Assembly: GCA_022826665.1 (NCBI GenBank)
Contig: JAJDUK010000055.1
Coordinates: 62,001 to 126,000 of the forward strand
Direction: 5' to 3'
Length of the DNA: 64,000 nucleotides
Source: Alphaproteobacteria bacterium
GTDB taxonomy: Bacteria; Pseudomonadota; Alphaproteobacteria; UBA828
Part shown: piece by piece, positions 1-64,000 of the stretch
Numbering within the stretch: the stretch's first letter is position 1
Layout of the letters: the number at the start of each line of letters is the position of its first letter
Position numbers and translations under genes: made by a program
Notes under the pieces: generated by a model
Seen by the model: only the letters and a program-made list of their open reading frames with translations
Database searches by the model: none
Told to the model about the DNA's origin: nothing

Positions 1-1
1 C

Positions 2-1309
2 TCACGTTACTTCCTGCCGACACTGAGAGAGAACCCGGCCGAGGCGCAGATCGTCTCGCACCGGCTGATGCTGCGCGCCGGCATGATCCGGCAGTCGAGC
101 GCCGGCATCTACAGCTGGCTGCCGCTCGGCCACCGGGTGCTGCGCAAGATCGAGCAGGTGGTGCGCGAGGAGATGGACGCCGCCGGCTGCCAGGAGCTTC
201 TGATGCCGGCGATACAGCCGGCCGAGCTCTGGGAGGAGAGCGGCCGCTACCACGACTACGGCAAGGAGATGCTGCGCATCACCGACCGGCACGAGCGCCC
301 CATGCTGTTCGGCCCGACCCACGAAGAGGTCGTGACCGACATCTTCCGGGGCTCGGTGCGCAGCTACCGCGACCTGCCGCAAAATCTCTATCAGATTCAG
401 TGGAAGTTCAGGGACGAGCTGCGACCGCGCTTCGGCATCATGCGGGGCCGCGAGTTCTACATGAAGGACAACTACTCCTTCGACATCGACCATGCCGGCG
501 CCGTGCGCTCCTACAACAAGATGTTCGTGGCCTACCTGCGCACCTTCGCTCGGCTCGGGCTCACCTCGATCCCCATGCAGGCTGAGAGCGGGGCCATCGG
601 CGGCGACTACAGCCACGAGTTCATTGTGCTGGCGGATACGGGCGAGAGCGCCGTCTATTGCGACCGCGCCTGGCTCGATACCGACCCGCTGGCACTGGGG
701 ATCGACTACGAGGCAGACCTGCAACCCATCGTGGACGAGTGGACCCGGCTCTACGCCGCCACCGACGACAAGCACGATGCCGCTGCCTGTCCGGTGGCCG
801 CGGACGCGCTCTACCAGGGGCGGGGCATCGAGGTCGGCCACATTTTCTACTTCGGCACCAAGTACTCGAAGGCGATGGGCGCCACGGTGACCGATCCGGA
901 CGGCGCCGAGGTCGCGGTCGAGATGGGCTCCTACGGCATCGGCGTCTCGCGCCTCGCGGGCGCGATCATCGAGGCGAGCCACGACGATGCGGGCATCATC
1001 TGGCCCGAGGTCGCGGCCCCGTTCAAGGTGGGCCTGATCAACCTGCGCGCGGGCGATGCGGCCTGCGACGAGGCCTGCGAGGCGCTCTACGGGCAGCTCG
1101 TCCAGGCGGGGGTCGAGGTGCTTTACGACGATCGCGACGAGCGCGCGGGCGTCAAGTTCGCCGAGATGGAGCTGATCGGGCTGCCTTGGCAGGTCGCGGT
1201 CGGCCCGCGCGGCGTCAAGGCAGGCACGGCGGAGCTGAAGGCGCGGGCCGGCGGTGAGGCCGAGGCGCTCTCGTTCGAGTCGGTGTCGGCGCGCTTGATC
1301 GGGGGCTAA
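2..1309 (+). CDS. proS: Prolyl-tRNA synthetase, 5' end outside window
   Basis: This enzyme charges tRNA-Pro with proline in the cytoplasm. The frame is open from base 2 ([12 protein letters not shown]...), so the start codon lies just before the window; the first internal ATG at 68 is not the start, because conserved N-terminal residues precede it. Class II motif 2 (FRDE...R, about nt 410-440) and motif 3 (GIGVSR, about nt 937-955) are visible, followed by a C-terminal anticodon-binding domain. The roughly 435 visible residues match the short ProS form lacking the central editing insertion, which is typical of alphaproteobacteria. lolC begins 12 nt after the stop, a common alphaproteobacterial arrangement. 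Confidence 0.97.
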
Positions 1310-1321
1310 CGGCCGGCGCGC

Positions 1322-2566
1322 ATGTTCTCGGCGTTCGAACGCCTCGTCGCGTTTCGCTACCTGCGCGCCCGCCGGCAGGAAGGCCTGGTCTCGGTCATCG
1401 CGGCATTCTCCCTGATCGGAATCTTCCTCGGCGTCGCCACGCTCATCATCGTCATGTCGGTGATGAACGGCTTTCGGGAGGAGCTGCTGACCCGGATTCT
1501 CGGGCTAAACGGCCACATGACCACCTATGCCTTCGAGGACGGCTTTGCCGACTACGATGCGCTCGTGGGGCGTATCGAAGGGGTGGACGGCGTCGTCACC
1601 GTCTCCCCCATCGTCACCGGGCAGGTGATCGCGGCAGCGAACGGCAGAGCCACCTTCGGCCAGGTGCGTGGCGTGCGCGAGGCACACCTGGAGGCGCGGC
1701 CGTTGCTGACGGAGAACGTGCTCGCGGGCACGCTCGACGGTTTTGCCGCCGGTGAAGGCGTCGTGATCGGCAACCGCATGGCCCGCAGGATCGGTGTCGG
1801 CGTCGGCGATTCGATCACGCTTCTCTCGCCGGAGGGCCGTACCACCCTGATGGGGTCGGTGCCGCGCTCGCGCGCCTATCCGGTGGCGGCGATCTTCGAA
1901 ATCGGCATGTTCGAGTACGACAACACGTTCGTCTTCATGCCGCTCGACCTGGCCCAGATCTACTTCAGGAAGAAGGGCGCGGTCACCGCCATCGAAATGA
2001 CGGTCGCCGATCCCGAGCGCATACGGGAGGTCGAGGCGGGCGTGAAGGCGGTTGTGGGCGGTCAGGGCTGGATCGTCGACTGGCGCCGAGCCAACGCGCA
2101 GTTCGTCAACGCGCTCCAGGTCGAGCGCAACGTCATGTTCGTGATCCTGACCCTGATCGTGCTGGTGGCTGCGTTCAACATCATCGCCGGGTTGATCATG
2201 GTGGTGAAGGACAAGGGGCGCGATATTGCGATCCTGCGAACCATGGGGGCGACGCGCGGGCAAATCCTGCGCATCTTCTTCATGAACGGCGCGGCGATCG
2301 GCGTGGCGGGGACAGTGCTGGGCGTGGGCGGCGGTGTCGCCTTCGCCGCCAACATCGACACCATTCGGGTCTGGCTCGAGGGCTTGACCGATACGGAGTT
2401 GTTCCCGGCCGAGATCCGCTTCCTCTCGCAACTGCCGTCGCGGACCGATCCGACCGAGGTGGTGATCGTGGCGGCGATGGCAATCGGGCTTTCGTTCCTG
2501 GCGACGATCTATCCCGCCTGGCGGGCGGCGCGGCTCGATCCGGTGGAGGCGCTCCGTTATGAATAG
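1322..2566 (+). CDS. lolC: Lipoprotein-releasing ABC transporter permease LolC/E
   Basis: Inner-membrane permease (414 aa) of the Lol complex, which extracts outer-membrane lipoproteins from the inner membrane and passes them to LolA. It has the family layout: one N-terminal membrane segment (about residues 22-48), a large periplasmic domain, then three membrane segments near 268-298, 315-345 and 378-400, with the conserved KGRDIAILRTMGA cytoplasmic loop after the second. Only one LolC/E-type permease is present, so a homodimeric LolF-like arrangement is likely. The stop overlaps the lolD start by 8 nt, showing translational coupling. Confidence 0.95.
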   Translation: MFSAFERLVAFRYLRARRQEGLVSVIAAFSLIGIFLGVATLIIVMSVMNGFREELLTRILGLNGHMTTYAFEDGFADYDALVGRIEGVDGVVTVSPIVTGQVIAAANGRATFGQVRGVREAHLEARPLLTENVLAGTLDGFAAGEGVVIGNRMARRIGVGVGDSITLLSPEGRTTLMGSVPRSRAYPVAAIFEIGMFEYDNTFVFMPLDLAQIYFRKKGAVTAIEMTVADPERIREVEAGVKAVVGGQGWIVDWRRANAQFVNALQVERNVMFVILTLIVLVAAFNIIAGLIMVVKDKGRDIAILRTMGATRGQILRIFFMNGAAIGVAGTVLGVGGGVAFAANIDTIRVWLEGLTDTELFPAEIRFLSQLPSRTDPTEVVIVAAMAIGLSFLATIYPAWRAARLDPVEALRYE

Positions 2567-3257
2567 CCCCGCTGAGAGCAGCGCGCCCTCGCTGGAACTG
2601 CGCGGGGTGGTGCAGACCTTCTATCAGGCGGGCAATGCCATCGAGGTGTTGAAGGAAGCCTCGCTCACGGTCTCGCCGGGGGAGATGGTGGCGCTGGTGG
2701 GACCGTCGGGCGCCGGCAAGTCGACGTTGCTGCAGATCGCCGGGCTACTGGAACGGCCGGGTGCCGGCGAGGTCGCCATCACGGGAGAGCGCTGCGAAGG
2801 TCTGCCGGACCGGCGGCGGACGAGGCTCAGGCGCGAGCGACTGGGGTTCATCTATCAGTTCCACCACCTGCTGGCCGAGTTCTCGGCGCTGGAGAATGTG
2901 GTGCTGCCACAGATGATCGCGGGCCGCTCCAAACGCGCGGCGCGGGAGCGAGCGCGGGAGCTGCTGGGTCGCCTCGGGCTCGATGCGCGCGAGGGGCACC
3001 GGCCCTCACGCCTCTCGGGCGGCGAGCAGCAGCGCGTCGCCATCGCGCGCGCCATCGCCAACCAGCCTGTGGTGCTGCTCGCGGACGAGCCCACCGGCAA
3101 CCTCGACCACGAAACTGCGGACTCGGTGTTTGCGGCGCTCCTCGATATCGTGCGTACGACCGGCCTTGCCGCGCTCGTTGCGACCCACAACATGGCGCTG
3201 GCCGAGCGCATGGACCGGCGGCTTGCGCTGGAGAACGGCGTGCTCGTCTCGCTCTGA
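2559..3257 (+). CDS. lolD: Lipoprotein-releasing ABC transporter ATPase LolD
   Basis: ATPase of the Lol lipoprotein-sorting complex, 232 aa. It shows Walker A GPSGAGKST (residues 48-56), the ABC signature LSGGEQQRV (about 152-160), Walker B VVLLADEP (about 171-178) and the switch-like histidine in VATHN near the C terminus. Length and motifs are full for the LolD/MacB-like family. The start overlaps the end of lolC. In many alphaproteobacteria dnaE follows lolD; here a glutamine amidotransferase follows after 4 nt. Confidence 0.96.
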   Translation: MNSPAESSAPSLELRGVVQTFYQAGNAIEVLKEASLTVSPGEMVALVGPSGAGKSTLLQIAGLLERPGAGEVAITGERCEGLPDRRRTRLRRERLGFIYQFHHLLAEFSALENVVLPQMIAGRSKRAARERARELLGRLGLDAREGHRPSRLSGGEQQRVAIARAIANQPVVLLADEPTGNLDHETADSVFAALLDIVRTTGLAALVATHNMALAERMDRRLALENGVLVSL

Positions 3258-3261
3258 ACCG

Positions 3262-3987
3262 ATGACCTCCGATACGAATAACGCGCCCGTGCTGCTCGTG
3301 ACCCACGTCACAGCCATCGACGTGGGCGCGATCCCGGACCTACTCGCCAACCTGGGGCGGTCGTCACGGGTGATGCGGGCGAACAAGGGCGAGCCGTTTC
3401 CGCAGGATGTCGAAGCGCTCGGCGGTGTGGTCAGCTTCGGCGGGCCGCAGAGCGCCAACGACGATCACATCGACTACGTGCGTGCGGAACTCGACTGGAT
3501 GCCGCGCGTGATGGCGGCGGGCGTGCCGCTGCTCGGCATCTGCCTCGGAGGCCAGATGGTGGCGCGCACCCTGGGCGCCACGGTGGGGCCCGACCCCGAC
3601 GGGCTCTACGAGTTCGGCTACTACCCGGTTGAGCCGGTGGACGGCGCGGCCGAAGACCTCGCTCTTGACGGGACGCTCGACGTGGCGCACCGACACGGCG
3701 AGGCGTTCACAATCCCCGCCGGCGCGCGCCGGTTGGCGCGGCGCGACGTGTTCGAGAACCAGGCGTTTCGCTACGGGGCGACAACCTGGGGCGTACAGTT
3801 CCATCCGGAGGTCAACGACGCGGTGCTGGGGCGTTGGCTCGACCGCGATCCACCGCCCGAAGACCTGGAGCGCAACGGCGCGCAGACGGTGGCGGTGCAG
3901 CGCGCCAAGCACGCGCGCTATCATCGGGCGATGCACGACTGGCTCGGGCGCTTCCTCGCGCTCTGGCTCGCAAGCGCGGAGCGCTGA
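3262..3987 (+). CDS. Class I glutamine amidotransferase (GMP synthase-like)
   Basis: A stand-alone class I glutamine amidotransferase domain, 241 aa. The catalytic triad is visible: nucleophile Cys94 in GICLGGQM, and His181 and Glu183 in VQFHPEV. Family members hydrolyse glutamine to ammonia for a partner synthase, or gamma-glutamyl compounds directly; the partner is unknown here. The ATG at 3262 lies 4 nt after the lolD stop. A longer upstream extension in this frame only overlaps lolD and is not conserved-looking. The gene ends 1 nt before ubiX, so it is probably part of the proS-lol-ubiX transcription unit. Confidence 0.88.
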   Translation: MTSDTNNAPVLLVTHVTAIDVGAIPDLLANLGRSSRVMRANKGEPFPQDVEALGGVVSFGGPQSANDDHIDYVRAELDWMPRVMAAGVPLLGICLGGQMVARTLGATVGPDPDGLYEFGYYPVEPVDGAAEDLALDGTLDVAHRHGEAFTIPAGARRLARRDVFENQAFRYGATTWGVQFHPEVNDAVLGRWLDRDPPPEDLERNGAQTVAVQRAKHARYHRAMHDWLGRFLALWLASAER

Positions 3988-3988
3988 C

Positions 3989-4582
3989 GTGGTGAGGAGT
4001 CTGATCGTCGGCGTGACCGGCGCGAGCGGCGCCGTCTACGGCGTGCGCCTGCTCGAGGTGCTGCAGGAGACACCTGTCGAAACCCACCTCGTCGTCAGCA
4101 AGTGGGGGCAGCGGACGCTGGAGCACGAGACCGGCCGGAGCCTTGGCGACCTGCGCGCGCTCGCGGACCATCACTACGGCGCAGGCGATATGGCGGCGCT
4201 AATGTCGTCGGGCTCGGCGGCCATCGACGGCATGGCGGTCGCGCCCTGCTCGGCGCGGAGCCTCGCCGCGATCGCCTGCGGGCTCAGCGAGAACCTGATT
4301 CACCGTGCCGCTGACGTCATGATCAAGGAGCGCCGGCCGCTCGTCCTCATGGTGCGCGAGACGCCGCTCAGCGCCATTCACCTGGAGAACATGCTCAAGC
4401 TGGCGCGGCTCGGCGTGACAATCCTGCCGCCCGTTCCGGCCTTCTACAACGAGCCGGGATCGATCGACGAGGTCGTCGATTACACCGTCGCAAGAGCGCT
4501 GGACCAGTTTGGGCTCAAGGTCGAACTGGGCGAGCGCTGGCGTGGCGACCTTGTGCGTCGCGCGGCATCCTCAGAGGGCTGA
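3989..4582 (+). CDS. ubiX: UbiX-type flavin prenyltransferase
   Basis: Makes prenylated FMN from FMN and dimethylallyl phosphate, the cofactor of UbiD-type decarboxylases used in ubiquinone synthesis or aromatic acid metabolism. The 197-aa product starts with the flavin-binding GVTGASGAVYG and carries the family hallmarks PCSARSLAAIA and MVRETPLSAIHLENM...PPVPAFY. The start is GTG at 3989 or the next codon, GTG at 3992, immediately after the upstream stop. No ubiD is present in the window. A 7-bp inverted repeat follows the stop. Confidence 0.95.
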   Translation: MVRSLIVGVTGASGAVYGVRLLEVLQETPVETHLVVSKWGQRTLEHETGRSLGDLRALADHHYGAGDMAALMSSGSAAIDGMAVAPCSARSLAAIACGLSENLIHRAADVMIKERRPLVLMVRETPLSAIHLENMLKLARLGVTILPPVPAFYNEPGSIDEVVDYTVARALDQFGLKVELGERWRGDLVRRAASSEG

Positions 4583-4589
4583 TGTAAGT

Positions 4590-4612
4590 CGGGGCCGTAT
4601 AGACCGGCCCCG
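4590..4612. terminator. Small GC-rich hairpin between convergent genes
   Basis: A perfect 7-bp stem (CGGGGCC / GGCCCCG) with a 9-nt loop sits between the ubiX stop and the end of the convergent GPP34 gene. It lacks a clear T-tract on either strand, so assigning it as a bidirectional terminator rests on its position and stem. Confidence 0.45.
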
Positions 4613-4615
4613 AAA

Positions 4616-5284
4616 TCAGAACGTGTGGGCTGCCGCGATCGCGATGGCCCGCTCGATATCGGCAATGGCGCCGGCCATCTCGCGCCCGATCAGGTCCATC
4701 TTGCGGATCTGCTCGATGCGGGGCTCGACCCGGTCAATCTCCCGCTTCGAGTAGATCGTCCGCAGGATGTTGCAGCTGTCGACGAGGCAGATGAGGGCGA
4801 CATCACGCGGGTCGGGAATCTCATCCGAGAACAGCACGTCCGAGATTCGCTTTTTCGCCTCCTGCTCCACCTTGCCGTCAATGGTCGGGTAGCGGCGGGA
4901 GCGAAAGACCCAAAGGAATTTTTCCTCCTGACGCTGCAACACGCCGCGCTCCACCAGTTTTTCGAGCGCGGTCGCCCGAATCGTCGCGTCGTGACTGGCG
5001 GATGCTTCCTCGGCGGAGAGGGTCTCGATCCACGCCCTGCTGTCCGCCGTACTCTTTTCACCTGCGATCCGGGCCAGCGTGCGGTCCAGTAGGGGATCGC
5101 CCGTCGGGTTGGTATCGATGACCATCAGTTGCTCGGGGTCGGTATCGATCCGGTTCGCGAACGCCAGGTCCATCAGGACCGCGCCCGTCAGTGCACGGTT
5201 GAGCGTGTGCTCGCTCACTGGCAAGAAGGTGCCGTTCTCGTCATGGAGAAGGAGCACCATGATTTCTTCATAGAATGTCAGCAT
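4616..5284 (-). CDS. GPP34 (GOLPH3/Vps74-like) family protein
   Basis: Recognised as a GPP34-family protein (222 aa) by its N terminus, TFYEEIMVLLLHDENGTFLP, and the mostly helical body. Eukaryotic members (GOLPH3/Vps74) bind phosphatidylinositol-4-phosphate and sort Golgi enzymes. Bacterial members are known mainly from actinobacteria and a few other groups, with no settled function. There is no signal peptide or membrane segment, so it should be cytoplasmic or peripheral. It is the second gene of a minus-strand pair, 51 nt after the STAS gene, which suggests a shared function. Confidence 0.75.
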   Translation of the reverse strand: MLTFYEEIMVLLLHDENGTFLPVSEHTLNRALTGAVLMDLAFANRIDTDPEQLMVIDTNPTGDPLLDRTLARIAGEKSTADSRAWIETLSAEEASASHDATIRATALEKLVERGVLQRQEEKFLWVFRSRRYPTIDGKVEQEAKKRISDVLFSDEIPDPRDVALICLVDSCNILRTIYSKREIDRVEPRIEQIRKMDLIGREMAGAIADIERAIAIAAAHTF

Positions 5285-5335
5285 GGCACCGAATTCCGGG
5301 GTCAGGTCAGGGCTGGAGACTGCGAGGACGGCACC

Positions 5336-5671
5336 TCATGCAAGCGCCGCAATAGCCGCCTCACTTGTGTCGTGGCACTCGATGATCGCTAGAAATCCGC
5401 TCATTTCCATGACCGATCGACAATCGGGTTGCAGGGCGGCCACGGTCAGTTTCCCGCCGCCTTGCTGGCATTTCCTCGCGCTGACCAGCAATGCCCGCAG
5501 CCCCGCGCTGCTCACGTAACCCATCTCCGCGCAATCCAGTGCCACACGAACGTCTCCACGCTCCACAATCGCAGTAATCGTGGCCTCCAGATCCGGCGCA
5601 GTCACTCCGTCCAGGCGGCCGTTAAGGGAGACGACGACAGCTGCTCCCTCGGTCCTTTCAACAATGTCCAT
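5336..5671 (-). CDS. STAS-domain anti-anti-sigma-like protein
   Basis: A single STAS domain of 111 aa, the fold of anti-sigma factor antagonists such as SpoIIAA. The beta strand and phosphorylation loop are visible: DCAEMGYVSSAGLRALL, with Ser54/Ser55 at the usual phosphoacceptor position and Asp46 upstream. Such proteins bind a partner kinase or anti-sigma factor according to phosphorylation state; no kinase or sigma factor is encoded nearby. It is transcribed just before the GPP34 gene and probably with it. Confidence 0.88.
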   Translation of the reverse strand: MDIVERTEGAAVVVSLNGRLDGVTAPDLEATITAIVERGDVRVALDCAEMGYVSSAGLRALLVSARKCQQGGGKLTVAALQPDCRSVMEMSGFLAIIECHDTSEAAIAALA

Positions 5672-5756
5672 CGCGGCCTCGCCCTCCGCTTTGGGTTACC
5701 CGCGCTCGGCGGCACGCGGGACAAAGATACGCTGTTCGAGTCGTTTTCTGCAATGG

Positions 5757-6989
5757 TCAGACGCCGCCGCCGTCACGCCAGAGTCGAGGCCAGTTGAGGC
5801 CGAGGAGGAGGGCAGCGACCAGGCCCTCCGCCGCAACGATGCGCACTGCATTGGCGCCGCCGAACAGCTCGCCCATGAGGCCGATATTGGTGAAGCCGAT
5901 CACGCCTGCGCCGATGGTGAGCGAGAGGATGCCGAGCAGGCGGCCACGCATCTCTGGCGGCGCGATCCCGTAAATCAAGACGGTCTGCATGGTGGAGAAG
6001 CCCGCCGCGCCAAGGCCCACGAAGAAGATCACGATCGCCATCGGCGCGACATCCGTCATCCAGCTCGCGACGAAGGCGAGCGCGGAGTAACTCGCCGTGC
6101 CGAAGAAGTAGAGCCGCCGGTACGCCCCCGGCCGCACGCCGAGGGCGGCAATCAAGAGTGCGCCGGCAAAGGCGCCGCCACCCTCCAGCGCGGCAAGGCC
6201 ACCGATAGCGGCAGCATTCAGGCCGAGGTTCTCAGTGCCGATGACCGGGATCATCGAGACGAAGGGGAAGCCCCAGATGTTGAAGATCACCGTGACATAG
6301 AGGATGCGGCGGACTTCGGGCTCCTGCGCCAGAAAGCGGAAACCCTCACGAAAATCGCCCAGCAGCCTCGCGGAGCGCTGCCCGACACTGGAAGCAGCGA
6401 AGGCCTTGGGCACGCCCGGCGTCAGGATCAGGCAAAGCGCATAGAGCGCTGCCGCCAGGCCAAAGGCGCCGCCGAGGCCCAGCCACTGATAGAGCAGCCC
6501 GCCGAACAACGGACCAATGAGCCGCATGGCGTTGCTGGTGGCGCTGTCGAGGCTCATGCCGGCGGCGATCCGCTCCGCCCCGGCTGCATCGCCGATCATC
6601 CGCCGCCTGACCGGCATGTCCGTGGTCCAGACGACACCGGAGAGGAAGGTCGCGAGCGCAATGTGCCAATAGGCGGCGATGCCCGAGAGCGCGAGGCTGA
6701 GAACGGCGAGAGAGACCAGTGCCGCGAGCCCCAACGAGCTATAGAGCAGAATGCGCGGGGCCAGGCGATCGGCGAAGGTGCCAACGATGGGGCCGAACAC
6801 GGCGAGTGGCAGCATCCGCAGGATGACGAGAAGCGCCACCAGCACCGGCGACCCCGTCGTCTCGACGGCGAAGACGCCAACCACCAGCAACTCCAGCCAG
6901 CGGGAGCCCATGCTGAGGAGGCCGATGAGCCAAAGGCGCAGATAGAGGCGGTCGCCCAGAAGCTCGGTCAGCCGGCGCGGCAGGATCAT
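5757..6989 (-). CDS. MFS transporter (EntS/MFS_3-like)
   Basis: A 410-aa major facilitator with about 10-12 hydrophobic segments and the loop-2 motif GPIVGTFADRL (around residues 65-75). The overall look is that of the MFS_3 group, which includes enterobactin exporter EntS and many uncharacterised exporters. The substrate cannot be deduced. It is transcribed away from the toxin-antitoxin pair and ends 85 nt upstream of the STAS gene start, so it could be co-transcribed with that pair. Confidence 0.85.
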   Translation of the reverse strand: MILPRRLTELLGDRLYLRLWLIGLLSMGSRWLELLVVGVFAVETTGSPVLVALLVILRMLPLAVFGPIVGTFADRLAPRILLYSSLGLAALVSLAVLSLALSGIAAYWHIALATFLSGVVWTTDMPVRRRMIGDAAGAERIAAGMSLDSATSNAMRLIGPLFGGLLYQWLGLGGAFGLAAALYALCLILTPGVPKAFAASSVGQRSARLLGDFREGFRFLAQEPEVRRILYVTVIFNIWGFPFVSMIPVIGTENLGLNAAAIGGLAALEGGGAFAGALLIAALGVRPGAYRRLYFFGTASYSALAFVASWMTDVAPMAIVIFFVGLGAAGFSTMQTVLIYGIAPPEMRGRLLGILSLTIGAGVIGFTNIGLMGELFGGANAVRIVAAEGLVAALLLGLNWPRLWRDGGGV

Positions 6990-7164
6990 CGATGGCGACT
7001 CGCGTTGGGCGGCAGGGTTGAGGGGGCAGAGAGCCAGTCGGTGGCCCGGTCGGGCAACGGAAAGCGCGGCTTCAAAGGCGCCGGCACCGCACCACTATGA
7101 CACGAACCGGGACGGATGGGGGGATAGTGGGTCCGGCGGGCGCCGTTCGGCGCGTATTCTGGCG

Positions 7165-7201
7165 CTGTAAGCGTTGATTGCATTGAAATCAACGCTTACA
7201 G
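7165..7201. promoter_or_regulatory. Perfect 15-bp palindrome, probable FitAB operator
   Basis: CTGTAAGCGTTGATT (7165-7179) and its exact reverse complement (7187-7201) are separated by 7 nt (GCATTGA). It ends 31 nt before the fitA start. Autoregulation of FitAB/VapBC modules through inverted repeats bound by the antitoxin-toxin complex is well established, so this is the natural operator. It is AT-richer than its surroundings. Confidence 0.8.
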
Positions 7202-7232
7202 TACTGGGACGGATAGCGATGGGGTTGGTGCA

Positions 7233-7475
7233 ATGGCTAGCATTACGATCCGCAACCTCGACGATGGCGTGAAGACGCGGCTGCGAATTCGTGCGGCCGA
7301 GCACGGACGTTCGATGGAGGAAGAGGCGCGGGTTATCCTGCGGGATGCAGTCGGGGCGGAGGCCGGAGCGGACAACCTCGCCAGTGCCATCCGCGCGCGC
7401 TTCGCCCCGTTCGGCGGGGTGGAGCTTGATCTTCCGCCGCGCCAGCCCATTCGCGAGCCGCCCAGCTTCGATTGA
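7233..7475 (+). CDS. fitA: FitA-like ribbon-helix-helix antitoxin
   Basis: An 80-aa antitoxin with an N-terminal ribbon-helix-helix DNA-binding domain (MASITIRNLDD, then the helical segment RSMEEEARVIL) and a C-terminal tail rich in proline and acidic residues that would wrap the toxin. It neutralises the PIN toxin encoded 9 nt downstream and should repress the operon through the palindrome upstream. Its length and the ITIRNLDD start match the FitA/StbC group. Confidence 0.9.
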   Translation: MASITIRNLDDGVKTRLRIRAAEHGRSMEEEARVILRDAVGAEAGADNLASAIRARFAPFGGVELDLPPRQPIREPPSFD

Positions 7476-7484
7476 CGTCTGTCG

Positions 7485-7907
7485 ATGTTCGTGTTGGATA
7501 CCAATGTCGTCTCCGAATTGATGCGCGCGACACCCGAGCCTGCTGTCCAGGCGTGGGTGGCGGTGCGCTGGGTGGGGGACATGTATTTCTCGGCCGTCAG
7601 CGAAGCGGAGCTCCGTTACGGGGTCGCGATCCTGCCTAAAGGCCGACGACGGGACGCGCTCGCCGAAGCGGTCGATGGATTGGTACGAGAGGACTTCGCC
7701 GGTCGAGTACTGTCGTTCGACAGCCCGGCGGCGCAGGCCTACGCGGAGATTGCGGCGGCGCGCCGTGCTGCCGGACGACCGGTCTGCCAGGCCGATTGCC
7801 AGATTGCGGCGATCGCGCAGGCGCACGGCTTCGCGGTAGCCACCCGCAACGTGCGCGATTTCGCTGGTATGGGTATCGAGGTCGTCGACCCATGGGCGGG
7901 TGTGTGA
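7485..7907 (+). CDS. fitB: FitB/VapC-family PIN ribonuclease toxin
   Basis: A PIN-domain toxin of 140 aa. Acidic metal-binding residues are in place: Asp5 in FVLDTNVVSELM, Glu42 in SEAELRYG, Asp104 in ADCQIAA, and Asp125 near the C terminus. Such enzymes cleave RNA (often tRNA) when freed from the antitoxin. The domain appears complete, so the module may be functional. Confidence 0.92.
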   Translation: MFVLDTNVVSELMRATPEPAVQAWVAVRWVGDMYFSAVSEAELRYGVAILPKGRRRDALAEAVDGLVREDFAGRVLSFDSPAAQAYAEIAAARRAAGRPVCQADCQIAAIAQAHGFAVATRNVRDFAGMGIEVVDPWAGV

Positions 7908-8003
7908 ACGGAGTCACCGCGGTGCTTACCTCCTGTTGCCTCCCCGTGACGCATGGTGAATTGTCCCAGCGACACGACCGCCGGACGCACAAAAGGGGGC
8001 CGC

Positions 8004-9092
8004 GTGCCGAGAATCGACAAGCTGGAGATCGATCTGTTCCGCCTGCCGCTGCCGGAGGCGATGGGGGCTGCGGCAGCGGGCGTGATGACCGCCTTCGACA
8101 TGGTGACGGCGCGGATCACGGACAGCGACGGCGTCTCGGGCGTGGGCTACACCGTGGCGCACCAGGGGCAGGGCGGCCCCATCGCGGCGCTGTGCGACGG
8201 CTCCTTCCGCTCCAGCGTCGAGGGCCGCGACTCGGACCTGATCGAGACCATCTGGCGGGACATCTACAAGCGCCACCACTATGCCGGCCGGGGCGGACCA
8301 GTGGGCTTCGCGCTGGCGGCGGTGGATGTCGCGCTCTGGGATATGAAGGGCAACCGGCTCGGCACGCCTCTCTGGCGGCTGCTCGGCGGCGCCAACCCGA
8401 CGGTCAGGGCCTATGCCGGCAACATCGACCTGAACTTCCCGGTGGACAGGCTGCTGGAAGGCGGCATGGCGAGCGTCGAGCAGGGCTTCCGCTCGGTCAA
8501 GATGCGGCTCGGCCGCCCGACCCTCGCCGAGGACATCGCCCGCGTCGACGCCATGCGCAACCATCTGCCCGACGATATCGAGCTGATGGCGGACGCGAAC
8601 GAGGCTTGGCGGGTGGATCAGGCGGTGCGCGCCATGACGCTGCTCGAGTCCTTCGACCTGGTCTGGCTTGAAGAACCCATCGCGCCCGACAATACCGCCG
8701 GCTACGCCCATCTGCGCTCGCTCGGCAGGGTGCCGCTGGCGGTGGGCGAGAACCATCACACGCTCGCGGAGTTCGCAGCGCTGATCGCAGCCGGCGGCGT
8801 CGATTTCCCGGAGCCCGACCTCACCACCTGCGGCGGTATCACGCCCTTCATGAAGATCGCGCACCTCGCCGAGGCGCACGGCCTGCCGGTGACGAGCCAC
8901 GGCGTGCACGACCTGCACATCCACTTGCTGGCGGCGGCGCCTAACGCGGCCTATCTGGAGTGGCATGCCTTCGGCCACGACAGGTTCATGGAGGAACCGC
9001 TGACCGTGAAGGACGGCTATGCGCGCGCGCCAGACCGGCCGGGCCACGGCATCATATTCGACTGGCAGGCTCTCGCCGCTCACCGGCCATAG
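8004..9092 (+). CDS. Mandelate racemase/muconate-lactonizing (enolase superfamily) enzyme
   Basis: Enolase-superfamily enzyme that abstracts a proton alpha to a carboxylate using a Mg2+-bound enolate. Three metal ligands are visible in the barrel: Asp in MADANEAW, Glu in WLEEPIAPD and Glu in AVGENHH. A KxR base motif (VKMRLGR) stands where the K-x-K base usually is, with a possible catalytic His in SHGVHDLHIH. The likely start is GTG at 8004, preceded by an AAGGGGG Shine-Dalgarno; an ATG at 7953 in frame has a poorer context. The substrate is unknown; sugar-acid dehydratases and amino-acid racemases belong to the family. Confidence 0.9.
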   Translation: MPRIDKLEIDLFRLPLPEAMGAAAAGVMTAFDMVTARITDSDGVSGVGYTVAHQGQGGPIAALCDGSFRSSVEGRDSDLIETIWRDIYKRHHYAGRGGPVGFALAAVDVALWDMKGNRLGTPLWRLLGGANPTVRAYAGNIDLNFPVDRLLEGGMASVEQGFRSVKMRLGRPTLAEDIARVDAMRNHLPDDIELMADANEAWRVDQAVRAMTLLESFDLVWLEEPIAPDNTAGYAHLRSLGRVPLAVGENHHTLAEFAALIAAGGVDFPEPDLTTCGGITPFMKIAHLAEAHGLPVTSHGVHDLHIHLLAAAPNAAYLEWHAFGHDRFMEEPLTVKDGYARAPDRPGHGIIFDWQALAAHRP

Positions 9093-9122
9093 CGCGCCTA
9101 ACGCCTTGAGCCAGTCGGCCTC

Positions 9123-9152
9123 ATCCCGGAATATCCCGGCATATCCCGAATT
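9123..9152. repeat. Three tandem 10-bp repeats (ATCCCGgAAT-like)
   Basis: Units ATCCCGGAAT, ATCCCGGCAT and ATCCCGAATT follow one another directly and end 35 nt before the isochorismatase-family start. The spacing of about one helical turn suggests a regulator-binding array. The last unit also forms an interrupted inverted repeat (CCCGAA ... TTCGGG, 9145-9167). Confidence 0.55.
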
Positions 9153-9187
9153 GGACTGTCTTTCGGGCGTGGAGAGGGAGGTGCGCG

Positions 9188-9901
9188 ATGGGCGAGAGCG
9201 AGAGGGGCAACGTCAAGGAGGGGTGGAGCGCCTGGTGGAGCTTCGCGCGCATCCCCGAATTCCCGGTGGAGGCGGAGAAGACCGCGCTCATCGTGATCGA
9301 CATGACCTACCAGCAGGCCCACCGCGACTACGGGCTCTGCAAGCGGATCATCGAGGCGGGGCTGGAGGACGACCTTTCCTATTACCTCGACCGGATCGAC
9401 CGGGTGGTGGTGCCGAATCTGGTGGAGCTCATCGCGGCGTTCCGTGAGGTGGGCGCGCCGGTGATCTACACGCGCTGCGCGTCGCTGGTGGGCGATGGCT
9501 CGGACCAGACCTGGCGCCACCGCCACTTCGGCGTGGTCACCACCGTCGACTCGAAGGACGCGCAGATTCTCGCGCCGCTCGAGCCGCAGGAGGGCGACAT
9601 CATGCTGACCAAGTCGGGCTCGGCGGTGTTTCCCTCGACCAACTGCGAGCATCTGCTGCGCGTGAAGGGGATCACCACCATCGTGGTGAGCGGCATCTTC
9701 ACCAACAGCTGCGTCGAGGGCACGATCCGGCTCGCGGGCGATCTCGATTTCCGCTGCCTGATGCCGGAGGACTCGTGTGCCGCCATGTCGCCGAGCGGGC
9801 ACGCCAACGCGGTCGAGTATCTCGACGGCAACTTCTGCCACGTGAAGCCGACGGCGGAGATCGTCCGCCTGCTGGGCGAAAGGCAGGGCGCGGCAGCCTG
9901 A
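9188..9901 (+). CDS. Isochorismatase-family cysteine hydrolase
   Basis: Cysteine hydrolase of the isochorismatase fold, 237 aa, with the complete triad: Asp38 (VIDMTYQQ), Lys152 (LTKSGSAVF) and Cys185 (TNSCVEGTIR). Members with the Cys hydrolyse carbamoyl or amide groups (N-carbamoylsarcosine amidase, biuret or ureidoacrylate amidohydrolases, nicotinamidase). The substrate is not decided by sequence alone. The start is supported by a GAGAGGGAGG stretch 8-17 nt upstream. Because two hydantoinase systems lie in the window, an N-carbamoyl amino acid is an attractive substrate. It converges on a CoA-transferase gene. Confidence 0.9.
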   Translation: MGESERGNVKEGWSAWWSFARIPEFPVEAEKTALIVIDMTYQQAHRDYGLCKRIIEAGLEDDLSYYLDRIDRVVVPNLVELIAAFREVGAPVIYTRCASLVGDGSDQTWRHRHFGVVTTVDSKDAQILAPLEPQEGDIMLTKSGSAVFPSTNCEHLLRVKGITTIVVSGIFTNSCVEGTIRLAGDLDFRCLMPEDSCAAMSPSGHANAVEYLDGNFCHVKPTAEIVRLLGERQGAAA

Positions 9902-9903
9902 CG

Positions 9904-11076
9904 CTAATCCGCTTGGCGGATAACACCGTCGCGGGCGAGAGCGGCGCACTCGGAGTCGTCGTAGCCGATCTCTCGCAGGATCGCGGTGCTGTGCTGGCCG
10001 AGGGCGGGCACGTTCGTCTCGATCCGGCCCGGCTCCTCCTGGAACTTGATCGGGATGCCGAGATGGGAGGCGCCGTCGTCTGCCCGTATCACCATGTCCC
10101 GCGCGGCAAGGTGGGGGTCGTCGAAGGCCTCCTTGAGGTCGAGGACCGGCGCGAAGCAGATGTCGCGGCCGGCAAACCAGTCCACCCACTCGGCTTGGGT
10201 GCGCTCGGCGAAGGTCTCTTCGAGGAAAGCGTGGAGCGGGGCCTGCGCCGGGCCTGCGGGCTCGCGGCCGAGGGGGATCAGGTCGGGGCGCCCCACGCCT
10301 TCCAGGAAGTTGACGACGAACTTCATCTCGCCGCCGCCCAGGGTGATGTAGCGGCCGTCCCTGGTGCGGTAAGGGCGGTAGAACGCGGCGCCGCCCTGCG
10401 TGCGCTCGGCAGAGGGGTCCGGCGAGCGGCCGTCCGCGAACACGCGGCCGGCGACGTGCGATGTCCATGACACCACCGTGTCGAACATGGAGAGGTCGAG
10501 ATAGTCGCCGCGCCCGGTGGTCTGGCGGCGCAGCAGGGCCATGAGGATGCCGGCGAGCGCCATGAGCGAGCCTCCCATGTCCGACGGCGGCAGGCAGGCC
10601 ATGGCCGGCTTGCCGTCGCTATCGACGCTGAGGCTGGCGACGCCGGCGAGCGCGTTGACGCTGAGGTCGTGAGCCGGGCGGTCGCGGTAGGGTCCGGACT
10701 GACCGAAGGCGGAGATGGAGGCATAGACGACCTGGGGCGCGCGTGCCTGCACGGCCTCGTAGCCGATCCCCAGGCGATCGACCACGCCAGGGCGGAATGT
10801 CTCCAGCACCACGTCGGCGGTCTCCGCGAGGCGCATGAAGGCCTCGCGTCCGGCCTCGCTCTTGAGATCGACCGCGAGGCTTCGTTTGCCTCGGTTCGCG
10901 TTGCGGAAATAGACCGTGTGGCCGGCCTGAACCGGCCCGATGGCGCGCGCGGGGTCGCCGTTTTTTGGGTCCTCGACCTTGATCACGTCGGCGCCGTGGT
11001 CGGCCATCATCATGGCCAGATGCGGGCCGGGCAGAAACCGGGAGAGGTCCACCACCCTGATCCCTTCGAGCTTCAT
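9904..11076 (-). CDS. CaiB/BaiF family (class III) CoA-transferase
   Basis: Moves CoA between carboxylic acids. The 390-aa product begins MKLEGIRVVDLSRFLPGP and has the catalytic Asp137 in PAHDLSVNALAG, matching the formyl-CoA transferase active site. The start at 11076 is preceded by GGAGGCGACCC, an excellent ribosome-binding site; the 38-residue upstream extension is not conserved-looking. Substrates cannot be assigned. It diverges from the AmpG-like gene. Confidence 0.92.
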   Translation of the reverse strand: MKLEGIRVVDLSRFLPGPHLAMMMADHGADVIKVEDPKNGDPARAIGPVQAGHTVYFRNANRGKRSLAVDLKSEAGREAFMRLAETADVVLETFRPGVVDRLGIGYEAVQARAPQVVYASISAFGQSGPYRDRPAHDLSVNALAGVASLSVDSDGKPAMACLPPSDMGGSLMALAGILMALLRRQTTGRGDYLDLSMFDTVVSWTSHVAGRVFADGRSPDPSAERTQGGAAFYRPYRTRDGRYITLGGGEMKFVVNFLEGVGRPDLIPLGREPAGPAQAPLHAFLEETFAERTQAEWVDWFAGRDICFAPVLDLKEAFDDPHLAARDMVIRADDGASHLGIPIKFQEEPGRIETNVPALGQHSTAILREIGYDDSECAALARDGVIRQAD

Positions 11077-11219
11077 GGGTCGCCTCCATGTGCGGGTTCG
11101 CTCTTGGTTGGCGCCGACATACCCCGTGATGGCCGCGCGCGCCATGGCGCCGAAGCCCAATCCCCCGCGCTCGCGCGCACGTGAAGGCACGTCATTGGCC
11201 GAGCCGGCAACGCGTGGCT

Positions 11220-12668
11220 ATGGTCCTGACCAATCGCGCACCGAGTCGCCCAGAGGACGCCGTGCAAGGACTCGCGGAATCGCTCGCCGTCTATTTCGAG
11301 CGGCGGATGGCCCGCATCCTCCTCCTCGGGATCATCAGCGGTTTCCCGTGGGTGCTCATCGGCAGCAGCCTCACCCTTTGGCTCACCGAAGACGGGCTCA
11401 GCCGCAGCACCATCGGCTGGGCCGGCCTGATCTTCGGCGTCTACGCGTTCAACTTCCTCTGGGCCCCGCTCATCGACCGCGTCCGGTTGCCGTGGCTCTC
11501 GCGGCGGCTCGGGCACCGTCGTGCCTGGATCCTCGTCCTCCAGGTCGTGATCCTGGTGTGTCTCGTCCTCTGGAGCACCTTGGATCCCTCGGAAAGCCTC
11601 GGCGCCGTGATCGCCATCGGCCTCGCCATTGCCGTCGGCTCCGCGACCCAGGACATCGCCATCGATGCGCTCAGAATCGAGCAGATCGGCCAAGAGGAAG
11701 GCGAGGCGATGGCCGCCGGTGCTGCCGTCGCGGTGGTCGGCTGGTGGAGTGGGTTCAAGCTCGGCGGCATCGTCGCCCTGGAAACCGCCGAGGCCTTCCA
11801 GACCGCAGGCGTCGAGAACTACTGGCAGGTCACGTTTCTCGTGCTCGGGATCGTGGTCGTCCTCTGCAACGTCGGCCTCCTGTTCGTGAGAGAGGCCGCA
11901 GCGGCGGCGCGCATGGCCGCCCAGGCCGAAGACGAGGAGCGGATCGCCGCGCGCCTGCGCGTGTCCGGCCCGCTCGGGCGCATCGCGGCGTGGCTGGGGG
12001 GCACGGTCATCAGTCCGCTCATGCGCTTCTTCGAGAGGAACGGAGTGGCGATCGCCGCCGCGGTTCTGGGCTTCGTCTTCCTGTTCAAGATCGGCGAGGC
12101 CTTCATGGGGCGAATGTCGCTGGTCTTCTACACTGAGATCGGCTTCACCAAGTCCGACATCGCACTCTACTCAAAGGGCCTTGGCTGGATCGTCACGGTG
12201 GGGTTCACGCTGCTGGGCGGCCTCGTCGCGGTCCGCATCGGCCTGATCCGGGCAATGTTCGCATCCGGGATTGCCATGGCACTCACCAATCTCATGTTTG
12301 CGCTGCTGGCCTGGTCCGGGAAGTCGGAGGTGCTGTTCGCCGCTGCTGTCGTGATGGACGACCTCACGAGCGCGTTCGCGACTGTTACCTTCGTCGCCTT
12401 CATCTCGATGCTGGTGGACCGGACCTATACCGCCACCCAGTACGCGCTGCTGGCTTCGCTCGGCACCGCGGGCCGGACGCTGCTCGCCGCGTCATCCGGC
12501 GAGCTGGTGGACTGGCTCGAGGGGGACTGGGGCAGCTTCTTCGTGATCACGACGCTGATGGTGATCCCTTCGCTGGTGTGCCTCTGGGCGATCCGCGCGA
12601 AGCTGCGCGAGCTGCTGGCCGGCGCGCGGGTGCGGCTCATGGGGAAGGCCGTGGAGGACGCCCCCTAG
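11220..12668 (+). CDS. AmpG-like MFS permease
   Basis: Integral membrane protein of about 482 aa with some 12-14 hydrophobic segments. The first segment region (RRMARILLLGIISGFPWVL...) and the FLWAPLIDRV loop are characteristic of the AmpG/PAT family, which imports anhydro-muropeptides for cell-wall recycling or acyl-CoA in the eukaryotic branch. The start is uncertain: 11181, 11220 and a methionine near 11307 are all in frame. A hydrophilic, Ala-rich insert follows the sixth segment (about residues 230-260). No other peptidoglycan recycling gene is beside it. Confidence 0.82.
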   Translation: MVLTNRAPSRPEDAVQGLAESLAVYFERRMARILLLGIISGFPWVLIGSSLTLWLTEDGLSRSTIGWAGLIFGVYAFNFLWAPLIDRVRLPWLSRRLGHRRAWILVLQVVILVCLVLWSTLDPSESLGAVIAIGLAIAVGSATQDIAIDALRIEQIGQEEGEAMAAGAAVAVVGWWSGFKLGGIVALETAEAFQTAGVENYWQVTFLVLGIVVVLCNVGLLFVREAAAAARMAAQAEDEERIAARLRVSGPLGRIAAWLGGTVISPLMRFFERNGVAIAAAVLGFVFLFKIGEAFMGRMSLVFYTEIGFTKSDIALYSKGLGWIVTVGFTLLGGLVAVRIGLIRAMFASGIAMALTNLMFALLAWSGKSEVLFAAAVVMDDLTSAFATVTFVAFISMLVDRTYTATQYALLASLGTAGRTLLAASSGELVDWLEGDWGSFFVITTLMVIPSLVCLWAIRAKLRELLAGARVRLMGKAVEDAP

Positions 12669-12700
12669 CCCCGCATCACTCACCGCCGGCAGGCGTTACG

Positions 12701-13732
12701 TCAGCGGCGCAGGTATGAACGAAGCCCAGACAGCAGGCTCGTGTCGTGCTCCTGATCCGGCGTCCCACGCCGTTGGCCGCCGAAGAAGTCGGCTGACATC
12801 GGCCCAAGGCTGATCAGCCCGCCGGGGAGGAAGCGCGTGACCAGAAGCAGGATTAGCGCATAGCCCACGGTCTGGTATGCGGACGCCTCGCGCAGCAGCT
12901 CGAAGCCGCCGATCAGCAGGACGGTTCCCAAAATCGGACCGAGCGCGGTGCTCGTGCCGCCGATCACCACGTAGGCCACCGCGTAGATCGAATCCCAGAG
13001 CGAGAACGCGTCGGGATGGGCCAGGATCAGATAGTGCGCGTAGAAGCTGCCTGCGATCCCGGCAAAAAAGCAGGCGATGACGAAGGCGATGAGCTTGTAG
13101 ATCGCGCTGTCGACGCCGACGCTCCGCGCCAGGATCTCGCTTTGGCGGACTGCGCGCAGAACCGCGCCCATGGGCGAGCGGTCGATCCAATAGGCGATTC
13201 CGACAGCGGCAAGCCCGAGCAGCCAAACGAGGTAGTAATAGGACGTCTTGTCCGTGAACGCGATCGTACCACCGCCGAACGGCAGCGGTATCGGGTCGGG
13301 CGGCTGGATGTCGACCATGACCCCCATGCCCATGCTGCCGCCGGTGAAGTCGGGGGTCACCAGGATGATCTGGCGGATCACGATGTTGAGCACCAGCGTC
13401 ACCATGGCGAAGTAGGCGCCGGTCAGGCGCAGTGCCGGAAAGCCGAAGAGCGCCGCGGCTACCGCCGCTATCAGCCCGGCTACGGGCATCGCCGCCCAGA
13501 ACGACCAGCCCAGATGGCCGGCGAGCATGGCCGATGCGTATGAGCCGATGGTCATGAACGCTGCCTGACCAAAGGTCCACTGGCCGATTATCAGGACCAG
13601 CCGAACTCCCAGCGAGACGATCGTGAACACCCCGATGGTGATGAAGACGTGCAGGTAATAGGGGTGCTGCGTGATGACCGGGATCAACCCAGTCAGCGCG
13701 ATCGCCGCGACAATTGCACCCCGCTTAAGCAC
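12701..13732 (-). CDS. livM: Branched-chain amino acid/amide-type ABC permease LivM
   Basis: Second permease of the HAAT-type importer, 343 aa, with about 9-10 hydrophobic segments and the typical GQWTFGQAAFMTIGSYASAM motif near residue 50. It pairs with LivH to form the inner-membrane channel. Its start overlaps the livH stop by 8 nt. It is the last gene of the livKFGHM operon. Confidence 0.93.
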   Translation of the reverse strand: MLKRGAIVAAIALTGLIPVITQHPYYLHVFITIGVFTIVSLGVRLVLIIGQWTFGQAAFMTIGSYASAMLAGHLGWSFWAAMPVAGLIAAVAAALFGFPALRLTGAYFAMVTLVLNIVIRQIILVTPDFTGGSMGMGVMVDIQPPDPIPLPFGGGTIAFTDKTSYYYLVWLLGLAAVGIAYWIDRSPMGAVLRAVRQSEILARSVGVDSAIYKLIAFVIACFFAGIAGSFYAHYLILAHPDAFSLWDSIYAVAYVVIGGTSTALGPILGTVLLIGGFELLREASAYQTVGYALILLLVTRFLPGGLISLGPMSADFFGGQRRGTPDQEHDTSLLSGLRSYLRR

Positions 13733-14585
13733 GGCCCAGCAACCCGCGCGGCCGGAAGATCAGAATCAGCATCACAGCGCTGAATGCGGCGAGCGACGAA
13801 TACCCACCGAAGAAGGTGGTGCCGAAGCTCTCCAACGCGCCGAAGGCAAGAGAGCCCACCACGGCCCCGGGGATGCTGCCGAGGCCGCCCAGGATCACCA
13901 CCATGAAGGCCTTGATGACGACAGGGCCGCCCACGGCGGGCGTCAGCACCTGGATCGGCAGCAAGAGGCCCGCCGCTGCCGCCGCCAACGCGCTGCCGAT
14001 AAACATACCGAGCGCGCTGATCCAGTCGACGTTGATGCCCTGCAGCATCGCCGCCTCCCGATCCTGCGCGACGGCGCGCATCGCTTGCCCTTCCTTGCTG
14101 CGCCAGACGAACAGGAAGAGGAGCGCGATGAGGGGCGCCGCGACGCCCAGGATCATCAGCCGCTCGCTGGGGATGACGATCGTGTCGAAAAACCAGACGG
14201 CGCCGTCCACCGGACTGCGAAAACGCTTGTCGCGCTCACCGAACGCGAGCAGCGCGCTGCCTTCGATGAGAAGGAGAATCCCGAGCGTGACAATCATGCT
14301 CGGCAGGTCCTGTCCGCGCAGCGGGCGCAGAAATATGCGGTCGAGCACCATGCCGAGCACACCCACGGCGATGGCGGCAATGAAGAGCGCGGCGAAGTAG
14401 TTCACGCCCAGTTCGGTCGCCAGATAGAACACGCAGAAGGCGCCCAGCATGTAGAGGTGGCCGTGGGCGAACTGGATCACCCGCATGATGCTGAAGACCA
14501 GGCTAAGCCCGACGGCAATCAGTGCATAGGTGGCGCCCAGCATGAGTGCGTTGACCGCGACCTGGCCGTAGAGCATGGCCGTCAC
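13725..14585 (-). CDS. livH: Branched-chain amino acid/amide-type ABC permease LivH
   Basis: First permease subunit, 286 aa, with eight or so membrane segments and the family N terminus (NALMLGATYALIAVGLSLVFSIM) followed by FAHGHLYMLGAF. The LGGLGSIPGAVVGSLAFG motif near residue 225 is the coupling-helix region contacting LivF/LivG. It overlaps livM and lies 60 nt after livG. Confidence 0.94.
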   Translation of the reverse strand: MTAMLYGQVAVNALMLGATYALIAVGLSLVFSIMRVIQFAHGHLYMLGAFCVFYLATELGVNYFAALFIAAIAVGVLGMVLDRIFLRPLRGQDLPSMIVTLGILLLIEGSALLAFGERDKRFRSPVDGAVWFFDTIVIPSERLMILGVAAPLIALLFLFVWRSKEGQAMRAVAQDREAAMLQGINVDWISALGMFIGSALAAAAAGLLLPIQVLTPAVGGPVVIKAFMVVILGGLGSIPGAVVGSLAFGALESFGTTFFGGYSSLAAFSAVMLILIFRPRGLLGRA

Positions 14586-14645
14586 GGGCGGACGCCTTTC
14601 GGTTGCGCGACCCCGGTGCCGGCTGCGGTGGGCCGGCCTCGCCGT

Positions 14646-15416
14646 TCAGGCCGGCGCCTGCTCGATTCCATGAATGTCCTCGTCAGCGCCGAGATAGGCG
14701 TCGATGACGCGCGGATCGTTCTGAATCCGCTGCGGCGGCCCCTCGGCGATCAGCTTGCCGAAGTCGAGAACCGCGATACGGTCGCAGCAGCGCATAACCG
14801 CGCGCATGTTGTGCTCGACCAGCATGACGGTCGTGTTCCGGGCACGAATCCGTTCGATAGTAGAGACCATCGCCTCCGTCTCTCCGGCGTCCATGCCGGT
14901 CAGCGGCTCGTCGAGCAGAAGCAGCGACGGGGCGGCGGCCAGCGCGAGCGCGATACCGAGTGCCCGGCGGTGGCCGTGCGGCAGGTTTTCGGCGCGCTCA
15001 TCGGTGAGGTCGCTCAGGCCCACGAGCTCGATAATCTCGTGCACGGACATCCGTCCCGCCGCCTCGCGGCCGCTCATGCGCCGGAAGCTGAGGCCGCTGT
15101 GCGCACGTGCGCTCACCAGGACGTTCTCGAGCACCGTCATTTCCATGAAGAGCTCGGTCTGCTGGAAGGTGCGCACCAGGCCGTGCCGTGCGATGCGGTG
15201 CAGGGACCAGCGCGTGATGTCCGTGCCGTCGTAGACGATGCGCCCAGCGCTCGGCGGCAGGACCCCGCTGATGACGTTGAAGAGGGTGGTCTTGCCGGCA
15301 CCGTTGGGCCCGATCAGGCCGAGAATCTCGCCCTCTTCGACGGTGAGGTCGACGCCACCGAGTGCAGCGAGACCGCCGAAGTTCTTGCCGATTCCCGTAA
15401 GCTCGAGGAGTGCCAT
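14646..15416 (-). CDS. livG: Branched-chain amino acid/amide-type ABC ATPase LivG
   Basis: ABC ATPase, 256 aa. Walker A GPNGAGKTT lies near residue 36, a signature-region LPHGHRRALGIALAL stands where LSxGxQR is usual, and Walker B LLLLDEP follows. The longer C-terminal tail and the RTFQQTELFMEMTVLENVL Q-loop region are typical of LivG. The signature reads LPHGHRR, a common variant in this subfamily. Confidence 0.94.
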   Translation of the reverse strand: MALLELTGIGKNFGGLAALGGVDLTVEEGEILGLIGPNGAGKTTLFNVISGVLPPSAGRIVYDGTDITRWSLHRIARHGLVRTFQQTELFMEMTVLENVLVSARAHSGLSFRRMSGREAAGRMSVHEIIELVGLSDLTDERAENLPHGHRRALGIALALAAAPSLLLLDEPLTGMDAGETEAMVSTIERIRARNTTVMLVEHNMRAVMRCCDRIAVLDFGKLIAEGPPQRIQNDPRVIDAYLGADEDIHGIEQAPA

Positions 15417-15443
15417 GGCTTGCGCGCCGGCGCGTGCGGAACG

Positions 15444-16184
15444 CTAACCCAGGTACACGCGCTTGACTTCCTCGTTCTGGGCCAGCGCGTCGGTCGCGCC
15501 GGTGATCACCACTTGCCCGGTTTCGAGGACGTAAGCGTGCTGAGCGATACGGAAGGCCATGCGCGCGTTCTGTTCGATGAGCAGGATACCGACACGCCAG
15601 CGCCGCGTGATCGCCGCGATGACCTGGGCGATCTCCTGAACCATCCGGGGGGCGAGGCCGATCGAAGGCTCATCCAGCAGGAGAAGCCGAGGACGGGCCA
15701 TGAGCGCCCGCCCGATGGCAAGCATCTGCTGCTCACCGCCGCTGAGGCTGCCCGCGCGCTGGCGGGAACGCTCCTTGAGCCGCGGAAAGTGCTCGTAGGT
15801 CAGGGCGAGGTCGTCGTCGAAAGCGGAATCTCTGAGCATCAACTTGCCGCTGCGCAGCCTGCGGTAGGCGCCCATCCGCAAATTCTCGAATACGGTCATG
15901 TCCGGGAAGACACGCCGCCCCTCCGGTACGTGCGCGATTCCCAAGCCAACGATCTTGTGGGCGGGCACGCGGTCGATGCGCTTGCCGTCGAACAGGATTT
16001 CGCCGGCGCTGGCCCGCTTTAGACCCGAGATCGTGCGCACGAGAGTAGACTTGCCGGCCCCATTGGGCCCGACCAGCGCGACCAGGCTCCCCTCGGAGAC
16101 GGCGAGGGTCACTCCCTTGAGCGCGGGCGCCCGCCCATGATGAACCCATAGGTCCTTGACCTCGAGCAGCATGACCGACGGCAC
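15444..16184 (-). CDS. livF: Branched-chain amino acid/amide-type ABC ATPase LivF
   Basis: Second ATPase of the importer (246 aa, possibly starting four codons later at MLLEVKDLW). It has Walker A GPNGAGKST, signature LSGGEQQMLAIGRALM, Walker B LLLLDEPSIGL and the LivF-specific HVPEGRRVFPDMTVFENLRMGAY stretch. It lies between livK and livG. Confidence 0.95.
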   Translation of the reverse strand: MPSVMLLEVKDLWVHHGRAPALKGVTLAVSEGSLVALVGPNGAGKSTLVRTISGLKRASAGEILFDGKRIDRVPAHKIVGLGIAHVPEGRRVFPDMTVFENLRMGAYRRLRSGKLMLRDSAFDDDLALTYEHFPRLKERSRQRAGSLSGGEQQMLAIGRALMARPRLLLLDEPSIGLAPRMVQEIAQVIAAITRRWRVGILLIEQNARMAFRIAQHAYVLETGQVVITGATDALAQNEEVKRVYLG

Positions 16185-16270
16185 CCGTCTCGGGAACTGG
16201 CGAGCGTGGGCCGGCCGGGGGCGAACGCCTTACCCGCCCCCGTACCGGTCTGCCCTCATACGACTTCGGC

Positions 16271-17446
16271 TCACGGCACCGTTGGCGGCACCACGGAGAC
16301 GGTGGTCGCCTTCCCGTCCTTGATCGTGTTGAGCACGACGGGCACCTGCATCTGGTGTGGCTGACCCCATGTCTCGGCGCCGCCCCAGGTGATGATCGGC
16401 TTGCCGGGCAGCAGCTCCTGCACCACCGTGGACTGGCGGACGCCCTCCACGATCGCCGGGATGTCGTCGATCGAACCGGCTTTCTGGATGCCGGCGAGAA
16501 GCACCCTGATCCCCTGGTAGAAGGCGAGCGCAACGGCGGTCCATTCGCCTTCCCGCTCCGTGTATTTCTCACGGAACGCCACGAGCTCCGGGCCCTCGGG
16601 GAAGCCGTGGGAGCCGATGATGTAGAAGCCCTCGGCGGCCTCGGGGCCGGCGTGGTTGAGGTAGAGGTTGATATCGTCCTCGCAGCTGCAGCTCATCACG
16701 CCCTTGTAGCCAAGCTGACGGGCGAGCTTCAGGAGTTGCGGCCCGGTCTGGCCGACGCAGCCCAGGTTGAGCATGTCTGGGTTCAGCGCCAGCACCTTGG
16801 TCACCACCGGCAGCGGGTCCGCTAGGTCGGGATCGAAGTACTCGACGCCGAGCCACTCTAGGCCGAGGGCCTGCACCGCAGCCTTGTCGTTCTGCACGGC
16901 CATCTCCGGGAACTGTCCGCGCGGTGAGAGCTCGACCACCGTCTTGAGGTCCGGGTTGTCCTCGAGAACCCTCCCGAACAGGACCGGCGCAAAATTTGGC
17001 GGCAGATTGAGTGTGCCGAAGCCGTTGTGCGGCGGTGAGAACACGTCCGGCCGCCACACCGGCGAGACGTGAATGAGTCCTTCCCGCACGTCGTCCGGCA
17101 GGCCGAGCCAGGCGTCTGGGCCGTTATCGAAGTGGATCATCAGGATCTTGATGCCTTCCTGATGGATGAAGCGCTCCAGGCCGGCCTTGGCGAGCTTGGT
17201 GTCCGCCTTGTGGTCGTCGACGAACAGCTCGATCATGTACGTCTTGCCGCCGACCTCCAGTCCGCCCTGTTCGTTGATCTCGTCGACGTACATCTCCGAC
17301 GTCGCCCGCAAGGGTACCCCCCATGCGGCGCCCCATCCCGTCATCGCTGACTGGAGCCCGATCTTGAGGGTGTCTTCGGCCTGCGCGGCTGCGCCAGCGA
17401 ATGACATCGCGAGCACCGACGCCGCGGCTACGAGGATTTTCCGCAT
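16271..17446 (-). CDS. livK: Periplasmic substrate-binding protein, LivK/amide-type
   Basis: Receptor of the importer, 391 aa. An N-terminal signal peptide of about 23 residues (MRKILVAAASVLAMSFAGAAAQA) is followed by a type I periplasmic-binding fold starting DTLKIGLQSAMTGWGAAWG. It is the promoter-proximal gene of livKFGHM and is divergent from hyuB-hyuA, so the cargo may be the amide or hydantoin substrate rather than an amino acid. That substrate link is an inference from gene order. Confidence 0.92.
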   Translation of the reverse strand: MRKILVAAASVLAMSFAGAAAQAEDTLKIGLQSAMTGWGAAWGVPLRATSEMYVDEINEQGGLEVGGKTYMIELFVDDHKADTKLAKAGLERFIHQEGIKILMIHFDNGPDAWLGLPDDVREGLIHVSPVWRPDVFSPPHNGFGTLNLPPNFAPVLFGRVLEDNPDLKTVVELSPRGQFPEMAVQNDKAAVQALGLEWLGVEYFDPDLADPLPVVTKVLALNPDMLNLGCVGQTGPQLLKLARQLGYKGVMSCSCEDDINLYLNHAGPEAAEGFYIIGSHGFPEGPELVAFREKYTEREGEWTAVALAFYQGIRVLLAGIQKAGSIDDIPAIVEGVRQSTVVQELLPGKPIITWGGAETWGQPHQMQVPVVLNTIKDGKATTVSVVPPTVP

Positions 17447-17544
17447 GGGTTAAGCCTCCCTGTTTCGACTTCTTACGCGTGTGACAATGCTACGGACTTG
17501 GGCCACCAATTGACAAGGCTGGGCACCCCCCAAAGGCGACGCGC

Positions 17545-17586
17545 CGCAGGCCGTGGCCGTGGTGAAACATCCGGGTTAGTCTGGCG
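17545..17586 (+). promoter_or_regulatory. Putative promoter block of hyuBA (shared with 21680-21721)
   Basis: A 42-nt block resembles the one upstream of the oxygenase gene at 21822 (about 33 of 42 positions alike by eye). It ends in GTTAGTCTGG, where TAGTCT (17577-17582) fits a TAnnnT -10 element 46 nt before the hyuB start. No convincing -35 hexamer is present. Confidence 0.4.
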
Positions 17587-17627
17587 CTGCGGCCCGAGTG
17601 GCCGCGTCGTGCGAGAGGGAGGAGGCG

Positions 17628-19562
17628 ATGGCCAACCTTGCCGAGGTCGAGACCTGGGAGGCGCCGGGCGAGATCGACCCCGGGACCTTCAGCGTCATCA
17701 TGGGCATGTACGAGAACATCGGGCGCGAAATGATGATCACGCTCGAGCGCTCGGCCTGGACCTCGATCATCAATCTCTGCCGCGACTTCTCCGTCGGCAT
17801 CGCGGACCACGCCTGCAATCTGGTCGCGGTGCCGGATACCGCGCTGCCGGTCCAGGCCATGACCATGCAGCGGATCATGAAGAGCACCGCCCAGTTCTTC
17901 GAAGGCGAGATCGAGGACGGCGACGTGCTGATGTGCAACCTCGCCTATCTCGGCAACACCCACATGGGCGAGCCGCTTCTGGCGAGCCCGGTGTTTCACG
18001 AGGGCGAGCTGATGTTCTGGTCGATGGCGCGCGGCCATCTGGCGGACATGGGCACGCCGGCCTACGTGCCCACCTACCCCTACTCCAAGGACCTCTACAG
18101 CGAGGGGCTCAAGATCCCGCCGATCAAGCTGTTCGAGCGCGGCAAGCTGCGCAGAGACGTGCTGGAGCTCTACCTCGGCAATCTGCGCGCGCGCACCAAC
18201 AGCCATGGCGACCTGATGGCGCACGTGGCCTGCACCTGGCGCGGCAAGGAGCAGCTTGCGTCCCTGATCGAGCGTTACGGGCCGGAGACCGTGCGGCGCT
18301 ACACCGCCGCGCTGCTCGACTACACCTCGCGCCGCGTCGGCGCCGATATCCGCAAGATGCGGCCCGGCACCTACTACGGCGAAGACTGGATGGACAGCAA
18401 CGGCTACGGCACCAAGAACGTGCCGGTGCGCACCAAGCTGACCGTCGAAGACGACATGTGGGTCGTCGATCTTTCCGAGTGTCCGCCGCAGATGATCGGC
18501 ACGCTCAACGCCTCGCTGCACGGCGCGACTGAGGCCGCCGTGGTCGGTACGCTCGCGTTCTGCGTCGATCCGAGCATCCCGAAGAACGAGGGTTTCCACC
18601 GCCACGTCGAGATCATCTGCCCCGAAGGCACGATCTGCAGCGCAACCGCGCCGTTCTCGACCCAGCACTCGACTACGGGCGCGGCGGAGGTGGTCTATCG
18701 GGCGCTGATGCGCGCGGCCGCCGGGGCCACGCCCGAAATGAGCGCGGCCGGCAGCACGCTGATCCAGTGGAGCACTTACATCGGCGTCGACGAACGCAAC
18801 GGGGATAACAAGCTTTGGGCCTATGCCAACTTCAACGAATGTGGCGGCGGCGGCGCAGCCAGCGGGGTCGATGGCAGCCCCTGCATGATGGAGATGGGAG
18901 TCGCCGGCGCCATGACCTTCATGAGCACCGAGATGGAGGAATGGCTCTATCCGGTGCTGGTCAAGCAGCAGGAGATCAAGACCGATTCACAGGGCGCCGG
19001 CCAGTGGCGCGGCGGGCCCGGCGTGACCACCCACGTCACCGGGCACGGCTCCAGCGCGATGGACGTCTATACGGCGTGTTGGGGGCACAACAATTTGAGC
19101 CATGGGACTGTCGGCGGCAGCGGCGGAATCGGCGGCACGGTCTACGCCTTCGATCCGGCGAAACCCGACGAGCGGCACTTCTATTCCGGCCTCGGCAAGT
19201 TCCAGCTGCCCAAGGGCTGGGAGTATGTGGTGATCGCGAGCGGGGGTGGGGGTTACGGTGACCCCTACGACCGCGATCCCGCCGCAGTTGCCGAGGACGT
19301 CCGCGACGAGATCGTGAGCATCGACGCGGCACGGCATGACTATGGCGTGGTGCTCGATGCCGAAACCCTCGCGGTGGACGAGGCGGCGACGGCGGTGCGC
19401 CGCGCCGAGCTCAAGGCGGAGCGCGGCCCCGCGCCGCTCAACTCGCCGATGGAGCCCGGCACTTCGACGCTGCGCCAGAGCCTGATGACCAACCGCGATA
19501 CCTTCACAGACCTCGACCGCGACCCCTCCGAGGATTCCTCGCCCGACCTTTACGGCCGTTAG
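17628..19562 (+). CDS. hyuB: HyuB-type hydantoinase/oxoprolinase B subunit
   Basis: 644-aa member of the hydantoinase B family, the partner of HyuA in ATP-dependent N-methylhydantoinase, 5-oxoprolinase and (with extra subunits) acetone/acetophenone carboxylases. The C-terminal glycine-rich block (VGGSGGIGGTVYAF, then ASGGGGYGDPYDRDP) and the mid-region GHLADMG are typical. The start ATG at 17628 follows GAGAGGGAGGAGG; an in-frame ATG 30 nt earlier lies upstream of that site. hyuA follows 40 nt downstream. The divergent liv operon suggests dedicated uptake of the substrate. N-methylhydantoin, other cyclic imides or ketones are all possible. Confidence 0.9.
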   Translation: MANLAEVETWEAPGEIDPGTFSVIMGMYENIGREMMITLERSAWTSIINLCRDFSVGIADHACNLVAVPDTALPVQAMTMQRIMKSTAQFFEGEIEDGDVLMCNLAYLGNTHMGEPLLASPVFHEGELMFWSMARGHLADMGTPAYVPTYPYSKDLYSEGLKIPPIKLFERGKLRRDVLELYLGNLRARTNSHGDLMAHVACTWRGKEQLASLIERYGPETVRRYTAALLDYTSRRVGADIRKMRPGTYYGEDWMDSNGYGTKNVPVRTKLTVEDDMWVVDLSECPPQMIGTLNASLHGATEAAVVGTLAFCVDPSIPKNEGFHRHVEIICPEGTICSATAPFSTQHSTTGAAEVVYRALMRAAAGATPEMSAAGSTLIQWSTYIGVDERNGDNKLWAYANFNECGGGGAASGVDGSPCMMEMGVAGAMTFMSTEMEEWLYPVLVKQQEIKTDSQGAGQWRGGPGVTTHVTGHGSSAMDVYTACWGHNNLSHGTVGGSGGIGGTVYAFDPAKPDERHFYSGLGKFQLPKGWEYVVIASGGGGYGDPYDRDPAAVAEDVRDEIVSIDAARHDYGVVLDAETLAVDEAATAVRRAELKAERGPAPLNSPMEPGTSTLRQSLMTNRDTFTDLDRDPSEDSSPDLYGR

Positions 19563-19602
19563 CCTTACCGCGCAGCCGCGGGCGCCAAACCAGGAGCCAT
19601 CC

Positions 19603-21669
19603 ATGGCTTATGTCGCCGCCATCGACATCGGCGGAACCCACACGGACTGCGTCGCGTCTGACGGCCGCGCCGTCCAGTCAGCCAAGGTGCCGACCACCGA
19701 GGACCCGACCGATGGCGTGATCCACGGCCTCGAGATGCTGGCAGGCAAGTTCGGCACCGATCTCGCCGCGCTGCTCGGCGATTGCGACCGCTTCGTGTAC
19801 GGCTCGACCACCGCTACCAACATCTTCGTCCAGCGCCGCCTGCCGAAGACGGGATTGCTCTGTACCCACGGGCATCGTGACATTCTGTGGTTCCGGGAGG
19901 GCAACAAGCCCGACCGCTGGAACCTCCGCACGCCGCCGCCGTGGTCGTTGCTCGACCGCCACCTCCGTCGGCCGATCCGCGAGCGGATCGATCAGACCGG
20001 CGCGGCGATCGTTCTGCTGGAGGAAGAGGACGTCCGGGAGGCGGCCAGAACGCTACGCGGCGAAGGGGTCGAGGCGGTTGCCATCGCTTTCCTCTGGTCG
20101 TTCATCAATCCGGCGCACGAGCGGCGTGCCCAGGATATCGCGCGCGAGGAGCTGGGGGACGGCGTCCCGGTGCTCGCCAGCGTCGACATCCTGCCCGTGA
20201 TCCGCGAGTGGGAGCGCACCTTCTGCACCGTGCTCAGTGCCGGGATCATGGTGGAGACCCGCGCGCATCTGGAGAGCTTCCGCGCGCGCATGAGCGAGCT
20301 CGGCCTCAAGGGCGAGCCGCTGGTGATGCAGTGCAACGGCGGCCACGCGACGATCGACGCCATCCTGCGGAACCCGCTTCCGCTTGTGGCGAGCGGCCCG
20401 GCGGGTGGCGCGCTCGCCGGTGTCTACTACGGCGAGCTGACCGACAGCACGGACGTCATGACGATTGATACCGGCGGCACCAGCTTCGACGTGTGCGTGC
20501 TGCCGGGCCGCTCGATCCCGATCACTCGGGCGAAGCGCCTCGACACCGAGCCCATCTCCATCCCCTCGGTCGATGTCCACACCATCGGCGCGGGTGGCGG
20601 CTCGATCGCATGGCTCGATGCGGGCGGCGCGCTCCGCGTCGGCCCACAGAGCGCGGGCGCTAATCCGGGGCCGGCCTGCTACGGGCGGGGCGGAGCCGAG
20701 CCGACGCTCACCGATGCGTTCGTGCATCTCGGCTACATCAACCCCGACTACTTCCTGGGTGGGCGCACCGCGCTCCAGCCGGCCCTCGCCGACCGGGCCA
20801 TCACGGAGAAAATCGCCGAGCCCCTCGGCCTCGACCTTACCGGCGCCGCAGCGCGGATCGTAGAGATCATGAACAGCCGGCTCGCGGGCGCCATGCGGCT
20901 CCTCTCGGTCGAGCGCGGCATCGACCCGCGCCCCTACACGCTGCTGGTGGGCGGTGGTGCCGGGCCGCTGCAGGCCGGCACGCTCGCGAGCAGGCTCGGG
21001 ATTTCCCGCGTGATCGTGCCCCGCTGGCCGGGCGTGCTCTGCGCGTCGGGGCTGATGCGGGCGGACGTGACGCACAACCTGGTGCGCTCCTTCAATACCA
21101 CCGCCGAGGCGGCGGATCTCGGCAGGCTCTCCGCCCTCTACGACAAGATGGAGCGCGCCCTCACGCGCACGCTGGAGGAGGAGGGCATCGCGCCGGAGGA
21201 CATGACGCTCAGGCGCTTCATCGACGCTCGCTATTCCGGGCAGGTCTATGAGATCGAGACACCTGTACCCTCGGCCGAGACACTGACAGCGGACCACCTC
21301 AAGACCATCGTCGCCGCCTTCGAGGACGCCCACGAAGTGCTCTACCACTACCGCATGGAAGGATATCCGGCGGAGTTCGTGTCCTGCCGTGTGGAAGCGG
21401 TCGGGCGGGTGGAGGCGGTAACACCGGAAGAGCTGCCGGCGGCCGGGCCCGATCCCTCAGCGGCGGCGAAAGCGACCCGCCGCGCCTACCTGCCCGACGA
21501 AGGGTGCTTCGCGCCGGTCGGGACCTTCGACGGCGAGAGGCTCGAACCCGGCAACCGCATCGCAGGCACCGCGATTGTCGAGACCGAGGGCTCGACCCTG
21601 GTCGTCTGGAAGGATCAGCGGCTGACGGTCAACCGTTACGGCGACTTCGAGATCGACATTGGCGTCTAA
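19603..21669 (+). CDS. hyuA: HyuA-type hydantoinase/oxoprolinase ATPase subunit
   Basis: ATP-hydrolysing subunit, 688 aa, with an ASKHA (actin/hexokinase-like) fold. The phosphate-1 loop AIDIGGTHTDC opens the protein, phosphate-2 MTIDTGGTSFDV is near residue 285 and IGAGGGSIAW near 330. It activates the cyclic amide (or ketone) by phosphorylation with the HyuB subunit. The ATG at 19603 has AGGAG 9 nt upstream. It is co-transcribed with hyuB and is a distant paralogue of the second copy at 58244. Confidence 0.92.
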   Translation: MAYVAAIDIGGTHTDCVASDGRAVQSAKVPTTEDPTDGVIHGLEMLAGKFGTDLAALLGDCDRFVYGSTTATNIFVQRRLPKTGLLCTHGHRDILWFREGNKPDRWNLRTPPPWSLLDRHLRRPIRERIDQTGAAIVLLEEEDVREAARTLRGEGVEAVAIAFLWSFINPAHERRAQDIAREELGDGVPVLASVDILPVIREWERTFCTVLSAGIMVETRAHLESFRARMSELGLKGEPLVMQCNGGHATIDAILRNPLPLVASGPAGGALAGVYYGELTDSTDVMTIDTGGTSFDVCVLPGRSIPITRAKRLDTEPISIPSVDVHTIGAGGGSIAWLDAGGALRVGPQSAGANPGPACYGRGGAEPTLTDAFVHLGYINPDYFLGGRTALQPALADRAITEKIAEPLGLDLTGAAARIVEIMNSRLAGAMRLLSVERGIDPRPYTLLVGGGAGPLQAGTLASRLGISRVIVPRWPGVLCASGLMRADVTHNLVRSFNTTAEAADLGRLSALYDKMERALTRTLEEEGIAPEDMTLRRFIDARYSGQVYEIETPVPSAETLTADHLKTIVAAFEDAHEVLYHYRMEGYPAEFVSCRVEAVGRVEAVTPEELPAAGPDPSAAAKATRRAYLPDEGCFAPVGTFDGERLEPGNRIAGTAIVETEGSTLVVWKDQRLTVNRYGDFEIDIGV

Positions 21670-21679
21670 CGGCACCGGC

Positions 21680-21721
21680 GGCAGGCCGTGACAGTGGCGA
21701 GAAATCCGGGCTAGGCTGCCG
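21680..21721 (+). promoter_or_regulatory. Putative promoter block of oxygenase gene
   Basis: Resembles the block at 17545-17586, including ATCCGGG(T/C)TAGnCTG. The proposed -10 is TAGGCT at 21712-21717, with GTGACA 18 nt upstream as a possible -35. The distance to the start codon is 104 nt. Confidence 0.4.
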
Positions 21722-21821
21722 TATTGCCATAGCCGCCGCGCCGCCCGCGGATTGCACCTCGGCAGCCGGGAAGCGACGGCGCGCGCGGTGGAAGGCGTGA
21801 AGCACGGCGCGAGGACTTCCT

Positions 21822-22880
21822 ATGCCGGCCAACTCCCTCTCGGAAATTCCCCTGATCGACATTGGTCCCTATTTCGGGGGCAGCCGCGCTGACAAGAAAC
21901 GTGTCGCGGATGAGATCAGTCGTGCCTGCGAGCACATCGGCTTCTTCCTGGTTTCCGGCCACCAGGTGGACCCGGCGCTCATCGAGAGCGTGCAACGCGA
22001 ATCGAAGGCGTTCTTCGCCCTGCCCCTCGAGGAGAAGCTCGAAATCAAGCAGCGGAAGGAGGAAAAGGGAAGCCGGGGCTACGAGCCGGTCGGCACGGAG
22101 CAGCTCTCGGCAACGATCGGTGTGGAGACCCCTCCCGACCTCAAGGAATCCCTGTCGATCGGGCCGCTGGCGGTGCCGGACCATCCGTCCTGCCGAACGG
22201 AGGAAGCCCTGCCCCTCTTCAGGCCCAACATGTGGCCTGAGAACCCAGCCACGCTCCGCCCTACTTACGAGGCGTACATCAGGGCGCTGGACCGACTAAG
22301 CGAGCACCTGCACCGGCTTGCGGCGATCGCATTCGACCTGCCCGAAGACCACTTCGAGGACAAGATCGACCGGGGTTTCAGCATCCTCCGCGTGCTCAAC
22401 TATCCGAACCAGCGGGAGGAGCCCGAGGAGGGTCAGCTCCGCGCCGGAGAGCATTCGGACTATGACAATCTGACCATCTGCCTGATCGAGGACAAGCCGG
22501 GCGGCCTGCAGGCGCGGAGCCCGAATGGTGCCTGGGTGGACGTACCGTTCGTCGCCGGGTCCTTCGTGGTCAATATTGGCGACTTCCTGATGCGCTGGAC
22601 GAACGACCGCTGGAAGTCCACGCGGCATCGTGTGGTCAACCCGCCGCTCGCCGCCGGGGAGCGACTCTCCGCCTGCCACTTCATCATGCCCAACCACGAT
22701 GCGCTGATCGAGTGTCTGCCGACCTGCCACGGATCCGATCAGCCGGCGAAGTACCCGCCGATCCTCGCCGGCGACTACATGATCGAAAAATTCGAGAGCC
22801 AGTCGTCCGGCGCAGAGTGGAGCGACGAGGACAGTGAGAAGTTCGGCACCGCTGATACCGAATCGCGCTTCACCCACTGA
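21822..22880 (+). CDS. Isopenicillin N synthase-like 2-oxoglutarate/Fe(II) oxygenase
   Basis: Cytoplasmic non-haem iron oxygenase of the IPNS/DIOX family, 352 aa. The N-terminal DIOX_N domain (IPLIDIGPYFGG...HIGFFLVSGH) precedes the jelly-roll core with the iron ligands HSD (EHSDYDN, about residue 215) and the distal His in TRHRVVNP. The 2OG-binding Arg would be in the segment after it. About 70% identical by eye to the gene at 41277, with the same length, so the two are recent paralogues. The substrate is unknown; family members hydroxylate, desaturate or cyclise small molecules. Confidence 0.9.
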   Translation: MPANSLSEIPLIDIGPYFGGSRADKKRVADEISRACEHIGFFLVSGHQVDPALIESVQRESKAFFALPLEEKLEIKQRKEEKGSRGYEPVGTEQLSATIGVETPPDLKESLSIGPLAVPDHPSCRTEEALPLFRPNMWPENPATLRPTYEAYIRALDRLSEHLHRLAAIAFDLPEDHFEDKIDRGFSILRVLNYPNQREEPEEGQLRAGEHSDYDNLTICLIEDKPGGLQARSPNGAWVDVPFVAGSFVVNIGDFLMRWTNDRWKSTRHRVVNPPLAAGERLSACHFIMPNHDALIECLPTCHGSDQPAKYPPILAGDYMIEKFESQSSGAEWSDEDSEKFGTADTESRFTH

Positions 22881-22925
22881 CCGTCGATCGGCGCGTAGAC
22901 TGGACGTCGAACGACACTCTTGTAG

Positions 22926-23288
22926 CTACACGTCGGCCGGCACCCAGGGGGGAAGCGGCTCCCCGCCGCAATAGTGGTTCTCCGCCGGGTTCTCGCGGAA
23001 CACGACGTAGATGTCGGCAGCGTCGACGCCCATCGTATCGTTCAGGATTTCGGCGATGGCATCGACCAGCGCCTTCTTGCGTTCGGGCTCGCGGCCTGGC
23101 CTCAAGTCGATCTCGACCAGGGGCACGCCGTCGCCGATCTCTGCGACCACCTCGCGCACGGCGACGTAGTCGTATTTGGTCTGCTTGGGCGCGAGGGTCT
23201 TGAGCACCGCTGCCTTGACCGCAACACGGACGACTTCCTGCGTAGTGGCGGGCGTACCGGAAGGGACTTCGAGGCGAATGACAGGCAT
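22926..23288 (-). CDS. Tautomerase-superfamily protein
   Basis: A 120-aa protein beginning Met-Pro, so the catalytic N-terminal proline (Pro1 after Met removal) of the 4-oxalocrotonate tautomerase/MIF superfamily is present. The segment IDLRPGREPERKKALVDAIAEILNDTMGV has the usual arginine and helix. It is longer than the 60-70-aa short tautomerases, so probably a two-domain or MIF-like form. It is on the minus strand, with the deacetylase and cupin genes upstream in the same direction. Confidence 0.8.
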   Translation of the reverse strand: MPVIRLEVPSGTPATTQEVVRVAVKAAVLKTLAPKQTKYDYVAVREVVAEIGDGVPLVEIDLRPGREPERKKALVDAIAEILNDTMGVDAADIYVVFRENPAENHYCGGEPLPPWVPADV

Positions 23289-23341
23289 GGGCAGCGTCTC
23301 CTTTCAGATCGCGAACGGCGTGTGGCGGGGCGCCCTGCGGG

Positions 23342-24235
23342 TCACGAATCGCCGGGTACAGTGCCCGGAGGCAGGCTCTCGATATGGGCGCAGATGTCGC
23401 GCGGGCGCGTCAGCCAGATTCGGTCGCGCTGGGGCGCGATGTGCTCGAAGAAGCGGCGCAGGTGGCGTATGCGATAGGGCCGCCCCATCACGAAGGGATG
23501 GAGTGAGATCGGGAACACCAGGGGCTGCCCCTCGCTCTGGGCCAGCATCTCGTCGAAGCCGTCGATCAGCATGTCCACGAATTCGCGTGCCGTGTGACCG
23601 TACCAGACGATGCCGCGGGTATCGTTGCATTCGACCGGATAGGGCATCGCCATGATGCGGCCGGCGCGGGTCGTCATCCAGATAGGCTGATCGTCGCAGG
23701 TCCAGTCCATGAAATAACGATAGCCCGCCTCCTGCAGCAGGTCGGGGGTGACCGCGCTGTTGGAGAGCCAGGGGCTCATCCATCCCGCTGGGCGGCTGCC
23801 CTCGTGGCGTTCGATGGTCTCTGTGACCTCGGCGATCAGCGCGGCCTCGGCCGCCTCGTCGAGGTGCTCCTGCATGTCCGAATTGGTGATGCCGTGGCCC
23901 AGGATTTCGTGGCCGCGCTGCCTGAGTGCGACCGGAATGTCGGGGCAGTGCTCGTAGATGCCAAGGTTCATCTGCGCTTCAATGGGCACGTCGAAGGCGT
24001 CGAACAGCTCGAGCAGGCGCCAGATGCCGACCCGGTTGCCGTAGTCGCGCCATGAATAGACGCTGTGGCTGTTGGCCTGGTCCGCCGGTGCGATGGCCGC
24101 GCCCTTGCCCTCGCCGAAGCTGAACTGCTCGATGTTGACCGCGACGTAGACGGCGAGACGCGTGCCGTTCGGCCAGTCGTAGACCGGGCGGCTGGTGATG
24201 CTGGAGTAGAGGTAGCGGCCGTGGGTGCGAATCAT
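23342..24235 (-). CDS. NodB-fold polysaccharide deacetylase/PuuE-like protein
   Basis: A 297-aa member of the polysaccharide deacetylase superfamily. The NodB region shows ILGHGITNSDMQEH, WMSPWLSNSAVTPDLLQEAGYRY and FPISLHPFVMGRPYR, in the style of cytoplasmic PuuE/allantoinase-like and PgdA-like enzymes, which use one metal to cleave C-N bonds. There is no signal peptide. The start ATG at 24235 is chosen because the 58-residue upstream extension is the arginine-rich shadow of the cupin gene. The second family member at 40275 also sits next to an IPNS-like oxygenase. Confidence 0.87.
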   Translation of the reverse strand: MIRTHGRYLYSSITSRPVYDWPNGTRLAVYVAVNIEQFSFGEGKGAAIAPADQANSHSVYSWRDYGNRVGIWRLLELFDAFDVPIEAQMNLGIYEHCPDIPVALRQRGHEILGHGITNSDMQEHLDEAAEAALIAEVTETIERHEGSRPAGWMSPWLSNSAVTPDLLQEAGYRYFMDWTCDDQPIWMTTRAGRIMAMPYPVECNDTRGIVWYGHTAREFVDMLIDGFDEMLAQSEGQPLVFPISLHPFVMGRPYRIRHLRRFFEHIAPQRDRIWLTRPRDICAHIESLPPGTVPGDS

Positions 24236-24297
24236 GACGACTTGGGTCCCGCGCGCCGCTCCGGATGATCCCAACTCACCTTGTCCTGCGCCGCAGC

Positions 24298-24627
24298 CTA
24301 GCCGACCGGATTGAAATCGTGCTCGCCCACGCCCTGAACCAGGGTCACGCGGCAGCCCCGGCCGTCCTTGCCGGAGACCCGGTGCGCGGTCATGGGCGGC
24401 ACGACGCAATGGCTACCGGGTGCAAGCTCGTGTCGGGCGCGGGGCGCCCGCGTCTCGATCACCACCGTCCCTTCGACGCCGACGAACACGTCGGTCACGA
24501 CGGTGTGGTAGTGCCACGGAACCTCCTCGCCCGCGCCGATGGTCATGACCTGGACCCGCATGCCATCGGCTTCGGCGACGATGTCGTGGTCGGTGATCGT
24601 ATAGGGCAGGTCTTCGAGCGCCGTCAT
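24298..24627 (-). CDS. Small cupin-domain protein
   Basis: A single cupin barrel of 109 aa with motif 1 (VPWHYHTVVTDVFVGVEG) holding the paired metal-binding histidines, and motif 2 (HCVVPPMTAHRV). Possible roles are dioxygenase, isomerase or binding protein; the sequence does not decide. The start at 24627 (MTALEDLPY) is preferred over 24768, whose extension overlaps the divergent gene's promoter region. It precedes the deacetylase by 62 nt on the same strand. Confidence 0.82.
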   Translation of the reverse strand: MTALEDLPYTITDHDIVAEADGMRVQVMTIGAGEEVPWHYHTVVTDVFVGVEGTVVIETRAPRARHELAPGSHCVVPPMTAHRVSGKDGRGCRVTLVQGVGEHDFNPVG

Positions 24628-24729
24628 GACGTTTTCCGGTCCAGTCTTTGGCTGTGACCGACCAAGATAGCGCCTTCGGCTGCGCCTGTGGATGGATTCG
24701 GGCGGTTTCTCCCGGATCGCGAGTCTCGT

Positions 24730-24735
24730 TAGCAT
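24730..24735 (+). promoter_or_regulatory. Putative -10 element (TAGCAT)
   Basis: GTTAGCATGG, 31 nt before the racemase-like start, fits the recurrent GYTAnnnT pattern seen upstream of several genes in this window. No clear -35. Confidence 0.3.
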
Positions 24736-24766
24736 GGGGCGCTGACGGTCTGGGAAGGGCGGTCGC

Positions 24767-25945
24767 ATGGCGCAGGACGCGCATCCCTGTTGGGCGGTTT
24801 ACGATCTGGATCGGCTGCACGCGAACCTCACGGAGATTCGCCGTCGCAACGGGCCTGATCAGGCTTGCATCGCCGCGCTCAAGGGCAACGCCTACGGACA
24901 TGGCGCGGTGCCCGTGGCGCGAGCGCTCGACGGCGAGGGGCTGGCGGCCTTAATGACCGGCTCTTTCGACGAGGCCTGCCGGCTGCGTGCGGAGCGACTG
25001 CGCACGCCGATCGTCATGTTCGCGGGCGCGCTGCCGACGGGGTTGGCCGATCTCGTCGGCGCCGGACTGGTGCCGACGGTGGTCGATCGGACAAGCGCCG
25101 AGGCTGCGGCGCGCGCGGCGCCGACTGGTTAGGCGATTCCGGTCTACGTCAAGGTCAATGCCGGATTGGGGCGGCTGGGCGTGCCGCTTGAGGCGGCTGA
25201 GGTCTTTCTCGCCGAGTTGGCCGCCATGCCGGGCCTCGACGTCCAAGGGCTCTACACGCATCTGCCGTTCGGCGACGCGCAGGGGCGCGACTGGGCCGAG
25301 CAGAAGCTCGCCGCCTTCGATGGGCTGCTCGCGCGCCTCGCGGCGCGCGGTCTCGTGCCGCCGCTCACCCAAGCACGCGCAAGCGCCTGCGTCGCTGCCG
25401 GACTGTCCGATAAGGCCAACGCGATTTGTGTCGGCCACCTGCTTTACGGCCTCTCGCCCTTCGCCGATGACTCACTCGCGGACCTCTCGGCGTACCGGCC
25501 TCTCCTGGCCGAGATCGGGAGCCGGCTGATACAGGTCTCCGACCACCCGCAGGGCAGCGATATCGCGATCGGCGGCAGCTACGGCATACGGCACGGCCGG
25601 CGCACCGGCGTCGCGCCCATCGGTGTCGCTCAAGGTTTGGTTCGACCCGTGCCGGGCAGCCGGCCGCAGGCGCTGGTACGGGGCAGTCGGGTGCCGATCC
25701 TCGCGGTATCGCTCGAACATCTGGTCCTGGATCTCACAGACATCGAGGCCGCTGCGGTCGGCGATGCGGTCCGGTTGCTCGGCAGCGAAGGTGATGCGGC
25801 GATCGGGCTGGATGAGCTCGCCACCTGGTTCGGGGTGACGCCGCTCGATACGGTGATGGCGCTCTCCGGCCGACTGCCCGCGCACTACCGCGACGCAGCC
25901 GGCGGGGCGGCCGGATCGACTCCGCACCGAAGCGAGGCCCGATGA
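24767..25945 (+). pseudogene. Alanine racemase-like gene interrupted by an in-frame amber codon
   Basis: Both halves are in the same frame and together resemble a complete PLP-dependent alanine racemase (about 390 codons). The N-terminal part has the PLP lysine, Lys39, in ALKGNAYGHG. It stops at TAG 25130-25132 after residue 121; the frame then continues AIPVYVKVNAGLGRLGVP, the conserved strand that follows. The C-terminal domain contains the GGSYGI...VAPIGVAQG region. The options are a recent nonsense mutation, amber readthrough, or a sequencing error. The stop overlaps the next start (ATGA), so translation of the downstream oxygenase may normally depend on this gene. Confidence 0.8.
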
Positions 25946-26727
25946 CGAGCCGTCCCGATCTCCCTCGACTGAGCGAGGAGCAGTGCGCCCGCTACCGCGA
26001 TGACGGCTTCGTGTTCCTGCCAGATCTCGTTTCCAGGGCGGACATCGCCCGGGTGCGGGACGAGCTCGACGGTCTGTGCCGGCTCACCCGCGACGAGGTC
26101 ATTCTGGAGAATGACGGTCGCACGGTGCGCTCGGTGATGAACCCGCAGGCGTTCAGCAATCTGTTCGGGCGTTTCGTGCGGCATCCGGCGCTCCTCGGCC
26201 CGGTGCGTCAGCTTTTGGAGCGTGAGACATACCTGTTCCAGTGCGTGATCAACATGAAGCGACCGTTCCATGGCGCGGTCTGGCAATGGCACCAGGATTT
26301 CCCGACCTATTTCCACGACGACGCGATGCCCGAGCCCCGCCTGGTCAACGCGCTGGTCTTCATCGACGAGGTGCGCGAGTTCAACGGGCCCCTGATGCTC
26401 ATCCCCGCCAGTCACAAGGCACCGGCCTACGAGACCGCTGTGGACGATACGACCACCAGCTACCCGCTACGGGCGGCGGATGAGGCGGTTGTAGGCAGGC
26501 TCGCGAGCGAACGGGGGATCGAAGCGCCGAAGGGCGGGCCGGGCTCGGTGATCTTCGCCCACACCAACATTATTCACGGCTCGGGGCCGAACATGTCGCC
26601 CTGGCCGCGCACGATGGCCTCGATCACTTACAACGCCATCGACAACAAGCACGGCCGCTCGCGGCGCCCCGATTGGGTGGTGCGCCGTGACTTCGAGGTT
26701 CTTGAACCGGTCACTTCGCCGATCTGA
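25942..26727 (+). CDS. Phytanoyl-CoA dioxygenase family (EctD-like) oxygenase
   Basis: 2OG/Fe(II) oxygenase of the PhyH family, 261 aa. The iron ligands are His117 and Asp119 in WQWHQDFPTYFHDD and a distal His near residue 212 in IIHGSGPNMS. The sequence MPEPRLVNALVFIDEV...FNGPLMLIPASHK resembles ectoine hydroxylase-like members, but no ectoine biosynthesis gene is nearby, so the substrate is open. It starts with a 4-nt ATGA overlap with the racemase-like pseudogene. Confidence 0.88.
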   Translation: MTSRPDLPRLSEEQCARYRDDGFVFLPDLVSRADIARVRDELDGLCRLTRDEVILENDGRTVRSVMNPQAFSNLFGRFVRHPALLGPVRQLLERETYLFQCVINMKRPFHGAVWQWHQDFPTYFHDDAMPEPRLVNALVFIDEVREFNGPLMLIPASHKAPAYETAVDDTTTSYPLRAADEAVVGRLASERGIEAPKGGPGSVIFAHTNIIHGSGPNMSPWPRTMASITYNAIDNKHGRSRRPDWVVRRDFEVLEPVTSPI

Positions 26728-26753
26728 GGAAGACGGTGGCGGCCACCCAGGTG

Positions 26754-27674
26754 TCAGGAAGGCAGAGCGTCGATGCAGGTGGGCATGGCCTCCTCCACCG
26801 AGACCGGGCAAATGCCCAGGTCGTCCAGCGTCGACGCCTGCCTGTCGATTATATTGTCTCGCTTCATCAGAGTTACTTGATCGCGGGTCAGCGGCGGATT
26901 GGGGTGCGCTGCCATCGCGGCCGCCAGAATGTCCCACGCAAGGAAGGGGCACGGGACCATGAGCGCTCGTCCGGCCACCCGGTCGCGCACCAATCGCACC
27001 AACTCTCTGTACGCGTAGATCCTTGGCCCCCCGAGCTCGTACACCCTGCCCCGCGTGGAGGGATCGGCCAGCACCCGTATGCAGGCTTCGACGACGTTGC
27101 CGACGAATACGGGTTGCAGTCTGGTGTTCCCGGTTCCGAACAGGGGCATGATCGGAGATCGCTGCGTCATGCGAGCGAGCGTGTTGAGGAAGGAGTCGCC
27201 CGGCCCGAATATCACGCTCGGGCGCAAGATCGTGACGTCGTCGAACGCGTCCTTGACGAGCGTTTCTCCGATCCCTCGGGCGCGAACGTAGGGTGAGGGC
27301 GATCCGGGATCGGCGCCCACTCCCGAGATGTGGACCAACCGCTCGGCCCCCGCCTGCTTCGCTTGCCGCGCCACATGCAGGGCCCCTTGGCCGTGGACCC
27401 TGTCGAATGTCGCGCCGCCCTTCTCGACATAATGACCGACGGTATTGACGACCGAGGCTGACCCCTCCACGGCACGCGCGACCGTCGCCTCGTTCCAAAC
27501 ATCGGCCCGCACGAGCTCGATCCGGCCATTTGGGCCAGGCCTCGCGAGGGACGTGGCTCGGTCCGGGTGACGCACGGCCACACGCACACGGTGGCCTGCC
27601 TCGGCCAGGTGCTTGACGATCTGGCGGCCCAGAAATCCCGATCCCCCGAAGACCGTTACGGGTTTCGTCTCCAT
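26754..27674 (-). CDS. NDUFA9-like NAD(P)-binding protein (atypical SDR)
   Basis: A 306-aa atypical short-chain dehydrogenase with a Rossmann motif FGGSGFLGRQIVKHL at the N terminus, an NVV-like NTVGHYVEKG region, and downstream VHISGVGADP. This is the pattern of complex I NDUFA9-like proteins, common in alphaproteobacteria. The start at 27674 (METKPVTVFGG) is preferred because the longer version adds a low-complexity N terminus. It converges on the PhyH gene with 26 nt between. Confidence 0.85.
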   Translation of the reverse strand: METKPVTVFGGSGFLGRQIVKHLAEAGHRVRVAVRHPDRATSLARPGPNGRIELVRADVWNEATVARAVEGSASVVNTVGHYVEKGGATFDRVHGQGALHVARQAKQAGAERLVHISGVGADPGSPSPYVRARGIGETLVKDAFDDVTILRPSVIFGPGDSFLNTLARMTQRSPIMPLFGTGNTRLQPVFVGNVVEACIRVLADPSTRGRVYELGGPRIYAYRELVRLVRDRVAGRALMVPCPFLAWDILAAAMAAHPNPPLTRDQVTLMKRDNIIDRQASTLDDLGICPVSVEEAMPTCIDALPS

Positions 27675-27896
27675 CGGCTCGACGTAGCATTCGTGTTCAG
27701 GAAATGGTGTATGAGGGGCCGCGTCGTCTCCCGTCGCAGCCTTGCGTGTGTCGCCACGGGACAAGGCTATGCTGCCGGCGCCGGGAATCGCAACCGGCGG
27801 CGCCCGCCTCGCTTCTGCCTCTCATGCCGTGCACGCCTCGTCCGTCTTCCCCCAGCCCGCCCGCGATGCTGCCATGACTCCGTGTGGCGTGTCGGT

Positions 27897-27902
27897 TAGC
27901 AT
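27897..27902 (+). promoter_or_regulatory. Putative -10 element (TAGCAT)
   Basis: GGTTAGCATCGG, 51 nt before the aminotransferase start, matches the GYTAnnnT pattern found upstream of other genes here. Confidence 0.3.
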
Positions 27903-27953
27903 CGGCACCGACCGGCGCGGCGGATGGGCGCCGAGCGCGGAAGGGAGGGACCG

Positions 27954-29366
27954 ATGGAAGGGCAAGCCGCAACCAATCTGAGCCTCGAGCAAATGGATGT
28001 GGAGACGACGCTCCACGCCTTCACACCAATCCACGAGCACGAGAAATCCGGCCCGCACATCATCACAAACGGCGACGGCATCTACGTCACCGACAACAAG
28101 GGCGACACCTACATCGACGCGATGGCCTCGCTCTTCTGCGTCAACGCGGGCTACGGGCGTAGCGAGATCGGCGAGGCGATTGCCGATCAGGCCCGGAGCT
28201 TCCCCTACTTCCACACCATGGCGGGGCACGCCAACGAGCAGCAGATCAGGCTGAGCGATCGGCTCATGGATATTCTGCCGGACAACATGAGCCGCATTCT
28301 CTACGCAAGCTCAGGCTCCGAGGCGAACGACGCCAACGTCAAGCTCGCCTGGATGTATCAGCGCTGCCGCGGCAAACCCGAGAAGCGCAAAATGATCGCG
28401 CGGAGCATGGGCTATCACGGCGTGACCGGGATCGCGACCAACCTCTCTGGCCTGCCGCTCATGCACGAGGCCTTCGGGCTGCCTCTGCCGGGCTTCCTGC
28501 ACACCGAGAAGGGTCACTACTTCTGGGAGGGCGAGCCCGGCGAAAGCGAACGGGACTTCTCCAAGCGCATGGCTGCCGCGTTGGAGGAGCTGATCATCCA
28601 GGAGGGACCGGAGACCGTCTGCGCCTTCATCGCCGAGCCCGTGATGGGGGCCGCCGCCTGCGTCTCGCCGCCCGAGGGCTACTTTGAGGAGATTCAGGCG
28701 GTGCTCAAGCGCCACGACGTGCTCTTCATTGCCGACGAGGTGATTACCGGCTTCGGGCGCCTCGGCTCATGGTTCGCGACGGAGAAGTACGGGCTTGATC
28801 CCGATCTGATCACGCTCTCCAAGGGTATTACCAGCGCCTATGTGCCACTCTCCGCCTCGGTGATCTCGGACCGCGTCTGGGAGGTACTGCACGAGGGCTC
28901 GAAAGACATCCCGATCTTCGCCCACGGGCACACGGCAAGCGCCCATCCGCTCGCCTGCGCTGCTGCTAACGCCAACCTTGCGCTGATGGAGCAGGAGGAC
29001 ATGGTGGCAAACGCCTCCTCTACCGGTGCCTATTTCAAACAGCAGCTCGAGGAGCGCGTCGGTCCCCACCCGCTGATGGGGGAGATTCGCGGCGACGGCC
29101 TGATGCTTGCGATCGAGCTGGTGGCGAACAAGGAGACCAAGGAAGAACTCAACCTGGAGTGGGACTGCTCACACCGGCTCTTCGATCTTTGCCTCGAGGA
29201 AAAGCTGATTACGCGCGGCTTCTTCGGCCACAACTCGACCTCGTTCGCGCCGCCGCTCAGCATCACGCCGGCGCAAGTGGACGACGTGATCGACCGCTTC
29301 TCCCGTGGCCTCGACAAGCTGACGGCCGACCTCAAATCGGAGTACGGCTTCAGCCCGGCGGGTTGA
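27954..29366 (+). CDS. Class III PLP-dependent aminotransferase
   Basis: 470-aa omega-aminotransferase-type enzyme. The PLP lysine is Lys290 (TLSKGITSAY), the Asp that pairs with the pyridine nitrogen is Asp261 (FIADEVITGFGR), and the phosphate-binding SSGSEAND lies near 119-126. Family members transfer the amino group of omega-amino acids, polyamines or taurine-like compounds to pyruvate or 2-oxoglutarate. The ATG at 27954 has AAGGGAGGGA immediately upstream, which decides the start over one 30 nt earlier. A HigBA-type module follows. Confidence 0.93.
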   Translation: MEGQAATNLSLEQMDVETTLHAFTPIHEHEKSGPHIITNGDGIYVTDNKGDTYIDAMASLFCVNAGYGRSEIGEAIADQARSFPYFHTMAGHANEQQIRLSDRLMDILPDNMSRILYASSGSEANDANVKLAWMYQRCRGKPEKRKMIARSMGYHGVTGIATNLSGLPLMHEAFGLPLPGFLHTEKGHYFWEGEPGESERDFSKRMAAALEELIIQEGPETVCAFIAEPVMGAAACVSPPEGYFEEIQAVLKRHDVLFIADEVITGFGRLGSWFATEKYGLDPDLITLSKGITSAYVPLSASVISDRVWEVLHEGSKDIPIFAHGHTASAHPLACAAANANLALMEQEDMVANASSTGAYFKQQLEERVGPHPLMGEIRGDGLMLAIELVANKETKEELNLEWDCSHRLFDLCLEEKLITRGFFGHNSTSFAPPLSITPAQVDDVIDRFSRGLDKLTADLKSEYGFSPAG

Positions 29367-29434
29367 GGAATAGTTTTCGGATTTGTCACGACACCTCGCG
29401 CCGCTGTGAAGGCGGGCAGGCGCGGGTACCCTGT

Positions 29435-29463
29435 TTGTGCGACTATGGTGAAATCGCTATAAT
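29435..29463 (+). promoter_or_regulatory. Consensus-like promoter of the HigBA module
   Basis: TATAAT (29458-29463) is a perfect -10 hexamer, with TTGTGC (29435-29440) exactly 17 nt upstream. Transcription would begin near 29470. This leaves a leader of about 15 nt with AAGGG before a TTG start at 29485, and rules out the more upstream GTG at 29464. Confidence 0.65.
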
Positions 29464-29484
29464 GTGGGGGTGAAGGGTGACACG

Positions 29485-29838
29485 TTGAGGCCGGTCGAAT
29501 GGGTCGCTTCGAGTAGGGCGGATTTGAAGGGTTTTCCGGAGGCCGTGCGAGCACGCGTGGGCTTCGCCATCTACCAGGCCCAGACCGGTTTCCGTCACCG
29601 CGACGCGAAGTCGCTTAAAGGCTTCGGCTCTGGCGTTCTGGAGGTGGTCTCACGCTACGACGGTGACACATTCAGGGCGGTCTATACGGTCCGTTTCGAG
29701 GCGGCGGTCTATGTCCTGCACGCCTTCCAGAAGAAGGCCAAGCGGAGCGTGACAACGCCGAAACGGGAGCTCGATGTGGTTCGGCAACGGTTACGGGCTG
29801 CCGAGCGGCACTACCGAGACACACATGGCGGAGACTAG
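29485..29838 (+). CDS. higB: RelE/HigB-type toxin (Gp49-like)
   Basis: Toxin of the phage-derived Gp49-like (HigB) branch of RelE/ParE, about 117 aa. Hallmarks are the opening RPVEWVASSRADLKGFP, KSLKGFGSGVLEVV, DTFRAVYTVRF and VYVLHAFQKKAKRSVTTPK. It probably cleaves mRNA at the ribosome. The start chosen is TTG 29485, because family members begin with a short methionyl version of this N terminus, the SD AAGGG lies 7 nt before it, and the promoter places transcription after the GTG alternatives. It is toxin-first and overlaps the antitoxin gene by 14 nt. Confidence 0.88.
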   Translation: MRPVEWVASSRADLKGFPEAVRARVGFAIYQAQTGFRHRDAKSLKGFGSGVLEVVSRYDGDTFRAVYTVRFEAAVYVLHAFQKKAKRSVTTPKRELDVVRQRLRAAERHYRDTHGGD

Positions 29839-30181
29839 AACCATGGGCAACCCGGACCCGACGGTCGAACACGGCAGCGGCAATGTCTTTGCCGACCTGG
29901 ACTTCCCGGACGCCGATGCGCACTTGTTGAAGGCGGAACTCGTCAGCCGCATCGACGGAATCGTCCGGCAACACGGCATCACCCAGACCGAGGCCGCTAG
30001 ATTGTTGGGCCTGTCGCAGCCCGATGTGTCGCGGCTACTGCGCGGTGACTTTCGCGCGTATTCGCTGGAACGCCTGTTCCGCCTTCTGAATGCGCTCGGA
30101 CGCGACGTGGACATCGTCATCCGGCAACCGCGTTCGGCCGGCGGCGGCAGGCTCCGAATCGCTGCCACCGATATTATCTGA
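29825..30181 (+). CDS. higA: HigA-type helix-turn-helix antitoxin
   Basis: 118-aa antitoxin with an acidic N-terminal region (GNVFADLDFPDADAHLLKAEL) and an XRE-type helix-turn-helix (GITQTEAARLLGLSQPDVSRLLRG), about residues 58-81. It would bind and inhibit the upstream toxin and repress the operon through its own promoter region. The ATG at 29825 is inside the end of the toxin gene, as is usual for HigBA. Confidence 0.9.
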   Translation: MAETRTMGNPDPTVEHGSGNVFADLDFPDADAHLLKAELVSRIDGIVRQHGITQTEAARLLGLSQPDVSRLLRGDFRAYSLERLFRLLNALGRDVDIVIRQPRSAGGGRLRIAATDII

Positions 30182-30292
30182 CGACACCATCTCGTCGGCC
30201 GCCCGCGGAGTCACAATGAGACGGTTCGTTACCCAAGTACTCGAGGATAGGCTCCCACGCTGCCGGATAGAGCCGGGCTCGACAGGCGGCTG

Positions 30293-31753
30293 CTAAGCCG
30301 CCTGCTTGGACTTGAAGCCGTTCTCCTCGATCCAGCGGGTGGTGTCGTCGAGGGCCAAGGTGAAGCGGCGCATCATCTCCTCGACCTCAGCCTCGGTCAT
30401 CACCAGCGGCGGGGCGAAGGCGAGGCTGTCGCCGGCGAGCGCGCTCCTGATGATGAGGCCGTGCTCGCGGGCGCGGTCCACGGCATAGGTCTTGACGCCG
30501 AAGGACGGGTCGAAGGAGCGCCGGGTCTCCTTGTCCGCCACCAGCTCGATGGCGCCCATCATGCCGACGCCGCGCGTGGTCCCCACCAGCGGATGATCGG
30601 CGAAACCCCGGATGCGCTCCTGCAGCAGGGCGCCGACGCGACGCACGTTGCCGAGCACGTCACGCTCCTCCATCAGCTCCTGGCAGCGGAGTGCGACGGC
30701 GACCGCCACCGGGTGGCCGGTGGTGGTGAAGGCGTGGGCGAAGAAACCCAATTTGCGGCTCTCGGCCAGCATGGCGTCGTAGAGCTTCTGGTTGATCATC
30801 ACCGCCGAGATCGGCTGATAAGCGCTGGCCAGCCCCTTGGCGAGAGAAAGGCCGTCCGGCCGGATGTTGAAAGTCTCCGATCCCAGCCAGCTGCCGGTCC
30901 TGCCGGAGCCGGTGATGACCTCGTCGGCGAAGAACAGGATCTCGTACTTGTCGAGGACGGCCTGCACCTTCTCGAAGTAGGTCCGGGGCGGCACGATGCA
31001 GCCGCCGCCGCCCATCACGGGCTCGGCGAAGAAGGCGGCGACGGTCTCGGGTCCCTCCTTCACGATCAGCTCTTCGAGGTTGTTGGCGAGCCTTGAGGCG
31101 TAGTCCTCCTCGCTCTCGCCCGGCTCGCCGTAGCGGTAGAAGTGCGGACAGTCGGTCTTGAGGAAGAGGTCGTTGACCGGCAGGTCGAAATCCGTGTGCA
31201 TCTGCGGGATGCCGGTGACGCTGGCCGCGCCGCAGGTGACGCCGTGGAAGCCCATGAAGCGGGAGATGATCTTCTTCTTCTCCGGCTTGCCGATGGCGTT
31301 GTGGTAGTACCAGGCGAGCTTGACCAGCGTGTCGTTTGCCTCCGAGCCCGAGTTGGCGAAGAAGACCCGGGCCATGGGTACGTGGGTCGAGCCCTTGAGC
31401 CGCTCGGCAAGACGCCCCATGGGCTCGGTCGTCTTGTCGATCAGCGAGTGGTAGTAGGGCAGCGCCCGGAACTGCTCGATCGCGGCGTCGACCAGCTCGC
31501 TCTCGCTGAAGCCGAAGTTGGCGCACCACATGCCGGCGACGCCCTCGATGTAGTCGCGGCCCTCTTCGTCGATGATGGAGACGCCTTTCCCTCGGGTGAC
31601 CACAAGCGGCGGCGTCCTCTCCAGCGCGTCGAGATTGCCGTAGCCGTGGGCGACGTGAGCCACGTTGCGCGCGCCGAGGGAATTCGGCTTGCTGATCGGC
31701 GCGGCGCTCTCGGTGCCGCCGTTATCGGGTCTGCTGCTGGCATCGTCCATCAC
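30293..31753 (-). CDS. Class III PLP-dependent aminotransferase (second copy)
   Basis: 486-aa omega-aminotransferase-type enzyme with the PLP lysine Lys306 (SLAKGLASAYQP), Asp277 (FADEVITGSGR) and ANSGSEANDT near 133-142. It is clearly paralogous to the enzyme at 27954 (same order of motifs and shared PGESE...D, EGPETV, AEPVMG) and lies in the opposite direction, with the HigBA pair between. It is downstream of the C45 peptidase gene on the same strand, so an operon of amide hydrolase followed by transaminase is possible. Confidence 0.93.
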   Translation of the reverse strand: MMDDASSRPDNGGTESAAPISKPNSLGARNVAHVAHGYGNLDALERTPPLVVTRGKGVSIIDEEGRDYIEGVAGMWCANFGFSESELVDAAIEQFRALPYYHSLIDKTTEPMGRLAERLKGSTHVPMARVFFANSGSEANDTLVKLAWYYHNAIGKPEKKKIISRFMGFHGVTCGAASVTGIPQMHTDFDLPVNDLFLKTDCPHFYRYGEPGESEEDYASRLANNLEELIVKEGPETVAAFFAEPVMGGGGCIVPPRTYFEKVQAVLDKYEILFFADEVITGSGRTGSWLGSETFNIRPDGLSLAKGLASAYQPISAVMINQKLYDAMLAESRKLGFFAHAFTTTGHPVAVAVALRCQELMEERDVLGNVRRVGALLQERIRGFADHPLVGTTRGVGMMGAIELVADKETRRSFDPSFGVKTYAVDRAREHGLIIRSALAGDSLAFAPPLVMTEAEVEEMMRRFTLALDDTTRWIEENGFKSKQAA

Positions 31754-31821
31754 GGGACATCTCCGTCTCTTGAGGTCGCCGGCGGGAGCGAGCGTCCGGC
31801 GAGGTCAGGCGGTTCGAAAGC

Positions 31822-31885
31822 ACCGGGCTGCAAGCCCGGTCAGCGCGACCGCTCCGGCACCGGCCGATACTGCGGATGCCGGAGC
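31822..31885. other. Inverted repeats between C45 peptidase and aminotransferase genes
   Basis: Two perfect stems lie in the 144-nt gap: ACCGGGCT/AGCCCGGT with a 3-nt loop (31822-31840), and GCTCCGGCA/TGCCGGAGC with a 17-nt loop (31851-31885). Neither has a T-tract. They may attenuate or stabilise the minus-strand transcript. Confidence 0.45.
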
Positions 31886-31897
31886 GATATCGGTTTC

Positions 31898-32989
31898 CTA
31901 CGCGGCGAGGGGATATTCCTCGTAGTCGGATTCGCAGGGCTGCGTGTCGGTGATGTGGAGCGTCCGCTGCTTCAGCGAGATCATGATGGAGTGGTTGGTC
32001 TGCAGCCTCAGCGTCTCCGCCTCTTCCTCGTCATAGTGTGCGCAGATCGAGTGCGGATAGCCGAAGTGGTCCGCCATCGCCGACCTGATGGTCTCCGAAT
32101 CGAGCTCCTGCGACTGACGCAGCAACCGCTCCAGGCGCACATGGCGGTACATCGTGTTGGGCCAGAGCTTCACCACCTCCGACTCCACGTCCAGCTTGCA
32201 GAAGTGGTTGGAGTGAGTGAGCAGACCGTCATCCGGGTAGATGAAGGCTTCCTTGTCCGGGCTCGTCTCGATGTCGATGGCGATGCCGTCCTCATGGGCG
32301 ATGAGGAAGTTCATCGATACCGAGCGATTGGTACCGCAGATCGCCAGGATGGCCTCCTGCATGTTGCGGGCGTTCATGATGTCGCGCACGCGCATGCGGT
32401 AGGGCTTCTCGTATTCGTACTTGCCGTCCTCCGGGGTCAGCAGCGCGTTGATGACCACGCCGATGCCGTTCTCGTTGACGCCCTGGAGGCCGCCGATGGT
32501 ACCGACCTCGCCGATGTGGATGAAGTCGGGCCCATCGTCCCGATGCACCCGCGAGACCACGGTGTTGATGTCCTTCACCCAGTCCCAATTCTGGCCGATC
32601 ATCGTGTCGCCGTTCTTCGAGCGCTCGGGCAACACGGCGAACGAGGTGCAGGCATCCATGGCTGTGGGCTGGTATTGCGCCTGTGCGTCGCTCTTCATCA
32701 TGTTCACGAGCATTTCGTAGCGCACGTTGAGGAGGGTGATCTCCTCCAGGCTGCGGCCCGAACCCTCGACCACGCCATCAATCTCCTCCCAGAAGATCGG
32801 GTCCTTGGGCCTCAGCGCCTCGGCCCACCTGGCCGATTCGGCCATCAATGCACCTTTCTCGAAGCCCAGAATCTGGAAGCGCTTGAGATAGCGCTCGAGG
32901 TTCTGGCTGATCTCCTTCGACATGATCTCGCCGTGAACGCGGCCACGATCCCTGGGATCACCGGTCAGGTTGAGCACTGGCTTGGTCAT
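31898..32989 (-). CDS. C45-family peptidase / acyl-transferase-like amide hydrolase
   Basis: 363-aa member of the N-terminal-nucleophile family C45 (acyl-CoA:6-aminopenicillanic acid acyltransferase-like). The predicted nucleophile is Cys114 in MDACTSFAVLP, followed by the oxyanion-hole region IGQNWDW and LQGVNENGIGVVIN. These enzymes auto-cleave before the Cys and hydrolyse linear amides. The substrate is unknown. The preceding IPNS-like oxygenases make a penicillin-like pathway superficially tempting, but both families are widely used for other amides. Confidence 0.85.
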   Translation of the reverse strand: MTKPVLNLTGDPRDRGRVHGEIMSKEISQNLERYLKRFQILGFEKGALMAESARWAEALRPKDPIFWEEIDGVVEGSGRSLEEITLLNVRYEMLVNMMKSDAQAQYQPTAMDACTSFAVLPERSKNGDTMIGQNWDWVKDINTVVSRVHRDDGPDFIHIGEVGTIGGLQGVNENGIGVVINALLTPEDGKYEYEKPYRMRVRDIMNARNMQEAILAICGTNRSVSMNFLIAHEDGIAIDIETSPDKEAFIYPDDGLLTHSNHFCKLDVESEVVKLWPNTMYRHVRLERLLRQSQELDSETIRSAMADHFGYPHSICAHYDEEEAETLRLQTNHSIMISLKQRTLHITDTQPCESDYEEYPLAA

Positions 32990-33265
32990 CGATCGCCTCC
33001 TGCATGGTCCCGTCGTGCGAATTGATCGCTTGTTCTTTGCCGCACGAACGAGCCGGTCGAATTCGTTGCCAGCGGAGAATAGCGCGGCGGCTGGAGCAAG
33101 AGAAGGCGGAAAGAGCGCAACAGTATGGGCGGACCGGAAGCGGCACGCGCGATCCTAGGCGGATGCGGGCAAGGCGCAGGCAGTGCTCTCGTGCTACCGT
33201 TGCGGCGTTGGGACTCGCCGCTTCCCCGAGAAGCGGGGAGACGGCTCCACCGGTCGGAGGCCGCC

Positions 33266-34126
33266 ATGAAGACGATACCAGCGACCCTTTCGGTCATCTT
33301 GGCGACGGTGCTGCTCGCCGGGACGAGCGCCGCCGAGACCCCTCTTGAGCGGGGCACCTACCTGATGGACAGCGTCGCCGCCTGCCCGGTCTGTCACACT
33401 TCGTGGACCGAGGACGGCCAGATCACCGACATGCATATGGCGGGTGGCCTGATGTTCGAGGAGGATGACTACACCGCCTACGCGTCCAACATCACGCCCG
33501 ACCCCGAGACCGGAATCGGCGGCTGGAGCGACGAGGAGATCATCACCGCGATCCGCGAGGGTAAACGGCCGGACGGTTCGATCATCGGCCCGGCCATGCC
33601 GATCTCGCTTTATCGGGGCCTCTCGGATCGGGACGTGCAGGCGATCGTCGCCTACCTGCGCTCGATCCCGCCGATCAAGAACGAGGTGCCTGCTTCCGAG
33701 TACGAGATCGATCTACCCGCTGATTACGGCCCGCCGCTCGGCGAGGTGCCCGAGGTCGCGTACTACGATCTCGGCGCCTACGGTGAATATCTGGCGGGCC
33801 CGATCGCCAACTGCACGTACTGCCATACACCGATCGAGAATGGCTGGCGGGACTACGAGAACATGCTGGGCGCCGGCGGCCACGAGATGGAAGGGCCCTG
33901 GGGCGAGACCGTGGCCCGCAACATCACGCCGGATTGGAGTACAGGACTCGGCCGCTGGAACAGCCGAAAGATGCGCACGGCCATCACCAAAGGGTTGAGG
34001 CCCGACGGCGACGAGCTCGGCCCGCCCATGCCTTACGCGCGCTACGACACGATGGATCGCCAGGACCTCAGTGCGATCCTCGCTTACGTGCGCTCGTTGC
34101 CCCAAATCGAGAACGACACCGATTGA
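33266..34126 (+). CDS. Exported dihaem cytochrome c
   Basis: A 286-aa protein with an N-terminal signal peptide (about residues 1-25) and two haem-binding CXXCH sites: CPVCH (about residues 39-43) and CTYCH (about 185-189). The spacing and the DPETGIGGWSDEEIITAIREG pattern in each half match the cytochrome c subunits of membrane alcohol/aldehyde dehydrogenase complexes. No dehydrogenase subunit is beside it. The start is the ATG at 33266; a longer N terminus in the frame is arginine-rich shadow sequence. A putative -10 (TACCGT, 33195-33200) lies 65 nt upstream. Confidence 0.88.
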   Translation: MKTIPATLSVILATVLLAGTSAAETPLERGTYLMDSVAACPVCHTSWTEDGQITDMHMAGGLMFEEDDYTAYASNITPDPETGIGGWSDEEIITAIREGKRPDGSIIGPAMPISLYRGLSDRDVQAIVAYLRSIPPIKNEVPASEYEIDLPADYGPPLGEVPEVAYYDLGAYGEYLAGPIANCTYCHTPIENGWRDYENMLGAGGHEMEGPWGETVARNITPDWSTGLGRWNSRKMRTAITKGLRPDGDELGPPMPYARYDTMDRQDLSAILAYVRSLPQIENDTD

Positions 34127-34216
34127 CAGCCGTCCGCTGCGGCATGATTGCGCCTTGACGGGTTAACGCGCGAACGGGCAAGCTTCCGCAACTTTTCGGG
34201 ACGCGAAGGCAGAACC

Positions 34217-35239
34217 ATGACCCTTCAGCAGGTTCCCGTTATCGACATCGCGCCGTTCCTCGGCGGAGAGCGCGACGGCAAAGCGCGGGTGGCAGCCGAG
34301 GTCAAGCAGGCGTGCGAAGACATCGGCTTCTTCGTCATCACCGGCCACGGGGTCGACCCGGCGCTGACCAAGGCGACTCACGACGTCAGCCGGCGCTTTT
34401 TCGATCTGTCGCTTGATGAGAAGATGACGATCGAGCGCTGGGCCGACGACGTCATCCGGGGATACAGCCCGGCTCTGAAGGAATGCTTGGCCGAAAGCCG
34501 CGGCGAGCGGGGTCCGGGCGATCTCAAGGAATCGCTGACCGTCGGCCCGCCGTTCGTGCCGGACGAGCCCTACTATCACTGTGCCGAGGCCGGCCAGCAC
34601 TTCGTCGAGAACCGCTGGCCGACGCGTCCCGCCGAGCTCAAGGAGACGTGGATCGCGTACTGGGACGCGATGGAGCAGCTTGCCTTCACGCTCATGCGCA
34701 TCTTTGCTTGCGCCCTCGACCTCGGCGAAGACTATTTCGATACGCGGGTCGACAGGCACGTCAGCCAGTTCCGTGTGCTCAACTACCCGGACCAGCCTGC
34801 CCCACCGCTGGAAAACCAATTCCGTGCCAGCGCGCACTCGGATTTCGGCGCCTGCACTATCTGTGCGATCGAGGACAAGCCTGGCGGTCTCCAGGCCATG
34901 AATCGGGACGGCGAGTGGGTGAACGTGCCGGTGGTGCCCAATGCGTTCAGCATCAATCTCGGCGACCAGATGCAGATGTGGACCAACGACATGTGGGTTT
35001 CCACCCTGCACAGGGTCGTCAATCCGCCGCGTGACAAGGCGAACGACAGCCGCCGACAGTCGATGATCTTCTTCTTCTATACGAACTACGACTGCATGAT
35101 CGAATGCTTCCCGGCCTGTCAGAGCGCGGACAATCCGGCCAAGTACCCGCCGGTCACCACAAGCAAGAACCTGCTCGACAAGTTCCTGATGATGACCGCC
35201 ATCGGCGCCTCGGGACAGAGGGCGTCCGATCAGCCATAA
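34217..35239 (+). CDS. IPNS-like 2-oxoglutarate/Fe(II) oxygenase, divergent copy
   Basis: 340-aa non-haem iron oxygenase of the same DIOX family as those at 21822 and 41277 but more divergent. DIOX_N opens with VPVIDIAPFLGG and CEDIGFFVITGHG; iron ligands are in SAHSDFG (His, Asp) and TLHRVVNP. Start ATG at 34217, with a purine-rich GAAGGCAGAACC upstream. It leads directly into the sugar-type ABC transporter genes, with only 66 nt and two small hairpins between. Confidence 0.88.
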   Translation: MTLQQVPVIDIAPFLGGERDGKARVAAEVKQACEDIGFFVITGHGVDPALTKATHDVSRRFFDLSLDEKMTIERWADDVIRGYSPALKECLAESRGERGPGDLKESLTVGPPFVPDEPYYHCAEAGQHFVENRWPTRPAELKETWIAYWDAMEQLAFTLMRIFACALDLGEDYFDTRVDRHVSQFRVLNYPDQPAPPLENQFRASAHSDFGACTICAIEDKPGGLQAMNRDGEWVNVPVVPNAFSINLGDQMQMWTNDMWVSTLHRVVNPPRDKANDSRRQSMIFFFYTNYDCMIECFPACQSADNPAKYPPVTTSKNLLDKFLMMTAIGASGQRASDQP

Positions 35240-35256
35240 GGCGCCGAGTGGCGCCT
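35239..35256. other. Small hairpin at the end of the oxygenase gene
   Basis: AGGCGCC/GGCGCCT with a 4-nt loop begins in the stop codon region. A second weaker stem (GAGCC/GGCTC, around 35272-35286) follows. Their place before the binding-protein gene suggests partial termination or mRNA processing. Confidence 0.35.
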
Positions 35257-35305
35257 CAAGAAACGACCAAGGAGCCGTTAAGGCTCGAAACCAAGGGAGG
35301 TAGAC

Positions 35306-36430
35306 ATGATCAAACGGGCGAGACTCGCGGTGCTGGCAACTGCTGCACTGGCACTGGCGGTGACGGGAATCTTCGGCCCATCGCCGGCTTCGGCCCAAGA
35401 GGACAAGTACAAGGTCTTCGTCAGCGTGGGCTTCGAGGGCAACACCTGGATGGATGCGGCGCAGAACCTGATCCGCTCCATGGCCAAGACCAAGGCCTTC
35501 AAGGACCGGGTGGAGCTCAACATGCAATCGGCGCGGGCCGATATCCAGACCCAGATCCAACAGGTCAACGCCATGGTCCAGGGCGATGCCGACATCATCA
35601 TCCTGTGGCCGAACTCGCGCACCGCGCTCAATCGCTCGATCCGTCAGGCGTGCCAGAGGGGCATTATCGTGATGACCTTCGACGCATCGGTGACCGAGCC
35701 CTGCGCCTACCACATCGGCCTGGATCAGACCTGGGCCGGTGCGGGGCCCGCGGAATATCTGGCCGAGGAGCTCGGCGGTAAGGGCAGCATCATCGTCATG
35801 GGCGGCTACCCCGGCCACTACATCGATCATGCCCGCACCGACGGCGCCATGGAGGTCTTCGCCGCATATCCGGAGATCGAGGTCCTGGTCCATGCCTACA
35901 GCAACTGGAACAACGCGCACGCTAGGCAGGAGCTGACCAAGATCGTGGCCACCCACGGCTGGGACAACATCGACGGGCTGTGGACCCAGGTGGGCTGCTA
36001 CATGTTCTCGCAGATCCAGGTCGAGGCCGGCCGTGCGGACCAACTGGTGCCCTGCGCCGGTAACGGCACCAACGGGCATAGGATCGCCATCGCCGAGCCC
36101 GGCACGGTGCCGGGTGCGCTGGGCATGAAGAGCAGCTCCATGGGCTCGCCCAACTGGCTCGGTGCCTACGCGCTCAAGGTCGCCGTCGCCTATGCCGACG
36201 GCGGTGCGGAGCCGCCGCGCTTCACCCAGGTGCCGATGCCGCTGGTCGAGCCGGGCCAGGTGGTGGTGTGCACCGAGGGGACGCGCGAGGAACTGCTCGC
36301 GCGCAACTGCAACACCTACCATCCAGATCTCGGGGTGCCGCCGAACTACTTCGTCGACGTGTGGCATCCCTGGGTGAGCGAGCTCGACCTGTTCTCGGCG
36401 CTCGAAGGCAAGGTGCCGGAAGGTCAGTAG
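35306..36430 (+). CDS. Ribose/sugar-type ABC transporter substrate-binding protein
   Basis: Periplasmic receptor of 374 aa with a signal peptide of about 30 residues (ending near PASAQE) and a type I periplasmic-binding fold (KVFVSVGFEGNTWMDAAQN). It is RbsB-like, with DADIIILWPNS and TFDASV strands in expected places. The cargo is unknown; pyranoses, autoinducer-like sugars or polyols are typical of the family. First gene of the transporter set; followed by a strong stem-loop that may keep it more abundant than the membrane genes. Confidence 0.88.
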   Translation: MIKRARLAVLATAALALAVTGIFGPSPASAQEDKYKVFVSVGFEGNTWMDAAQNLIRSMAKTKAFKDRVELNMQSARADIQTQIQQVNAMVQGDADIIILWPNSRTALNRSIRQACQRGIIVMTFDASVTEPCAYHIGLDQTWAGAGPAEYLAEELGGKGSIIVMGGYPGHYIDHARTDGAMEVFAAYPEIEVLVHAYSNWNNAHARQELTKIVATHGWDNIDGLWTQVGCYMFSQIQVEAGRADQLVPCAGNGTNGHRIAIAEPGTVPGALGMKSSSMGSPNWLGAYALKVAVAYADGGAEPPRFTQVPMPLVEPGQVVVCTEGTREELLARNCNTYHPDLGVPPNYFVDVWHPWVSELDLFSALEGKVPEGQ

Positions 36431-36445
36431 CAAAAGGCCTAACAG

Positions 36446-36501
36446 GGAGGCACCTTCTACCGTGCGGGACCCGCGCAAGCGGGTCCCGCACGGACGCCTC
36501 C
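36446..36501 (+). promoter_or_regulatory. Large mRNA stem-loop between binding-protein and ATPase genes
   Basis: A perfect 15-bp stem, CCGTGCGGGACCCGC (36460-36474) with its complement (36479-36493) and a GCAA tetraloop, is extended by a lower GGAGGC/GCCTCC stem (36446-36451 / 36496-36501). A GNRA-class tetraloop on a GC stem is very stable. It probably sets unequal expression of receptor and transporter core, as intergenic stem-loops do in other importer operons. Confidence 0.7.
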
Positions 36502-36521
36502 GACAGGTCTGACGCGCTGCC

Positions 36522-38060
36522 GTGGAAGAGAGCGGGAGCGAGGCGCCTGCCGCATTCGAGGTCGTCGGACTAAGAAAGCATTTTGGCGCCACGATTGCCC
36601 TGGATGACGTGTCGCTCGCCGTCGGGTCGGGCGACGTTCACGCGTTGCTCGGCGAGAACGGCGCCGGCAAGTCCACACTCGTCAAAATCCTCAGCGGTCT
36701 CATCCGAGCCGACGCCGGCGAAATCCAATTGTTCGGCGAGCCCGCGCGGCTCGGCGACCCGCGCACCGCGCACCGCGCCGGCATCCAGACCGCCTATCAG
36801 GAAATCTCGCTGATCAAGGACCTCACGGTCACGCAGAACATGCTCCTGCCCTACGAGCCCGCGTATCCGGGCGGGCAGGTGCGCCGGCGGCGATCCGAAG
36901 AGCTGGTGCGCGAGATGCTCCAGAGACTCGGCCTGGATGATATCGACCCGCGCGTGGAAGTCGCGACGCTCGATCTCTCCACCCAGCAGCGGATCGAGAT
37001 TGCCCGCGCCATCTCGCGCGAGCCGAGGATTCTGCTGCTGGATGAGCCGACCTCGGCGCTCTCCGGCAAGGATGTCGAATGGCTGCACGGCCAGGTCAAT
37101 GCGCTGCGAGAGCGCGGCGTGACCACGGTGTTCATCTCCCATCGCATGCAGGAGGTCCGGCGCTTCTGCGACAACCTGACCGTGCTGCGCAACGGTGCCA
37201 ACGTCGGAAGCTTCGCGGTCGCAGATATTTCGGAGGAGGAGGTCATCGCGCTGGTGATCGGTCGTTCGCTGGCCGCAACCTTCCCAGAGAAGCCGCCGCA
37301 CGCAGCGGGGGAGCCGGCAGACCCGATACTTTCGGCCGAGGGACTCGCTGCCGGGGGCAGACTCAAGGCCCTGTCGTTCGAGCTGCGCCCCGGCGACGTG
37401 CTTGGCGTTGCGGGGCTCGAGGGGATGGGCCAACGCGAACTCTTCCTCGCGCTGTTCGGCATGATCAGACCCACGGCCGGCACGGTCTCGGTCTACGGCA
37501 AGCCGGTCACCCTGAAGTCGCCACGCGATGCGCTCCGGGCCGACATCGGCATCAGCCTGGTGCCGGAGGAACGCAAGACGGAGGCGCTGGCGCTTGAGAT
37601 GACCGGGCGGGAGAACGTCTCGCTGCCCGTCATCGAGCGGTTCAGGCGTTTCGGGGTCATCGACACGGCTGCGGAGTCCGCGGCCGTCTCTCGGGTGCTG
37701 GACCTGGTGCAAGTGGATCGCCGCGCGCTCCATACCGCCTGCAAGGTCTTCAGCGGCGGCAACCAGCAAAAGCTCGCCATCGCCAAGTGGCTGCTGACCG
37801 AGAACCGCATCCTGCTCATGTACGACCCGACCCGCGGCGTCGACGTCGGCACCAAGGCCGAGATCTACGTGATGATCCGCGCCTATGCGAGCGCGGGCGG
37901 CGCGGTGCTGTTCTACTCCACCGACGTGTCGGAGCTGGTCAACCTCTGCGATGAGGTGAAGGTCGTCTATGGCGGCCGCGCGGCGGCGACGCTGAGCGGC
38001 GATGCGCTCTCGGAGCCTGCCGTCATGCGCGCGGCGCTGGGCGAGGGCGGGGCGCCGTGA
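36522..38060 (+). CDS. Sugar-type ABC ATPase with two nucleotide-binding domains (RbsA/MglA-like)
   Basis: 512-aa tandem ABC ATPase. The N-terminal half has Walker A GENGAGKST (about residues 45-53), Walker B ILLLDEPTSALS and an atypical signature, LSTQQRIEIAR, that looks two residues shorter than LSxGQxQxVEIA. The C-terminal half has the usual degenerate Walker A (GLEGMGQRE) and an intact signature FSGGNQQKLAIAKWL. This is the CUT2-family layout. It overlaps the permease gene by 4 nt (GTGA). Confidence 0.92.
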   Translation: MEESGSEAPAAFEVVGLRKHFGATIALDDVSLAVGSGDVHALLGENGAGKSTLVKILSGLIRADAGEIQLFGEPARLGDPRTAHRAGIQTAYQEISLIKDLTVTQNMLLPYEPAYPGGQVRRRRSEELVREMLQRLGLDDIDPRVEVATLDLSTQQRIEIARAISREPRILLLDEPTSALSGKDVEWLHGQVNALRERGVTTVFISHRMQEVRRFCDNLTVLRNGANVGSFAVADISEEEVIALVIGRSLAATFPEKPPHAAGEPADPILSAEGLAAGGRLKALSFELRPGDVLGVAGLEGMGQRELFLALFGMIRPTAGTVSVYGKPVTLKSPRDALRADIGISLVPEERKTEALALEMTGRENVSLPVIERFRRFGVIDTAAESAAVSRVLDLVQVDRRALHTACKVFSGGNQQKLAIAKWLLTENRILLMYDPTRGVDVGTKAEIYVMIRAYASAGGAVLFYSTDVSELVNLCDEVKVVYGGRAAATLSGDALSEPAVMRAALGEGGAP

Positions 38061-40186
38061 ACGGCAGGCCGCTGCTGCCGTTGCCGCGATTCGATCGCGC
38101 CAGCCTCCCGGTGGTGAACTGGCAGCGCCAGCGCGGCCTTCTGATCTCGGTCGGCGTGTTCCTGGTGATGCTGATCATCCTGCAGCTCGTGAAGGGCGAG
38201 GGGATCAGCTACTTCGACGTGAGCTCCATCACCACCGGCGCGACGACGCTCGCGCTCGCGGCCGTGGGCGAGACCATCGTCATCCTGGCCGGAGGATTCG
38301 ATCTCTCGGCCGGCGCGGTGATCTCGCTGGTCAACGTGATGATTATCCAGTTTCTGGGCGGTGGGTCGGAATTCTCCTCTGACGTTGCCGCGCTTTCGGG
38401 CGCCGAGTTCATCGGAGCGGCACTCGCGCTCGCGCTTGCGGTGGGCGCGGCGATCGGGGCGATTAACGGCTTCCTGATCGCCTTTCTTGGCCTGTCGGCA
38501 ATCGTCGTGACGCTCGCCACGATGTTCATTGCGCAGGGCGCGGCCCTGCTGGTGATGACCCACGCGGGCGGCGAGGCGCCTTGGGAGTTCAGCATGTTCT
38601 TCACCGGCGAGGCCATCGCCGGCGTGCTGCCCGCGCCGATCATCGTGCTCGCGGTCGTCATCGTGCTCTGGCTGGCGCTGCGGAATTCGCGGCTCGGGAC
38701 CGGGATCTACGCCATCGGCAGCGACGAGAAGTCGGCGCTGGCAAGCGGCACCGACGTGCGGATGACGAAGTTCTGGACCTACACCATCGCCGGCGTCTGC
38801 TACGGCGCCGCCGGCATGTTCATGACCGCCCAGATCGGCGCCGGAGACCCGCTGATCGGCGCCAAGTTCCTGCTCAAGATTTTCGCCGCCGTGGTCATCG
38901 GCGGGACACTGATCGGCGGCGGGCGCGGCGGCTGTGTCGGCACCGTCTTCGGCGCGCTGACGCTCACCATCATCCTCACGATCTTCCTGCTGCTCGGCAT
39001 GCGCACCTGGTACGTGCCGTTGGCCGAGGGCGCGATCCTGATCTTCGCCGTGCTCGGACTCTCGATGAGCCGGGACCTGCCGGTGGTGGATGTCGTGCGC
39101 GGCTGGCGGCAGGCGCTCCGCACGCGCTGGCGAGCACCGGTCGTGCCCTCGGCCGGCCTGGGGGGCGCCGGGTTGTTGCAGGACCTGCTGGGCCGAACGG
39201 CGGCGCGCGGCGGCCCCGATCTGACCCGCCCGACCGCAGGCTGGTTCACCCGTAACCAGGCCACGCTCCGCTACATCTCCCCCACCTACGTCATGTTCGC
39301 CGTGATCGTGATCGCGACTGTGGTGCTCTTCGGCGAGAACCTGTCGGCGCTCGAATATCTCAACGTCCTGCTGCTGTTCACCGCCTTTCTCGCGATCCTG
39401 GGCTTGGGCCAGGGGGCGGTCATCATCTCGGGCGGGCTCGATCTTTCGGTTGCGTGGGCGATCACGTTCCCGGCGATCGTCGTTACCACGTTCTGCTTCG
39501 GCGAGAATGGACCGGCCTATTGGGCGGTGCCGCTGGCGCTGGCGATCGGACTCGCGATCGGCTGTCTGAACGGTCTCATGATCGTGCTCTTCAGGATGTC
39601 GCCGATCATCGTCACGCTGGCGATGGCCGGCATGCTCGAAGGCATCTCGCTCATCTTCAGCGACGGTGCGCCTATCGGCGGCTCGCCGCCGGTGCTGCGC
39701 TGGTTCGTATCGGGCCGGCTGCTCGGCATCGCGCCCATCGGCTGGTTCCTGATCGCCTTTGCCATCGTGGCGACGATCTTCCTCAACCGGACTGCCTTCG
39801 GGCGCAGGCTCTACACGGTGGGCAACAGCGTCACCGTGGCGCGGCTTTCCGGCGTCTGGACCGGTTCCGTCATCGTCGGTGCCTACATGCTGAGCGGCTT
39901 TTGCTCCGCGCTGGTGGGCGTCCTGCTCTCGGGCTTCAGCGGGCAGGCGTTCTTCGGCATGGGGGATCCGTTCCTGCTGCAATCCATCGCGGTGGTGGTT
40001 CTGGGCGGCACGCTGATTACCGGCGGGCGCGGCCACTTCGTTGGCATCCTGGGCGGTGCCCTGCTGTTCACGGCGCTCGGCTCGCTGCTGACAGGAACGA
40101 TGCTGCCCGAGGCGGTGCGCAGTATCATCTACGGACTCGTGCTGCTCGGCGCTATCGTCGCGCTTCGAGAGCGCGCGGACGCATGA
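38057..40186 (+). CDS. Fused double permease of sugar-type ABC transporter
   Basis: 709 aa, about twice the length of an RbsC-type permease. Two complete repeats are visible: residues about 20-340 (LAAVGETIVILAGGFDLSAGAVISL...GGTLIGGGRGGCVGTVFGAL) and about 405-709 (LGLGQGAVIISGGLDLSVAWAIT...GGTLITGGRGHFVGILGGAL), joined by an arginine-rich cytoplasmic-looking linker of about 60 residues. In most CUT2 systems this channel is formed by two separate chains. GTG start overlaps the ATPase stop. The halves are not identical, so the fused channel is a fixed heterodimer. Confidence 0.92.
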   Translation: MNGRPLLPLPRFDRASLPVVNWQRQRGLLISVGVFLVMLIILQLVKGEGISYFDVSSITTGATTLALAAVGETIVILAGGFDLSAGAVISLVNVMIIQFLGGGSEFSSDVAALSGAEFIGAALALALAVGAAIGAINGFLIAFLGLSAIVVTLATMFIAQGAALLVMTHAGGEAPWEFSMFFTGEAIAGVLPAPIIVLAVVIVLWLALRNSRLGTGIYAIGSDEKSALASGTDVRMTKFWTYTIAGVCYGAAGMFMTAQIGAGDPLIGAKFLLKIFAAVVIGGTLIGGGRGGCVGTVFGALTLTIILTIFLLLGMRTWYVPLAEGAILIFAVLGLSMSRDLPVVDVVRGWRQALRTRWRAPVVPSAGLGGAGLLQDLLGRTAARGGPDLTRPTAGWFTRNQATLRYISPTYVMFAVIVIATVVLFGENLSALEYLNVLLLFTAFLAILGLGQGAVIISGGLDLSVAWAITFPAIVVTTFCFGENGPAYWAVPLALAIGLAIGCLNGLMIVLFRMSPIIVTLAMAGMLEGISLIFSDGAPIGGSPPVLRWFVSGRLLGIAPIGWFLIAFAIVATIFLNRTAFGRRLYTVGNSVTVARLSGVWTGSVIVGAYMLSGFCSALVGVLLSGFSGQAFFGMGDPFLLQSIAVVVLGGTLITGGRGHFVGILGGALLFTALGSLLTGTMLPEAVRSIIYGLVLLGAIVALRERADA

Positions 40187-40212
40187 CTCGCGAAGGGAGC
40201 GCGCGGACGCAT
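40169..40212. repeat. 16-bp direct repeat at the end of the permease gene
   Basis: GAGCGCGCGGACGCAT occurs at 40169-40184, covering the last permease codons, and again at 40197-40212 after the stop. The 28-nt spacing looks like a small duplication of the gene end. Confidence 0.6.
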
Positions 40213-40274
40213 AGGGCCGGAGGCTACGGGACCGGACATCCGCCGCGACGCGGCAACGCCAGAAGGGGGAAACC

Positions 40275-41189
40275 ATGGCCACGAAGAAAGACATTCAGGT
40301 TTGTTTCAATCCCCATTTCGATTCGGTTTCGCTCTGGATCGGATCGTTCGGCGGCGCCGATTCGCCCTGCGACATCTCGCGCGGCGTCTTCGCGGCGCGG
40401 CAGGGGGTGCCGCGTATCCTGGAGATGATGGACCGCTACGGCATCAAGACCACGTGGGACATCACCGGCCACTCGATCGAGAGCTTTCCGAAGGAATCGG
40501 AATTGATCGTGAAGTACGGCCACGAGCTGGGCGTGCACGGCTACACGCACGAGAACCCGCTCGCCATGTCGCGCCAGCAGGAGGCGGACGTGCTCGACAA
40601 GTGCATCGAGCTGGTGACCGACCTCTGCGGCGTGCGCCCGGTCGGCTACGTCGCGCCGTGGTGGGAGCTCAGCCCCAACACCATCGACCTGCTTCTCGAG
40701 CGCGGTTTCCTCTATGACCGCAGCGTGATGGAGGACGACTACACGCCGCACTACCTGCGCAGTGGCGATAGCTGGACCAAGATCGACTATACCCAGGAGG
40801 CCAAGACCTGGATGAAGCCCTGGCAGCCGGGGGAGGCGGTCGACCTGGTCGAGCTGCCGGCGAGCTGGTACCTCGACGACGCGCCGCCCATGATGTTCGT
40901 GAAAACCTTCCCGAACAGCCACGGCTGGGTCAATCCGCGGGATGTCGAGGACATCTGGCGCGACCAGTTCGACTGGATCTACCGTCACTACGACTATGCG
41001 ATCTACACCTGCGTGATCCATCCGGACTGCGCGGGCAAGCCGCAGGTGCTGATGATGCTGGAACGGATCTTCGACCACATGCTGGCGCACACCGGCGTGC
41101 GCATGATCACGATGCGGGAGATGGCCGAGGACTTCAAACGCCGCCATCCCTTCAACGGCACGACCGAAGGCGCGCCCGCCGCGGACTAA
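40275..41189 (+). CDS. NodB-fold polysaccharide deacetylase/PuuE-like protein (second copy)
   Basis: 304-aa polysaccharide-deacetylase superfamily enzyme without a signal peptide. The metal-binding HGYTHENP motif, the Asp of the opening VCFNPHFDSVSLWIG strand and the conserved RPVGYVAPWWELS block are visible. Cytoplasmic members of this type, like PuuE, act on allantoin-like or amide C-N bonds rather than polymers. It lies between the sugar-type transporter and the close oxygenase paralogue, echoing the pairing at 21.8-24.2 kb. Start ATG 40275 follows AGAAGGGGGAAACC. Confidence 0.86.
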   Translation: MATKKDIQVCFNPHFDSVSLWIGSFGGADSPCDISRGVFAARQGVPRILEMMDRYGIKTTWDITGHSIESFPKESELIVKYGHELGVHGYTHENPLAMSRQQEADVLDKCIELVTDLCGVRPVGYVAPWWELSPNTIDLLLERGFLYDRSVMEDDYTPHYLRSGDSWTKIDYTQEAKTWMKPWQPGEAVDLVELPASWYLDDAPPMMFVKTFPNSHGWVNPRDVEDIWRDQFDWIYRHYDYAIYTCVIHPDCAGKPQVLMMLERIFDHMLAHTGVRMITMREMAEDFKRRHPFNGTTEGAPAAD

Positions 41190-41276
41190 GCGAGGGCGCG
41201 AACCGCGCCACTGGCCCCGCGTCCTGCGCCGAGGGGCCGGCGGCGGAAAGACCGAAGCGCAGTGAAAGGAGCTCCC

Positions 41277-42335
41277 ATGTCGACCGGATCCCTCGCCGAG
41301 ATTCCGCTCATCGACCTCAGCCCCTATTTCGCGGGCGACCCGGCCGACAAGCGGCGGGTCGCGGACGAGATCAGCCGAGCCTGCGAGCGCATCGGTTTCT
41401 TCATGGTCTCGGGCCACGGGGTGGACCCGGCGCTTATCAAGCGCGCGCGCCGCGAATCCCTGACGTTCTTCGGCCTGCCGATGAAGGAGAAGCTTGCCAT
41501 CAGGAAGCCAGAGGGCGATTTGGCGGTCCGCGGCTACGAGCCGGTGGGCACGGAGCACCTCTCGGCGACGATCGGTGTGGAGACGCCGCCCGACCTGAAG
41601 GAATCGATCTCCTTCGGGCCTATCGAGGCGTTCGATCATCCGTCCTGCCATACAGAGGCAGCCGCGCCCTGCTACGCGCCCAATATCTTTCCGCAGCACC
41701 CGGCGGGGCTCCGTCAGACCATCGAGGACTACATTCGGGCCCTCGACCTGCTCGGCTGGCACCTGCACCGGCTCGCGGCCATCGCCTTCGAACTGCCCGA
41801 GGACCACTTCGACGCCATGCTCGAAAGGGGCTTCAGCATCCTCCGCGTGCTGAACTATCCCGAGCAGAAATCGGCGCCCAAGGAGGGGCAGCTTCGCGCC
41901 GGCGAGCACTCGGACTACGACAACCTCACCATCTGCCTGATCGAGGACAAGCCGGGCGGCCTGCAGGCACGCGGCCCGGACGGCACCTGGGTGAACGTGC
42001 CAGCGATCCCCGGTTCGTTCGTGGTCAACATTGGCGACTTCCTGATGCGCTGGACCAATGACCGCTGGAAATCCACGCGGCATCGCGTGCTCAACCCGCC
42101 GCACGCGTCCGGGGACCGCCTTTCCTTCTGCCACTTCATCGAGCCCAACTACGACGCGCTGATCGAGTGTCTGCCGACCTGCCACAGCCAGGAGGAGCCG
42201 GCGAAGTACCCGCCGATCACGGCCGGCGCCTACATGCTCGAGAAATTCTCCAGCCAGGAGAGCGGCCGCGAGTGGGACGACGATGACAGCGAGAAGTTCG
42301 GTACCGGAGACACCGAGACGCGCTTTGTCAACTGA
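41277..42335 (+). CDS. IPNS-like 2-oxoglutarate/Fe(II) oxygenase (close paralogue)
   Basis: 352 aa, the same length as the enzyme at 21822 and about 70% identical by eye, including RGYEPVGTE(H/Q)LSATIGVETPPDL, the HSDYDNLTIC iron site and TRHRVLNPP. Start ATG at 41277 follows AAAGGAG; an in-frame ATG 15 nt upstream is inferior. Two same-length paralogues next to deacetylases of one family suggest a duplicated oxygenase/deacetylase module. It converges on the Rieske oxygenase gene with 19 nt between. Confidence 0.92.
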   Translation: MSTGSLAEIPLIDLSPYFAGDPADKRRVADEISRACERIGFFMVSGHGVDPALIKRARRESLTFFGLPMKEKLAIRKPEGDLAVRGYEPVGTEHLSATIGVETPPDLKESISFGPIEAFDHPSCHTEAAAPCYAPNIFPQHPAGLRQTIEDYIRALDLLGWHLHRLAAIAFELPEDHFDAMLERGFSILRVLNYPEQKSAPKEGQLRAGEHSDYDNLTICLIEDKPGGLQARGPDGTWVNVPAIPGSFVVNIGDFLMRWTNDRWKSTRHRVLNPPHASGDRLSFCHFIEPNYDALIECLPTCHSQEEPAKYPPITAGAYMLEKFSSQESGREWDDDDSEKFGTGDTETRFVN

Positions 42336-42354
42336 CCGCGGTGGGATCACCGCG

Positions 42355-43455
42355 CTAATCGTCCACGGCCTCCCGCATCCATTGCTGGAGCGTCCGGATG
42401 GAGTGCTCGGAGTTGAGCCCGCCGGCCGGATCGACCACGAGCGGGCCGGGGCGGTACCCGCGGCTCTTCAGCCCCTGCGCCACGCTTTCGACCAGCCGGA
42501 TATCCTCCGCGACCGTGGTCTCGCGGTCCTGCGCCGCGAGCTGCCGGATCACCACGCTCTCGGCACCGCCCGGCGTGTACCAGCCGCGCCAGACGGTGCA
42601 GCTGTCCACGCCGTGGGCCCGCCAGTGGTAGGTGTTCAGCACGTTGCCCGGATAGACCTGGAACGAGAACATCGGCCAGAGGAAGAACGTGCGGTATTCC
42701 CCGGCATGGGGCACCGATAGGTCGATCGGATAGCTCATCCGCTCCAGGTCCTGGCACTCGGTCGTGTGGCGCAGGACGTAGCCTTCCCCTGAAGGCTGGA
42801 TGTCATAGGTCTCGGGCCGGATCACGCCGGTCGCGAAGGTCGGATGGCGCAGCACGCAGTGGTAGCACTCGGAGTGGTTCTCGACCGAGACCTTCCAGTT
42901 GCAGGCCTCCGGAACCTCGATCCATTCAAGCGGTTCGAGCGCGCCGATGTCGGGAACATAGTCCGCGAGTTCCTCCCGCACGCCCGGATACCACGCCTCC
43001 ATCGGCGCCGCGTCGTCGTCGAGATTGACGAAGACGAAGCCGTGCAAGCTCTCGCTCCGCACTGCCGTGAGGCGGGTCGACGCGCCGTCGAAACCCGGAA
43101 CCGATTCCACGTTCGGCCCGCTGCGGAACGCGCCGGTCAGCTCGTAGGACCAGGCGTGGTAGGGGCAGACGATGGCGCGCGTCGTGCCGGCGCCTTCCAC
43201 CAGCCGATGCCCCCGGTGCTGGCACACGTTGTAGAAGGCGCGCAGCACGCCGTCGCGCCCGCGGATGCAGAACAGGCTCTCGCCCGCAATCTCGCAGGTG
43301 AAGTAGTCGCCGGCCTCGCGCGCTTGGCTCTCGTGCCCGGCGAACTGCCAGGTCCGGGAGAGCAGGCCCGCGCGCTCCTTCTCGAAGATGGCCGGATCGG
43401 TGTAGTAGCGTGCGGCGAGCGAACGGACGGGCGCTGGCGGGTCTTGACCTGTCAT
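42355..43455 (-). CDS. Rieske non-haem iron oxygenase alpha subunit (GbcA-like)
   Basis: 366-aa ring-hydroxylating-type oxygenase. The Rieske ligands are Cys78/His80 (NVCQHRG) and Cys97/His100 (CPYHAW). The mononuclear iron site is in NWKVSVENHSECYHCVLRHP (His194, His199), a form found in glycine-betaine and related quaternary-amine monooxygenases (GbcA, carnitine oxygenase) rather than in naphthalene-type dioxygenases. Start at 43455 has GGAGG upstream. No ferredoxin reductase gene is nearby. Confidence 0.9.
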   Translation of the reverse strand: MTGQDPPAPVRSLAARYYTDPAIFEKERAGLLSRTWQFAGHESQAREAGDYFTCEIAGESLFCIRGRDGVLRAFYNVCQHRGHRLVEGAGTTRAIVCPYHAWSYELTGAFRSGPNVESVPGFDGASTRLTAVRSESLHGFVFVNLDDDAAPMEAWYPGVREELADYVPDIGALEPLEWIEVPEACNWKVSVENHSECYHCVLRHPTFATGVIRPETYDIQPSGEGYVLRHTTECQDLERMSYPIDLSVPHAGEYRTFFLWPMFSFQVYPGNVLNTYHWRAHGVDSCTVWRGWYTPGGAESVVIRQLAAQDRETTVAEDIRLVESVAQGLKSRGYRPGPLVVDPAGGLNSEHSIRTLQQWMREAVDD

Positions 43456-43625
43456 TCCCGACGATCCTCCCCGGCTGGCGATGCGGCGCACGCGGCGCCG
43501 GCCACGATAGGCGAAACGGCTGTCCATCGCCCAGTAGAATGTCCATGCGAGTCGCTTGGTTGGGAGAGCTCCTCGATGTTTCCATTCTTCGACACACGTC
43601 ACGTCGGCAACATCGTGGTCGTGCC

Positions 43626-44105
43626 ATGACGATCGCCCGCATCCGGCACGCGGCTCTCGCGGTTGCGCTGGGGACCATCCTCACGGTTGCAGGGTTTGCC
43701 TCGGCCGGCCGGGCGGAGACCGGCGCACTGGAACAGCTGACCATCGAGACCGGCGCGGGCGTCCACGTCATCCAGGTCGAGGTCGCGCGCACGGCCGAAG
43801 AGCGCGGCATCGGCCTCATGCACCGCACCGAGCTTGCGCCCGACCGCGGCATGCTCTTCGACTTCGGCGTCACGCGGCCCGCCACGATGTGGATGAAGAA
43901 CACGCTGATCTCGCTGGACATGTTCTTCGCCGAGAGCACCGGCCGCATCGTCACCATCGCCGAGCGCACCACCCCGCTCTCGGAGAAGCGGATACGCTCC
44001 GGCCAGCCGGTTCGCTTCGTGCTGGAAATGATCGGGGGCAGCGCCCGGCGCCTCGGCATCGCGCCCGGCGACCGGCTGCGCCATCCGCTGATCGAGCAGC
44101 CATGA
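43626..44105 (+). CDS. DUF192 family exported protein
   Basis: 159-aa protein with a signal peptide (about residues 1-30) and a DUF192 domain marked by ERGIGLMHRTELAPDRGMLFDF and MWMKNTLISLDMFFA. Its function is unknown. The stop overlaps the DUF1491 start by 4 nt, an arrangement common in alphaproteobacteria. Confidence 0.88.
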   Translation: MTIARIRHAALAVALGTILTVAGFASAGRAETGALEQLTIETGAGVHVIQVEVARTAEERGIGLMHRTELAPDRGMLFDFGVTRPATMWMKNTLISLDMFFAESTGRIVTIAERTTPLSEKRIRSGQPVRFVLEMIGGSARRLGIAPGDRLRHPLIEQP

Positions 44106-44440
44106 GCGCGGCGCAGCTCAAGACCGAGGTGCTGGTGCAGGCGGGCTTCCGGTATTGCCAGCAGGCGCTGCTGTTCGCTGCGCTCAGGCGGCGCGGCGAT
44201 GCCGACGCCGGCGCGCTTCTGGTCAAGGTCAGCCGACTCGACGGCACGGCGGCGGTCTTCGCCCGGACACAATCGCTCGACGGCGACCTCGCCTGGCGCC
44301 GCGCCACCGGTGAGGGCTGGATTCCGGAGGAGGAGGCCGAGGCGCGGCTCGCGCGGGAGGTCGACTTCGACCCGGACGTCTGGATCGTCGAGGTCGAGGA
44401 CCCCGAGGGCCGCAACCCCTTCGCGACGCTGACCGGCTGA
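44102..44440 (+). CDS. DUF1491 family protein
   Basis: 112-aa protein matching DUF1491 (LKTEVLVQAGFRYCQQALLFAALRRRGD ... WDVEVEDP-like end). Small, soluble, function unknown; essentially restricted to alphaproteobacteria, which supports the taxonomic call. It is translationally coupled to the DUF192 gene (ATGA). Confidence 0.85.
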   Translation: MSAAQLKTEVLVQAGFRYCQQALLFAALRRRGDADAGALLVKVSRLDGTAAVFARTQSLDGDLAWRRATGEGWIPEEEAEARLAREVDFDPDVWIVEVEDPEGRNPFATLTG

Positions 44441-44837
44441 ACGGTTTTCCCGCATCACTCGCCGCGTTCGCGGTCCGGTTTCGCGTCCCACCGCTGCGTT
44501 CATTAATTTCATGCGGGACACGCCGGGATTAAGCGGGATAGATGTGATCCCCTGGGACAAGTGGCGGCAATGACCTGGGATGCGGTTGGTTCGCTCGTAT
44601 GCTGCATGGCGCGATCCTGCCGCAGGCGCCGCGCCCGGTGCATCGCACCATGGTCCGGGGTATTCGGTTAGAGAGACCACCCCCTCCTCACCCCAACCCT
44701 CTCCTCCCCCGCTGGGGGAGGAGAGGGAGAAAAAGGCACGCGCCCTCTCAGTTTTCGTTCCCCCTCCGCCCTTTGGGGGGAGGGGGACAGGGGGAGGTGG
44801 GCCGGGCGCGCACCGCGACGGTGGCGAGGACAGCGGG
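44441..44837. other. 397-nt intergenic region between convergent DUF1491 and recG
   Basis: No gene was recognised. The left half is unremarkable apart from a long-range TCCCGCAT/ATGCGGGA pair (44448-44455 / 44511-44518). The right half holds the two-hairpin repeat, copy A. Confidence 0.6.
44680..44801 (+). repeat. Two-hairpin intergenic repeat, copy A
   Basis: About 122 nt. Hairpin 1 is a perfect 14-bp stem, CCCTCTCCTCCCCC/GGGGGAGGAGAGGG (44697-44727), with a 3-nt loop. Hairpin 2 (about 44759-44786) is a 12-bp stem with one mismatch around a TTT loop. The reverse complement of copy B at 51053-51167 aligns over the whole length. It lies in a 3'-3' gap, so it could act as a bidirectional terminator or mRNA-end stabiliser. 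Confidence 0.75.
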
Positions 44838-46919
44838 TTATCCCGAGCGCAGGTAGCGCACCGCCATGTCGCGCTCGAACAGGTAGAGCAGCGTGCGCAG
44901 CGCCTGGCCGCGCTCCGCTTCCAGCTCCGGGTCGCGCTCCAGCACGAGGCGCACGTCGTCGCGCGCGACCGCCAGCAGCTCCTCGTGCACCGCGAGGTCG
45001 GCGACGTGGAAGGCCGGCATGCCGCTCTGGCGCGTGCCCAGCAGCTCGCCGGCACCCCGCAAGCGCAGGTCCTCCTCCGCGATGCGGAAGCCGTCGTCGG
45101 TCTCGCGCAGGATGTTGAGCCGCGACCGCGCCGTCTCGCCTAGCGGCGCGGCGTAGAGCAGCAGGCAGGTGCCCGGCTTCGCCCCGCGCCCGACCCGGCC
45201 GCGCAGCTGGTGAAGCTGGGCGAGGCCGAAGCGCTCCGCGTGCTCGACGATCATGATTGTGGCCGCAGCCACGTCCACGCCCACCTCGACCACCGTCGTC
45301 GCCACCAGGATGTCGGCGCCGTCACCCGCGAAGGCGGCCATGGCGGCGTCCTTCTCCGGCCCCTTCATGCGGCCGTGGATCAGCGCGACACGGGCGCCGA
45401 AGGCTTCCGCCAGCTTCGCGTGACGGTCGGTGGCGGCGGCGAGGTCCACGGCCTCCGACTCCTCCACCAGCGGGCAGACCCAGTAGACCTTGGCCCCGGT
45501 GCTGAGCGCGCGGCGCACGGCGGCGACCACCTCATCCAGCCGCTCCAGCGGCATGGCACGAGTGGCGACGGCGGCGCGGCCCGGCAGCCGCCCTTCGATG
45601 CGCGAGACATCCATGTCGCCGTAGGCGGTGAGCACGAGCGAGCGGGGAATCGGGGTCGCGGTCATCACCAGCAGGTCCGCCGCCGGCCCCTTGCGCGCGA
45701 GCAGCATGCGCTGGTGCACGCCGAAGCGGTGCTGCTCGTCGACCACGGCCAGCGCGAGGTCCTTGAAATCCACGCCTCTCTGAAACAGCGCGTGGGTGCC
45801 GACCAGGATATTGACCTCGCCGGCCGCCAGCGCCGCTAGGGTCCGCTCGCGGGCGCGTCCCTTCTCCCGCCCCGTGAGCAGGGCAAGCGTGACACCGCTG
45901 CCTTCCAGCAGCGTGCCCAGGGTTTCTGCGTGCTGGTTCGCCAGCAGCTCGGTCGGCACCATCAGGGCGGCCTGTGCGCCGGCCTCCACCGCGACCAGCA
46001 TGGCGTAGAGCGCCACCGCGGTCTTGCCGCTGCCCACATCGCCCTGGAGGAGGCGGAGCATGCGACGCTCCTTCGCCAGGTCCTCGACGATTTCGCCGGC
46101 GGCGTTGCGCTGGCTCTCGGTCAGCTGGAAGGGAAGGGCCGCCTCCACTGCGCGGCGGAGCCGGCCGTCGCCCTCGATGGCACGGCCGCGTCCGCCTCTA
46201 GCGGAGCGCCGAACCAGCGCCAGCGCCAGCTGGTTCGCCAGCAGCTCGTCGTAGGCGAGGCGGGAGCGCACCGGAGTGTCGGGCTCCAGGTCGGCGGCGT
46301 TCTCGGGCGCGTGCGCGGCGGCAAGCGCTTCGTTCCACGCCGGCCAGCGGCGCGCCTCCACCAGGCGCGGCTCGATCCATTCCGGCACGGCCGGCGCCCG
46401 CGCCAGCGCGGCGCGCACCGCGCGGGTCATCGGCTTCAGCGTGACGCCTGCCGTCAGCGGATAGATGGGCTCGACCGTCTGCACGCTCTCGCGCTGATCC
46501 AGCGGCGCGATGTGGTCTGGGTGCGCCATCTGGATATCGCTGCCGTAGTGCTCGACGCGCCCGCTCACCACCCGCACCGACCCTTCGGGCAGTCGCTGCC
46601 GCAGCCAGTCCCCCTTCGCGTGGAAAAAGACCAGCGTGAGGGTTCCCGTCTCGTCCGAGCAGTAGACCTTGGTGGGGCGCCTGCGGTCCGGCGCCGGCTG
46701 GTGGCGATCGACGCGCACGGTGAGCGTCGCCGTGGCGCCGGCCTCGGCCTCGGCGACCTTCGGCGCATGGCGCCGGTCGATCAGCCCCGACGGCAAGTGC
46801 CAGAGCAGGTGCACCACCAGCGGCCCGGCCAGCCGCTCGTAGGCCGACGCCGTGCGGGCGCCGACCCCCGGCAGCACCGTCGCCGGCGCGAACAGCGGAT
46901 TGAGGATCGCCGGGCGCAT
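44838..46919 (-). CDS. recG: ATP-dependent DNA helicase RecG
   Basis: Replication-fork and Holliday-junction remodelling helicase, 693 aa, the usual length. It has an N-terminal helix-hairpin-like start (VLPGVGARTASAYERL), an OB-fold wedge domain, helicase motif I GDVGSGKT (about residue 295), DEQHRFGVHQR (motif II as DEQH), MTATPIPRS (motif III) and the C-terminal QLRGRVGRG motif VI. All are intact. Confidence 0.97.
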   Translation of the reverse strand: MRPAILNPLFAPATVLPGVGARTASAYERLAGPLVVHLLWHLPSGLIDRRHAPKVAEAEAGATATLTVRVDRHQPAPDRRRPTKVYCSDETGTLTLVFFHAKGDWLRQRLPEGSVRVVSGRVEHYGSDIQMAHPDHIAPLDQRESVQTVEPIYPLTAGVTLKPMTRAVRAALARAPAVPEWIEPRLVEARRWPAWNEALAAAHAPENAADLEPDTPVRSRLAYDELLANQLALALVRRSARGGRGRAIEGDGRLRRAVEAALPFQLTESQRNAAGEIVEDLAKERRMLRLLQGDVGSGKTAVALYAMLVAVEAGAQAALMVPTELLANQHAETLGTLLEGSGVTLALLTGREKGRARERTLAALAAGEVNILVGTHALFQRGVDFKDLALAVVDEQHRFGVHQRMLLARKGPAADLLVMTATPIPRSLVLTAYGDMDVSRIEGRLPGRAAVATRAMPLERLDEVVAAVRRALSTGAKVYWVCPLVEESEAVDLAAATDRHAKLAEAFGARVALIHGRMKGPEKDAAMAAFAGDGADILVATTVVEVGVDVAAATIMIVEHAERFGLAQLHQLRGRVGRGAKPGTCLLLYAAPLGETARSRLNILRETDDGFRIAEEDLRLRGAGELLGTRQSGMPAFHVADLAVHEELLAVARDDVRLVLERDPELEAERGQALRTLLYLFERDMAVRYLRSG

Positions 46920-46966
46920 GATGTGAGAACCCTATCCGCGCGGTATGCGAGCGCCAACCGGGCGGC

Positions 46967-46972
46967 TAAGGT
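46967..46972 (+). promoter_or_regulatory. Putative -10 element (TAAGGT)
   Basis: GGCTAAGGTGG, 31 nt before the GFA gene start, fits the GYTAnnnT pattern seen elsewhere in the window. Confidence 0.3.
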
Positions 46973-47003
46973 GGACCAATTGATTTGAGCGGCGGAGGCT
47001 CCC

Positions 47004-47438
47004 ATGACCGGCCAAGACACTCACCTGGCGACATGCGGCTGCGGCGGGCTCCGGGTAACGACGGCCGGCGATCCGGACCTCGTCGTCGCCTGCAGCTGCT
47101 TCGCCTGCCAGCGCCGCACCGGCAGCCCCTTCGGAGTCGGCGCCTACTTCCGGAAGGAGGCGGTCTCGGCGGAGGGCGAGGCGGGGACCTACACGCGGGT
47201 GGCGGATTCGGGCCTGACCGTCTCGATCAACTTCTGCCCCGCGTGCGGCACGAGCGTCTACTGGTTCGCCGAGCTTCGCCCCGATCACTATGGCGTCGCG
47301 GTGGGCTGCTTCGGCGAGCCCGGCTTCGGCGTACCTTCCCGCGTGGTCTGGAACGAGAGCAGGCACCCCTGGGTCCGGTTCCCCGAGGGCCTGCCCGAGT
47401 TCGACAAGGGCTCCCCGCCATCGGCGCAAACGAACTAG
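47004..47438 (+). CDS. GFA/CENP-V family zinc protein
   Basis: 144-aa protein of the glutathione-dependent formaldehyde-activating (GFA) fold. Two zinc sites are implied by CGCGG...CSCFACQRRTGSPFG and NFCPACGTSVYW. Catalytic roles have been disputed in the family; a binding or redox role is also possible. Start ATG at 47004 has GGCGGAGG upstream. Confidence 0.88.
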   Translation: MTGQDTHLATCGCGGLRVTTAGDPDLVVACSCFACQRRTGSPFGVGAYFRKEAVSAEGEAGTYTRVADSGLTVSINFCPACGTSVYWFAELRPDHYGVAVGCFGEPGFGVPSRVVWNESRHPWVRFPEGLPEFDKGSPPSAQTN

Positions 47439-47467
47439 GACCGAGCCACCCCGCCAGAGCCCGAGCC

Positions 47468-48457
47468 GTGACGGCGGCGACAATCAGCGTGGCCGAGAGC
47501 GCCCGCCTCGTCGGGCGGGAGCTGCTCGCCATCAGGCCCGGCGAGAACGTCGCGATCGTCGTCGACGATCACAGCGCGATGGAGATGGTTCGTGCGCTCG
47601 CCGATGTGGCGGCTTCGGCCGGCGCGGAGTGGGCCATCCTTCATCAGCCCTCGCGCCCGCCGGAGCGGAAGAACGAGCTCAGCCCGATGGTCGAGGCGGC
47701 GTTCGAGCGGACTGACGTGTTGATCAGCCTGACCGGCTCCGGCGGCGCACCGGCCTATGCCGCCCGCGTCAAGGAGCTGCTGACGGAGAAGCGCATTCGC
47801 ACCATGTCCATGGTCATGCGCGAGCTCTCCAACTTCACCAGCGGCGGCGCGCTGGCCGATTACCGGGCGCTCCACGCCGAAGGCCAGGCGCTGGCGTCGA
47901 TCTGGGCCGCCGGGCGCACCATGCGCATCACTACGGAAGCCGGCACCGACATCGCAGCCCCGATTGGGTCGGACACTGTAGTCATAGAGTGCGGCTACGC
48001 GACCGAGCCGGGCAAGAACGCGGCGTTCTCAGACGGAGAGGTGTCCTCCCGTCCACTCGAAGGCGAGGCCGAGGGGGTGATCGTGATCGACGGGCCCGGC
48101 ACCGGCATCGCCCGGCCGGCAACCCCGATCCGGGTCGAGGTGCGTGGCGGCAGGGCCGTGAGCGTGAGCGGGGAGGGGCCCGAGGCCGTGCATCTCCGCC
48201 ACATCCTGGAGACGGTGCCCGACGCGGACAACGTCGCCGAGTTCGGCATCGGCCTCAACGGCGCGTGCCGGCGCAACGGCAGCTTTCAGGAGGAGAAGAA
48301 GGCGCGCGGCAACGTCCACATCGCCTTCGGCGACAACATCTACTACGGCGGCACGGTGCGCTGTCCCGTTCACCTCGACATGGTCATCTACCGGCCCACC
48401 GTTCGTCTCGATGACCGCGTGCTGGTGGAGAACGGCGTCGTCCGCCTCGATCTCTGA
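47468..48457 (+). CDS. M29-aminopeptidase/NicX-like metalloenzyme
   Basis: 329-aa protein in the group that joins thermophilic (M29-like) leucyl aminopeptidases with NicX-type 2,5-dihydroxypyridine dioxygenases. It shows AEFGIGLNGACRRNGSFQEEKKARGNVHIAFGDNIYYGG and the C-terminal HLDMVIY segment, which provide metal ligands. The sequence alone does not choose between peptidase and ring-cleaving dioxygenase. GTG start at 47468, 29 nt after the GFA gene, with which it is probably co-transcribed. Confidence 0.75.
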   Translation: MTAATISVAESARLVGRELLAIRPGENVAIVVDDHSAMEMVRALADVAASAGAEWAILHQPSRPPERKNELSPMVEAAFERTDVLISLTGSGGAPAYAARVKELLTEKRIRTMSMVMRELSNFTSGGALADYRALHAEGQALASIWAAGRTMRITTEAGTDIAAPIGSDTVVIECGYATEPGKNAAFSDGEVSSRPLEGEAEGVIVIDGPGTGIARPATPIRVEVRGGRAVSVSGEGPEAVHLRHILETVPDADNVAEFGIGLNGACRRNGSFQEEKKARGNVHIAFGDNIYYGGTVRCPVHLDMVIYRPTVRLDDRVLVENGVVRLDL

Positions 48458-48470
48458 GCCCGCGCCCGAG

Positions 48471-49157
48471 CTAGAACGGCACGCCGACCGCCTTGCACAG
48501 GAAGCTGGTGAATTCGCCGCCCGCACCTGCGATCGCGGCGAAGCGGTCCAGGAAGTCGGGGCGAACCGCCTCGGCTTCCTCCACGTCGGTGATCACCACG
48601 AAGTCCTTGCGCTTGAGGTCCTCGACCAGGGGATGCTCCGGGTCGTAGCCGCGCGGCGGGCGCTTGAGCGCCTCGCCCGCCAGCCGGAAGGTCCGGCAGA
48701 AGTCGGCGCCCGTGGTGATGCGCGTCCACTCCTCCGGCTTCTCGACGATGGCATCGCGGATCCGGCCGAGCGTCGGGCTGTCCGGGTGCCAGACCCCGCA
48801 GCCGGCGAAGCACATGCCGGGCTCCAGGTGCAGGTAGAAGCCCGGCGCGTGCGCGTCCTTGCCCGCTTCGTGGCGGAAGTGGGCGCCCACGTTGGTCTTG
48901 TAGGGCGTCTTGTCCTTCGAGAACCGCGTGTCCCGATAGATGCGGAAGAGCGAGCCGCCGTTCGGCCTCGGGTCGGCGCGGAAGTGCGGGCTGATCTCCG
49001 CCAGCGGCTCCGCGAAGGCCTGGATGAAGTCGAGCATGGGGTCCCGCACCTCGGCCCGGTAGCGCGCCTTGTTCTCCTCGAACCATGGCCGCTCGTTGTT
49101 GGCTCCGAGCTCGCGCAGGAAGTCGAAGAGGGCGGACGTAATCGGTTGCGCGGTCAT
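48471..49157 (-). CDS. DUF2461 (TIGR02453) family protein
   Basis: 228-aa cytoplasmic protein with the family pattern FDFLRELGANNERPWFEENKARY, FRIYRDTRFSKDKTPYKTN and GFYLHLEPG. No function is established. The ATG at 49157 is chosen because the longer N terminus is shadow sequence opposite the next gene. It converges on the M29/NicX-like gene with 13 nt between. Confidence 0.85.
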   Translation of the reverse strand: MTAQPITSALFDFLRELGANNERPWFEENKARYRAEVRDPMLDFIQAFAEPLAEISPHFRADPRPNGGSLFRIYRDTRFSKDKTPYKTNVGAHFRHEAGKDAHAPGFYLHLEPGMCFAGCGVWHPDSPTLGRIRDAIVEKPEEWTRITTGADFCRTFRLAGEALKRPPRGYDPEHPLVEDLKRKDFVVITDVEEAEAVRPDFLDRFAAIAGAGGEFTSFLCKAVGVPF

Positions 49158-49238
49158 GGCGTCCTTTCCGGGCTGGAGTGCAAGGCGCGCCACCATCGCA
49201 CAGCTGGGGGCGGCGTCCAAAGTGACGGGCCGCCGTGC

Positions 49239-49244
49239 TAAAGT
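49239..49244 (+). promoter_or_regulatory. Putative -10 element (TAAAGT)
   Basis: GTGCTAAAGTTGGG, 39 nt before the MmgE/PrpD start, fits the GYTAnnnT pattern. Confidence 0.3.
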
Positions 49245-49283
49245 TGGGGGCCATGTGATCCCCCACGACGACAGAGACTTCCG

Positions 49284-50708
49284 ATGGCCCTCGCCGAAGC
49301 GACCGCCCCGCAGCCCGAACCCGCGCCGAGCGAGCCGATCGCGCGCACGCTCGCGCGCTTCGCCCGTGCGCTCACCCTGGAGGACGTGCCGGAGGCCGTG
49401 GTCGAGCGCGCCAAGCTGCACATCCTCGACGCGGTGGGCATCGGCCTCGCGGCCTCCCGCTACGACTTCAGCCACAAGACGTTAACCGCCATCCACGGCC
49501 TTGCCGGCGACGGGCCCTATCCGGTCATCGGGATGCCGGCGAGTCTGCCGCTGCGCGACGCCGCGCAAATGAACGGCTTCCTCATCCACGGCCTCGACTA
49601 CGACGACACCCACGTCGGCGGCGTGATCCATGCCACGACCAGCGCGGTGCCGACGGTGCTGGCCGCCGGCCAGAGGCACGGCGCCTCGGGGCGGGAGATG
49701 CTGGAGGCCTATCTCGTGGCGATCGAGGGCGCGGCCCGCATCGCCGCCGCCGCGCAGGGCGGCTTCCACCGCCTGGGATTCCATCCCACCGGCATGGTCG
49801 GCGTGTTCGGCGCAGCGCTCGCCGCCGGCCGGCTCGCGGGCATGACCGAGTCTCAGCTCGCTCATGCCCAGGGCATCGCGCTCAGCATGGCCGCCGGCAG
49901 CCTGCAGTTCCTGGACGACGGCGCCTGGACCAAGCGGATGCACCCCGGCTGGGCGGCCCTCGCCGGCATCAGTGCCGCGGCCCTCGCTCAGCAGGGTTTC
50001 CAAGGCCCGGCCGAGCCCTACGAGGGGCGCTTCGGCCTCTACGCGCTCTATGGTGCTCCCGACGCGGAGATCGACTGGGCGATGTGCACCGCCGGCCTCG
50101 GCGAGCACTGGGAGATGCTGCGTATCGGTATCAAGCCCTACCCGGCCTGCCATCTGGTCCACGCGCTGGGTGATGCCGCACAGGCGCTGCGCGACGAGCA
50201 CGGGCTCACGCCCGCCGATGTCGAGAGCGTCGATGCACTGATTGGCGAGGGCTGCGTCAGCGTGGTGTGCGAGCCGGAGGCCGCCAAGCGCCGCCCGGCG
50301 AGCGCCTACGAGGCCCAGTTCAGCGCCCACTACATGATCGCGAGCGTGCTCTCGCGCGGCCGCTTTACGTTGGCCGAGCTGGAGCCCGAGGCCTACACCG
50401 ACCCGGCGGTGCTCGCGATCTGCGACCGGATCAGCTACCGGGTCGATCCGGACTCGGCGTTCCCGACCTACTACTCGGGCGAGGTGGCGATTCGCACGAC
50501 CGACGGCCGCACCCTCAGCCACCGTGAGCAGGTCAATCGCGGCGCCGACACCCGCCCGCTCAGCGCCGACGAAATCGTCGCCAAGTTCCATGACAACGCG
50601 GCGATGACCCTGGCGCCCGACCGGGCCGAACGTGCCTTGGACGCGGTGATGGCGCTCGACGGGGACTCCACGCCGGCTGAGGTCGCGGCCCTGCTCAGCC
50701 TCGCCTGA
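49284..50708 (+). CDS. MmgE/PrpD family dehydratase-like protein
   Basis: 474-aa MmgE/PrpD-fold protein; the best-known members are 2-methylcitrate dehydratase, cis-aconitate decarboxylase and related lyases of small di- and tricarboxylic acids. It carries LHILDAVGIGLAASRYD, the GLDYDDTHVGGVIHAT active-site region and HPGWAALAG. Other family members are common in alphaproteobacterial catabolic clusters, so the specific substrate is not assigned. Confidence 0.9.
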   Translation: MALAEATAPQPEPAPSEPIARTLARFARALTLEDVPEAVVERAKLHILDAVGIGLAASRYDFSHKTLTAIHGLAGDGPYPVIGMPASLPLRDAAQMNGFLIHGLDYDDTHVGGVIHATTSAVPTVLAAGQRHGASGREMLEAYLVAIEGAARIAAAAQGGFHRLGFHPTGMVGVFGAALAAGRLAGMTESQLAHAQGIALSMAAGSLQFLDDGAWTKRMHPGWAALAGISAAALAQQGFQGPAEPYEGRFGLYALYGAPDAEIDWAMCTAGLGEHWEMLRIGIKPYPACHLVHALGDAAQALRDEHGLTPADVESVDALIGEGCVSVVCEPEAAKRRPASAYEAQFSAHYMIASVLSRGRFTLAELEPEAYTDPAVLAICDRISYRVDPDSAFPTYYSGEVAIRTTDGRTLSHREQVNRGADTRPLSADEIVAKFHDNAAMTLAPDRAERALDAVMALDGDSTPAEVAALLSLA

Positions 50709-50734
50709 CGGGGAACATCTTAGGCCACTCCGGC

Positions 50735-51046
50735 ATGACCGCCCGCATCGCCATACCCGCCGACGGAATCGCCGCCTTCTGCGAGCGCTGGCAGGTGACT
50801 GAGTTCGCGCTGTTCGGCTCTGTGCTGCGCGACGACTTCGGCCCGGACAGCGACATCGACGTGCTGGTCTCGTTCGACGACGCGGCCCGGCACACGCTTT
50901 TCGATATGGTCGACATGGAGGAGGAGCTCAAGGGGCTCTTCGGTCGCGGCGTGGACCTCGTCAGCAGGCGGGGAATCGAGCGAAGCCGCAATCACTTGCG
51001 CCGAAAGGCAGTCCTACATTCGGCCGAGACCATCTATGCGGCATGA
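50735..51046 (+). CDS. MNT-type nucleotidyltransferase-fold protein (orphan MntA-like)
   Basis: 103-aa minimal nucleotidyltransferase. The metal and nucleotide signature is complete: Gly28-Ser29 in FGSVLRDDFG and Asp40/Asp42 in SDIDVLV. Such proteins are the antitoxin half of HEPN/MNT (HepT/MntA) modules and AMPylate their toxin partner. No HEPN gene accompanies it: upstream is MmgE/PrpD and downstream is repeat copy B, 6 nt after the stop. Confidence 0.85.
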   Translation: MTARIAIPADGIAAFCERWQVTEFALFGSVLRDDFGPDSDIDVLVSFDDAARHTLFDMVDMEEELKGLFGRGVDLVSRRGIERSRNHLRRKAVLHSAETIYAA

Positions 51047-51052
51047 GGAAGA

Positions 51053-51167
51053 CCCCACCTCTCCCTGTCCCTCTCCGCCCCAAAGGGGCAGAGAGGGGAC
51101 CCAGGCGGGGCCGTCCGTTCTCCCTCTCCTCCCCGGTGGGGAGGAGAGGGCCGGGGTGAGGAGGGGG
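51053..51167 (-). repeat. Two-hairpin intergenic repeat, copy B (inverted)
   Basis: About 115 nt, aligned in reverse complement with copy A. The perfect 13-bp stem CCCTCTCCTCCCC/GGGGAGGAGAGGG is at 51122-51150. The second stem (about 51063-51094) has one mismatch in the corresponding place. It lies between convergent stops (51046 and 51179). Confidence 0.75.
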
Positions 51168-51178
51168 CTGCGCTGGCG

Positions 51179-52420
51179 CTATGAGTCGCGGGCGCGGTGG
51201 ACCGTGCCGTCGGCCTCGAGCGCCTCGATCTCGTCGGGCGCGTAGCCCAGGTCGGCGAGGATGGCGGCGGTGTCCGCGCCGAGCGCAGGCGCCGCGCTGC
51301 GGGGCATGACGGCGCCGTCCACCGTGATCGGCTGGCGGACCATGCGCATGGTGCCGCGTTCGGGATGCGCCACCTCCTGCACCATGCGCCGGCGTTCGGC
51401 GAAGTCGCTCGCGAGCGCGCCCGCCACGTCGTTGACCGGTGCGCAGGGGAGGACGCCTGCGAGCCGCTCCAGCCACGCCTCGGTGGTGCGGGTCAGGAAC
51501 ACCGCCTCCAGCCGCCGCACCACCTCGTCCCGGTTCTCGTAGCGCGCCGCGAAGTCCCGCATCAGGGGATCGTCGATCCACTCCGGCCGCTCCATGGCCT
51601 GGCAGAGCGCCGGCCAGAAGTTCGCCTTGTTGGCCATCACGAAGAGCCAGCCGTCGGCGGTGCGGTAGAGCTCGCTCGGCACCAGCGAGGGATGGCCCGA
51701 GCGCGCCACCCGCCTGGGCTCGAAGCCTTCGTTCAAGTGCCAGGTCGCGGGATAGCTCAGGTTGTTCATCGCCACGTCGTAGAGCGGGGTGTCGATGTCC
51801 ATGCCCTGGCCGGTCGCGCGCGCCCGCATGACGCCCGAGACCAGCGCGAGCGCCGCTGTCAGCCCGCCCATGAAGTCGACCACCGAGAGCCCGAAGCGGG
51901 TCGGCACGCTGTCGGGCTCCCCGGTCATGGAGAGATAGCCGGCCTCCGCCTGCATCACGTAGTCGAGGCCGGGCCAGGCGGCGCGCTCGTTGTCCCGGCC
52001 GTAGGCCGACAGATGCACGCAGACGAGGCGCGGGTTGACCGCCTTCAGGCTCGCGTAGTCGAGCCCGAGCGTGCCCGGCAGGTCGCCGCGCAGGTTGTTG
52101 ATCAGGGCGTCGGCGCGGCCGGCCAGCTTCTCCAGTATCTCCCGGCCGCGCGGCTTCTTAAGGTCCAGCGCGATGCAGCGCTTGTTGCAACTGAAGGTCT
52201 GGAAGAAGAGGCTGTCGCCGTCCTCGGCGTAGGGCAGCACGTGGCGGCCCATCTCGCCGCCGGCCTCGTGGTTCTCGATCTTGATGACGTCGGCGCCGAG
52301 GTCGGCGAGGTACATGGTGCCGAAGGGTGCGGCGCCGTACTGCTCGATGGAGACAACGGTGAGCCCTTCGAGCGGCCGGATCGGGCCGGCGGAAGGCGCC
52401 GCGGAAGCGTCGTCGCTCAC
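51179..52420 (-). CDS. CaiB/BaiF family (class III) CoA-transferase, second copy
   Basis: 413-aa CoA-transferase. The catalytic Asp153 sits in PGLDYVMQAEAG. GTG start at 52420 overlaps the acyl-CoA dehydrogenase stop (GTGA), so the two are translationally coupled. The pair would activate a carboxylic acid to CoA thioester and oxidise it, as in dicarboxylate or methyl-branched acid pathways. The much longer reading of this frame merely runs back through the dehydrogenase gene. Confidence 0.9.
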   Translation of the reverse strand: MSDDASAAPSAGPIRPLEGLTVVSIEQYGAAPFGTMYLADLGADVIKIENHEAGGEMGRHVLPYAEDGDSLFFQTFSCNKRCIALDLKKPRGREILEKLAGRADALINNLRGDLPGTLGLDYASLKAVNPRLVCVHLSAYGRDNERAAWPGLDYVMQAEAGYLSMTGEPDSVPTRFGLSVVDFMGGLTAALALVSGVMRARATGQGMDIDTPLYDVAMNNLSYPATWHLNEGFEPRRVARSGHPSLVPSELYRTADGWLFVMANKANFWPALCQAMERPEWIDDPLMRDFAARYENRDEVVRRLEAVFLTRTTEAWLERLAGVLPCAPVNDVAGALASDFAERRRMVQEVAHPERGTMRMVRQPITVDGAVMPRSAAPALGADTAAILADLGYAPDEIEALEADGTVHRARDS

Positions 52421-53586
52421 GCCGGATTTCGCTCGATCAGCTGACGCGCGATGATCAGCCGCTGAATCTCGTTGGTGCCCTCGCCGATGCAGAGCAGCGG
52501 GGCATCGCGGTACATCCGCTCGATGGGGAACTCCTTGGAGTAGCCGTAGCCGCCGTGGATGCGCATGGCCTCGATGCTGTTCTCCAGCGCCGCCTCCGTG
52601 GCGAAGAGCTTGGCGATGCCGGCCTCCATGTCGCAGCGCTGCCCGGTCTCGTAGGCGAGCGCCGCGCGCTCGGTGAGCAGCCGCGCGGCCTCTGTGCGGG
52701 TCACCATGTCGGCGAGCTTGATCTGGATCGCCTGGTGCTGGCTGATCGGCTTGCCGAAGGTCTTGCGCTCCTGGGAGTAGCGCACCGCCTCGTCGAGGCA
52801 GGACTGGGCAACGCCGACGCCGCGCGCGGCCACGTTGATGCGGCCCAGCTCCAGGCCGCTCAGCGCGTGCTGCAGGCCCTTGCCCTCGACCCCGCCGATG
52901 AGCTTGTCGGCATCGACGCGGTAGTCCTCGAAGGCGAGCTCGGCCGTGTCGATCCCGCGATAGCCGAGCTTCTGGAGCTTGCGGCTGACCCGGAAGCCCT
53001 CGCCTTTCTCCGCAAGGAACAGGCTCATGCCCTTGTGGCGGGGCTCGGCGTTGGGGTCGGTCTTGACCAGCAGCGCGAGGCAAGAGCCATGGATGCTGTT
53101 GGTGATCCAGGTCTTGGCGCCGTTGATCACGTAGGCGTTGTTGCCCTCGCGCTTGGCCGTGGTGCGGATCGCCTGCAGGTCGGTGCCGCAGTCGGGCTCG
53201 GTGAGCGCGAGCCCGCCCCGCAGCTCGCCGCTGGCGAAGCGGGGCAGGTAGGCGCCCCGCTGCTCGTCGGTGCCGAAGCGTTCGACCGCCGCGGCCATGA
53301 TCAGGTGGGAGTTGATCAGCCCACTCACCGACATCCAGGCGTGGGAGAGCCGCTCGATGATCTTGGCGTAGGTCGTGATCGGCAGGCCCAGGCCGCCGAA
53401 CTCTTCGGAGATGGTGGCGCCGAACAGCCCCATCTCCTTCATTTTCTCGACGATGTCTTCCGGGTAGATGTCGTCATGCTCGAGCGCGGCGACGTGGGGG
53501 CGGACGTCGCGGTCCAGGAATCGCTCGATTCCGTCGAGAATCAGCGCTTCCTGTTCCTTGTCCACGGTCTCGGCATGGTTCGCCAT
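52417..53586 (-). CDS. Acyl-CoA dehydrogenase
   Basis: 389-aa FAD enzyme catalysing alpha,beta-desaturation of an acyl-CoA. Family marks are LTEPDCGTDLQAIRTTA (substrate/FAD region), WITNSIHGS, and the C-terminal IHGGYGYSKEFPIERMYRDA followed by IGEGTNEIQRL, which holds the catalytic-base glutamate. Start at 53586 (MANHAETVDKEQ) has a GGGAG upstream. Its substrate is probably the product of the coupled CoA-transferase. Confidence 0.93.
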   Translation of the reverse strand: MANHAETVDKEQEALILDGIERFLDRDVRPHVAALEHDDIYPEDIVEKMKEMGLFGATISEEFGGLGLPITTYAKIIERLSHAWMSVSGLINSHLIMAAAVERFGTDEQRGAYLPRFASGELRGGLALTEPDCGTDLQAIRTTAKREGNNAYVINGAKTWITNSIHGSCLALLVKTDPNAEPRHKGMSLFLAEKGEGFRVSRKLQKLGYRGIDTAELAFEDYRVDADKLIGGVEGKGLQHALSGLELGRINVAARGVGVAQSCLDEAVRYSQERKTFGKPISQHQAIQIKLADMVTRTEAARLLTERAALAYETGQRCDMEAGIAKLFATEAALENSIEAMRIHGGYGYSKEFPIERMYRDAPLLCIGEGTNEIQRLIIARQLIERNPA

Positions 53587-53761
53587 CGCGATAAACTCCC
53601 GTCCTCCGGCGCGCGCGCGGCGAGCATATCCCGCTGGCCTGATCGAGAAAATACTTGAGGCCGCGTCGCGTGGGCGGTATGTCAATCTGTCTTGGCATGG
53701 ATGACGCTTGCCCCAAGGGAGCGACGAGACCCCCGCGCGGGCTAGAGGGACTCAGGGAGCC

Positions 53762-54889
53762 ATGGCGGAACACGGTGATGTAGAAATCAGGGGCGTGACC
53801 AAGCGGTTCGGCCCCACGGTCGCCGTCGAGGATATCAACATTACGATTCCCGACGGCTCCTATTGTTGTCTGCTTGGACCGAGCGGCTGCGGCAAGACGA
53901 CCCTGCTCCGCATCATCGCCGGTCACGAGGTGCCCACCGAGGGCGACGTGCTGATCGGCGGGGAGTCGGTAATCGGCAAGCCCACCGGCCAGCGCGGCAC
54001 GTCGATGATGTTCCAGAGCTACGCGCTCTTCCCGCACCTGACCGTGCTGGACAATGTCGCCTTCAGCCTGAAGATGAAGAGAGTCGCCAAGGGCGAGCGC
54101 CGCGAGCGCGCCTACGAGGTGCTGAAGCGCGTGCAGCTCGACCCGCTGGCCGACCGTATGCCGGCGCAGCTCTCGGGCGGGCAGCAGCAGCGTGTCGCGC
54201 TGGCCCGCTCGCTGATCACCAACCCCAAGGTGCTGCTGCTCGACGAGCCGCTGTCCGCACTGGACGAGTTCCTGCGCCTGCAGATGCGCGCGGAGCTGAA
54301 GTTCATCCAGATCGATCTCGGCATCACCTTCATCCACGTCACCCACACTCAGCCGGAGGCGCTGGCGATCGCAGACATGGTCGTGGTGATGGACACCGGC
54401 CGTATCGAGCAAGCCGCCACGGGGCCGGAGATCTACGACGAGCCGCGCACCACCTATGTCGCCGAGTTCATGGGCGGCTGGAACGTGTTCGCCGGCAGGG
54501 TATCGGGAGTCGAGAATAATCAGGTGACGGTTGCGGGCACCGAAGGCGACAATTTCCACTTGCCAAGCAACGGTCATCAAGTTGGTCAGGAGGTCAACTT
54601 CGGCGTCCGCCGCGACAAGGTGCATCTGGCGGGCGGGAGCATTGATCTGGACCGTGGTAACGCGCTGGGCGGCACGGTCCACGCGATCGAATACCAGGGC
54701 AACTGGGTCAAGCTCACCATGACCCGGGAGCAGAAGCGGGACCTCGTCGCGGTGATCGAGGACCGTGAGTACTTCGCCAACCCGACCAAGGTGGGCGATC
54801 AGGTCACCGTCACATGGGCGAGCGAGGACGTGCGCGTGATGGAGCGCGCAACCGGCGCCCAGAACCTGATTGGAGAGAGCTTCGACTAG
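53762..54889 (+). CDS. Polyamine/opine-type ABC transporter ATPase (PotA-like)
   Basis: 375-aa ABC ATPase of the PotA/FbpC type. Walker A GPSGCGKTT (about 39-47), Q-loop MMFQSYALFPHLTV, signature LSGGQQQRVALAR, Walker B VLLLDEPLSALD, and a C-terminal TOBE domain (about 290-370). First gene of a four-gene importer; ATG 53762 has CAGGGAG upstream. Confidence 0.92.
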   Translation: MAEHGDVEIRGVTKRFGPTVAVEDINITIPDGSYCCLLGPSGCGKTTLLRIIAGHEVPTEGDVLIGGESVIGKPTGQRGTSMMFQSYALFPHLTVLDNVAFSLKMKRVAKGERRERAYEVLKRVQLDPLADRMPAQLSGGQQQRVALARSLITNPKVLLLDEPLSALDEFLRLQMRAELKFIQIDLGITFIHVTHTQPEALAIADMVVVMDTGRIEQAATGPEIYDEPRTTYVAEFMGGWNVFAGRVSGVENNQVTVAGTEGDNFHLPSNGHQVGQEVNFGVRRDKVHLAGGSIDLDRGNALGGTVHAIEYQGNWVKLTMTREQKRDLVAVIEDREYFANPTKVGDQVTVTWASEDVRVMERATGAQNLIGESFD

Positions 54890-54999
54890 CGTTTGTTCAC
54901 TGGCGGCCGCCGGCAGCCGTCGCACTGCATCGACCGAGGAACATCGCCCAGGCCGGCGAGAGGGCGAGTATTCGAGGAACGCAGGCGAGGGAGGAAAGC

Positions 55000-56307
55000 A
55001 TGCGCAAGACCAGTAGCGACACGAGCAAGACGGGCGTGAGCCGCCGTTCGCTCCTCAAGGGGACGGCGGCCGTGGCCGGTGTTGCTGCTGCGACCCAGCT
55101 TACGGGCGGTTTCCCGACCGTATGGTCGCAGGACATCAAGGACCTGACCCTCCGATCGACCGGCGGGCCGTGGTCGCATTTCCAGCTTCTGGAGAACATG
55201 GCCAACGAGGACCTCGACTTCACGGTCCAGCTCACTCCCGTCGGCCTCGACGAGATTCAGAAGCGGGGTCTGACTCAGACCGGGTCGTCCGACCTGTTCG
55301 AGCCGGCCTATCTGCAGATGAAGTTCTTCTGGCCCACCGGCAAGTTCATGCCTTGGGACACCACCAAGCTGCCCGAGTGGGACAAGGTGGTCGACCTCTA
55401 CAAGGCGCCGGGCAAGATCTGGCCCGATGCGTGGTTCGGCCAGGGGCAGAACCCGAGCACCGTGTCGTACACGTCGGGACCCGACACCAATGATTTCGTG
55501 GAGGCGGGCTCGACGCAGTGGCTGACGGCCCATCCGGTGCTGCACAACGCCGATACGCTCGGCATCCGGCCCGACCTGATTGGCCGGCCCATCGATTCCT
55601 GGGCCGAGCTGATCAATCCGGAATTCGCCGGCAAGGCAGCGCTGGTGAGCTTCCCGACCATCGGCCTGATGGACGCGGCGACAGCCTTCGAGGCAGCCGG
55701 TGAAATCACCTATGGTGACAAGGGCAACATGACCCAGGACGAAATCGACTACAGCGTCGAGCGTCTGATCCAGCTCAAGAACGACGGCCACTGGCGTGCG
55801 CTTTGGTCGGCCTTCAACGAGTCGGTCCAGCTCATGGTCAACGGCGAGGTGGTGATCCAGTCCATGTGGTCGCCGGCGGTCACGGCCGTGCGGGCCCAGG
55901 GCGTGCCCTGCATCTATCAGGACCTGAAGGAGGGGTATCGCTCCTGGACCACGGGCCACGTCCTGCCCAACCATCTCGAGGGCAAGATGATCGGCGCGGC
56001 TTACGACTACGTGACCTGGTATCACACGGGTCGTGTCGGCGCCATGTTCGCCAGGCAGGGCTACTACGTAGTCACGCCCGACAACACCAGGAAGGTGCTG
56101 CCCGAGGCCGAATGGGACTTCTGGTACGAGGGCAAGCCGGCGACGGTCGAAATCTACGACCCGTTTGGCAACCTGATGGAGAAGCCCGGCACGATCCGCG
56201 ACGGCGGCTCGTACAAGAACCGCATGGGCCGTGTCGCCATCTGGAACTCCACCATGGACGAGAACAAGTACCTGACCAGGCGGTGGGCCGAATTCATCGC
56301 CGCGTAG
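55000..56307 (+). CDS. Tat-exported PotD/PotF-like substrate-binding protein
   Basis: 435-aa extracellular solute-binding protein. A twin-arginine signal (VSRRSLLKGTAAVAGVAAAT, residues 13-32) directs folded export. The mature part has the PotD layout, with RPDLIGRPIDSWAELINPEFAGKAAL. The cargo may be a polyamine, an amine or another cation. It is followed by the hyuA-hyuB pair in the same direction, so uptake of a hydantoin-like compound is plausible. Start ATG at 55000 follows GAGGGAGGAAAGC. Confidence 0.9.
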   Translation: MRKTSSDTSKTGVSRRSLLKGTAAVAGVAAATQLTGGFPTVWSQDIKDLTLRSTGGPWSHFQLLENMANEDLDFTVQLTPVGLDEIQKRGLTQTGSSDLFEPAYLQMKFFWPTGKFMPWDTTKLPEWDKVVDLYKAPGKIWPDAWFGQGQNPSTVSYTSGPDTNDFVEAGSTQWLTAHPVLHNADTLGIRPDLIGRPIDSWAELINPEFAGKAALVSFPTIGLMDAATAFEAAGEITYGDKGNMTQDEIDYSVERLIQLKNDGHWRALWSAFNESVQLMVNGEVVIQSMWSPAVTAVRAQGVPCIYQDLKEGYRSWTTGHVLPNHLEGKMIGAAYDYVTWYHTGRVGAMFARQGYYVVTPDNTRKVLPEAEWDFWYEGKPATVEIYDPFGNLMEKPGTIRDGGSYKNRMGRVAIWNSTMDENKYLTRRWAEFIAA

Positions 56308-56402
56308 ATTACGAAACCGGATGTGGGGCGTCTCCGGGCGCCCCACACTCTTTTTTCTGCATTGCCCCCTGACAGGCCTTCAATGCCGATGAGAGCTGAA
56401 CT

Positions 56403-57269
56403 ATGGTGCGCGTGATCACTTCAGCGTTGCGATATCGCGCCGCGCTGCAGATCTCGCCGCTCAGCCTGGCGCTGCTGTTCTTCCTCGTAGGGCCCGTGAT
56501 CATGATCATGATCATGAGCTTCTACGAATTCACCGGGTTCATGACCGTCCCGGATGCCACGCTCGAGAATTACATCGAGCTGTTCACCTCAAGCCTGACG
56601 GGCGTCAATTACCTGCAGACCCTGAAGATGGTCGGGATCACCTGGGTGGTGACCCTGGTCCTCGGTTTCACCTTGGCCTATTTCCTGGTTTTCGATCTTG
56701 TCGAGTTGCGAACGAAGTTGCTGCTGTTTCTGCTGTGCGTGGTGCCGTTCTGGACCTCCAGCGTCATTCGGATGGTGGCGTGGGTGCCTTTCCTCGGCAA
56801 GGAAGGCATCATCAATAAGTTCGTGATCTGGACCGGCATTTCCGCCGAGCCGCTCCAGTTCCTCCTGTTTTCCGAATTCGCCGTGTTCCTCTCCTACATC
56901 CAGATCTTCACGCTGTTCATGATGGCGCCGCTCTTCAACGTCATGGCCCGAATCAACCGCGACCTGATCGAGGCGGCGCGGGACAACGGCGCGTCCGGGA
57001 TTCAAATTCTGTGGCACGTGATTATCCCGCTCTGCAAGCCCGGCATCGCCATTGGCACGATCTTCGTCGTCAGCCTGGTGGCCAGCGATTTCGCGGCGGT
57101 CAGCCTCCTCGGCGGCCAGCGCGTCGGCACCGTTTCGATCTCCATGATCATTCAGATGAACATGGCGCAATATCCCCCCAGCAGCGCGACGGGAGTGATC
57201 CTGCTGGTTGTGGTTCTCCTGATCGTGGGCGGCATCATGCGCATGGTGGACGTGAGGAAGCAGCTGTGA
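56403..57269 (+). CDS. PotB-like ABC permease
   Basis: 288-aa permease with six membrane segments and the cytoplasmic coupling loop EAARDNGASGIQILWHVIIPLCKPG (EAA motif). It overlaps potC by 4 nt (GTGA). Confidence 0.93.
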   Translation: MVRVITSALRYRAALQISPLSLALLFFLVGPVIMIMIMSFYEFTGFMTVPDATLENYIELFTSSLTGVNYLQTLKMVGITWVVTLVLGFTLAYFLVFDLVELRTKLLLFLLCVVPFWTSSVIRMVAWVPFLGKEGIINKFVIWTGISAEPLQFLLFSEFAVFLSYIQIFTLFMMAPLFNVMARINRDLIEAARDNGASGIQILWHVIIPLCKPGIAIGTIFVVSLVASDFAAVSLLGGQRVGTVSISMIIQMNMAQYPPSSATGVILLVVVLLIVGGIMRMVDVRKQL

Positions 57270-58141
57270 GCCAGAGAGCGGAATTCCGCCGGGCACCCGG
57301 CTACTGGCCGCGCGCGGCCTTGTTCTACGTGTACTTGCTGTTCCTCTACGGGCCGATCCTGATCATCGCCGTGTTGTCCTTTCAGGGACCGCTGGCCTCG
57401 ATGACGTTCCCGATGCAGGGGCTCTCTCTTCACTGGTTCAGCGAGGTGGTCGATCCGGGCGGCTTCAGCCGCCAGGATTTTCGTATGCCCTTCGTGCGCT
57501 CGCTGATCCTCGCCATCATCGTCATGGTCCTGACGATGGGGCTTTCGTTCCTGGCGGGGTTGGCTTTCCGCAAGAGCTTCAAGGGCAACATCGTTGTCTT
57601 CTACGTCGTGGTGGCGAGCCTGATCGCGCCGTCGGCGTTGATCAGCCTCGGAATCGGGCTGGGCTTCAACGAGCTCGGCCTGCAGAGCCAGTGGTATACC
57701 GGCGCCCTGGGCGCGCATCTGAGCTGGACGCTGCCGTTCGGCGTTCTGATCATGCTGGCGATCTTCAGCCGCCTGGACCCGTCGCTGGAAGAGGCCGCGC
57801 GCGACCAGGGCGCGACCGAATGGCAGACTCTGCGCAACGTTATCGTGCCGATCACCTTGCCGGGCCTGATCGGCGTGGCGCTGTTCGGGTTCACGCTCTC
57901 TTACGACGAATACCCGCGCACCTCGACCATCGTGGGCGAATTCAACACGCTGCCGGTCGAGGTGATGAACACGATCAACATCGCGGCGACACCGGTCATC
58001 TACGCGATCGGAACCATGACGACGCTGTTCTCGCTCTTGGTCATCTTCGCGAGCTTCCTCGCCGTCTACATCATTCAGAAGCGGCGGACCGGTGCTGGCT
58101 TGGGCATCGCCCGGAAGGCCGCAAAGGCGGACAGCAGTTAA
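57266..58141 (+). CDS. PotC-like ABC permease
   Basis: 291-aa permease with six membrane segments and the coupling motif EAARDQGATEWQTLRNVIVPITLPG. GTG start coupled to the upstream permease. It completes the four-gene ATPase-receptor-permease-permease transporter. After it come 102 nt of GC-rich self-complementary sequence (for example GGCCGG/CCGGCC, 58165-58189) before hyuA. Confidence 0.93.
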   Translation: MSQRAEFRRAPGYWPRAALFYVYLLFLYGPILIIAVLSFQGPLASMTFPMQGLSLHWFSEVVDPGGFSRQDFRMPFVRSLILAIIVMVLTMGLSFLAGLAFRKSFKGNIVVFYVVVASLIAPSALISLGIGLGFNELGLQSQWYTGALGAHLSWTLPFGVLIMLAIFSRLDPSLEEAARDQGATEWQTLRNVIVPITLPGLIGVALFGFTLSYDEYPRTSTIVGEFNTLPVEVMNTINIAATPVIYAIGTMTTLFSLLVIFASFLAVYIIQKRRTGAGLGIARKAAKADSS

Positions 58142-58243
58142 TTCGGGCCGCGGGCGCGGGTCGGGGCCGGCAGGAGCCGGCTACCGGCCGTTGCGGTGCG
58201 CCGGCCCGGCTATGACCGAACCCGGCGATCGGGAGGAGGAAGA

Positions 58244-60298
58244 ATGGCTTTTCGCTTAGGGGTGGACGTCGGCGGGACGTTCACCGATCTCTTGCTGATC
58301 GACGAATCGAGCGGCGGCACCTACCGCGCGAAGGTGCCGTCCACCCCGCAGGATTCCTCGATCGGCGTGCTCAACGGCATCGAGCGGGTGTGCGATAACG
58401 CGGGCGTCGAGCCAGCCTCGATCACCCACGTGATGCACGGCACCACGGTCGCGACCAACACCATCCTGGAAGGGAAGGGCGCTCGCGTTGGCATCGTGAC
58501 CACCGAGGGCTACGGGCAGATGCTGCAGATCGCCCGCTCCTTCGTGCCCGGCATCCTCGCCGGCTGGATCATCTGGCCCAAGCCCGAGCCGCTTGCACCA
58601 CTAGATCTTACCGTTGAGGCGAAGGAGCGCACCGGCGCGCGGGGCGACGTGGTCCGCGAGCTGAACGAGGACGATCTGCGCGAGAAGCTCACCCATCTCA
58701 AGACGAAGGGGATCGAGGCGCTGACCGTCTGCCTGATGAACGCCTATGCCGGCGGCATCCACGAGGAGCGCATCCGCGAGATTGCCCACGAGGTCATGCC
58801 CGGCGTGCCGGTCTCGATCTCATCCGAAGTCCTGCCGGAGATGTACGAATACGAGCGCGCGATCACCACGGTCGCCAACTCCTACGTGGCACCGGTGGTC
58901 CAGGTCTACGTCCGCAACCTGGAGCAGGAGCTGAAGCAGCGCAAAATCGACGCCCACCTTCACATCCTGCGCTCGGACGGCGGCCTCGCCTCGGTCGAGG
59001 CCAGCCGCAACTCGCCGGTGAACGTGCTGATGAGCGGCCCCGCCGGCGGCGTCGCCGGCGCGCTCTGGATCGCCAAGCAGGCCGGCTACCGCAACCTGCT
59101 CACGCTCGACATGGGCGGCACGTCCACCGATGTGGCGCTGATCCTCGACGGCGTGCCGCGCAAGCGGCGCGAGACCACGGTGGGTGATGTCACCGTGCGT
59201 GCACCCTCGCTCGATGTGCGTACCGTGGGCGCGGGTGGCGGCTCGATCGCCCATGTGCCCGAGATCACGCGCGCGCTTCGTGTCGGGCCGCAGAGCGCGG
59301 GCGCCGATCCGGGGCCTGCGGCCTACGGGATGGGCGGCGACCAGCCGACGGTCACCGATGCCAACGTCGTGCTCGGCTACCTGCCGAGCGAGCTGATCGG
59401 CGGCGAGATGAAGCTCGATGTCGATGCCGCCGTCAACGCGGTGCAGACCGTCGCCACGGCTTTGGGTCTCGATCTCAAGCGGGCCGCGGCTGGGATCATC
59501 GACATCGTCAACGAGAACATGTTCGGTGCGCTCAGGCTGGTCTCGGTGCAGCAGGGCTTCGATCCGCGCGACTTCGCGCTGATCGCCTTCGGCGGGGCCG
59601 GGCCGCTGCACGCCAACGCGCTCGCCAAGCTGATGAATTCCTGGCCGGTCATCATCCCGCCCTCGCCCGGCGTGCTCTGCGCCTACGGCGACGCCACCAC
59701 GCGGGTGACCGACGAGGCCTCCATGAGCTTCGTGCGGCGTTTCTCGGAGACCTCGGACGCCGAGGTGCGCGGCATCCTCGACGACCTCGAGGCCCGCGCC
59801 CGGCAGGAGCTCGATGCCGAAGGCATTGCGCGCGAGGACCAGTCGGTGCAGTACGAGGTGGACCTGCGCTACCACGGCCAGGGGCTGCAGTTGCCCGTGA
59901 GCTTCACGGCCGAGGAGTTCGAGCACGAGGGCCTCGCCTGGCTCGCCAAGCAATTCGACGACGAGCACACCCAGCTCTTCACCTTCGCGCTCGACGCCGA
60001 GCACGAGATCGTGACGCTGCGCGCCATCATGCGCGGCGCCGAGACCTTCGTCGAGGCCGGTCACGTGGCCGAGGGCGGCGCCGATCCGTCGGCGGCCAAG
60101 GTTGCGAGCGCTTCGGTTTACGTCGACAATCGCGATCAGGAGGCCGCCATCTATGACCGCGGCAGGCTCCAGGCCGGCAACCGGATCGAGGGGCCGGCGA
60201 TCGTGACCGAGATGGATTCGACCACGGTGATCCTGCCGGGCCATGTGGGCGTGGTCGACGGATACGGCAACATCATCATCAACCCGGTCGGCCACTGA
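58244..60298 (+). CDS. hyuA: HyuA-type hydantoinase/oxoprolinase ATPase subunit (second copy)
   Basis: 684-aa ASKHA ATPase subunit with the phosphate-1 loop LGVDVGGTFTDL at the N terminus, LDMGGTSTDVA near 290 and VGAGGGSIAH near 330. It provides ATP-dependent activation for cyclic amide hydrolysis. Start ATG 58244 follows GGGAGGAGGA. It begins 102 nt after the transporter genes, likely in one operon with them, and 17 nt separate it from hyuB. Confidence 0.92.
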   Translation: MAFRLGVDVGGTFTDLLLIDESSGGTYRAKVPSTPQDSSIGVLNGIERVCDNAGVEPASITHVMHGTTVATNTILEGKGARVGIVTTEGYGQMLQIARSFVPGILAGWIIWPKPEPLAPLDLTVEAKERTGARGDVVRELNEDDLREKLTHLKTKGIEALTVCLMNAYAGGIHEERIREIAHEVMPGVPVSISSEVLPEMYEYERAITTVANSYVAPVVQVYVRNLEQELKQRKIDAHLHILRSDGGLASVEASRNSPVNVLMSGPAGGVAGALWIAKQAGYRNLLTLDMGGTSTDVALILDGVPRKRRETTVGDVTVRAPSLDVRTVGAGGGSIAHVPEITRALRVGPQSAGADPGPAAYGMGGDQPTVTDANVVLGYLPSELIGGEMKLDVDAAVNAVQTVATALGLDLKRAAAGIIDIVNENMFGALRLVSVQQGFDPRDFALIAFGGAGPLHANALAKLMNSWPVIIPPSPGVLCAYGDATTRVTDEASMSFVRRFSETSDAEVRGILDDLEARARQELDAEGIAREDQSVQYEVDLRYHGQGLQLPVSFTAEEFEHEGLAWLAKQFDDEHTQLFTFALDAEHEIVTLRAIMRGAETFVEAGHVAEGGADPSAAKVASASVYVDNRDQEAAIYDRGRLQAGNRIEGPAIVTEMDSTTVILPGHVGVVDGYGNIIINPVGH

Positions 60299-60315
60299 GG
60301 CGGGGGAGAAGCGAC

Positions 60316-62241
60316 ATGCCAGTCACCATCGTCCAGACCAACGACGCGCCCTTCGAGCCGGTGGACATGGACCCGATCACTCTCGACATCATCGAGAGCG
60401 CGCTGCGCAGCGCCCGCTACGAGATGGACGCCGTGCTCTACCGTACCGCCATGTCGCCAGGAATCCGCGAGCAGCACGACGAGTTCCCGATGATCGCGAA
60501 CCCCGACGGCAAGATGGTCGTCGGCCAGTTCGGCTCCTTCATCCACGGCTTCAAGCGCGAATACGACGGCACCATCGAGGAGGGGGATATTTTCCTCACC
60601 TCCGATCCCTACAGCTGCGCCGGCGCGATCAGCCATGCGCCGGACTGGCTGATTCTCAGGCCGGTGTACCGCGACGGCCGCCTCATCGCCTACGCCTCGA
60701 TGTTCGGCCACATGACCGATGTCGGCGGCAAGGTGCCCGGCAGCCTGCCCACCGACGCCAACCAGATCTACGAGGAAGGCGTCGTCATCCCGATCGTCAA
60801 GATCTACAAGAACGACGAGCTGCAGGAAGACGTGCTCAAGGTGATCCTGCACCAGTGCAGGATGCCGCAGTGGAACCGGAGCGACTTCAACGCACTGATC
60901 GCCGCCGTCCGCCTCGCCGAGAAGCGCATTCACGAGCTCTGCGATCGCTTCGGCGTCGATACCGTGATCGCCGCGATGGACGAGCTGCTGGAGCGCAACC
61001 GCCGCGCGATGCTGCACCTCATCCGCAACACCGTGGGCGAGGACGAGACCCTCTACTTCGAGGACTACATCTGCGACGACGGCCTCGGCATGGGCCCCTA
61101 CAAGATGGCCTGCAAGATGTGGCGCGACGGCGACATCCTGGTGTTCGACTTCGACGGCACCGATCCGCAGTCGGAAAGCTCGATCAACTTCTTCCTCAAC
61201 GAAGAAATGTTCAAGATGTTCGTCGGCGTTTACATGATCAACGTCTTCGATCCGCAGATCATGTTCAACGACGGCTTCTACGACCATGTCGATGTCAAGA
61301 TCCCGCCGGGCACGCTGCTAAAGCCGCTGAAGCCGGCGGCGCTCTCGTCGCGGACCCACGCGCTCGGCCGCATCTTCGACGTGCTCGGCGGCCTGCTCGG
61401 CCAGCGCGCGCCCAACCTCATGGTGGCGGCCGGCTTCTCCGACAGCCCGCACTTCATGTATTCTGGCTATTCGAGCGAAGGCGAGTGGTACCAGCTCTAC
61501 CAGATCGGCTTCGGCGGCATTCCCGGCCGCCCGGCGGGCGACGGCCCCGACGGGCACTCGCTCTGGCCGTCGTTCACCAACGTCCCCAACGAGTTCCTGG
61601 AGGCGTATTTCCCGCTCCGTATCGAGGTCTACGAGACCATCGCCGATTCCGGCGGGCCCGGCCTCCATCGCGGCGGCAACGGCGTCACCATCGGCTACCG
61701 TGCGCTCGAGCCCGGCGAGATGTCGCTGCACGACGACCGCTGGCTCACCTATCCGTGGGGCGTCAACGGCGGCCTGCCGGGCGGGCGCAGCCGCAAGGAA
61801 ATCCACCGCGCCGACGGCTCGTTCGAGGTGCTGCCGTCGAAGTGCGACCACGTGAAGGTCGAGGCCGGCGACTTGCTGCTCTTCAAGACCTGGGGAGGCG
61901 GCGGCTGGGGCGATCCGCTGGAGCGCGATCCGGCCCTGGTGGCGCTGGAGGTCGAGCGCGGGCTGGTCACGCGTGCGGGCGCCGAGCGCTACGGCGTGGT
62001 GCTGCGCGACGACCTGATGGTGGACGAAGAGGCCACGACCGCGCTTCGCGACAAGATGCGCGCGGCGCGGGGCGAGGTGCAGCTCTTCGATCGCGGCGGC
62101 ACCGTCGAGGAGCTGCGCGAGCGCTGCCTGGCGGAGACCGAGCTCGCACCGCCCAAGCCGCCGGAGTTCAACCGGCGCGTGCTGCGCTTCCTGCAGGAGC
62201 GCGAGGCCAAGGCCGCCGAAGCCGGCGCCGCGGCGGAGTAG
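60316..62241 (+). CDS. hyuB: HyuB-type hydantoinase/oxoprolinase B subunit (second copy)
   Basis: 641-aa hydantoinase B subunit. Characteristic blocks are TSDPYSCAGAISHAPDW, FGHMTDVGGKVPGSLPTDA, the GGPGLHRGGNGVTIGYR region and TWGGGGWGDPLERDP near the C terminus. Partner of the upstream HyuA. A perfect 10-bp hairpin with a short T run ends the unit. A 41-bp piece of its 3' region recurs at 63307. Confidence 0.93.
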   Translation: MPVTIVQTNDAPFEPVDMDPITLDIIESALRSARYEMDAVLYRTAMSPGIREQHDEFPMIANPDGKMVVGQFGSFIHGFKREYDGTIEEGDIFLTSDPYSCAGAISHAPDWLILRPVYRDGRLIAYASMFGHMTDVGGKVPGSLPTDANQIYEEGVVIPIVKIYKNDELQEDVLKVILHQCRMPQWNRSDFNALIAAVRLAEKRIHELCDRFGVDTVIAAMDELLERNRRAMLHLIRNTVGEDETLYFEDYICDDGLGMGPYKMACKMWRDGDILVFDFDGTDPQSESSINFFLNEEMFKMFVGVYMINVFDPQIMFNDGFYDHVDVKIPPGTLLKPLKPAALSSRTHALGRIFDVLGGLLGQRAPNLMVAAGFSDSPHFMYSGYSSEGEWYQLYQIGFGGIPGRPAGDGPDGHSLWPSFTNVPNEFLEAYFPLRIEVYETIADSGGPGLHRGGNGVTIGYRALEPGEMSLHDDRWLTYPWGVNGGLPGGRSRKEIHRADGSFEVLPSKCDHVKVEAGDLLLFKTWGGGGWGDPLERDPALVALEVERGLVTRAGAERYGVVLRDDLMVDEEATTALRDKMRAARGEVQLFDRGGTVEELRERCLAETELAPPKPPEFNRRVLRFLQEREAKAAEAGAAAE

Positions 62242-62272
62242 GGCGCCCGCGCCACTCCGATTTCAAACGGAG

Positions 62273-62300
62273 AGAGGGGGCCGCACGGCCCCCTCTTTCT
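62273..62300 (+). terminator. Rho-independent-like terminator of the transporter-hyuAB operon
   Basis: AGAGGGGGCC/GGCCCCCTCT, a perfect 10-bp stem with a 4-nt loop, followed by TTCT, 32 nt after the hyuB stop. Confidence 0.75.
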
Positions 62301-62387
62301 ATAGGAATCACATAGTTAGACTAACGACAAAAGGAGTGTATCCGGTCGGGCTTCGCCATACAGGTAGTCGGCGATGCCGGTGGACTT

Positions 62388-63218
62388 TCATCCGGTCGGC
62401 AGATCGCCCTTGAGAAGGTCTGTCCACAACTCGCCCGTGCAGCGATCGCCAGACCAGCCGCAGCCATCCGGTGCATAGACAACTCTGTTCTGGGCGTTGG
62501 AATCGTCCTCATAGGAACGCCACAGTCGTACGGACACGGCGTCGGGCCGGTCGACTTGAAGCCGATCGTAAGCTGCCCGCATCATGGTCTTGACTGCGGT
62601 CCTAGACGTCGGATCGGCGCCGGGTATTTCTATCTCCAGCGTGACGCGCCGGCGGTCCTGGCCGAAGGAGTTGTCGTTCTCCTTCACGAGGACATAGACC
62701 ATAGGTGACCCATCACCGTTGTCGGAGAGTAACTCTGAGGGCGCTTCCGCCACTACATCTGCGAAATCCACTGCGGCGACGGTCGAGACATCTTCGGGCT
62801 GCGAGTCTGGTACGACAGCCATCGCGTCGAGACCGGGCTGTTCATCTGTCGGGAGACCCTGAAACACGTAGCTGGATGGCTCAACTCCTCCACTGAGCGC
62901 GAGGGCGGTATCGAGGTTGGTCTCCACACGGGTGAGACGTTGATTGATGCCACCGAGCTGCTGCCCCACCGCAGAGAGGCGCTGGTCAAACCCGTCAACG
63001 CGCTCTTCCAGACGCGCCAAGGTCTGGTCGATACTGCCAAGCTTCGGCTCAAGCACAGCTACGCGATGACCAACGTCGGCAACGTCGCCGCGCAAACTGT
63101 CGACGCTTGTGCCCAAAGCGCGAATGTCAGCCTGAGTGATGGAGTGTAAGCCGACGGTGACGCCGATGACCACCACGCCGACGCCGATCAATGCTATCGT
63201 CTGCTGCTCAAGTGCCAT
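62388..63218 (-). CDS. Hypothetical membrane-anchored coiled-coil protein
   Basis: 276 aa. A hydrophobic segment at about residues 7-25 (IALIGVGVVVIGVTVGL) precedes a heptad-like coiled coil (about 29-105, repeats such as LARLEERVDGFDQRLSAVGQQLGGINQRL), then a linker and a C-terminal globular part ending in the AP(D)GxGWSG-like stretch VVYAPDGCGWSG, reminiscent of DUF4875. It would be anchored in the inner membrane with the rest outside or inside; topology is undecided. The gene and its flanks are AT-richer than neighbours, and it is oriented against them, which suggests acquisition. No function can be given. Confidence 0.7.
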   Translation of the reverse strand: MALEQQTIALIGVGVVVIGVTVGLHSITQADIRALGTSVDSLRGDVADVGHRVAVLEPKLGSIDQTLARLEERVDGFDQRLSAVGQQLGGINQRLTRVETNLDTALALSGGVEPSSYVFQGLPTDEQPGLDAMAVVPDSQPEDVSTVAAVDFADVVAEAPSELLSDNGDGSPMVYVLVKENDNSFGQDRRRVTLEIEIPGADPTSRTAVKTMMRAAYDRLQVDRPDAVSVRLWRSYEDDSNAQNRVVYAPDGCGWSGDRCTGELWTDLLKGDLPTG

Positions 63219-63261
63219 AGGAGTTCACGCCGAACTGGGAATGGCGCGCTGCTCTGATGAC

Positions 63262-63289
63262 ATTATGTCCAATATTTCACCATTTTCAA
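63262..63289 (-). promoter_or_regulatory. sigma70-like promoter of the hypothetical gene
   Basis: On the minus strand, TTGAAA (63284-63289) and CATAAT (63262-63267) are 16 nt apart and each matches the consensus at five of six positions. Start of transcription would be about 37 nt before the start codon. The rest of the 63219-63522 gap holds the hyuB remnant and the amidohydrolase leader. Confidence 0.6.
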
Positions 63290-63306
63290 TGGGCGCACCC
63301 AGCTTG

Positions 63307-63347
63307 CGCGACAAGATGCGCGCGGCGCGAGGCGAGGTGCAGCTCTT
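63307..63347 (+). pseudogene. 41-bp remnant of hyuB 3' region
   Basis: Identical to 62047-62087 (inside hyuB, encoding DKMRAARGEVQL) at 40 of 41 positions, with only 62070/63330 differing (G/A). It sits between the hypothetical-gene islet and the amidohydrolase gene, and has no start or stop of its own. It looks like the leftover of a duplication or of an insertion that split this interval. Confidence 0.75.
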
Positions 63348-63522
63348 GGCGGTCTCGCGGGAATTGTCCGGGATATAGGGGCTGCAGGAGGCGCAGGCGC
63401 GGGGTGCTTGCGCTGCCGCCAACCTTATACTGGTCTCGTGTCGACGGCGGGTTTGGCCCGTATTCCTCACCACGGTCGCGGCCTGCGTCGCTTCAGGCGA
63501 AGCGAAAAAGGGGAGAGACGAC

Positions 63523-64000
63523 ATGGCGATGGACTTGATCGTGCGCGGCGCCAATCTGCCCGATGGCCGGGTCGGCGTGGACATCGGCGTGCAGGATGGG
63601 CGCATCGTCGCCGTGGAGCCGGCGTTGAAGGCCGAGGCCGGTCAGGAGATCGACGCCACGGACCGGCTGGTCTCGCCGCCCTTCATCGACGCTCACTTCC
63701 ACATGGATGCGACGCTGGCGCGCGCGCTCACCGACGCTCTGCCGCGGCCCGACCAGGCCGGCCTCCTCTTCGAGGGCATCTACCTGTGGGATGAGCTGAA
63801 GAAGCAGTTGACCCCGGAGGCGGTTGCCGAGCGGGCGATGACCTATTGCGACATGGCGATCGCCCAAGGGATCCAGGCGATTCGCAGCCATGTGGACGTT
63901 TGCGACGCGAGGCTGACGGGCGTGGAGGCGTTGCTGGAGGTCAAGCGCCGGGTCGCGCCGTACATCGACCTGCAGCTCATCGCCTTCCCGCAGATGGGCT
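63523..64000 (+). CDS. CodA-like amidohydrolase (cytosine/creatinine deaminase type), 3' end outside window
   Basis: The first 159 residues of a metal-dependent amidohydrolase. FIDAHFHMDATL carries the metal-binding HxH of the TIM barrel. QGIQAIRSHVDVCDARLTGVEALLEVKRR and the following DLQLIAFPQ strand closely follow bacterial cytosine deaminases, which also include creatinine deaminases. Start ATG at 63523 follows GGGGAGAG. It is separated from hyuAB by the AT-rich islet and would fit upstream of HyuAB in a creatinine to N-methylhydantoin pathway; the specificity is not proven by the fragment. Confidence 0.88.
   Translation, partial: MAMDLIVRGANLPDGRVGVDIGVQDGRIVAVEPALKAEAGQEIDATDRLVSPPFIDAHFHMDATLARALTDALPRPDQAGLLFEGIYLWDELKKQLTPEAVAERAMTYCDMAIAQGIQAIRSHVDVCDARLTGVEALLEVKRRVAPYIDLQLIAFPQMG

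Follow-up and report, generated by a model that had tools for sequence, protein, structure and literature searches.

A co-inherited gene pair of a single-domain STAS protein and a GOLPH3-like GPP34 protein in bacteria

A gene for a single-domain STAS protein and a gene for GPP34, a protein of the GOLPH3/Vps74 family, form a co-inherited two-gene module that recurs in unrelated genomic neighbourhoods across several bacterial phyla. GOLPH3 is a much-studied Golgi oncoprotein, and to our knowledge hardly anything is known about what its bacterial relatives do. The pair described here is located in the window, by which we mean the whole stretch of 64,000 nucleotides of alphaproteobacterial DNA that was analysed. 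We give about even weight to, and against, the explanation that GPP34, with its GOLPH3 fold, acts as an adaptor at the membrane surface and that the STAS protein of this module controls it as a phospho-switch.

Identification of the gene pair

Both genes are carried by the minus strand, and their positions and spacing are those that the original prediction had given. The main features of the region are the following.

3980-4582, UbiX-like flavoprotein gene, downstream of GPP34 and convergent with it
4616..5284 (-), GPP34 (GOLPH3/Vps74-like) protein, 222 aa, assigned by PF05719, a PDB profile match and an AlphaFold2 model
4892..4921 (-), KFLWVFRSRR (GPP34 residues 122-131), where GOLPH3 has its beta-hairpin; candidate loop for membrane contact
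5285..5335 (-), gap of 51 nt from the STAS stop to the GPP34 start
5336..5671 (-), single-domain STAS protein of the anti-sigma-factor-antagonist type, 111 aa, assigned by PF01740 and TIGR00377
5507..5509 (-), codon for Ser55 of the STAS protein, in the motif YVSSAGLR, which is conserved in paired STAS proteins
5757..6989 (-), MFS transporter (410 aa) that precedes STAS by 85 nt (PF07690, E=1.1e-27; PF05977, 6.6e-22)

The 222-aa protein, originally recognized as GPP34 from its sequence, matches profile positions 3-200 of 201 in the Pfam family PF05719 (E=9.4e-49, 166.6 bits versus a cut-off of 29.1), and it is the best-scoring of six GPP34 genes in its genome. The reading of its neighbour as a single-domain STAS protein is likewise borne out, with scores above the cut-offs of PF01740 (Pfam; E=6.9e-17, 61.6 versus 22.6 bits) and TIGR00377, the anti-sigma-factor-antagonist superfamily (72.4 versus 53.45 bits). 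The same protein falls below the cut-off of the SpoIIAA equivalog (TIGR02886, 54.5 versus 114.75 bits).

The MFS transporter gene was considered as a further part of the module and rejected. It adjoins the pair within the genus and not in other lineages, with a gene for a protein of 409-411 aa preceding STAS only in L058-L063 among the related loci, and it therefore probably lies outside the module. On the plus strand the window also carries two small adjacent ORFs (7233-7475 and 7485-7907) that by eye, from their motifs, resemble an antitoxin/PIN-toxin pair of the FitAB/VapBC kind.

Distribution of GPP34 and conservation of the pair

Within its genus GPP34 is universal, scoring above the family cut-off in 8 of 8 genomes, and it does so in none of 52 others from the family, order and class (60 genomes, the window's own included). 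A sample of 398 genomes from the phylum yielded nine above the cut-off, again including the window's own. More distant relatives were collected as a set of 79 loci, representing the best 80 of 114 relatives. These are labelled Alpha-, Gamma- and Deltaproteobacteria, Nitrospinota, Binatota, Rhodobacteraceae, Defluviicoccus, Stella and others, and most of their titles carry bin names of the form RHO, COS, IRC, CAR, APA and similar. Such prefixes appear to denote sponge metagenome projects, and most of the MAGs look sponge-derived; sponge species that match the prefixes are named in sections of PMC8163846. The window bacterium is probably a sponge symbiont as well. The GPP34 clade also includes the free-living Stella, and GPP34 genes occur on plasmids of Streptomyces, Pseudonocardia and Chroococcidiopsis. 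GPP34 sequences from different phyla are highly identical and sister genera lack the gene, a combination that points to spread by horizontal transfer.

The association with STAS is conserved both within the genus and far beyond it. Seven of the eight genus genomes carry an orthologous pair, and the exception (G002) is 67% complete. At the 79 loci from the best 80 of 114 relatives, 37 of 82 GPP34 genes have a STAS gene immediately upstream on the same strand, with eight of these pairs (L058-L063, L087, L088) belonging to the genus of the window. The two genes are separated by -7 to 52 nt in 36 of the pairs and by 139 nt in one. All STAS genes that an HMM detected at these loci (43 of 43) reside no more than two genes from GPP34, and none was located farther away among the 911 genes present; the HMM recovered 12 of 12 STAS genes in 12 loci of the genus, although very distant STAS proteins could escape these counts because it was made from relatives of the window STAS. 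The genes flanking the pair vary by lineage and include those for a thiolase, HlyD/TauD, an acyl-CoA dehydrogenase, CysRS, EamA and MFS proteins. Since both the family assignment and the adjacency were confirmed, neither of the two outcomes that the original prediction had named against itself, assignment of the 222-aa protein elsewhere and a lack of conserved adjacency, occurred.

The remaining 45 of 82 GPP34 genes at these loci (best 80 of 114 relatives) lack an upstream STAS gene, indicating that GPP34 does not always need STAS. No STAS gene was detected by the HMM in the 3.6-kb loci L137-L149, whose GPP34 genes fall outside the clade. Annotation likewise places no STAS gene beside GPP34 in the plasmid records, where the HMM finds one, in the Pseudonocardia record and 4.5 kb away. 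No gene fusing STAS to GPP34 was found.

When 98 GPP34 domains are placed in a tree, the 38 rows that belong to pairs require seven changes compared to 30.3 with shuffled labels (0 of 500 shuffles were as low), a clustering that is favoured by near-copies in the data set. For this tree the short rows L042 and L047 were dropped, identical sequences were merged, and labels other than that of the pair were assigned by protein length. Paired representatives from Immundisolibacterales and Stella occupy early branches, where the branch order is weakly supported. Distances among STAS proteins correlate with those among their GPP34 partners (r=0.87, 38 pairs), and the correlation persists among the 12 pairs that are less than 80% identical (r=0.76; 6 of 5000 permutations were as high).

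The window STAS protein shares about 50-67% identity with most of the STAS partners outside the genus, with lower values for Stella (39-40%) and L126 (34%), and is 29-39% identical to 12 other STAS proteins from two genus genomes. A second pair type in the same genus (L040, L049) carries a STAS protein with 33-37% identity to that of the window, a distance suggesting that this pair type may be a separate recruitment. Every paired STAS protein (38 of 38) carries the motif Y[IV][SG]S[AST]GL[RG]. Its serine, Ser55 in the window protein, is a putative phosphosite that we take to correspond to Ser58 of SpoIIAA, the phosphorylated serine of SpoIIAA/RsbV proteins. At two loci (L116:519-1025, L127:7441-7959), a gene for a protein of 168-172 aa is present directly upstream of GPP34 and beside a divergent STAS gene; the L116 protein matched no Pfam family.

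Structural features of GPP34

A profile built from 19 GPP34 sequences of the genus matches human GOLPH3 (3kn1, E=2.9e-17) and yeast Vps74 (E of about 1e-12) in the PDB. An AlphaFold2 model of the window protein, computed from an alignment of 41 sequences, has a mean pLDDT of 83.3 and superimposes on human GOLPH3 (9qpq_B) with a Z score of 17.6 and an rmsd of 3.0 over 192 residues. All five GOLPH3/Vps74 structures (9qpq, 3kn1, 2zih, 2zii, 4tu3) give Z scores of 15.0-17.6, compared to 4.7 for the next unrelated entry, and Foldseek matches the model to 3kn1 with E=6.7e-8.

In GOLPH3, the beta-hairpin serves oligomerisation and membrane contact, and an N-terminal arginine cluster binds coatomer. 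Residue 1 of the model matches residue 59 of GOLPH3, so that the coatomer-binding N-terminal part is without counterpart. The segment in the hairpin position is conserved as KFLWVFRxRR, with W125 present in 36, F127 in 39, R130 in 39 and R131 in all of 41 aligned relatives, and we infer that it could serve as a membrane-contact loop. Residues 121-141, which cover this place, have pLDDT values under 50 in the model.

The PI(4)P pocket of GOLPH3 is formed by W81, R90, R171 and R174, as described in passages of PMC4414131. By profile alignment, W81 corresponds to S24 and R90 to T33 in the window protein, a gap stands opposite R171, and R174 corresponds to R103. This last arginine is kept in 33 of 41 relatives. 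At positions 24 and 33 most relatives have neither W nor R; 17 of 41 carry R at position 24, and none does at position 33. Two of the three alignable pocket residues are thus replaced and R174 alone is kept, so PI4P binding of the GOLPH3 kind is not supported. The window protein is a GPP34 protein by both sequence and fold, without evidence for the lipid specificity of GOLPH3.

Fusions and other arrangements of GPP34

Pairing with STAS is one arrangement among several in the GPP34 clade, in which P450 fusions, membrane-domain fusions, and SpoIIE and PiT neighbours are also observed. GPP34 is N-terminal to a cytochrome P450 in proteins of about 665-696 aa (L034:9378-11417, L041, L046:1777-3774, L051, L056, L171-L178), 7 of 13 of which were identified with Pfam and the others with phmmer. 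Proteins of this architecture occur in several lineages, being encoded by five of the eight genus genomes and by 7 of 13 further genomes that were searched in full, a sample that favours paired members because it was hand-picked from the related loci. All 12 full-length proteins carry the haem-cysteine and ExxR motifs of the P450 family.

Another group of proteins, of about 391 aa, joins GPP34 to a membrane domain (L032:7553-10219, L033, L045, L083, L093, L097 and others). Four histidines of this domain are invariant (15 of 15 aligned sequences) and form two pairs, with a spacing of 14 residues within each pair, and in both cases checked with Pfam a multihaem cytochrome c gene follows that of the fusion. 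The histidine pattern suggests that the domain may bind a di-haem b centre. It matches no Pfam family at lax E-values, the best being Ni_hydr_CYTB at E=0.49, far under the cut-off, and an AlphaFold2 model of one such fusion has a mean pLDDT of 68.1, with about 38-59 per block in the membrane half. In three genomes, GPP34 shares 1-4 nt with the end of a gene for a PHO4 (PiT) phosphate transporter (L181:3495-5548, L182:2137-4154, L183:3429-5422).

Two further fusion candidates were rejected. L042, which has a SpoIIE gene downstream, retains the last third of the GPP34 domain behind an implausible reading frame and was for this reason not counted, while L047 joins 64 domain positions to an epimerase and looks broken or chimeric. 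In one genome (L052:7610-10235, identical to L112:7977-10602), GPP34 is followed by a gene for a xanthine/uracil-type permease, whose C-terminal stretch has a weak, RsbW-like resemblance to HATPase_c_2 under the cut-off (E=3.7e-4).

Kinase and phosphatase genes of the partner-switching families are adjacent to GPP34 or its STAS partner at a few loci. A paralogue clade of the genus, comprising four members from four genomes (L031:7295-11600, L036, L050, L055), has a response-regulator gene directly downstream of GPP34; a SpoIIE domain is seen in three of these four genes, while the contig ends within the fourth. Two genes upstream in L031 is an RsbW-like HATPase_c_2 gene, and another is present in both Stella genomes, divergent from STAS and 137 nt from its start. 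The L116 locus brings together GPP34, a divergent STAS gene, a SpoIIE gene and one that encodes a periplasmic binding protein. HATPase_c_2 genes are present in all eight genus genomes, and the window pair adjoins neither a kinase nor a phosphatase gene.

Proposed function and alternatives

The regulated, membrane-associated role suggested at the outset remains plausible, backed by the nearby partner-switch genes and by the fusions; PI4P binding as in GOLPH3 is not supported. In the mechanism that we propose, GPP34 would be a cytosolic, peripheral membrane adaptor and the output of a partner switch in this clade. When unphosphorylated on Ser55, the STAS protein would either bind GPP34 or free it from an RsbW-type kinase, and this interaction would be flipped when the RsbW-type kinase phosphorylates the STAS protein and when a SpoIIE-type phosphatase removes the phosphate. 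Once switched on, GPP34 would attach to the inner membrane through its aromatic and basic loop, where it could hold or tune a client membrane protein, much as eukaryotic GOLPH3 holds glycosyltransferases. The P450 fusion, the four-histidine membrane fusion and the PHO4 overlap fit an adaptor that works at membranes. Common to the arrangements is GPP34 together with either a membrane protein or haem enzyme, or a phospho-switch. The simplest reading is that GPP34 is an inner-membrane adaptor domain and that the window pair represents its free, switch-controlled form. Several points count against this explanation: no STAS-GPP34 fusion gene was found, 45 of 82 GPP34 genes are without an upstream STAS gene, the window pair has no kinase or phosphatase gene beside it, three of the four residues in the PI(4)P pocket are unmatched, and conservation of the phosphosite is expected of many STAS proteins.

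The main rival holds that the STAS protein acts on a sigma/anti-sigma pair encoded elsewhere, which it regulates, and that GPP34 is simply co-transcribed with it, for example in response to the same stress, and makes no direct contact. Such an arrangement would suit a protein that scores above the TIGR00377 cut-off in a genome with 13 HATPase_c_2 and 10 STAS matches. However, among those neighbours that are annotated (part of all), no sigma-factor gene is present beside the pair, the STAS partners form a subfamily that tracks GPP34 across phyla rather than resembling genome-resident STAS proteins, and STAS and GPP34 distances are correlated. On balance, we consider co-transcription without contact rather unlikely, yet a serious contender.

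Two other explanations seem far less probable. The sponge-derived appearance, judged by bin name, of most of the MAGs behind the loci (best 80 of 114 relatives) raises the idea that GPP34 is a eukaryote-like effector with which symbionts act on host trafficking, as might the ankyrin and WD40 proteins of sponge symbionts; enrichment of such symbionts in eukaryote-like repeat proteins is noted in parts of PMC8163846, where secretion systems are at the same time described as encoded in few lineages. This effector role is unlikely, and in our estimate very much so, given that the clade reaches free-living Stella and the family reaches plasmids, that P450 and membrane-domain fusions and the STAS pairing place GPP34 inside the bacterium, and that the GPP34 domain begins at the protein start, leaving no room for a signal peptide. 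Only marginally less improbable is a role as a PI4P-like lipid sensor that accepts a phosphoinositide or other anionic lipid in the GOLPH3 pocket, for which the common fold and the retained arginine (R103) speak, while the lack of matches to W81, R90 and R171 argues against it.

The adaptor interpretation can be extended to the clade as a whole. GPP34 may be a general, horizontally shared plug-in domain, mostly of sponge-symbiont-like lineages, by which enzymes and transporters are recruited to the inner membrane or tuned there, whether as a P450 fusion, as a di-haem-like fusion next to multihaem cytochrome c, in overlap with PiT genes, or as a STAS-switched free adaptor. We offer this generalization tentatively, as a possibility rather than an expectation.

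Comparison with known systems

With GOLPH3/Vps74, the window protein has in common the Pfam family PF05719, the fold and, at the level of sequence, a candidate hairpin region; it differs in lacking the coatomer-binding N-terminus and W81/R90, and in being paired with a STAS gene. The STAS protein resembles SpoIIAA/RsbV antagonists in its single domain and phosphosite serine. In contrast to these, it adjoins GPP34 instead of an anti-sigma/sigma pair and scores below the SpoIIAA equivalog cut-off. A precedent is the SypA/SypE system of Vibrio fischeri, in which, according to sections of PMC8256260, a STAS-only protein controlled by phosphorylation of Ser56 has a target that is no known sigma factor; no GPP34 is reported for it.

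Papers on the GPP34 family or domain found in our literature search are eukaryotic by title, and the sole bacterial study noticed concerns SCO4440 of Streptomyces coelicolor. According to portions of that study (PMC12402492), this GOLPH3-like protein is linked to peptidoglycan dimers and wall-deficient cells, and such proteins had not previously been described in prokaryotes. Like the window protein, SCO4440 is a bacterial GPP34 protein with a conserved synteny partner, but in the account given there the partner is the carboxypeptidase SCO4439 rather than a STAS protein (PMC12402492). The same search, outside which many subscription papers and preprints fall, returned no report of GPP34 together with a STAS domain or of a GPP34-P450 fusion, for which co-mentions concern insects or pesticides by title, and nothing on the present arrangement in connection with sponges. 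A STAS-switched GPP34 membrane adaptor thus seems undescribed.

Concluding remarks

A dedicated, conserved and putatively phospho-switching partner provides a concrete handle on the function of the GPP34 domain, and through the fusions to P450 and to a membrane domain the adaptor idea becomes open to direct biochemistry. If the STAS protein controls GPP34, partner switching extends to an output other than transcription. Should GPP34 prove to be a plug-in domain of the kind outlined above, partner switching would end in a membrane adaptor rather than in a sigma factor, and an old bacterial adaptor would have acquired its Golgi role, seen in GOLPH3, only late.

Follow-up and report, generated by a model that had tools for sequence, protein, structure and literature searches.

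The island described here, part of a 64,000-nucleotide stretch of alphaproteobacterial DNA (the window), combines a homologue of cyclic imidases with a C45-family Ntn-hydrolase, and these two genes, joined in some genomes by an ABC importer, form the core that is conserved in the source's family; a cytochrome, two 2OG oxygenases and a Rieske oxygenase gene are accessories found in close relatives only. On balance, and with slightly better than even confidence, we think that the island serves to take in and hydrolytically degrade a small nitrogenous compound, an oxidative front end having been added in the source lineage, which seems to have symbionts of sponges as its nearest relatives.

Open reading frame and Pfam scans place a seven-gene run on the + strand and then a convergent Rieske oxygenase gene, the run spanning 33,266–42,335, and GC3 is of coding type (0.82–0.90) in all island genes. 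Intergenic gaps inside the run are at most 91 bp, and an operon is therefore plausible. The gene content originally predicted (two IPNS-like 2OG oxygenases, a NodB-fold protein, a ribose-type importer with fused permease, a dihaem cytochrome and a convergent Rieske protein) was recovered in full. Importer and catabolic enzymes do stand together as a single island, but its conserved C45 gene, which closely precedes the run and points away from it, lay outside the boundaries first drawn and had been missed. The features of the island and of a second locus are as follows.

17598–19562, + strand: HyuB (PF02538 / PF01968 for HyuB and HyuA; synteny)
19603–21669, + strand: HyuA (same Pfam pair; synteny)
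21822–22880, + strand: 2OG oxygenase C, 352 aa; partner of HyuB–HyuA, not of the PuuE gene
22926–23288, − strand: tautomerase, convergent to oxygenase C
23342–24244, − strand: PuuE-clade NodB-fold gene, convergent to oxygenase C; best PDB match 3CL6, 1e-34
30293–31753, − strand: class III omega-aminotransferase (PF00202 1e-76; above the PRK06105 subfamily cut-off), directly downstream of C45 on the same strand
31898–32989, − strand: C45 family autoproteolytic Ntn-hydrolase/amidase (PF03417 6e-17; NCBIfam C45_proenzyme; NF040521 229 bits)
32990–33265, no strand: intergenic stretch from which C45 and the seven-gene run diverge (by gene coordinates)
33266–34126, + strand: secreted dihaem cytochrome c (cytochrome c domains and CxxCH motifs, two of each; signal peptide recognised on inspection)
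34217–35239, + strand: IPNS-like 2OG-Fe(II) oxygenase A (DIOX_N PF14226 3e-25; 2OG-FeII_Oxy PF03171 3e-18; PDB 9OVH 1e-49)
35306–36430, + strand: substrate-binding protein (SBP), Peripla_BP_4, ribose-type/CUT2 fold (PF13407 3e-46; AlphaFold model against 4RS3 8e-18, Foldseek)
36522–38060, + strand: ABC ATPase with two nucleotide-binding domains (PF00005 4e-48, two stretches)
38057–40186, + strand: fused double permease (BPD_transp_2 PF02653 2e-54, two stretches)
40275–41189, + strand: HP0310/HxnM-clade cyclic imidase homologue, "HFD" subclade (PF01522; 3QBU 7e-118; clade support 99/96)
41277–42335, + strand: IPNS-like 2OG-Fe(II) oxygenase B, paralogue of C (PF14226 4e-28; PF03171 2e-20)
42355–43602, − strand: Rieske oxygenase alpha subunit of the Group V type, resembling carnitine monooxygenase (6Y8J 4e-59; CntA E205/C206/C209 kept)

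The identity of the NodB-fold protein is central to how the island is read. Its sequence places it, as a divergent homologue, in the HP0310/HxnM clade of cyclic imidases: residues 4–292 (289 residues) align without gaps to HP0310 (PDB 3QBU; phmmer 7.3e-118), the zinc ligands Asp14, His86 and His90 of HP0310 are matched by Asp16 and an HGYTH motif, the active-site His247 is kept, and by inspection a signal peptide is absent. The catalytic Asp12 of HP0310 is replaced by His14, and in a motif alignment [PTV]HFD runs across the entire subclade, which has support of 99/96 and is present only in the source's family of genomes. Because of this histidine we class the protein as a divergent homologue rather than a proven imidase, and what is known of activity in its characterised relatives may not apply to it. 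The source's genome also has an Asp12-type paralogue, on contig C96. The other assignments that we considered scored far lower, at 21.9 for NodB (cut-off 240), 35.7 for PgdA (cut-off 400) and 66.4 for the PuuE allantoinase model TIGR03212 (cut-off 424.6). Characterised members of the clade work on small cyclic imides or have a structure suited to them: HxnM opens the ring of 3-hydroxypiperidine-2,6-dione (PMC9304392), and HP0310 lacks a polysaccharide groove and showed no activity on GlcNAc oligomers or allantoin (PMC3084791). In most cases, members of this clade carry the annotation "polysaccharide deacetylase"; their gene context is an argument for seeing many of them as ring-opening hydrolases that act on nitrogen compounds, and gene clusters of this sort should then be read differently.

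These results bear on a sugar-linked interpretation, nearest to the wording of the original prediction, in which an N-acylated or N-alkylated amino sugar is imported, deacetylated by the NodB-fold enzyme and trimmed of its substituents by the oxygenases. Sequence and predicted fold do assign the importer to the ribose/xylose (CUT2) family, and the NodB fold is common to true deacetylases; the clade of the enzyme, the properties described for its solved member, the low NodB and PgdA scores and the lack of any recognised sugar kinase, isomerase or glycosidase among the island's annotated genes nevertheless make this interpretation quite improbable. The AlphaFold model of the SBP (pLDDT 77) matches CUT2 proteins in general and points to no ligand (Foldseek), and SBP, ATPase and permease all fall far below the sugar equivalog cut-offs.

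The conserved partner of the imidase is the C45 protein, which scores 229 bits against NF040521 (cut-off 85) and whose nucleophile Cys is present in 18 of 18 homologues. Its orthologues, 55–96% identical, occur in 13 genomes, and in 11 of these an HFD imidase orthologue lies on the same contig, in several orientations; the synteny is inherited, so these are not 11 independent events. Importer genes belong to the same cluster in six genomes, for example as C45–SBP–ATPase–permease–imidase in G005. In a class sample of 385 genomes, no place outside the source's family holds C45 together with a close imidase match; in one distant genome (G393, locus L220), genes for C45, an amidase and another kind of NodB-fold protein are only a few kb apart. 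Other neighbours vary: Mo-hydroxylase and asparaginase II genes adjoin C45 or the imidase in G007, G008 and G011, and the class III aminotransferase, a lineage-specific neighbour, adjoins C45 only in G016 and G019.

The oxygenases present a different pattern. DIOX_N and 2OG-FeII_Oxy domains are present, and inspection finds the HSD of the HxD...H motif and the distal His; thymine 7-hydroxylase 5C3P is a relative (1.6e-43), although not the closest. A second oxygenase–deacetylase pair at 21.8–24.2 kb had been taken as the repetition of a functional unit. Its 352-residue oxygenase C is real and 73% identical to B, but it is convergent with the deacetylase gene, a tautomerase gene lies between them, and the deacetylase is of the PuuE clade (TIGR03212 137.6, below the cut-off of 424.6). 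The two deacetylases cannot be treated as a single kind, their best matches being 3CL6 (1e-34) and 3QBU (7e-118), in separate clades. The source's own genome holds 13 PF01522 and 8 DIOX_N genes, and the two families come within 2 kb of each other only at the 40-kb and 21.8–24.2-kb loci. Among 80 loci with relatives of oxygenase B, a NodB-fold gene lies within 1 kb at the three window-type loci and at 1 of 74 more distant ones (L085, PuuE-like), and imidase orthologues 83–85% identical to that of the window have no adjoining oxygenase in G015, G017 and G020, genomes of the same order. With no general adjacency across loci and deacetylases from different clades, essentially the two outcomes that the original prediction had named as refuting it, the idea of a recurrent oxygenase–deacetylase unit is abandoned. 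The conserved partners of oxygenase C are instead HyuB and HyuA (hydantoinase): the HyuB–HyuA–oxygenase C run recurs in G017, G019 and G020, and the PuuE gene adjoins oxygenase C only in G000 and in G019, a genome in synteny with the window. Paralogues B and C each have a neighbour that opens cyclic amides or imides (the imidase and the hydantoinase, respectively), which makes a common chemistry plausible.

Oxygenase B adjoins the imidase only in G000, G016 and G019, all of one genus, and on L019, a short metagenome contig binned as Chloroflexota that could be chimeric and that carries, in a row, a window-type imidase, oxygenase B, and an amidase and an imidase of the types found in C14, a second island of the source's own genome. 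Most relatives have no such oxygenase next to the imidase, so that a role of the oxygenases in the pathway rests on linkage in one genus. This narrow distribution, together with the presence of C45 and imidase but no adjoining oxygenases in G015, G017 and G020, would fit a recent chance juxtaposition, in which oxygenases A and B, the cytochrome c and the Rieske gene were inserted into a C45–importer–imidase locus and act on unrelated substrates. Set against it are the common strand with gaps of 66–91 bp, the retention of the arrangement in three genomes at 93–97% identity, the association of oxygenase B with imidases on L019 even though its other flank differs, and the similar placement of paralogue C; we therefore hold juxtaposition to be rather unlikely.

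The convergent Rieske protein is of the Group V type, which is recognised by a Cys-x-x-Cys beside the bridging Glu (PMC10952381): its SECYHC aligns with MECYHC of CntA, and Glu-Cys-x-x-Cys is kept. With GbcA and CntA as its best relatives, one may ask whether this is a betaine-type catabolic island, in which the Rieske enzyme first demethylates or splits a quaternary ammonium compound or N-methylated heterocycle and the imidase and C45 finish the product. We judge this unlikely, as the gene lies outside the seven-gene run, did not appear next to the imidase in G005, G009, G015, G017 or G020 (some contigs being short), and encodes a protein scoring only 137.7 bits against the glycine betaine monooxygenase GbcA model NF058607 (cut-off 670). 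No reductase gene was recognised near it.

Returning to hydrolytic breakdown of an imported nitrogenous compound, from the gene families, their linkage and conservation and the active-site motifs we infer the following chemistry, step order, substrate class and physiological role. The CUT2-fold ABC importer would take up a small nitrogenous compound; oxygenases A and/or B, and perhaps the Group V Rieske protein, could optionally oxidise a substituent on N or C or take it off; a cyclic imide or amide ring would then be opened at a C–N bond by the HP0310/HxnM-type imidase; C45 would cleave the remaining amide; and in the source lineage the omega-amine set free may be a substrate for deamination by the class III aminotransferase. 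The original proposal of oxidation followed by amide cleavage survives as the best general reading, amide-type cleavage being the right kind of reaction (a cyclic imidase with a C45 amidase), but the supposed deacetylase belongs to the imidase clade.

A separate observation concerns the canonical imidases: at all of their 24 loci, an MCxxC small protein and a CobW/G3E GTPase are encoded next to the imidase; across 396 sampled genomes, the small protein is present in exactly those that hold the imidase. This association was found in the present analysis and is not a published criterion. We found no paper describing the triad in the open-access literature searched, although the HP0310 report compares contexts anchored on HP0310 and HP0312, and part of it may thus be known. 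The model of the MCxxC protein is confident in its core and not in the first 28 residues, and its fold has no PDB match at E 0.001. Neither protein has a match in the window, and contig C102 of the same genome carries a C45-type MCxxC copy. The imidase of such a triad would be a client, open to experiment, for one of the numerous G3E GTPases that still lack an assigned target. It is tempting, though rather unlikely to be right, to suppose that the HFD imidase branch and C45 form an undescribed nitrogen-ring-opening pathway and that the window's lineage gained the 2OG/Rieske front end and lost the adjacent MCxxC–GTPase pair, perhaps a dedicated metal-delivery system. Should the His-for-Asp subclade indeed work with C45, the pathway would be without a described counterpart in the literature searched.

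It is informative to set the island beside known systems. With the clade of HP0310/HpPgdA (3QBU), HxnM and the Pseudomonas putida cyclic imide hydrolase, the window imidase shares full-length homology, zinc ligands and His247; it differs in having His for Asp12, in forming a separate subclade and in lacking the adjacent MCxxC protein and G3E GTPase. The Aspergillus nidulans HxnR regulon includes the imidase HxnM, the thymine-hydroxylase-like 2OG oxygenase HxnY, the amidase HxnN and the Mo-hydroxylase HxnS, with the HxnY and HxnM genes in separate clusters (PMC9304392). It thus resembles the island in joining a clade imidase, a 2OG oxygenase and an amide hydrolase, and the earlier statement that the island had no described parallel was too strong; the regulon is, however, fungal and has no ABC importer or C45. 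A further resemblance to it lies in the Mo-hydroxylase and asparaginase II genes at the related loci of G007, G008 and G011. Carnitine monooxygenase CntA, the best PDB match of the window Rieske protein, and stachydrine demethylase Stc2 share with it the Glu-Cys-x-x-Cys at the mononuclear iron site, whereas the window protein has no recognised adjacent reductase and is not a GbcA equivalog. The penicillin-type acyltransferase IAT (PDB 2X1D) shares PF03417 and an autoproteolysis-type Cys site with the window C45, at a distance (3.6e-14). Rhizobial-type clusters in Rhizobium johnstonii 3841 pRL12, Ensifer sp. PDNC004 and Roseateles sp. XES5 differ from the island in their separate permeases, SDR pair, amidase in place of C45 and MCxxC-type hypothetical protein plus GTPase (RL_RS33630 and RL_RS33625, respectively, in R. 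johnstonii), and within the stretches compared they show neither a 2OG oxygenase nor a Rieske gene; like the island, they hold a co-directional importer, HP0310-type imidase and amide hydrolase. More widely, imidase relatives adjoin importer, SDR, amidase and hydantoinase genes, and in the C14 island a pair of imidase paralogues stands with a further CUT2-type importer, an isochorismatase-type hydrolase, a Rieske oxygenase and an amidase.

The genes originally called between 33 and 43 kb of the window are correct as called, and seven of them lie on one strand with intergenic gaps of no more than 91 bp; because this spacing is close, we infer that the run forms an operon. The features considered here are as follows.

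31,898-32,989, minus strand: C45 Ntn-hydrolase (PF03417; NF040521 score 229 bits, cut-off 85), divergent from the seven-gene run
33,266-42,335, plus strand: in order, dihaem cytochrome c, 2OG oxygenase A, SBP, two-NBD ATPase, fused permease, PF01522 hydrolase, 2OG oxygenase B
42,355-43,602, convergent to the seven-gene run: Rieske oxygenase, directly after oxygenase B

The window lies on contig C92 of a 4.6-Mb genome (106 contigs; G000 among the genomes compared), and isolate names in MAG titles among the closest matches suggest a lineage of sponge-associated Alphaproteobacteria. The family and order of its relatives are groupings supplied by the genome database, and for these relatives both the gene calls, made from GC3, and the coding starts are approximate.

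The PF01522 gene predicted to encode a NodB-fold deacetylase is present, but its product reads as a different type of enzyme. Specifically, its alignment to HP0310 (PDB 3QBU; 7.3e-118) contains no gaps. HP0310 has no activity on GlcNAc, chitotriose or allantoin, has no groove for a polysaccharide and is likely to bind a small molecule (PMC3084791). HP0310 is in turn the closest structural homologue of HxnM, a cyclic imidase from Aspergillus nidulans (PMC9304392). This homology, the inactivity of HP0310 on those compounds and the likeness to HxnM together lead us to read the window protein as a probable imidase-type ring-opening enzyme. The HP0310 zinc ligands Asp14, His86 and His90 are retained in this imidase, whereas the position of Asp12 holds a His (His14 of the window protein). 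The replacement, within a [PTV]HFD motif, is found in 19/19 sequences of one clade (support 99/96) found only in the window's family of genomes; the window's own genome has four such HFD copies and one canonical copy (VDVD, contig C96).

An oxygenase and a deacetylase had also been proposed to recur as a functional pair, and this does not hold across genomes. The imidase and oxygenase B are neighbours in G000, G016 and G019 and on contig L019, and imidase orthologues 83-85% identical in G015, G017 and G020 have no adjacent oxygenase. Among 80 loci, in a more sensitive search, a NodB-fold gene lies within 1 kb of an oxygenase B relative at three window-type loci and at 1 of 74 others. At the supposed second pair, at 21.8 kb, a tautomerase and a PuuE-clade gene are convergent to oxygenase C, and its deacetylase belongs to a different clade from the HP0310-type enzyme. 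What is kept there is a HyuB-HyuA-oxygenase C run (17,598-22,880), shared with G017, G019 and G020; a Liv-type importer lies close to it in both G017 and the window. Among relatives, G019 alone has PuuE next to oxygenase C, and synteny between G019 and the window holds throughout; the gene is absent within 9 kb downstream in G020, none is seen on the 6-kb contig of G018, and the G017 contig ends shortly past oxygenase C. Oxygenases B and C form sister clades, and thus each of two paralogues adjoins a cyclic-amide-opening enzyme, which is no more than suggestive.

A more constant partner of the imidase is C45, present in 13 of 22 genomes of the order. In 11 of these 13 (G000, G016, G015, G020, G009, G017, G005, G002, G003, G008, G011) it shares a contig with an HFD imidase at a distance of about 8 kb or less, and in G019 the same arrangement is divided between two contig ends within oxygenase A. 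In G007, C45 is present with no HFD imidase in the order-wide match table. The two genes are divergent, co-directional or, in G005, on either side of the importer at opposite ends of an operon, and this variation argues for a linkage that has been kept, although the 11 linkages are not independent events because synteny is inherited. Importer genes belong to the cluster in G000, G016, G019, G005, G015 and G009 (broken by a contig end in the last), and in G008 and G011 the neighbourhood of C45 and the imidase includes asparaginase II together with the large subunit of a Mo-hydroxylase. C45 of G007 (L273:3866-10070) has asparaginase II beside it along with subunits of a Mo-hydroxylase, a combination that recalls the breakdown of N-heterocycles. 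In the distant genome G393 (L220:7990-12548), C45 occurs together with an amidase and with a NodB-fold gene of another kind.

A second island in the window's own genome (contig C14, L097:4362-16085) encodes an SDR, a Rieske oxygenase, an isochorismatase-type hydrolase, an amidase, two tandem imidase paralogues (66%) adjoining the permease, ATPase and SBP of a CUT2-type importer, and an FAD oxidoreductase. G016 has such an island with one imidase, and an isochorismatase of the C14 type (88%) is found close to C45 in G020. The 3.7-kb contig L019 (L019:3-3671) carries, in order, a window-type imidase, oxygenase B, a C14-type amidase (93%) and a C14-type imidase; if not chimeric, it connects the two islands. 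It is binned as Chloroflexota, and misbinning or a chimera is possible. Two more fused-permease CUT2 importers occur in the own genome (L266:4703-13231 and L267:136-11890); one has a Rieske oxygenase and a GMC oxidoreductase as neighbours, and the other lies next to hydantoinase genes and a gene for an S15 peptidase.

Canonical imidases have other companions (L106:9428-11750, L208-L219, L276-L281, L282-L284). At 24/24 loci from the order, class and phylum samples, the imidase occurs with a protein of about 105 residues and a CobW/G3E GTPase. The genes mostly follow this order, and at some loci they are separated by SDR genes or by a longer gap. The small protein invariably starts with MCxxC and matches nothing in Pfam or NCBIfam. 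In the phylum sample, the imidase (E of 1e-100 or better) was found in 10/398 genomes and the small protein in 10/396, the identical ten genomes from seven genera. Outside the 24 loci, plasmid records of Rhizobium johnstonii 3841, Ensifer sp. PDNC004 and Roseateles sp. XES5, matched by annotation and order rather than by motif, list 'polysaccharide deacetylase', 'hypothetical protein' and 'GTP-binding protein' in the same order. Because COG0523 G3E GTPases are putative metal chaperones (PMC2770081), a natural guess is that metal would be delivered to the imidase. The HFD loci show loss of these partners: both remain in G009, G012 and G014, the small protein alone at seven loci, and neither was seen at the HFD loci of the window, G016, G019, G017, G004 and G005 (the G004 and G005 contigs are short) or at C14-type loci. 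A solitary small-protein copy on own-genome contig C102 (L297:9566-9949), 75-79% identical to copies beside C45 in G015 and G020, has apparently been displaced from the window's locus.

The Rieske protein scores far under the GbcA cut-off, and its top PDB match is carnitine monooxygenase (4e-59). Its SECYHC aligns to MECYHC of CntA, where the bridging Glu stands next to the Cys pair that characterises some enzymes of Group V, whose substrates are quaternary ammonium compounds (PMC10952381).
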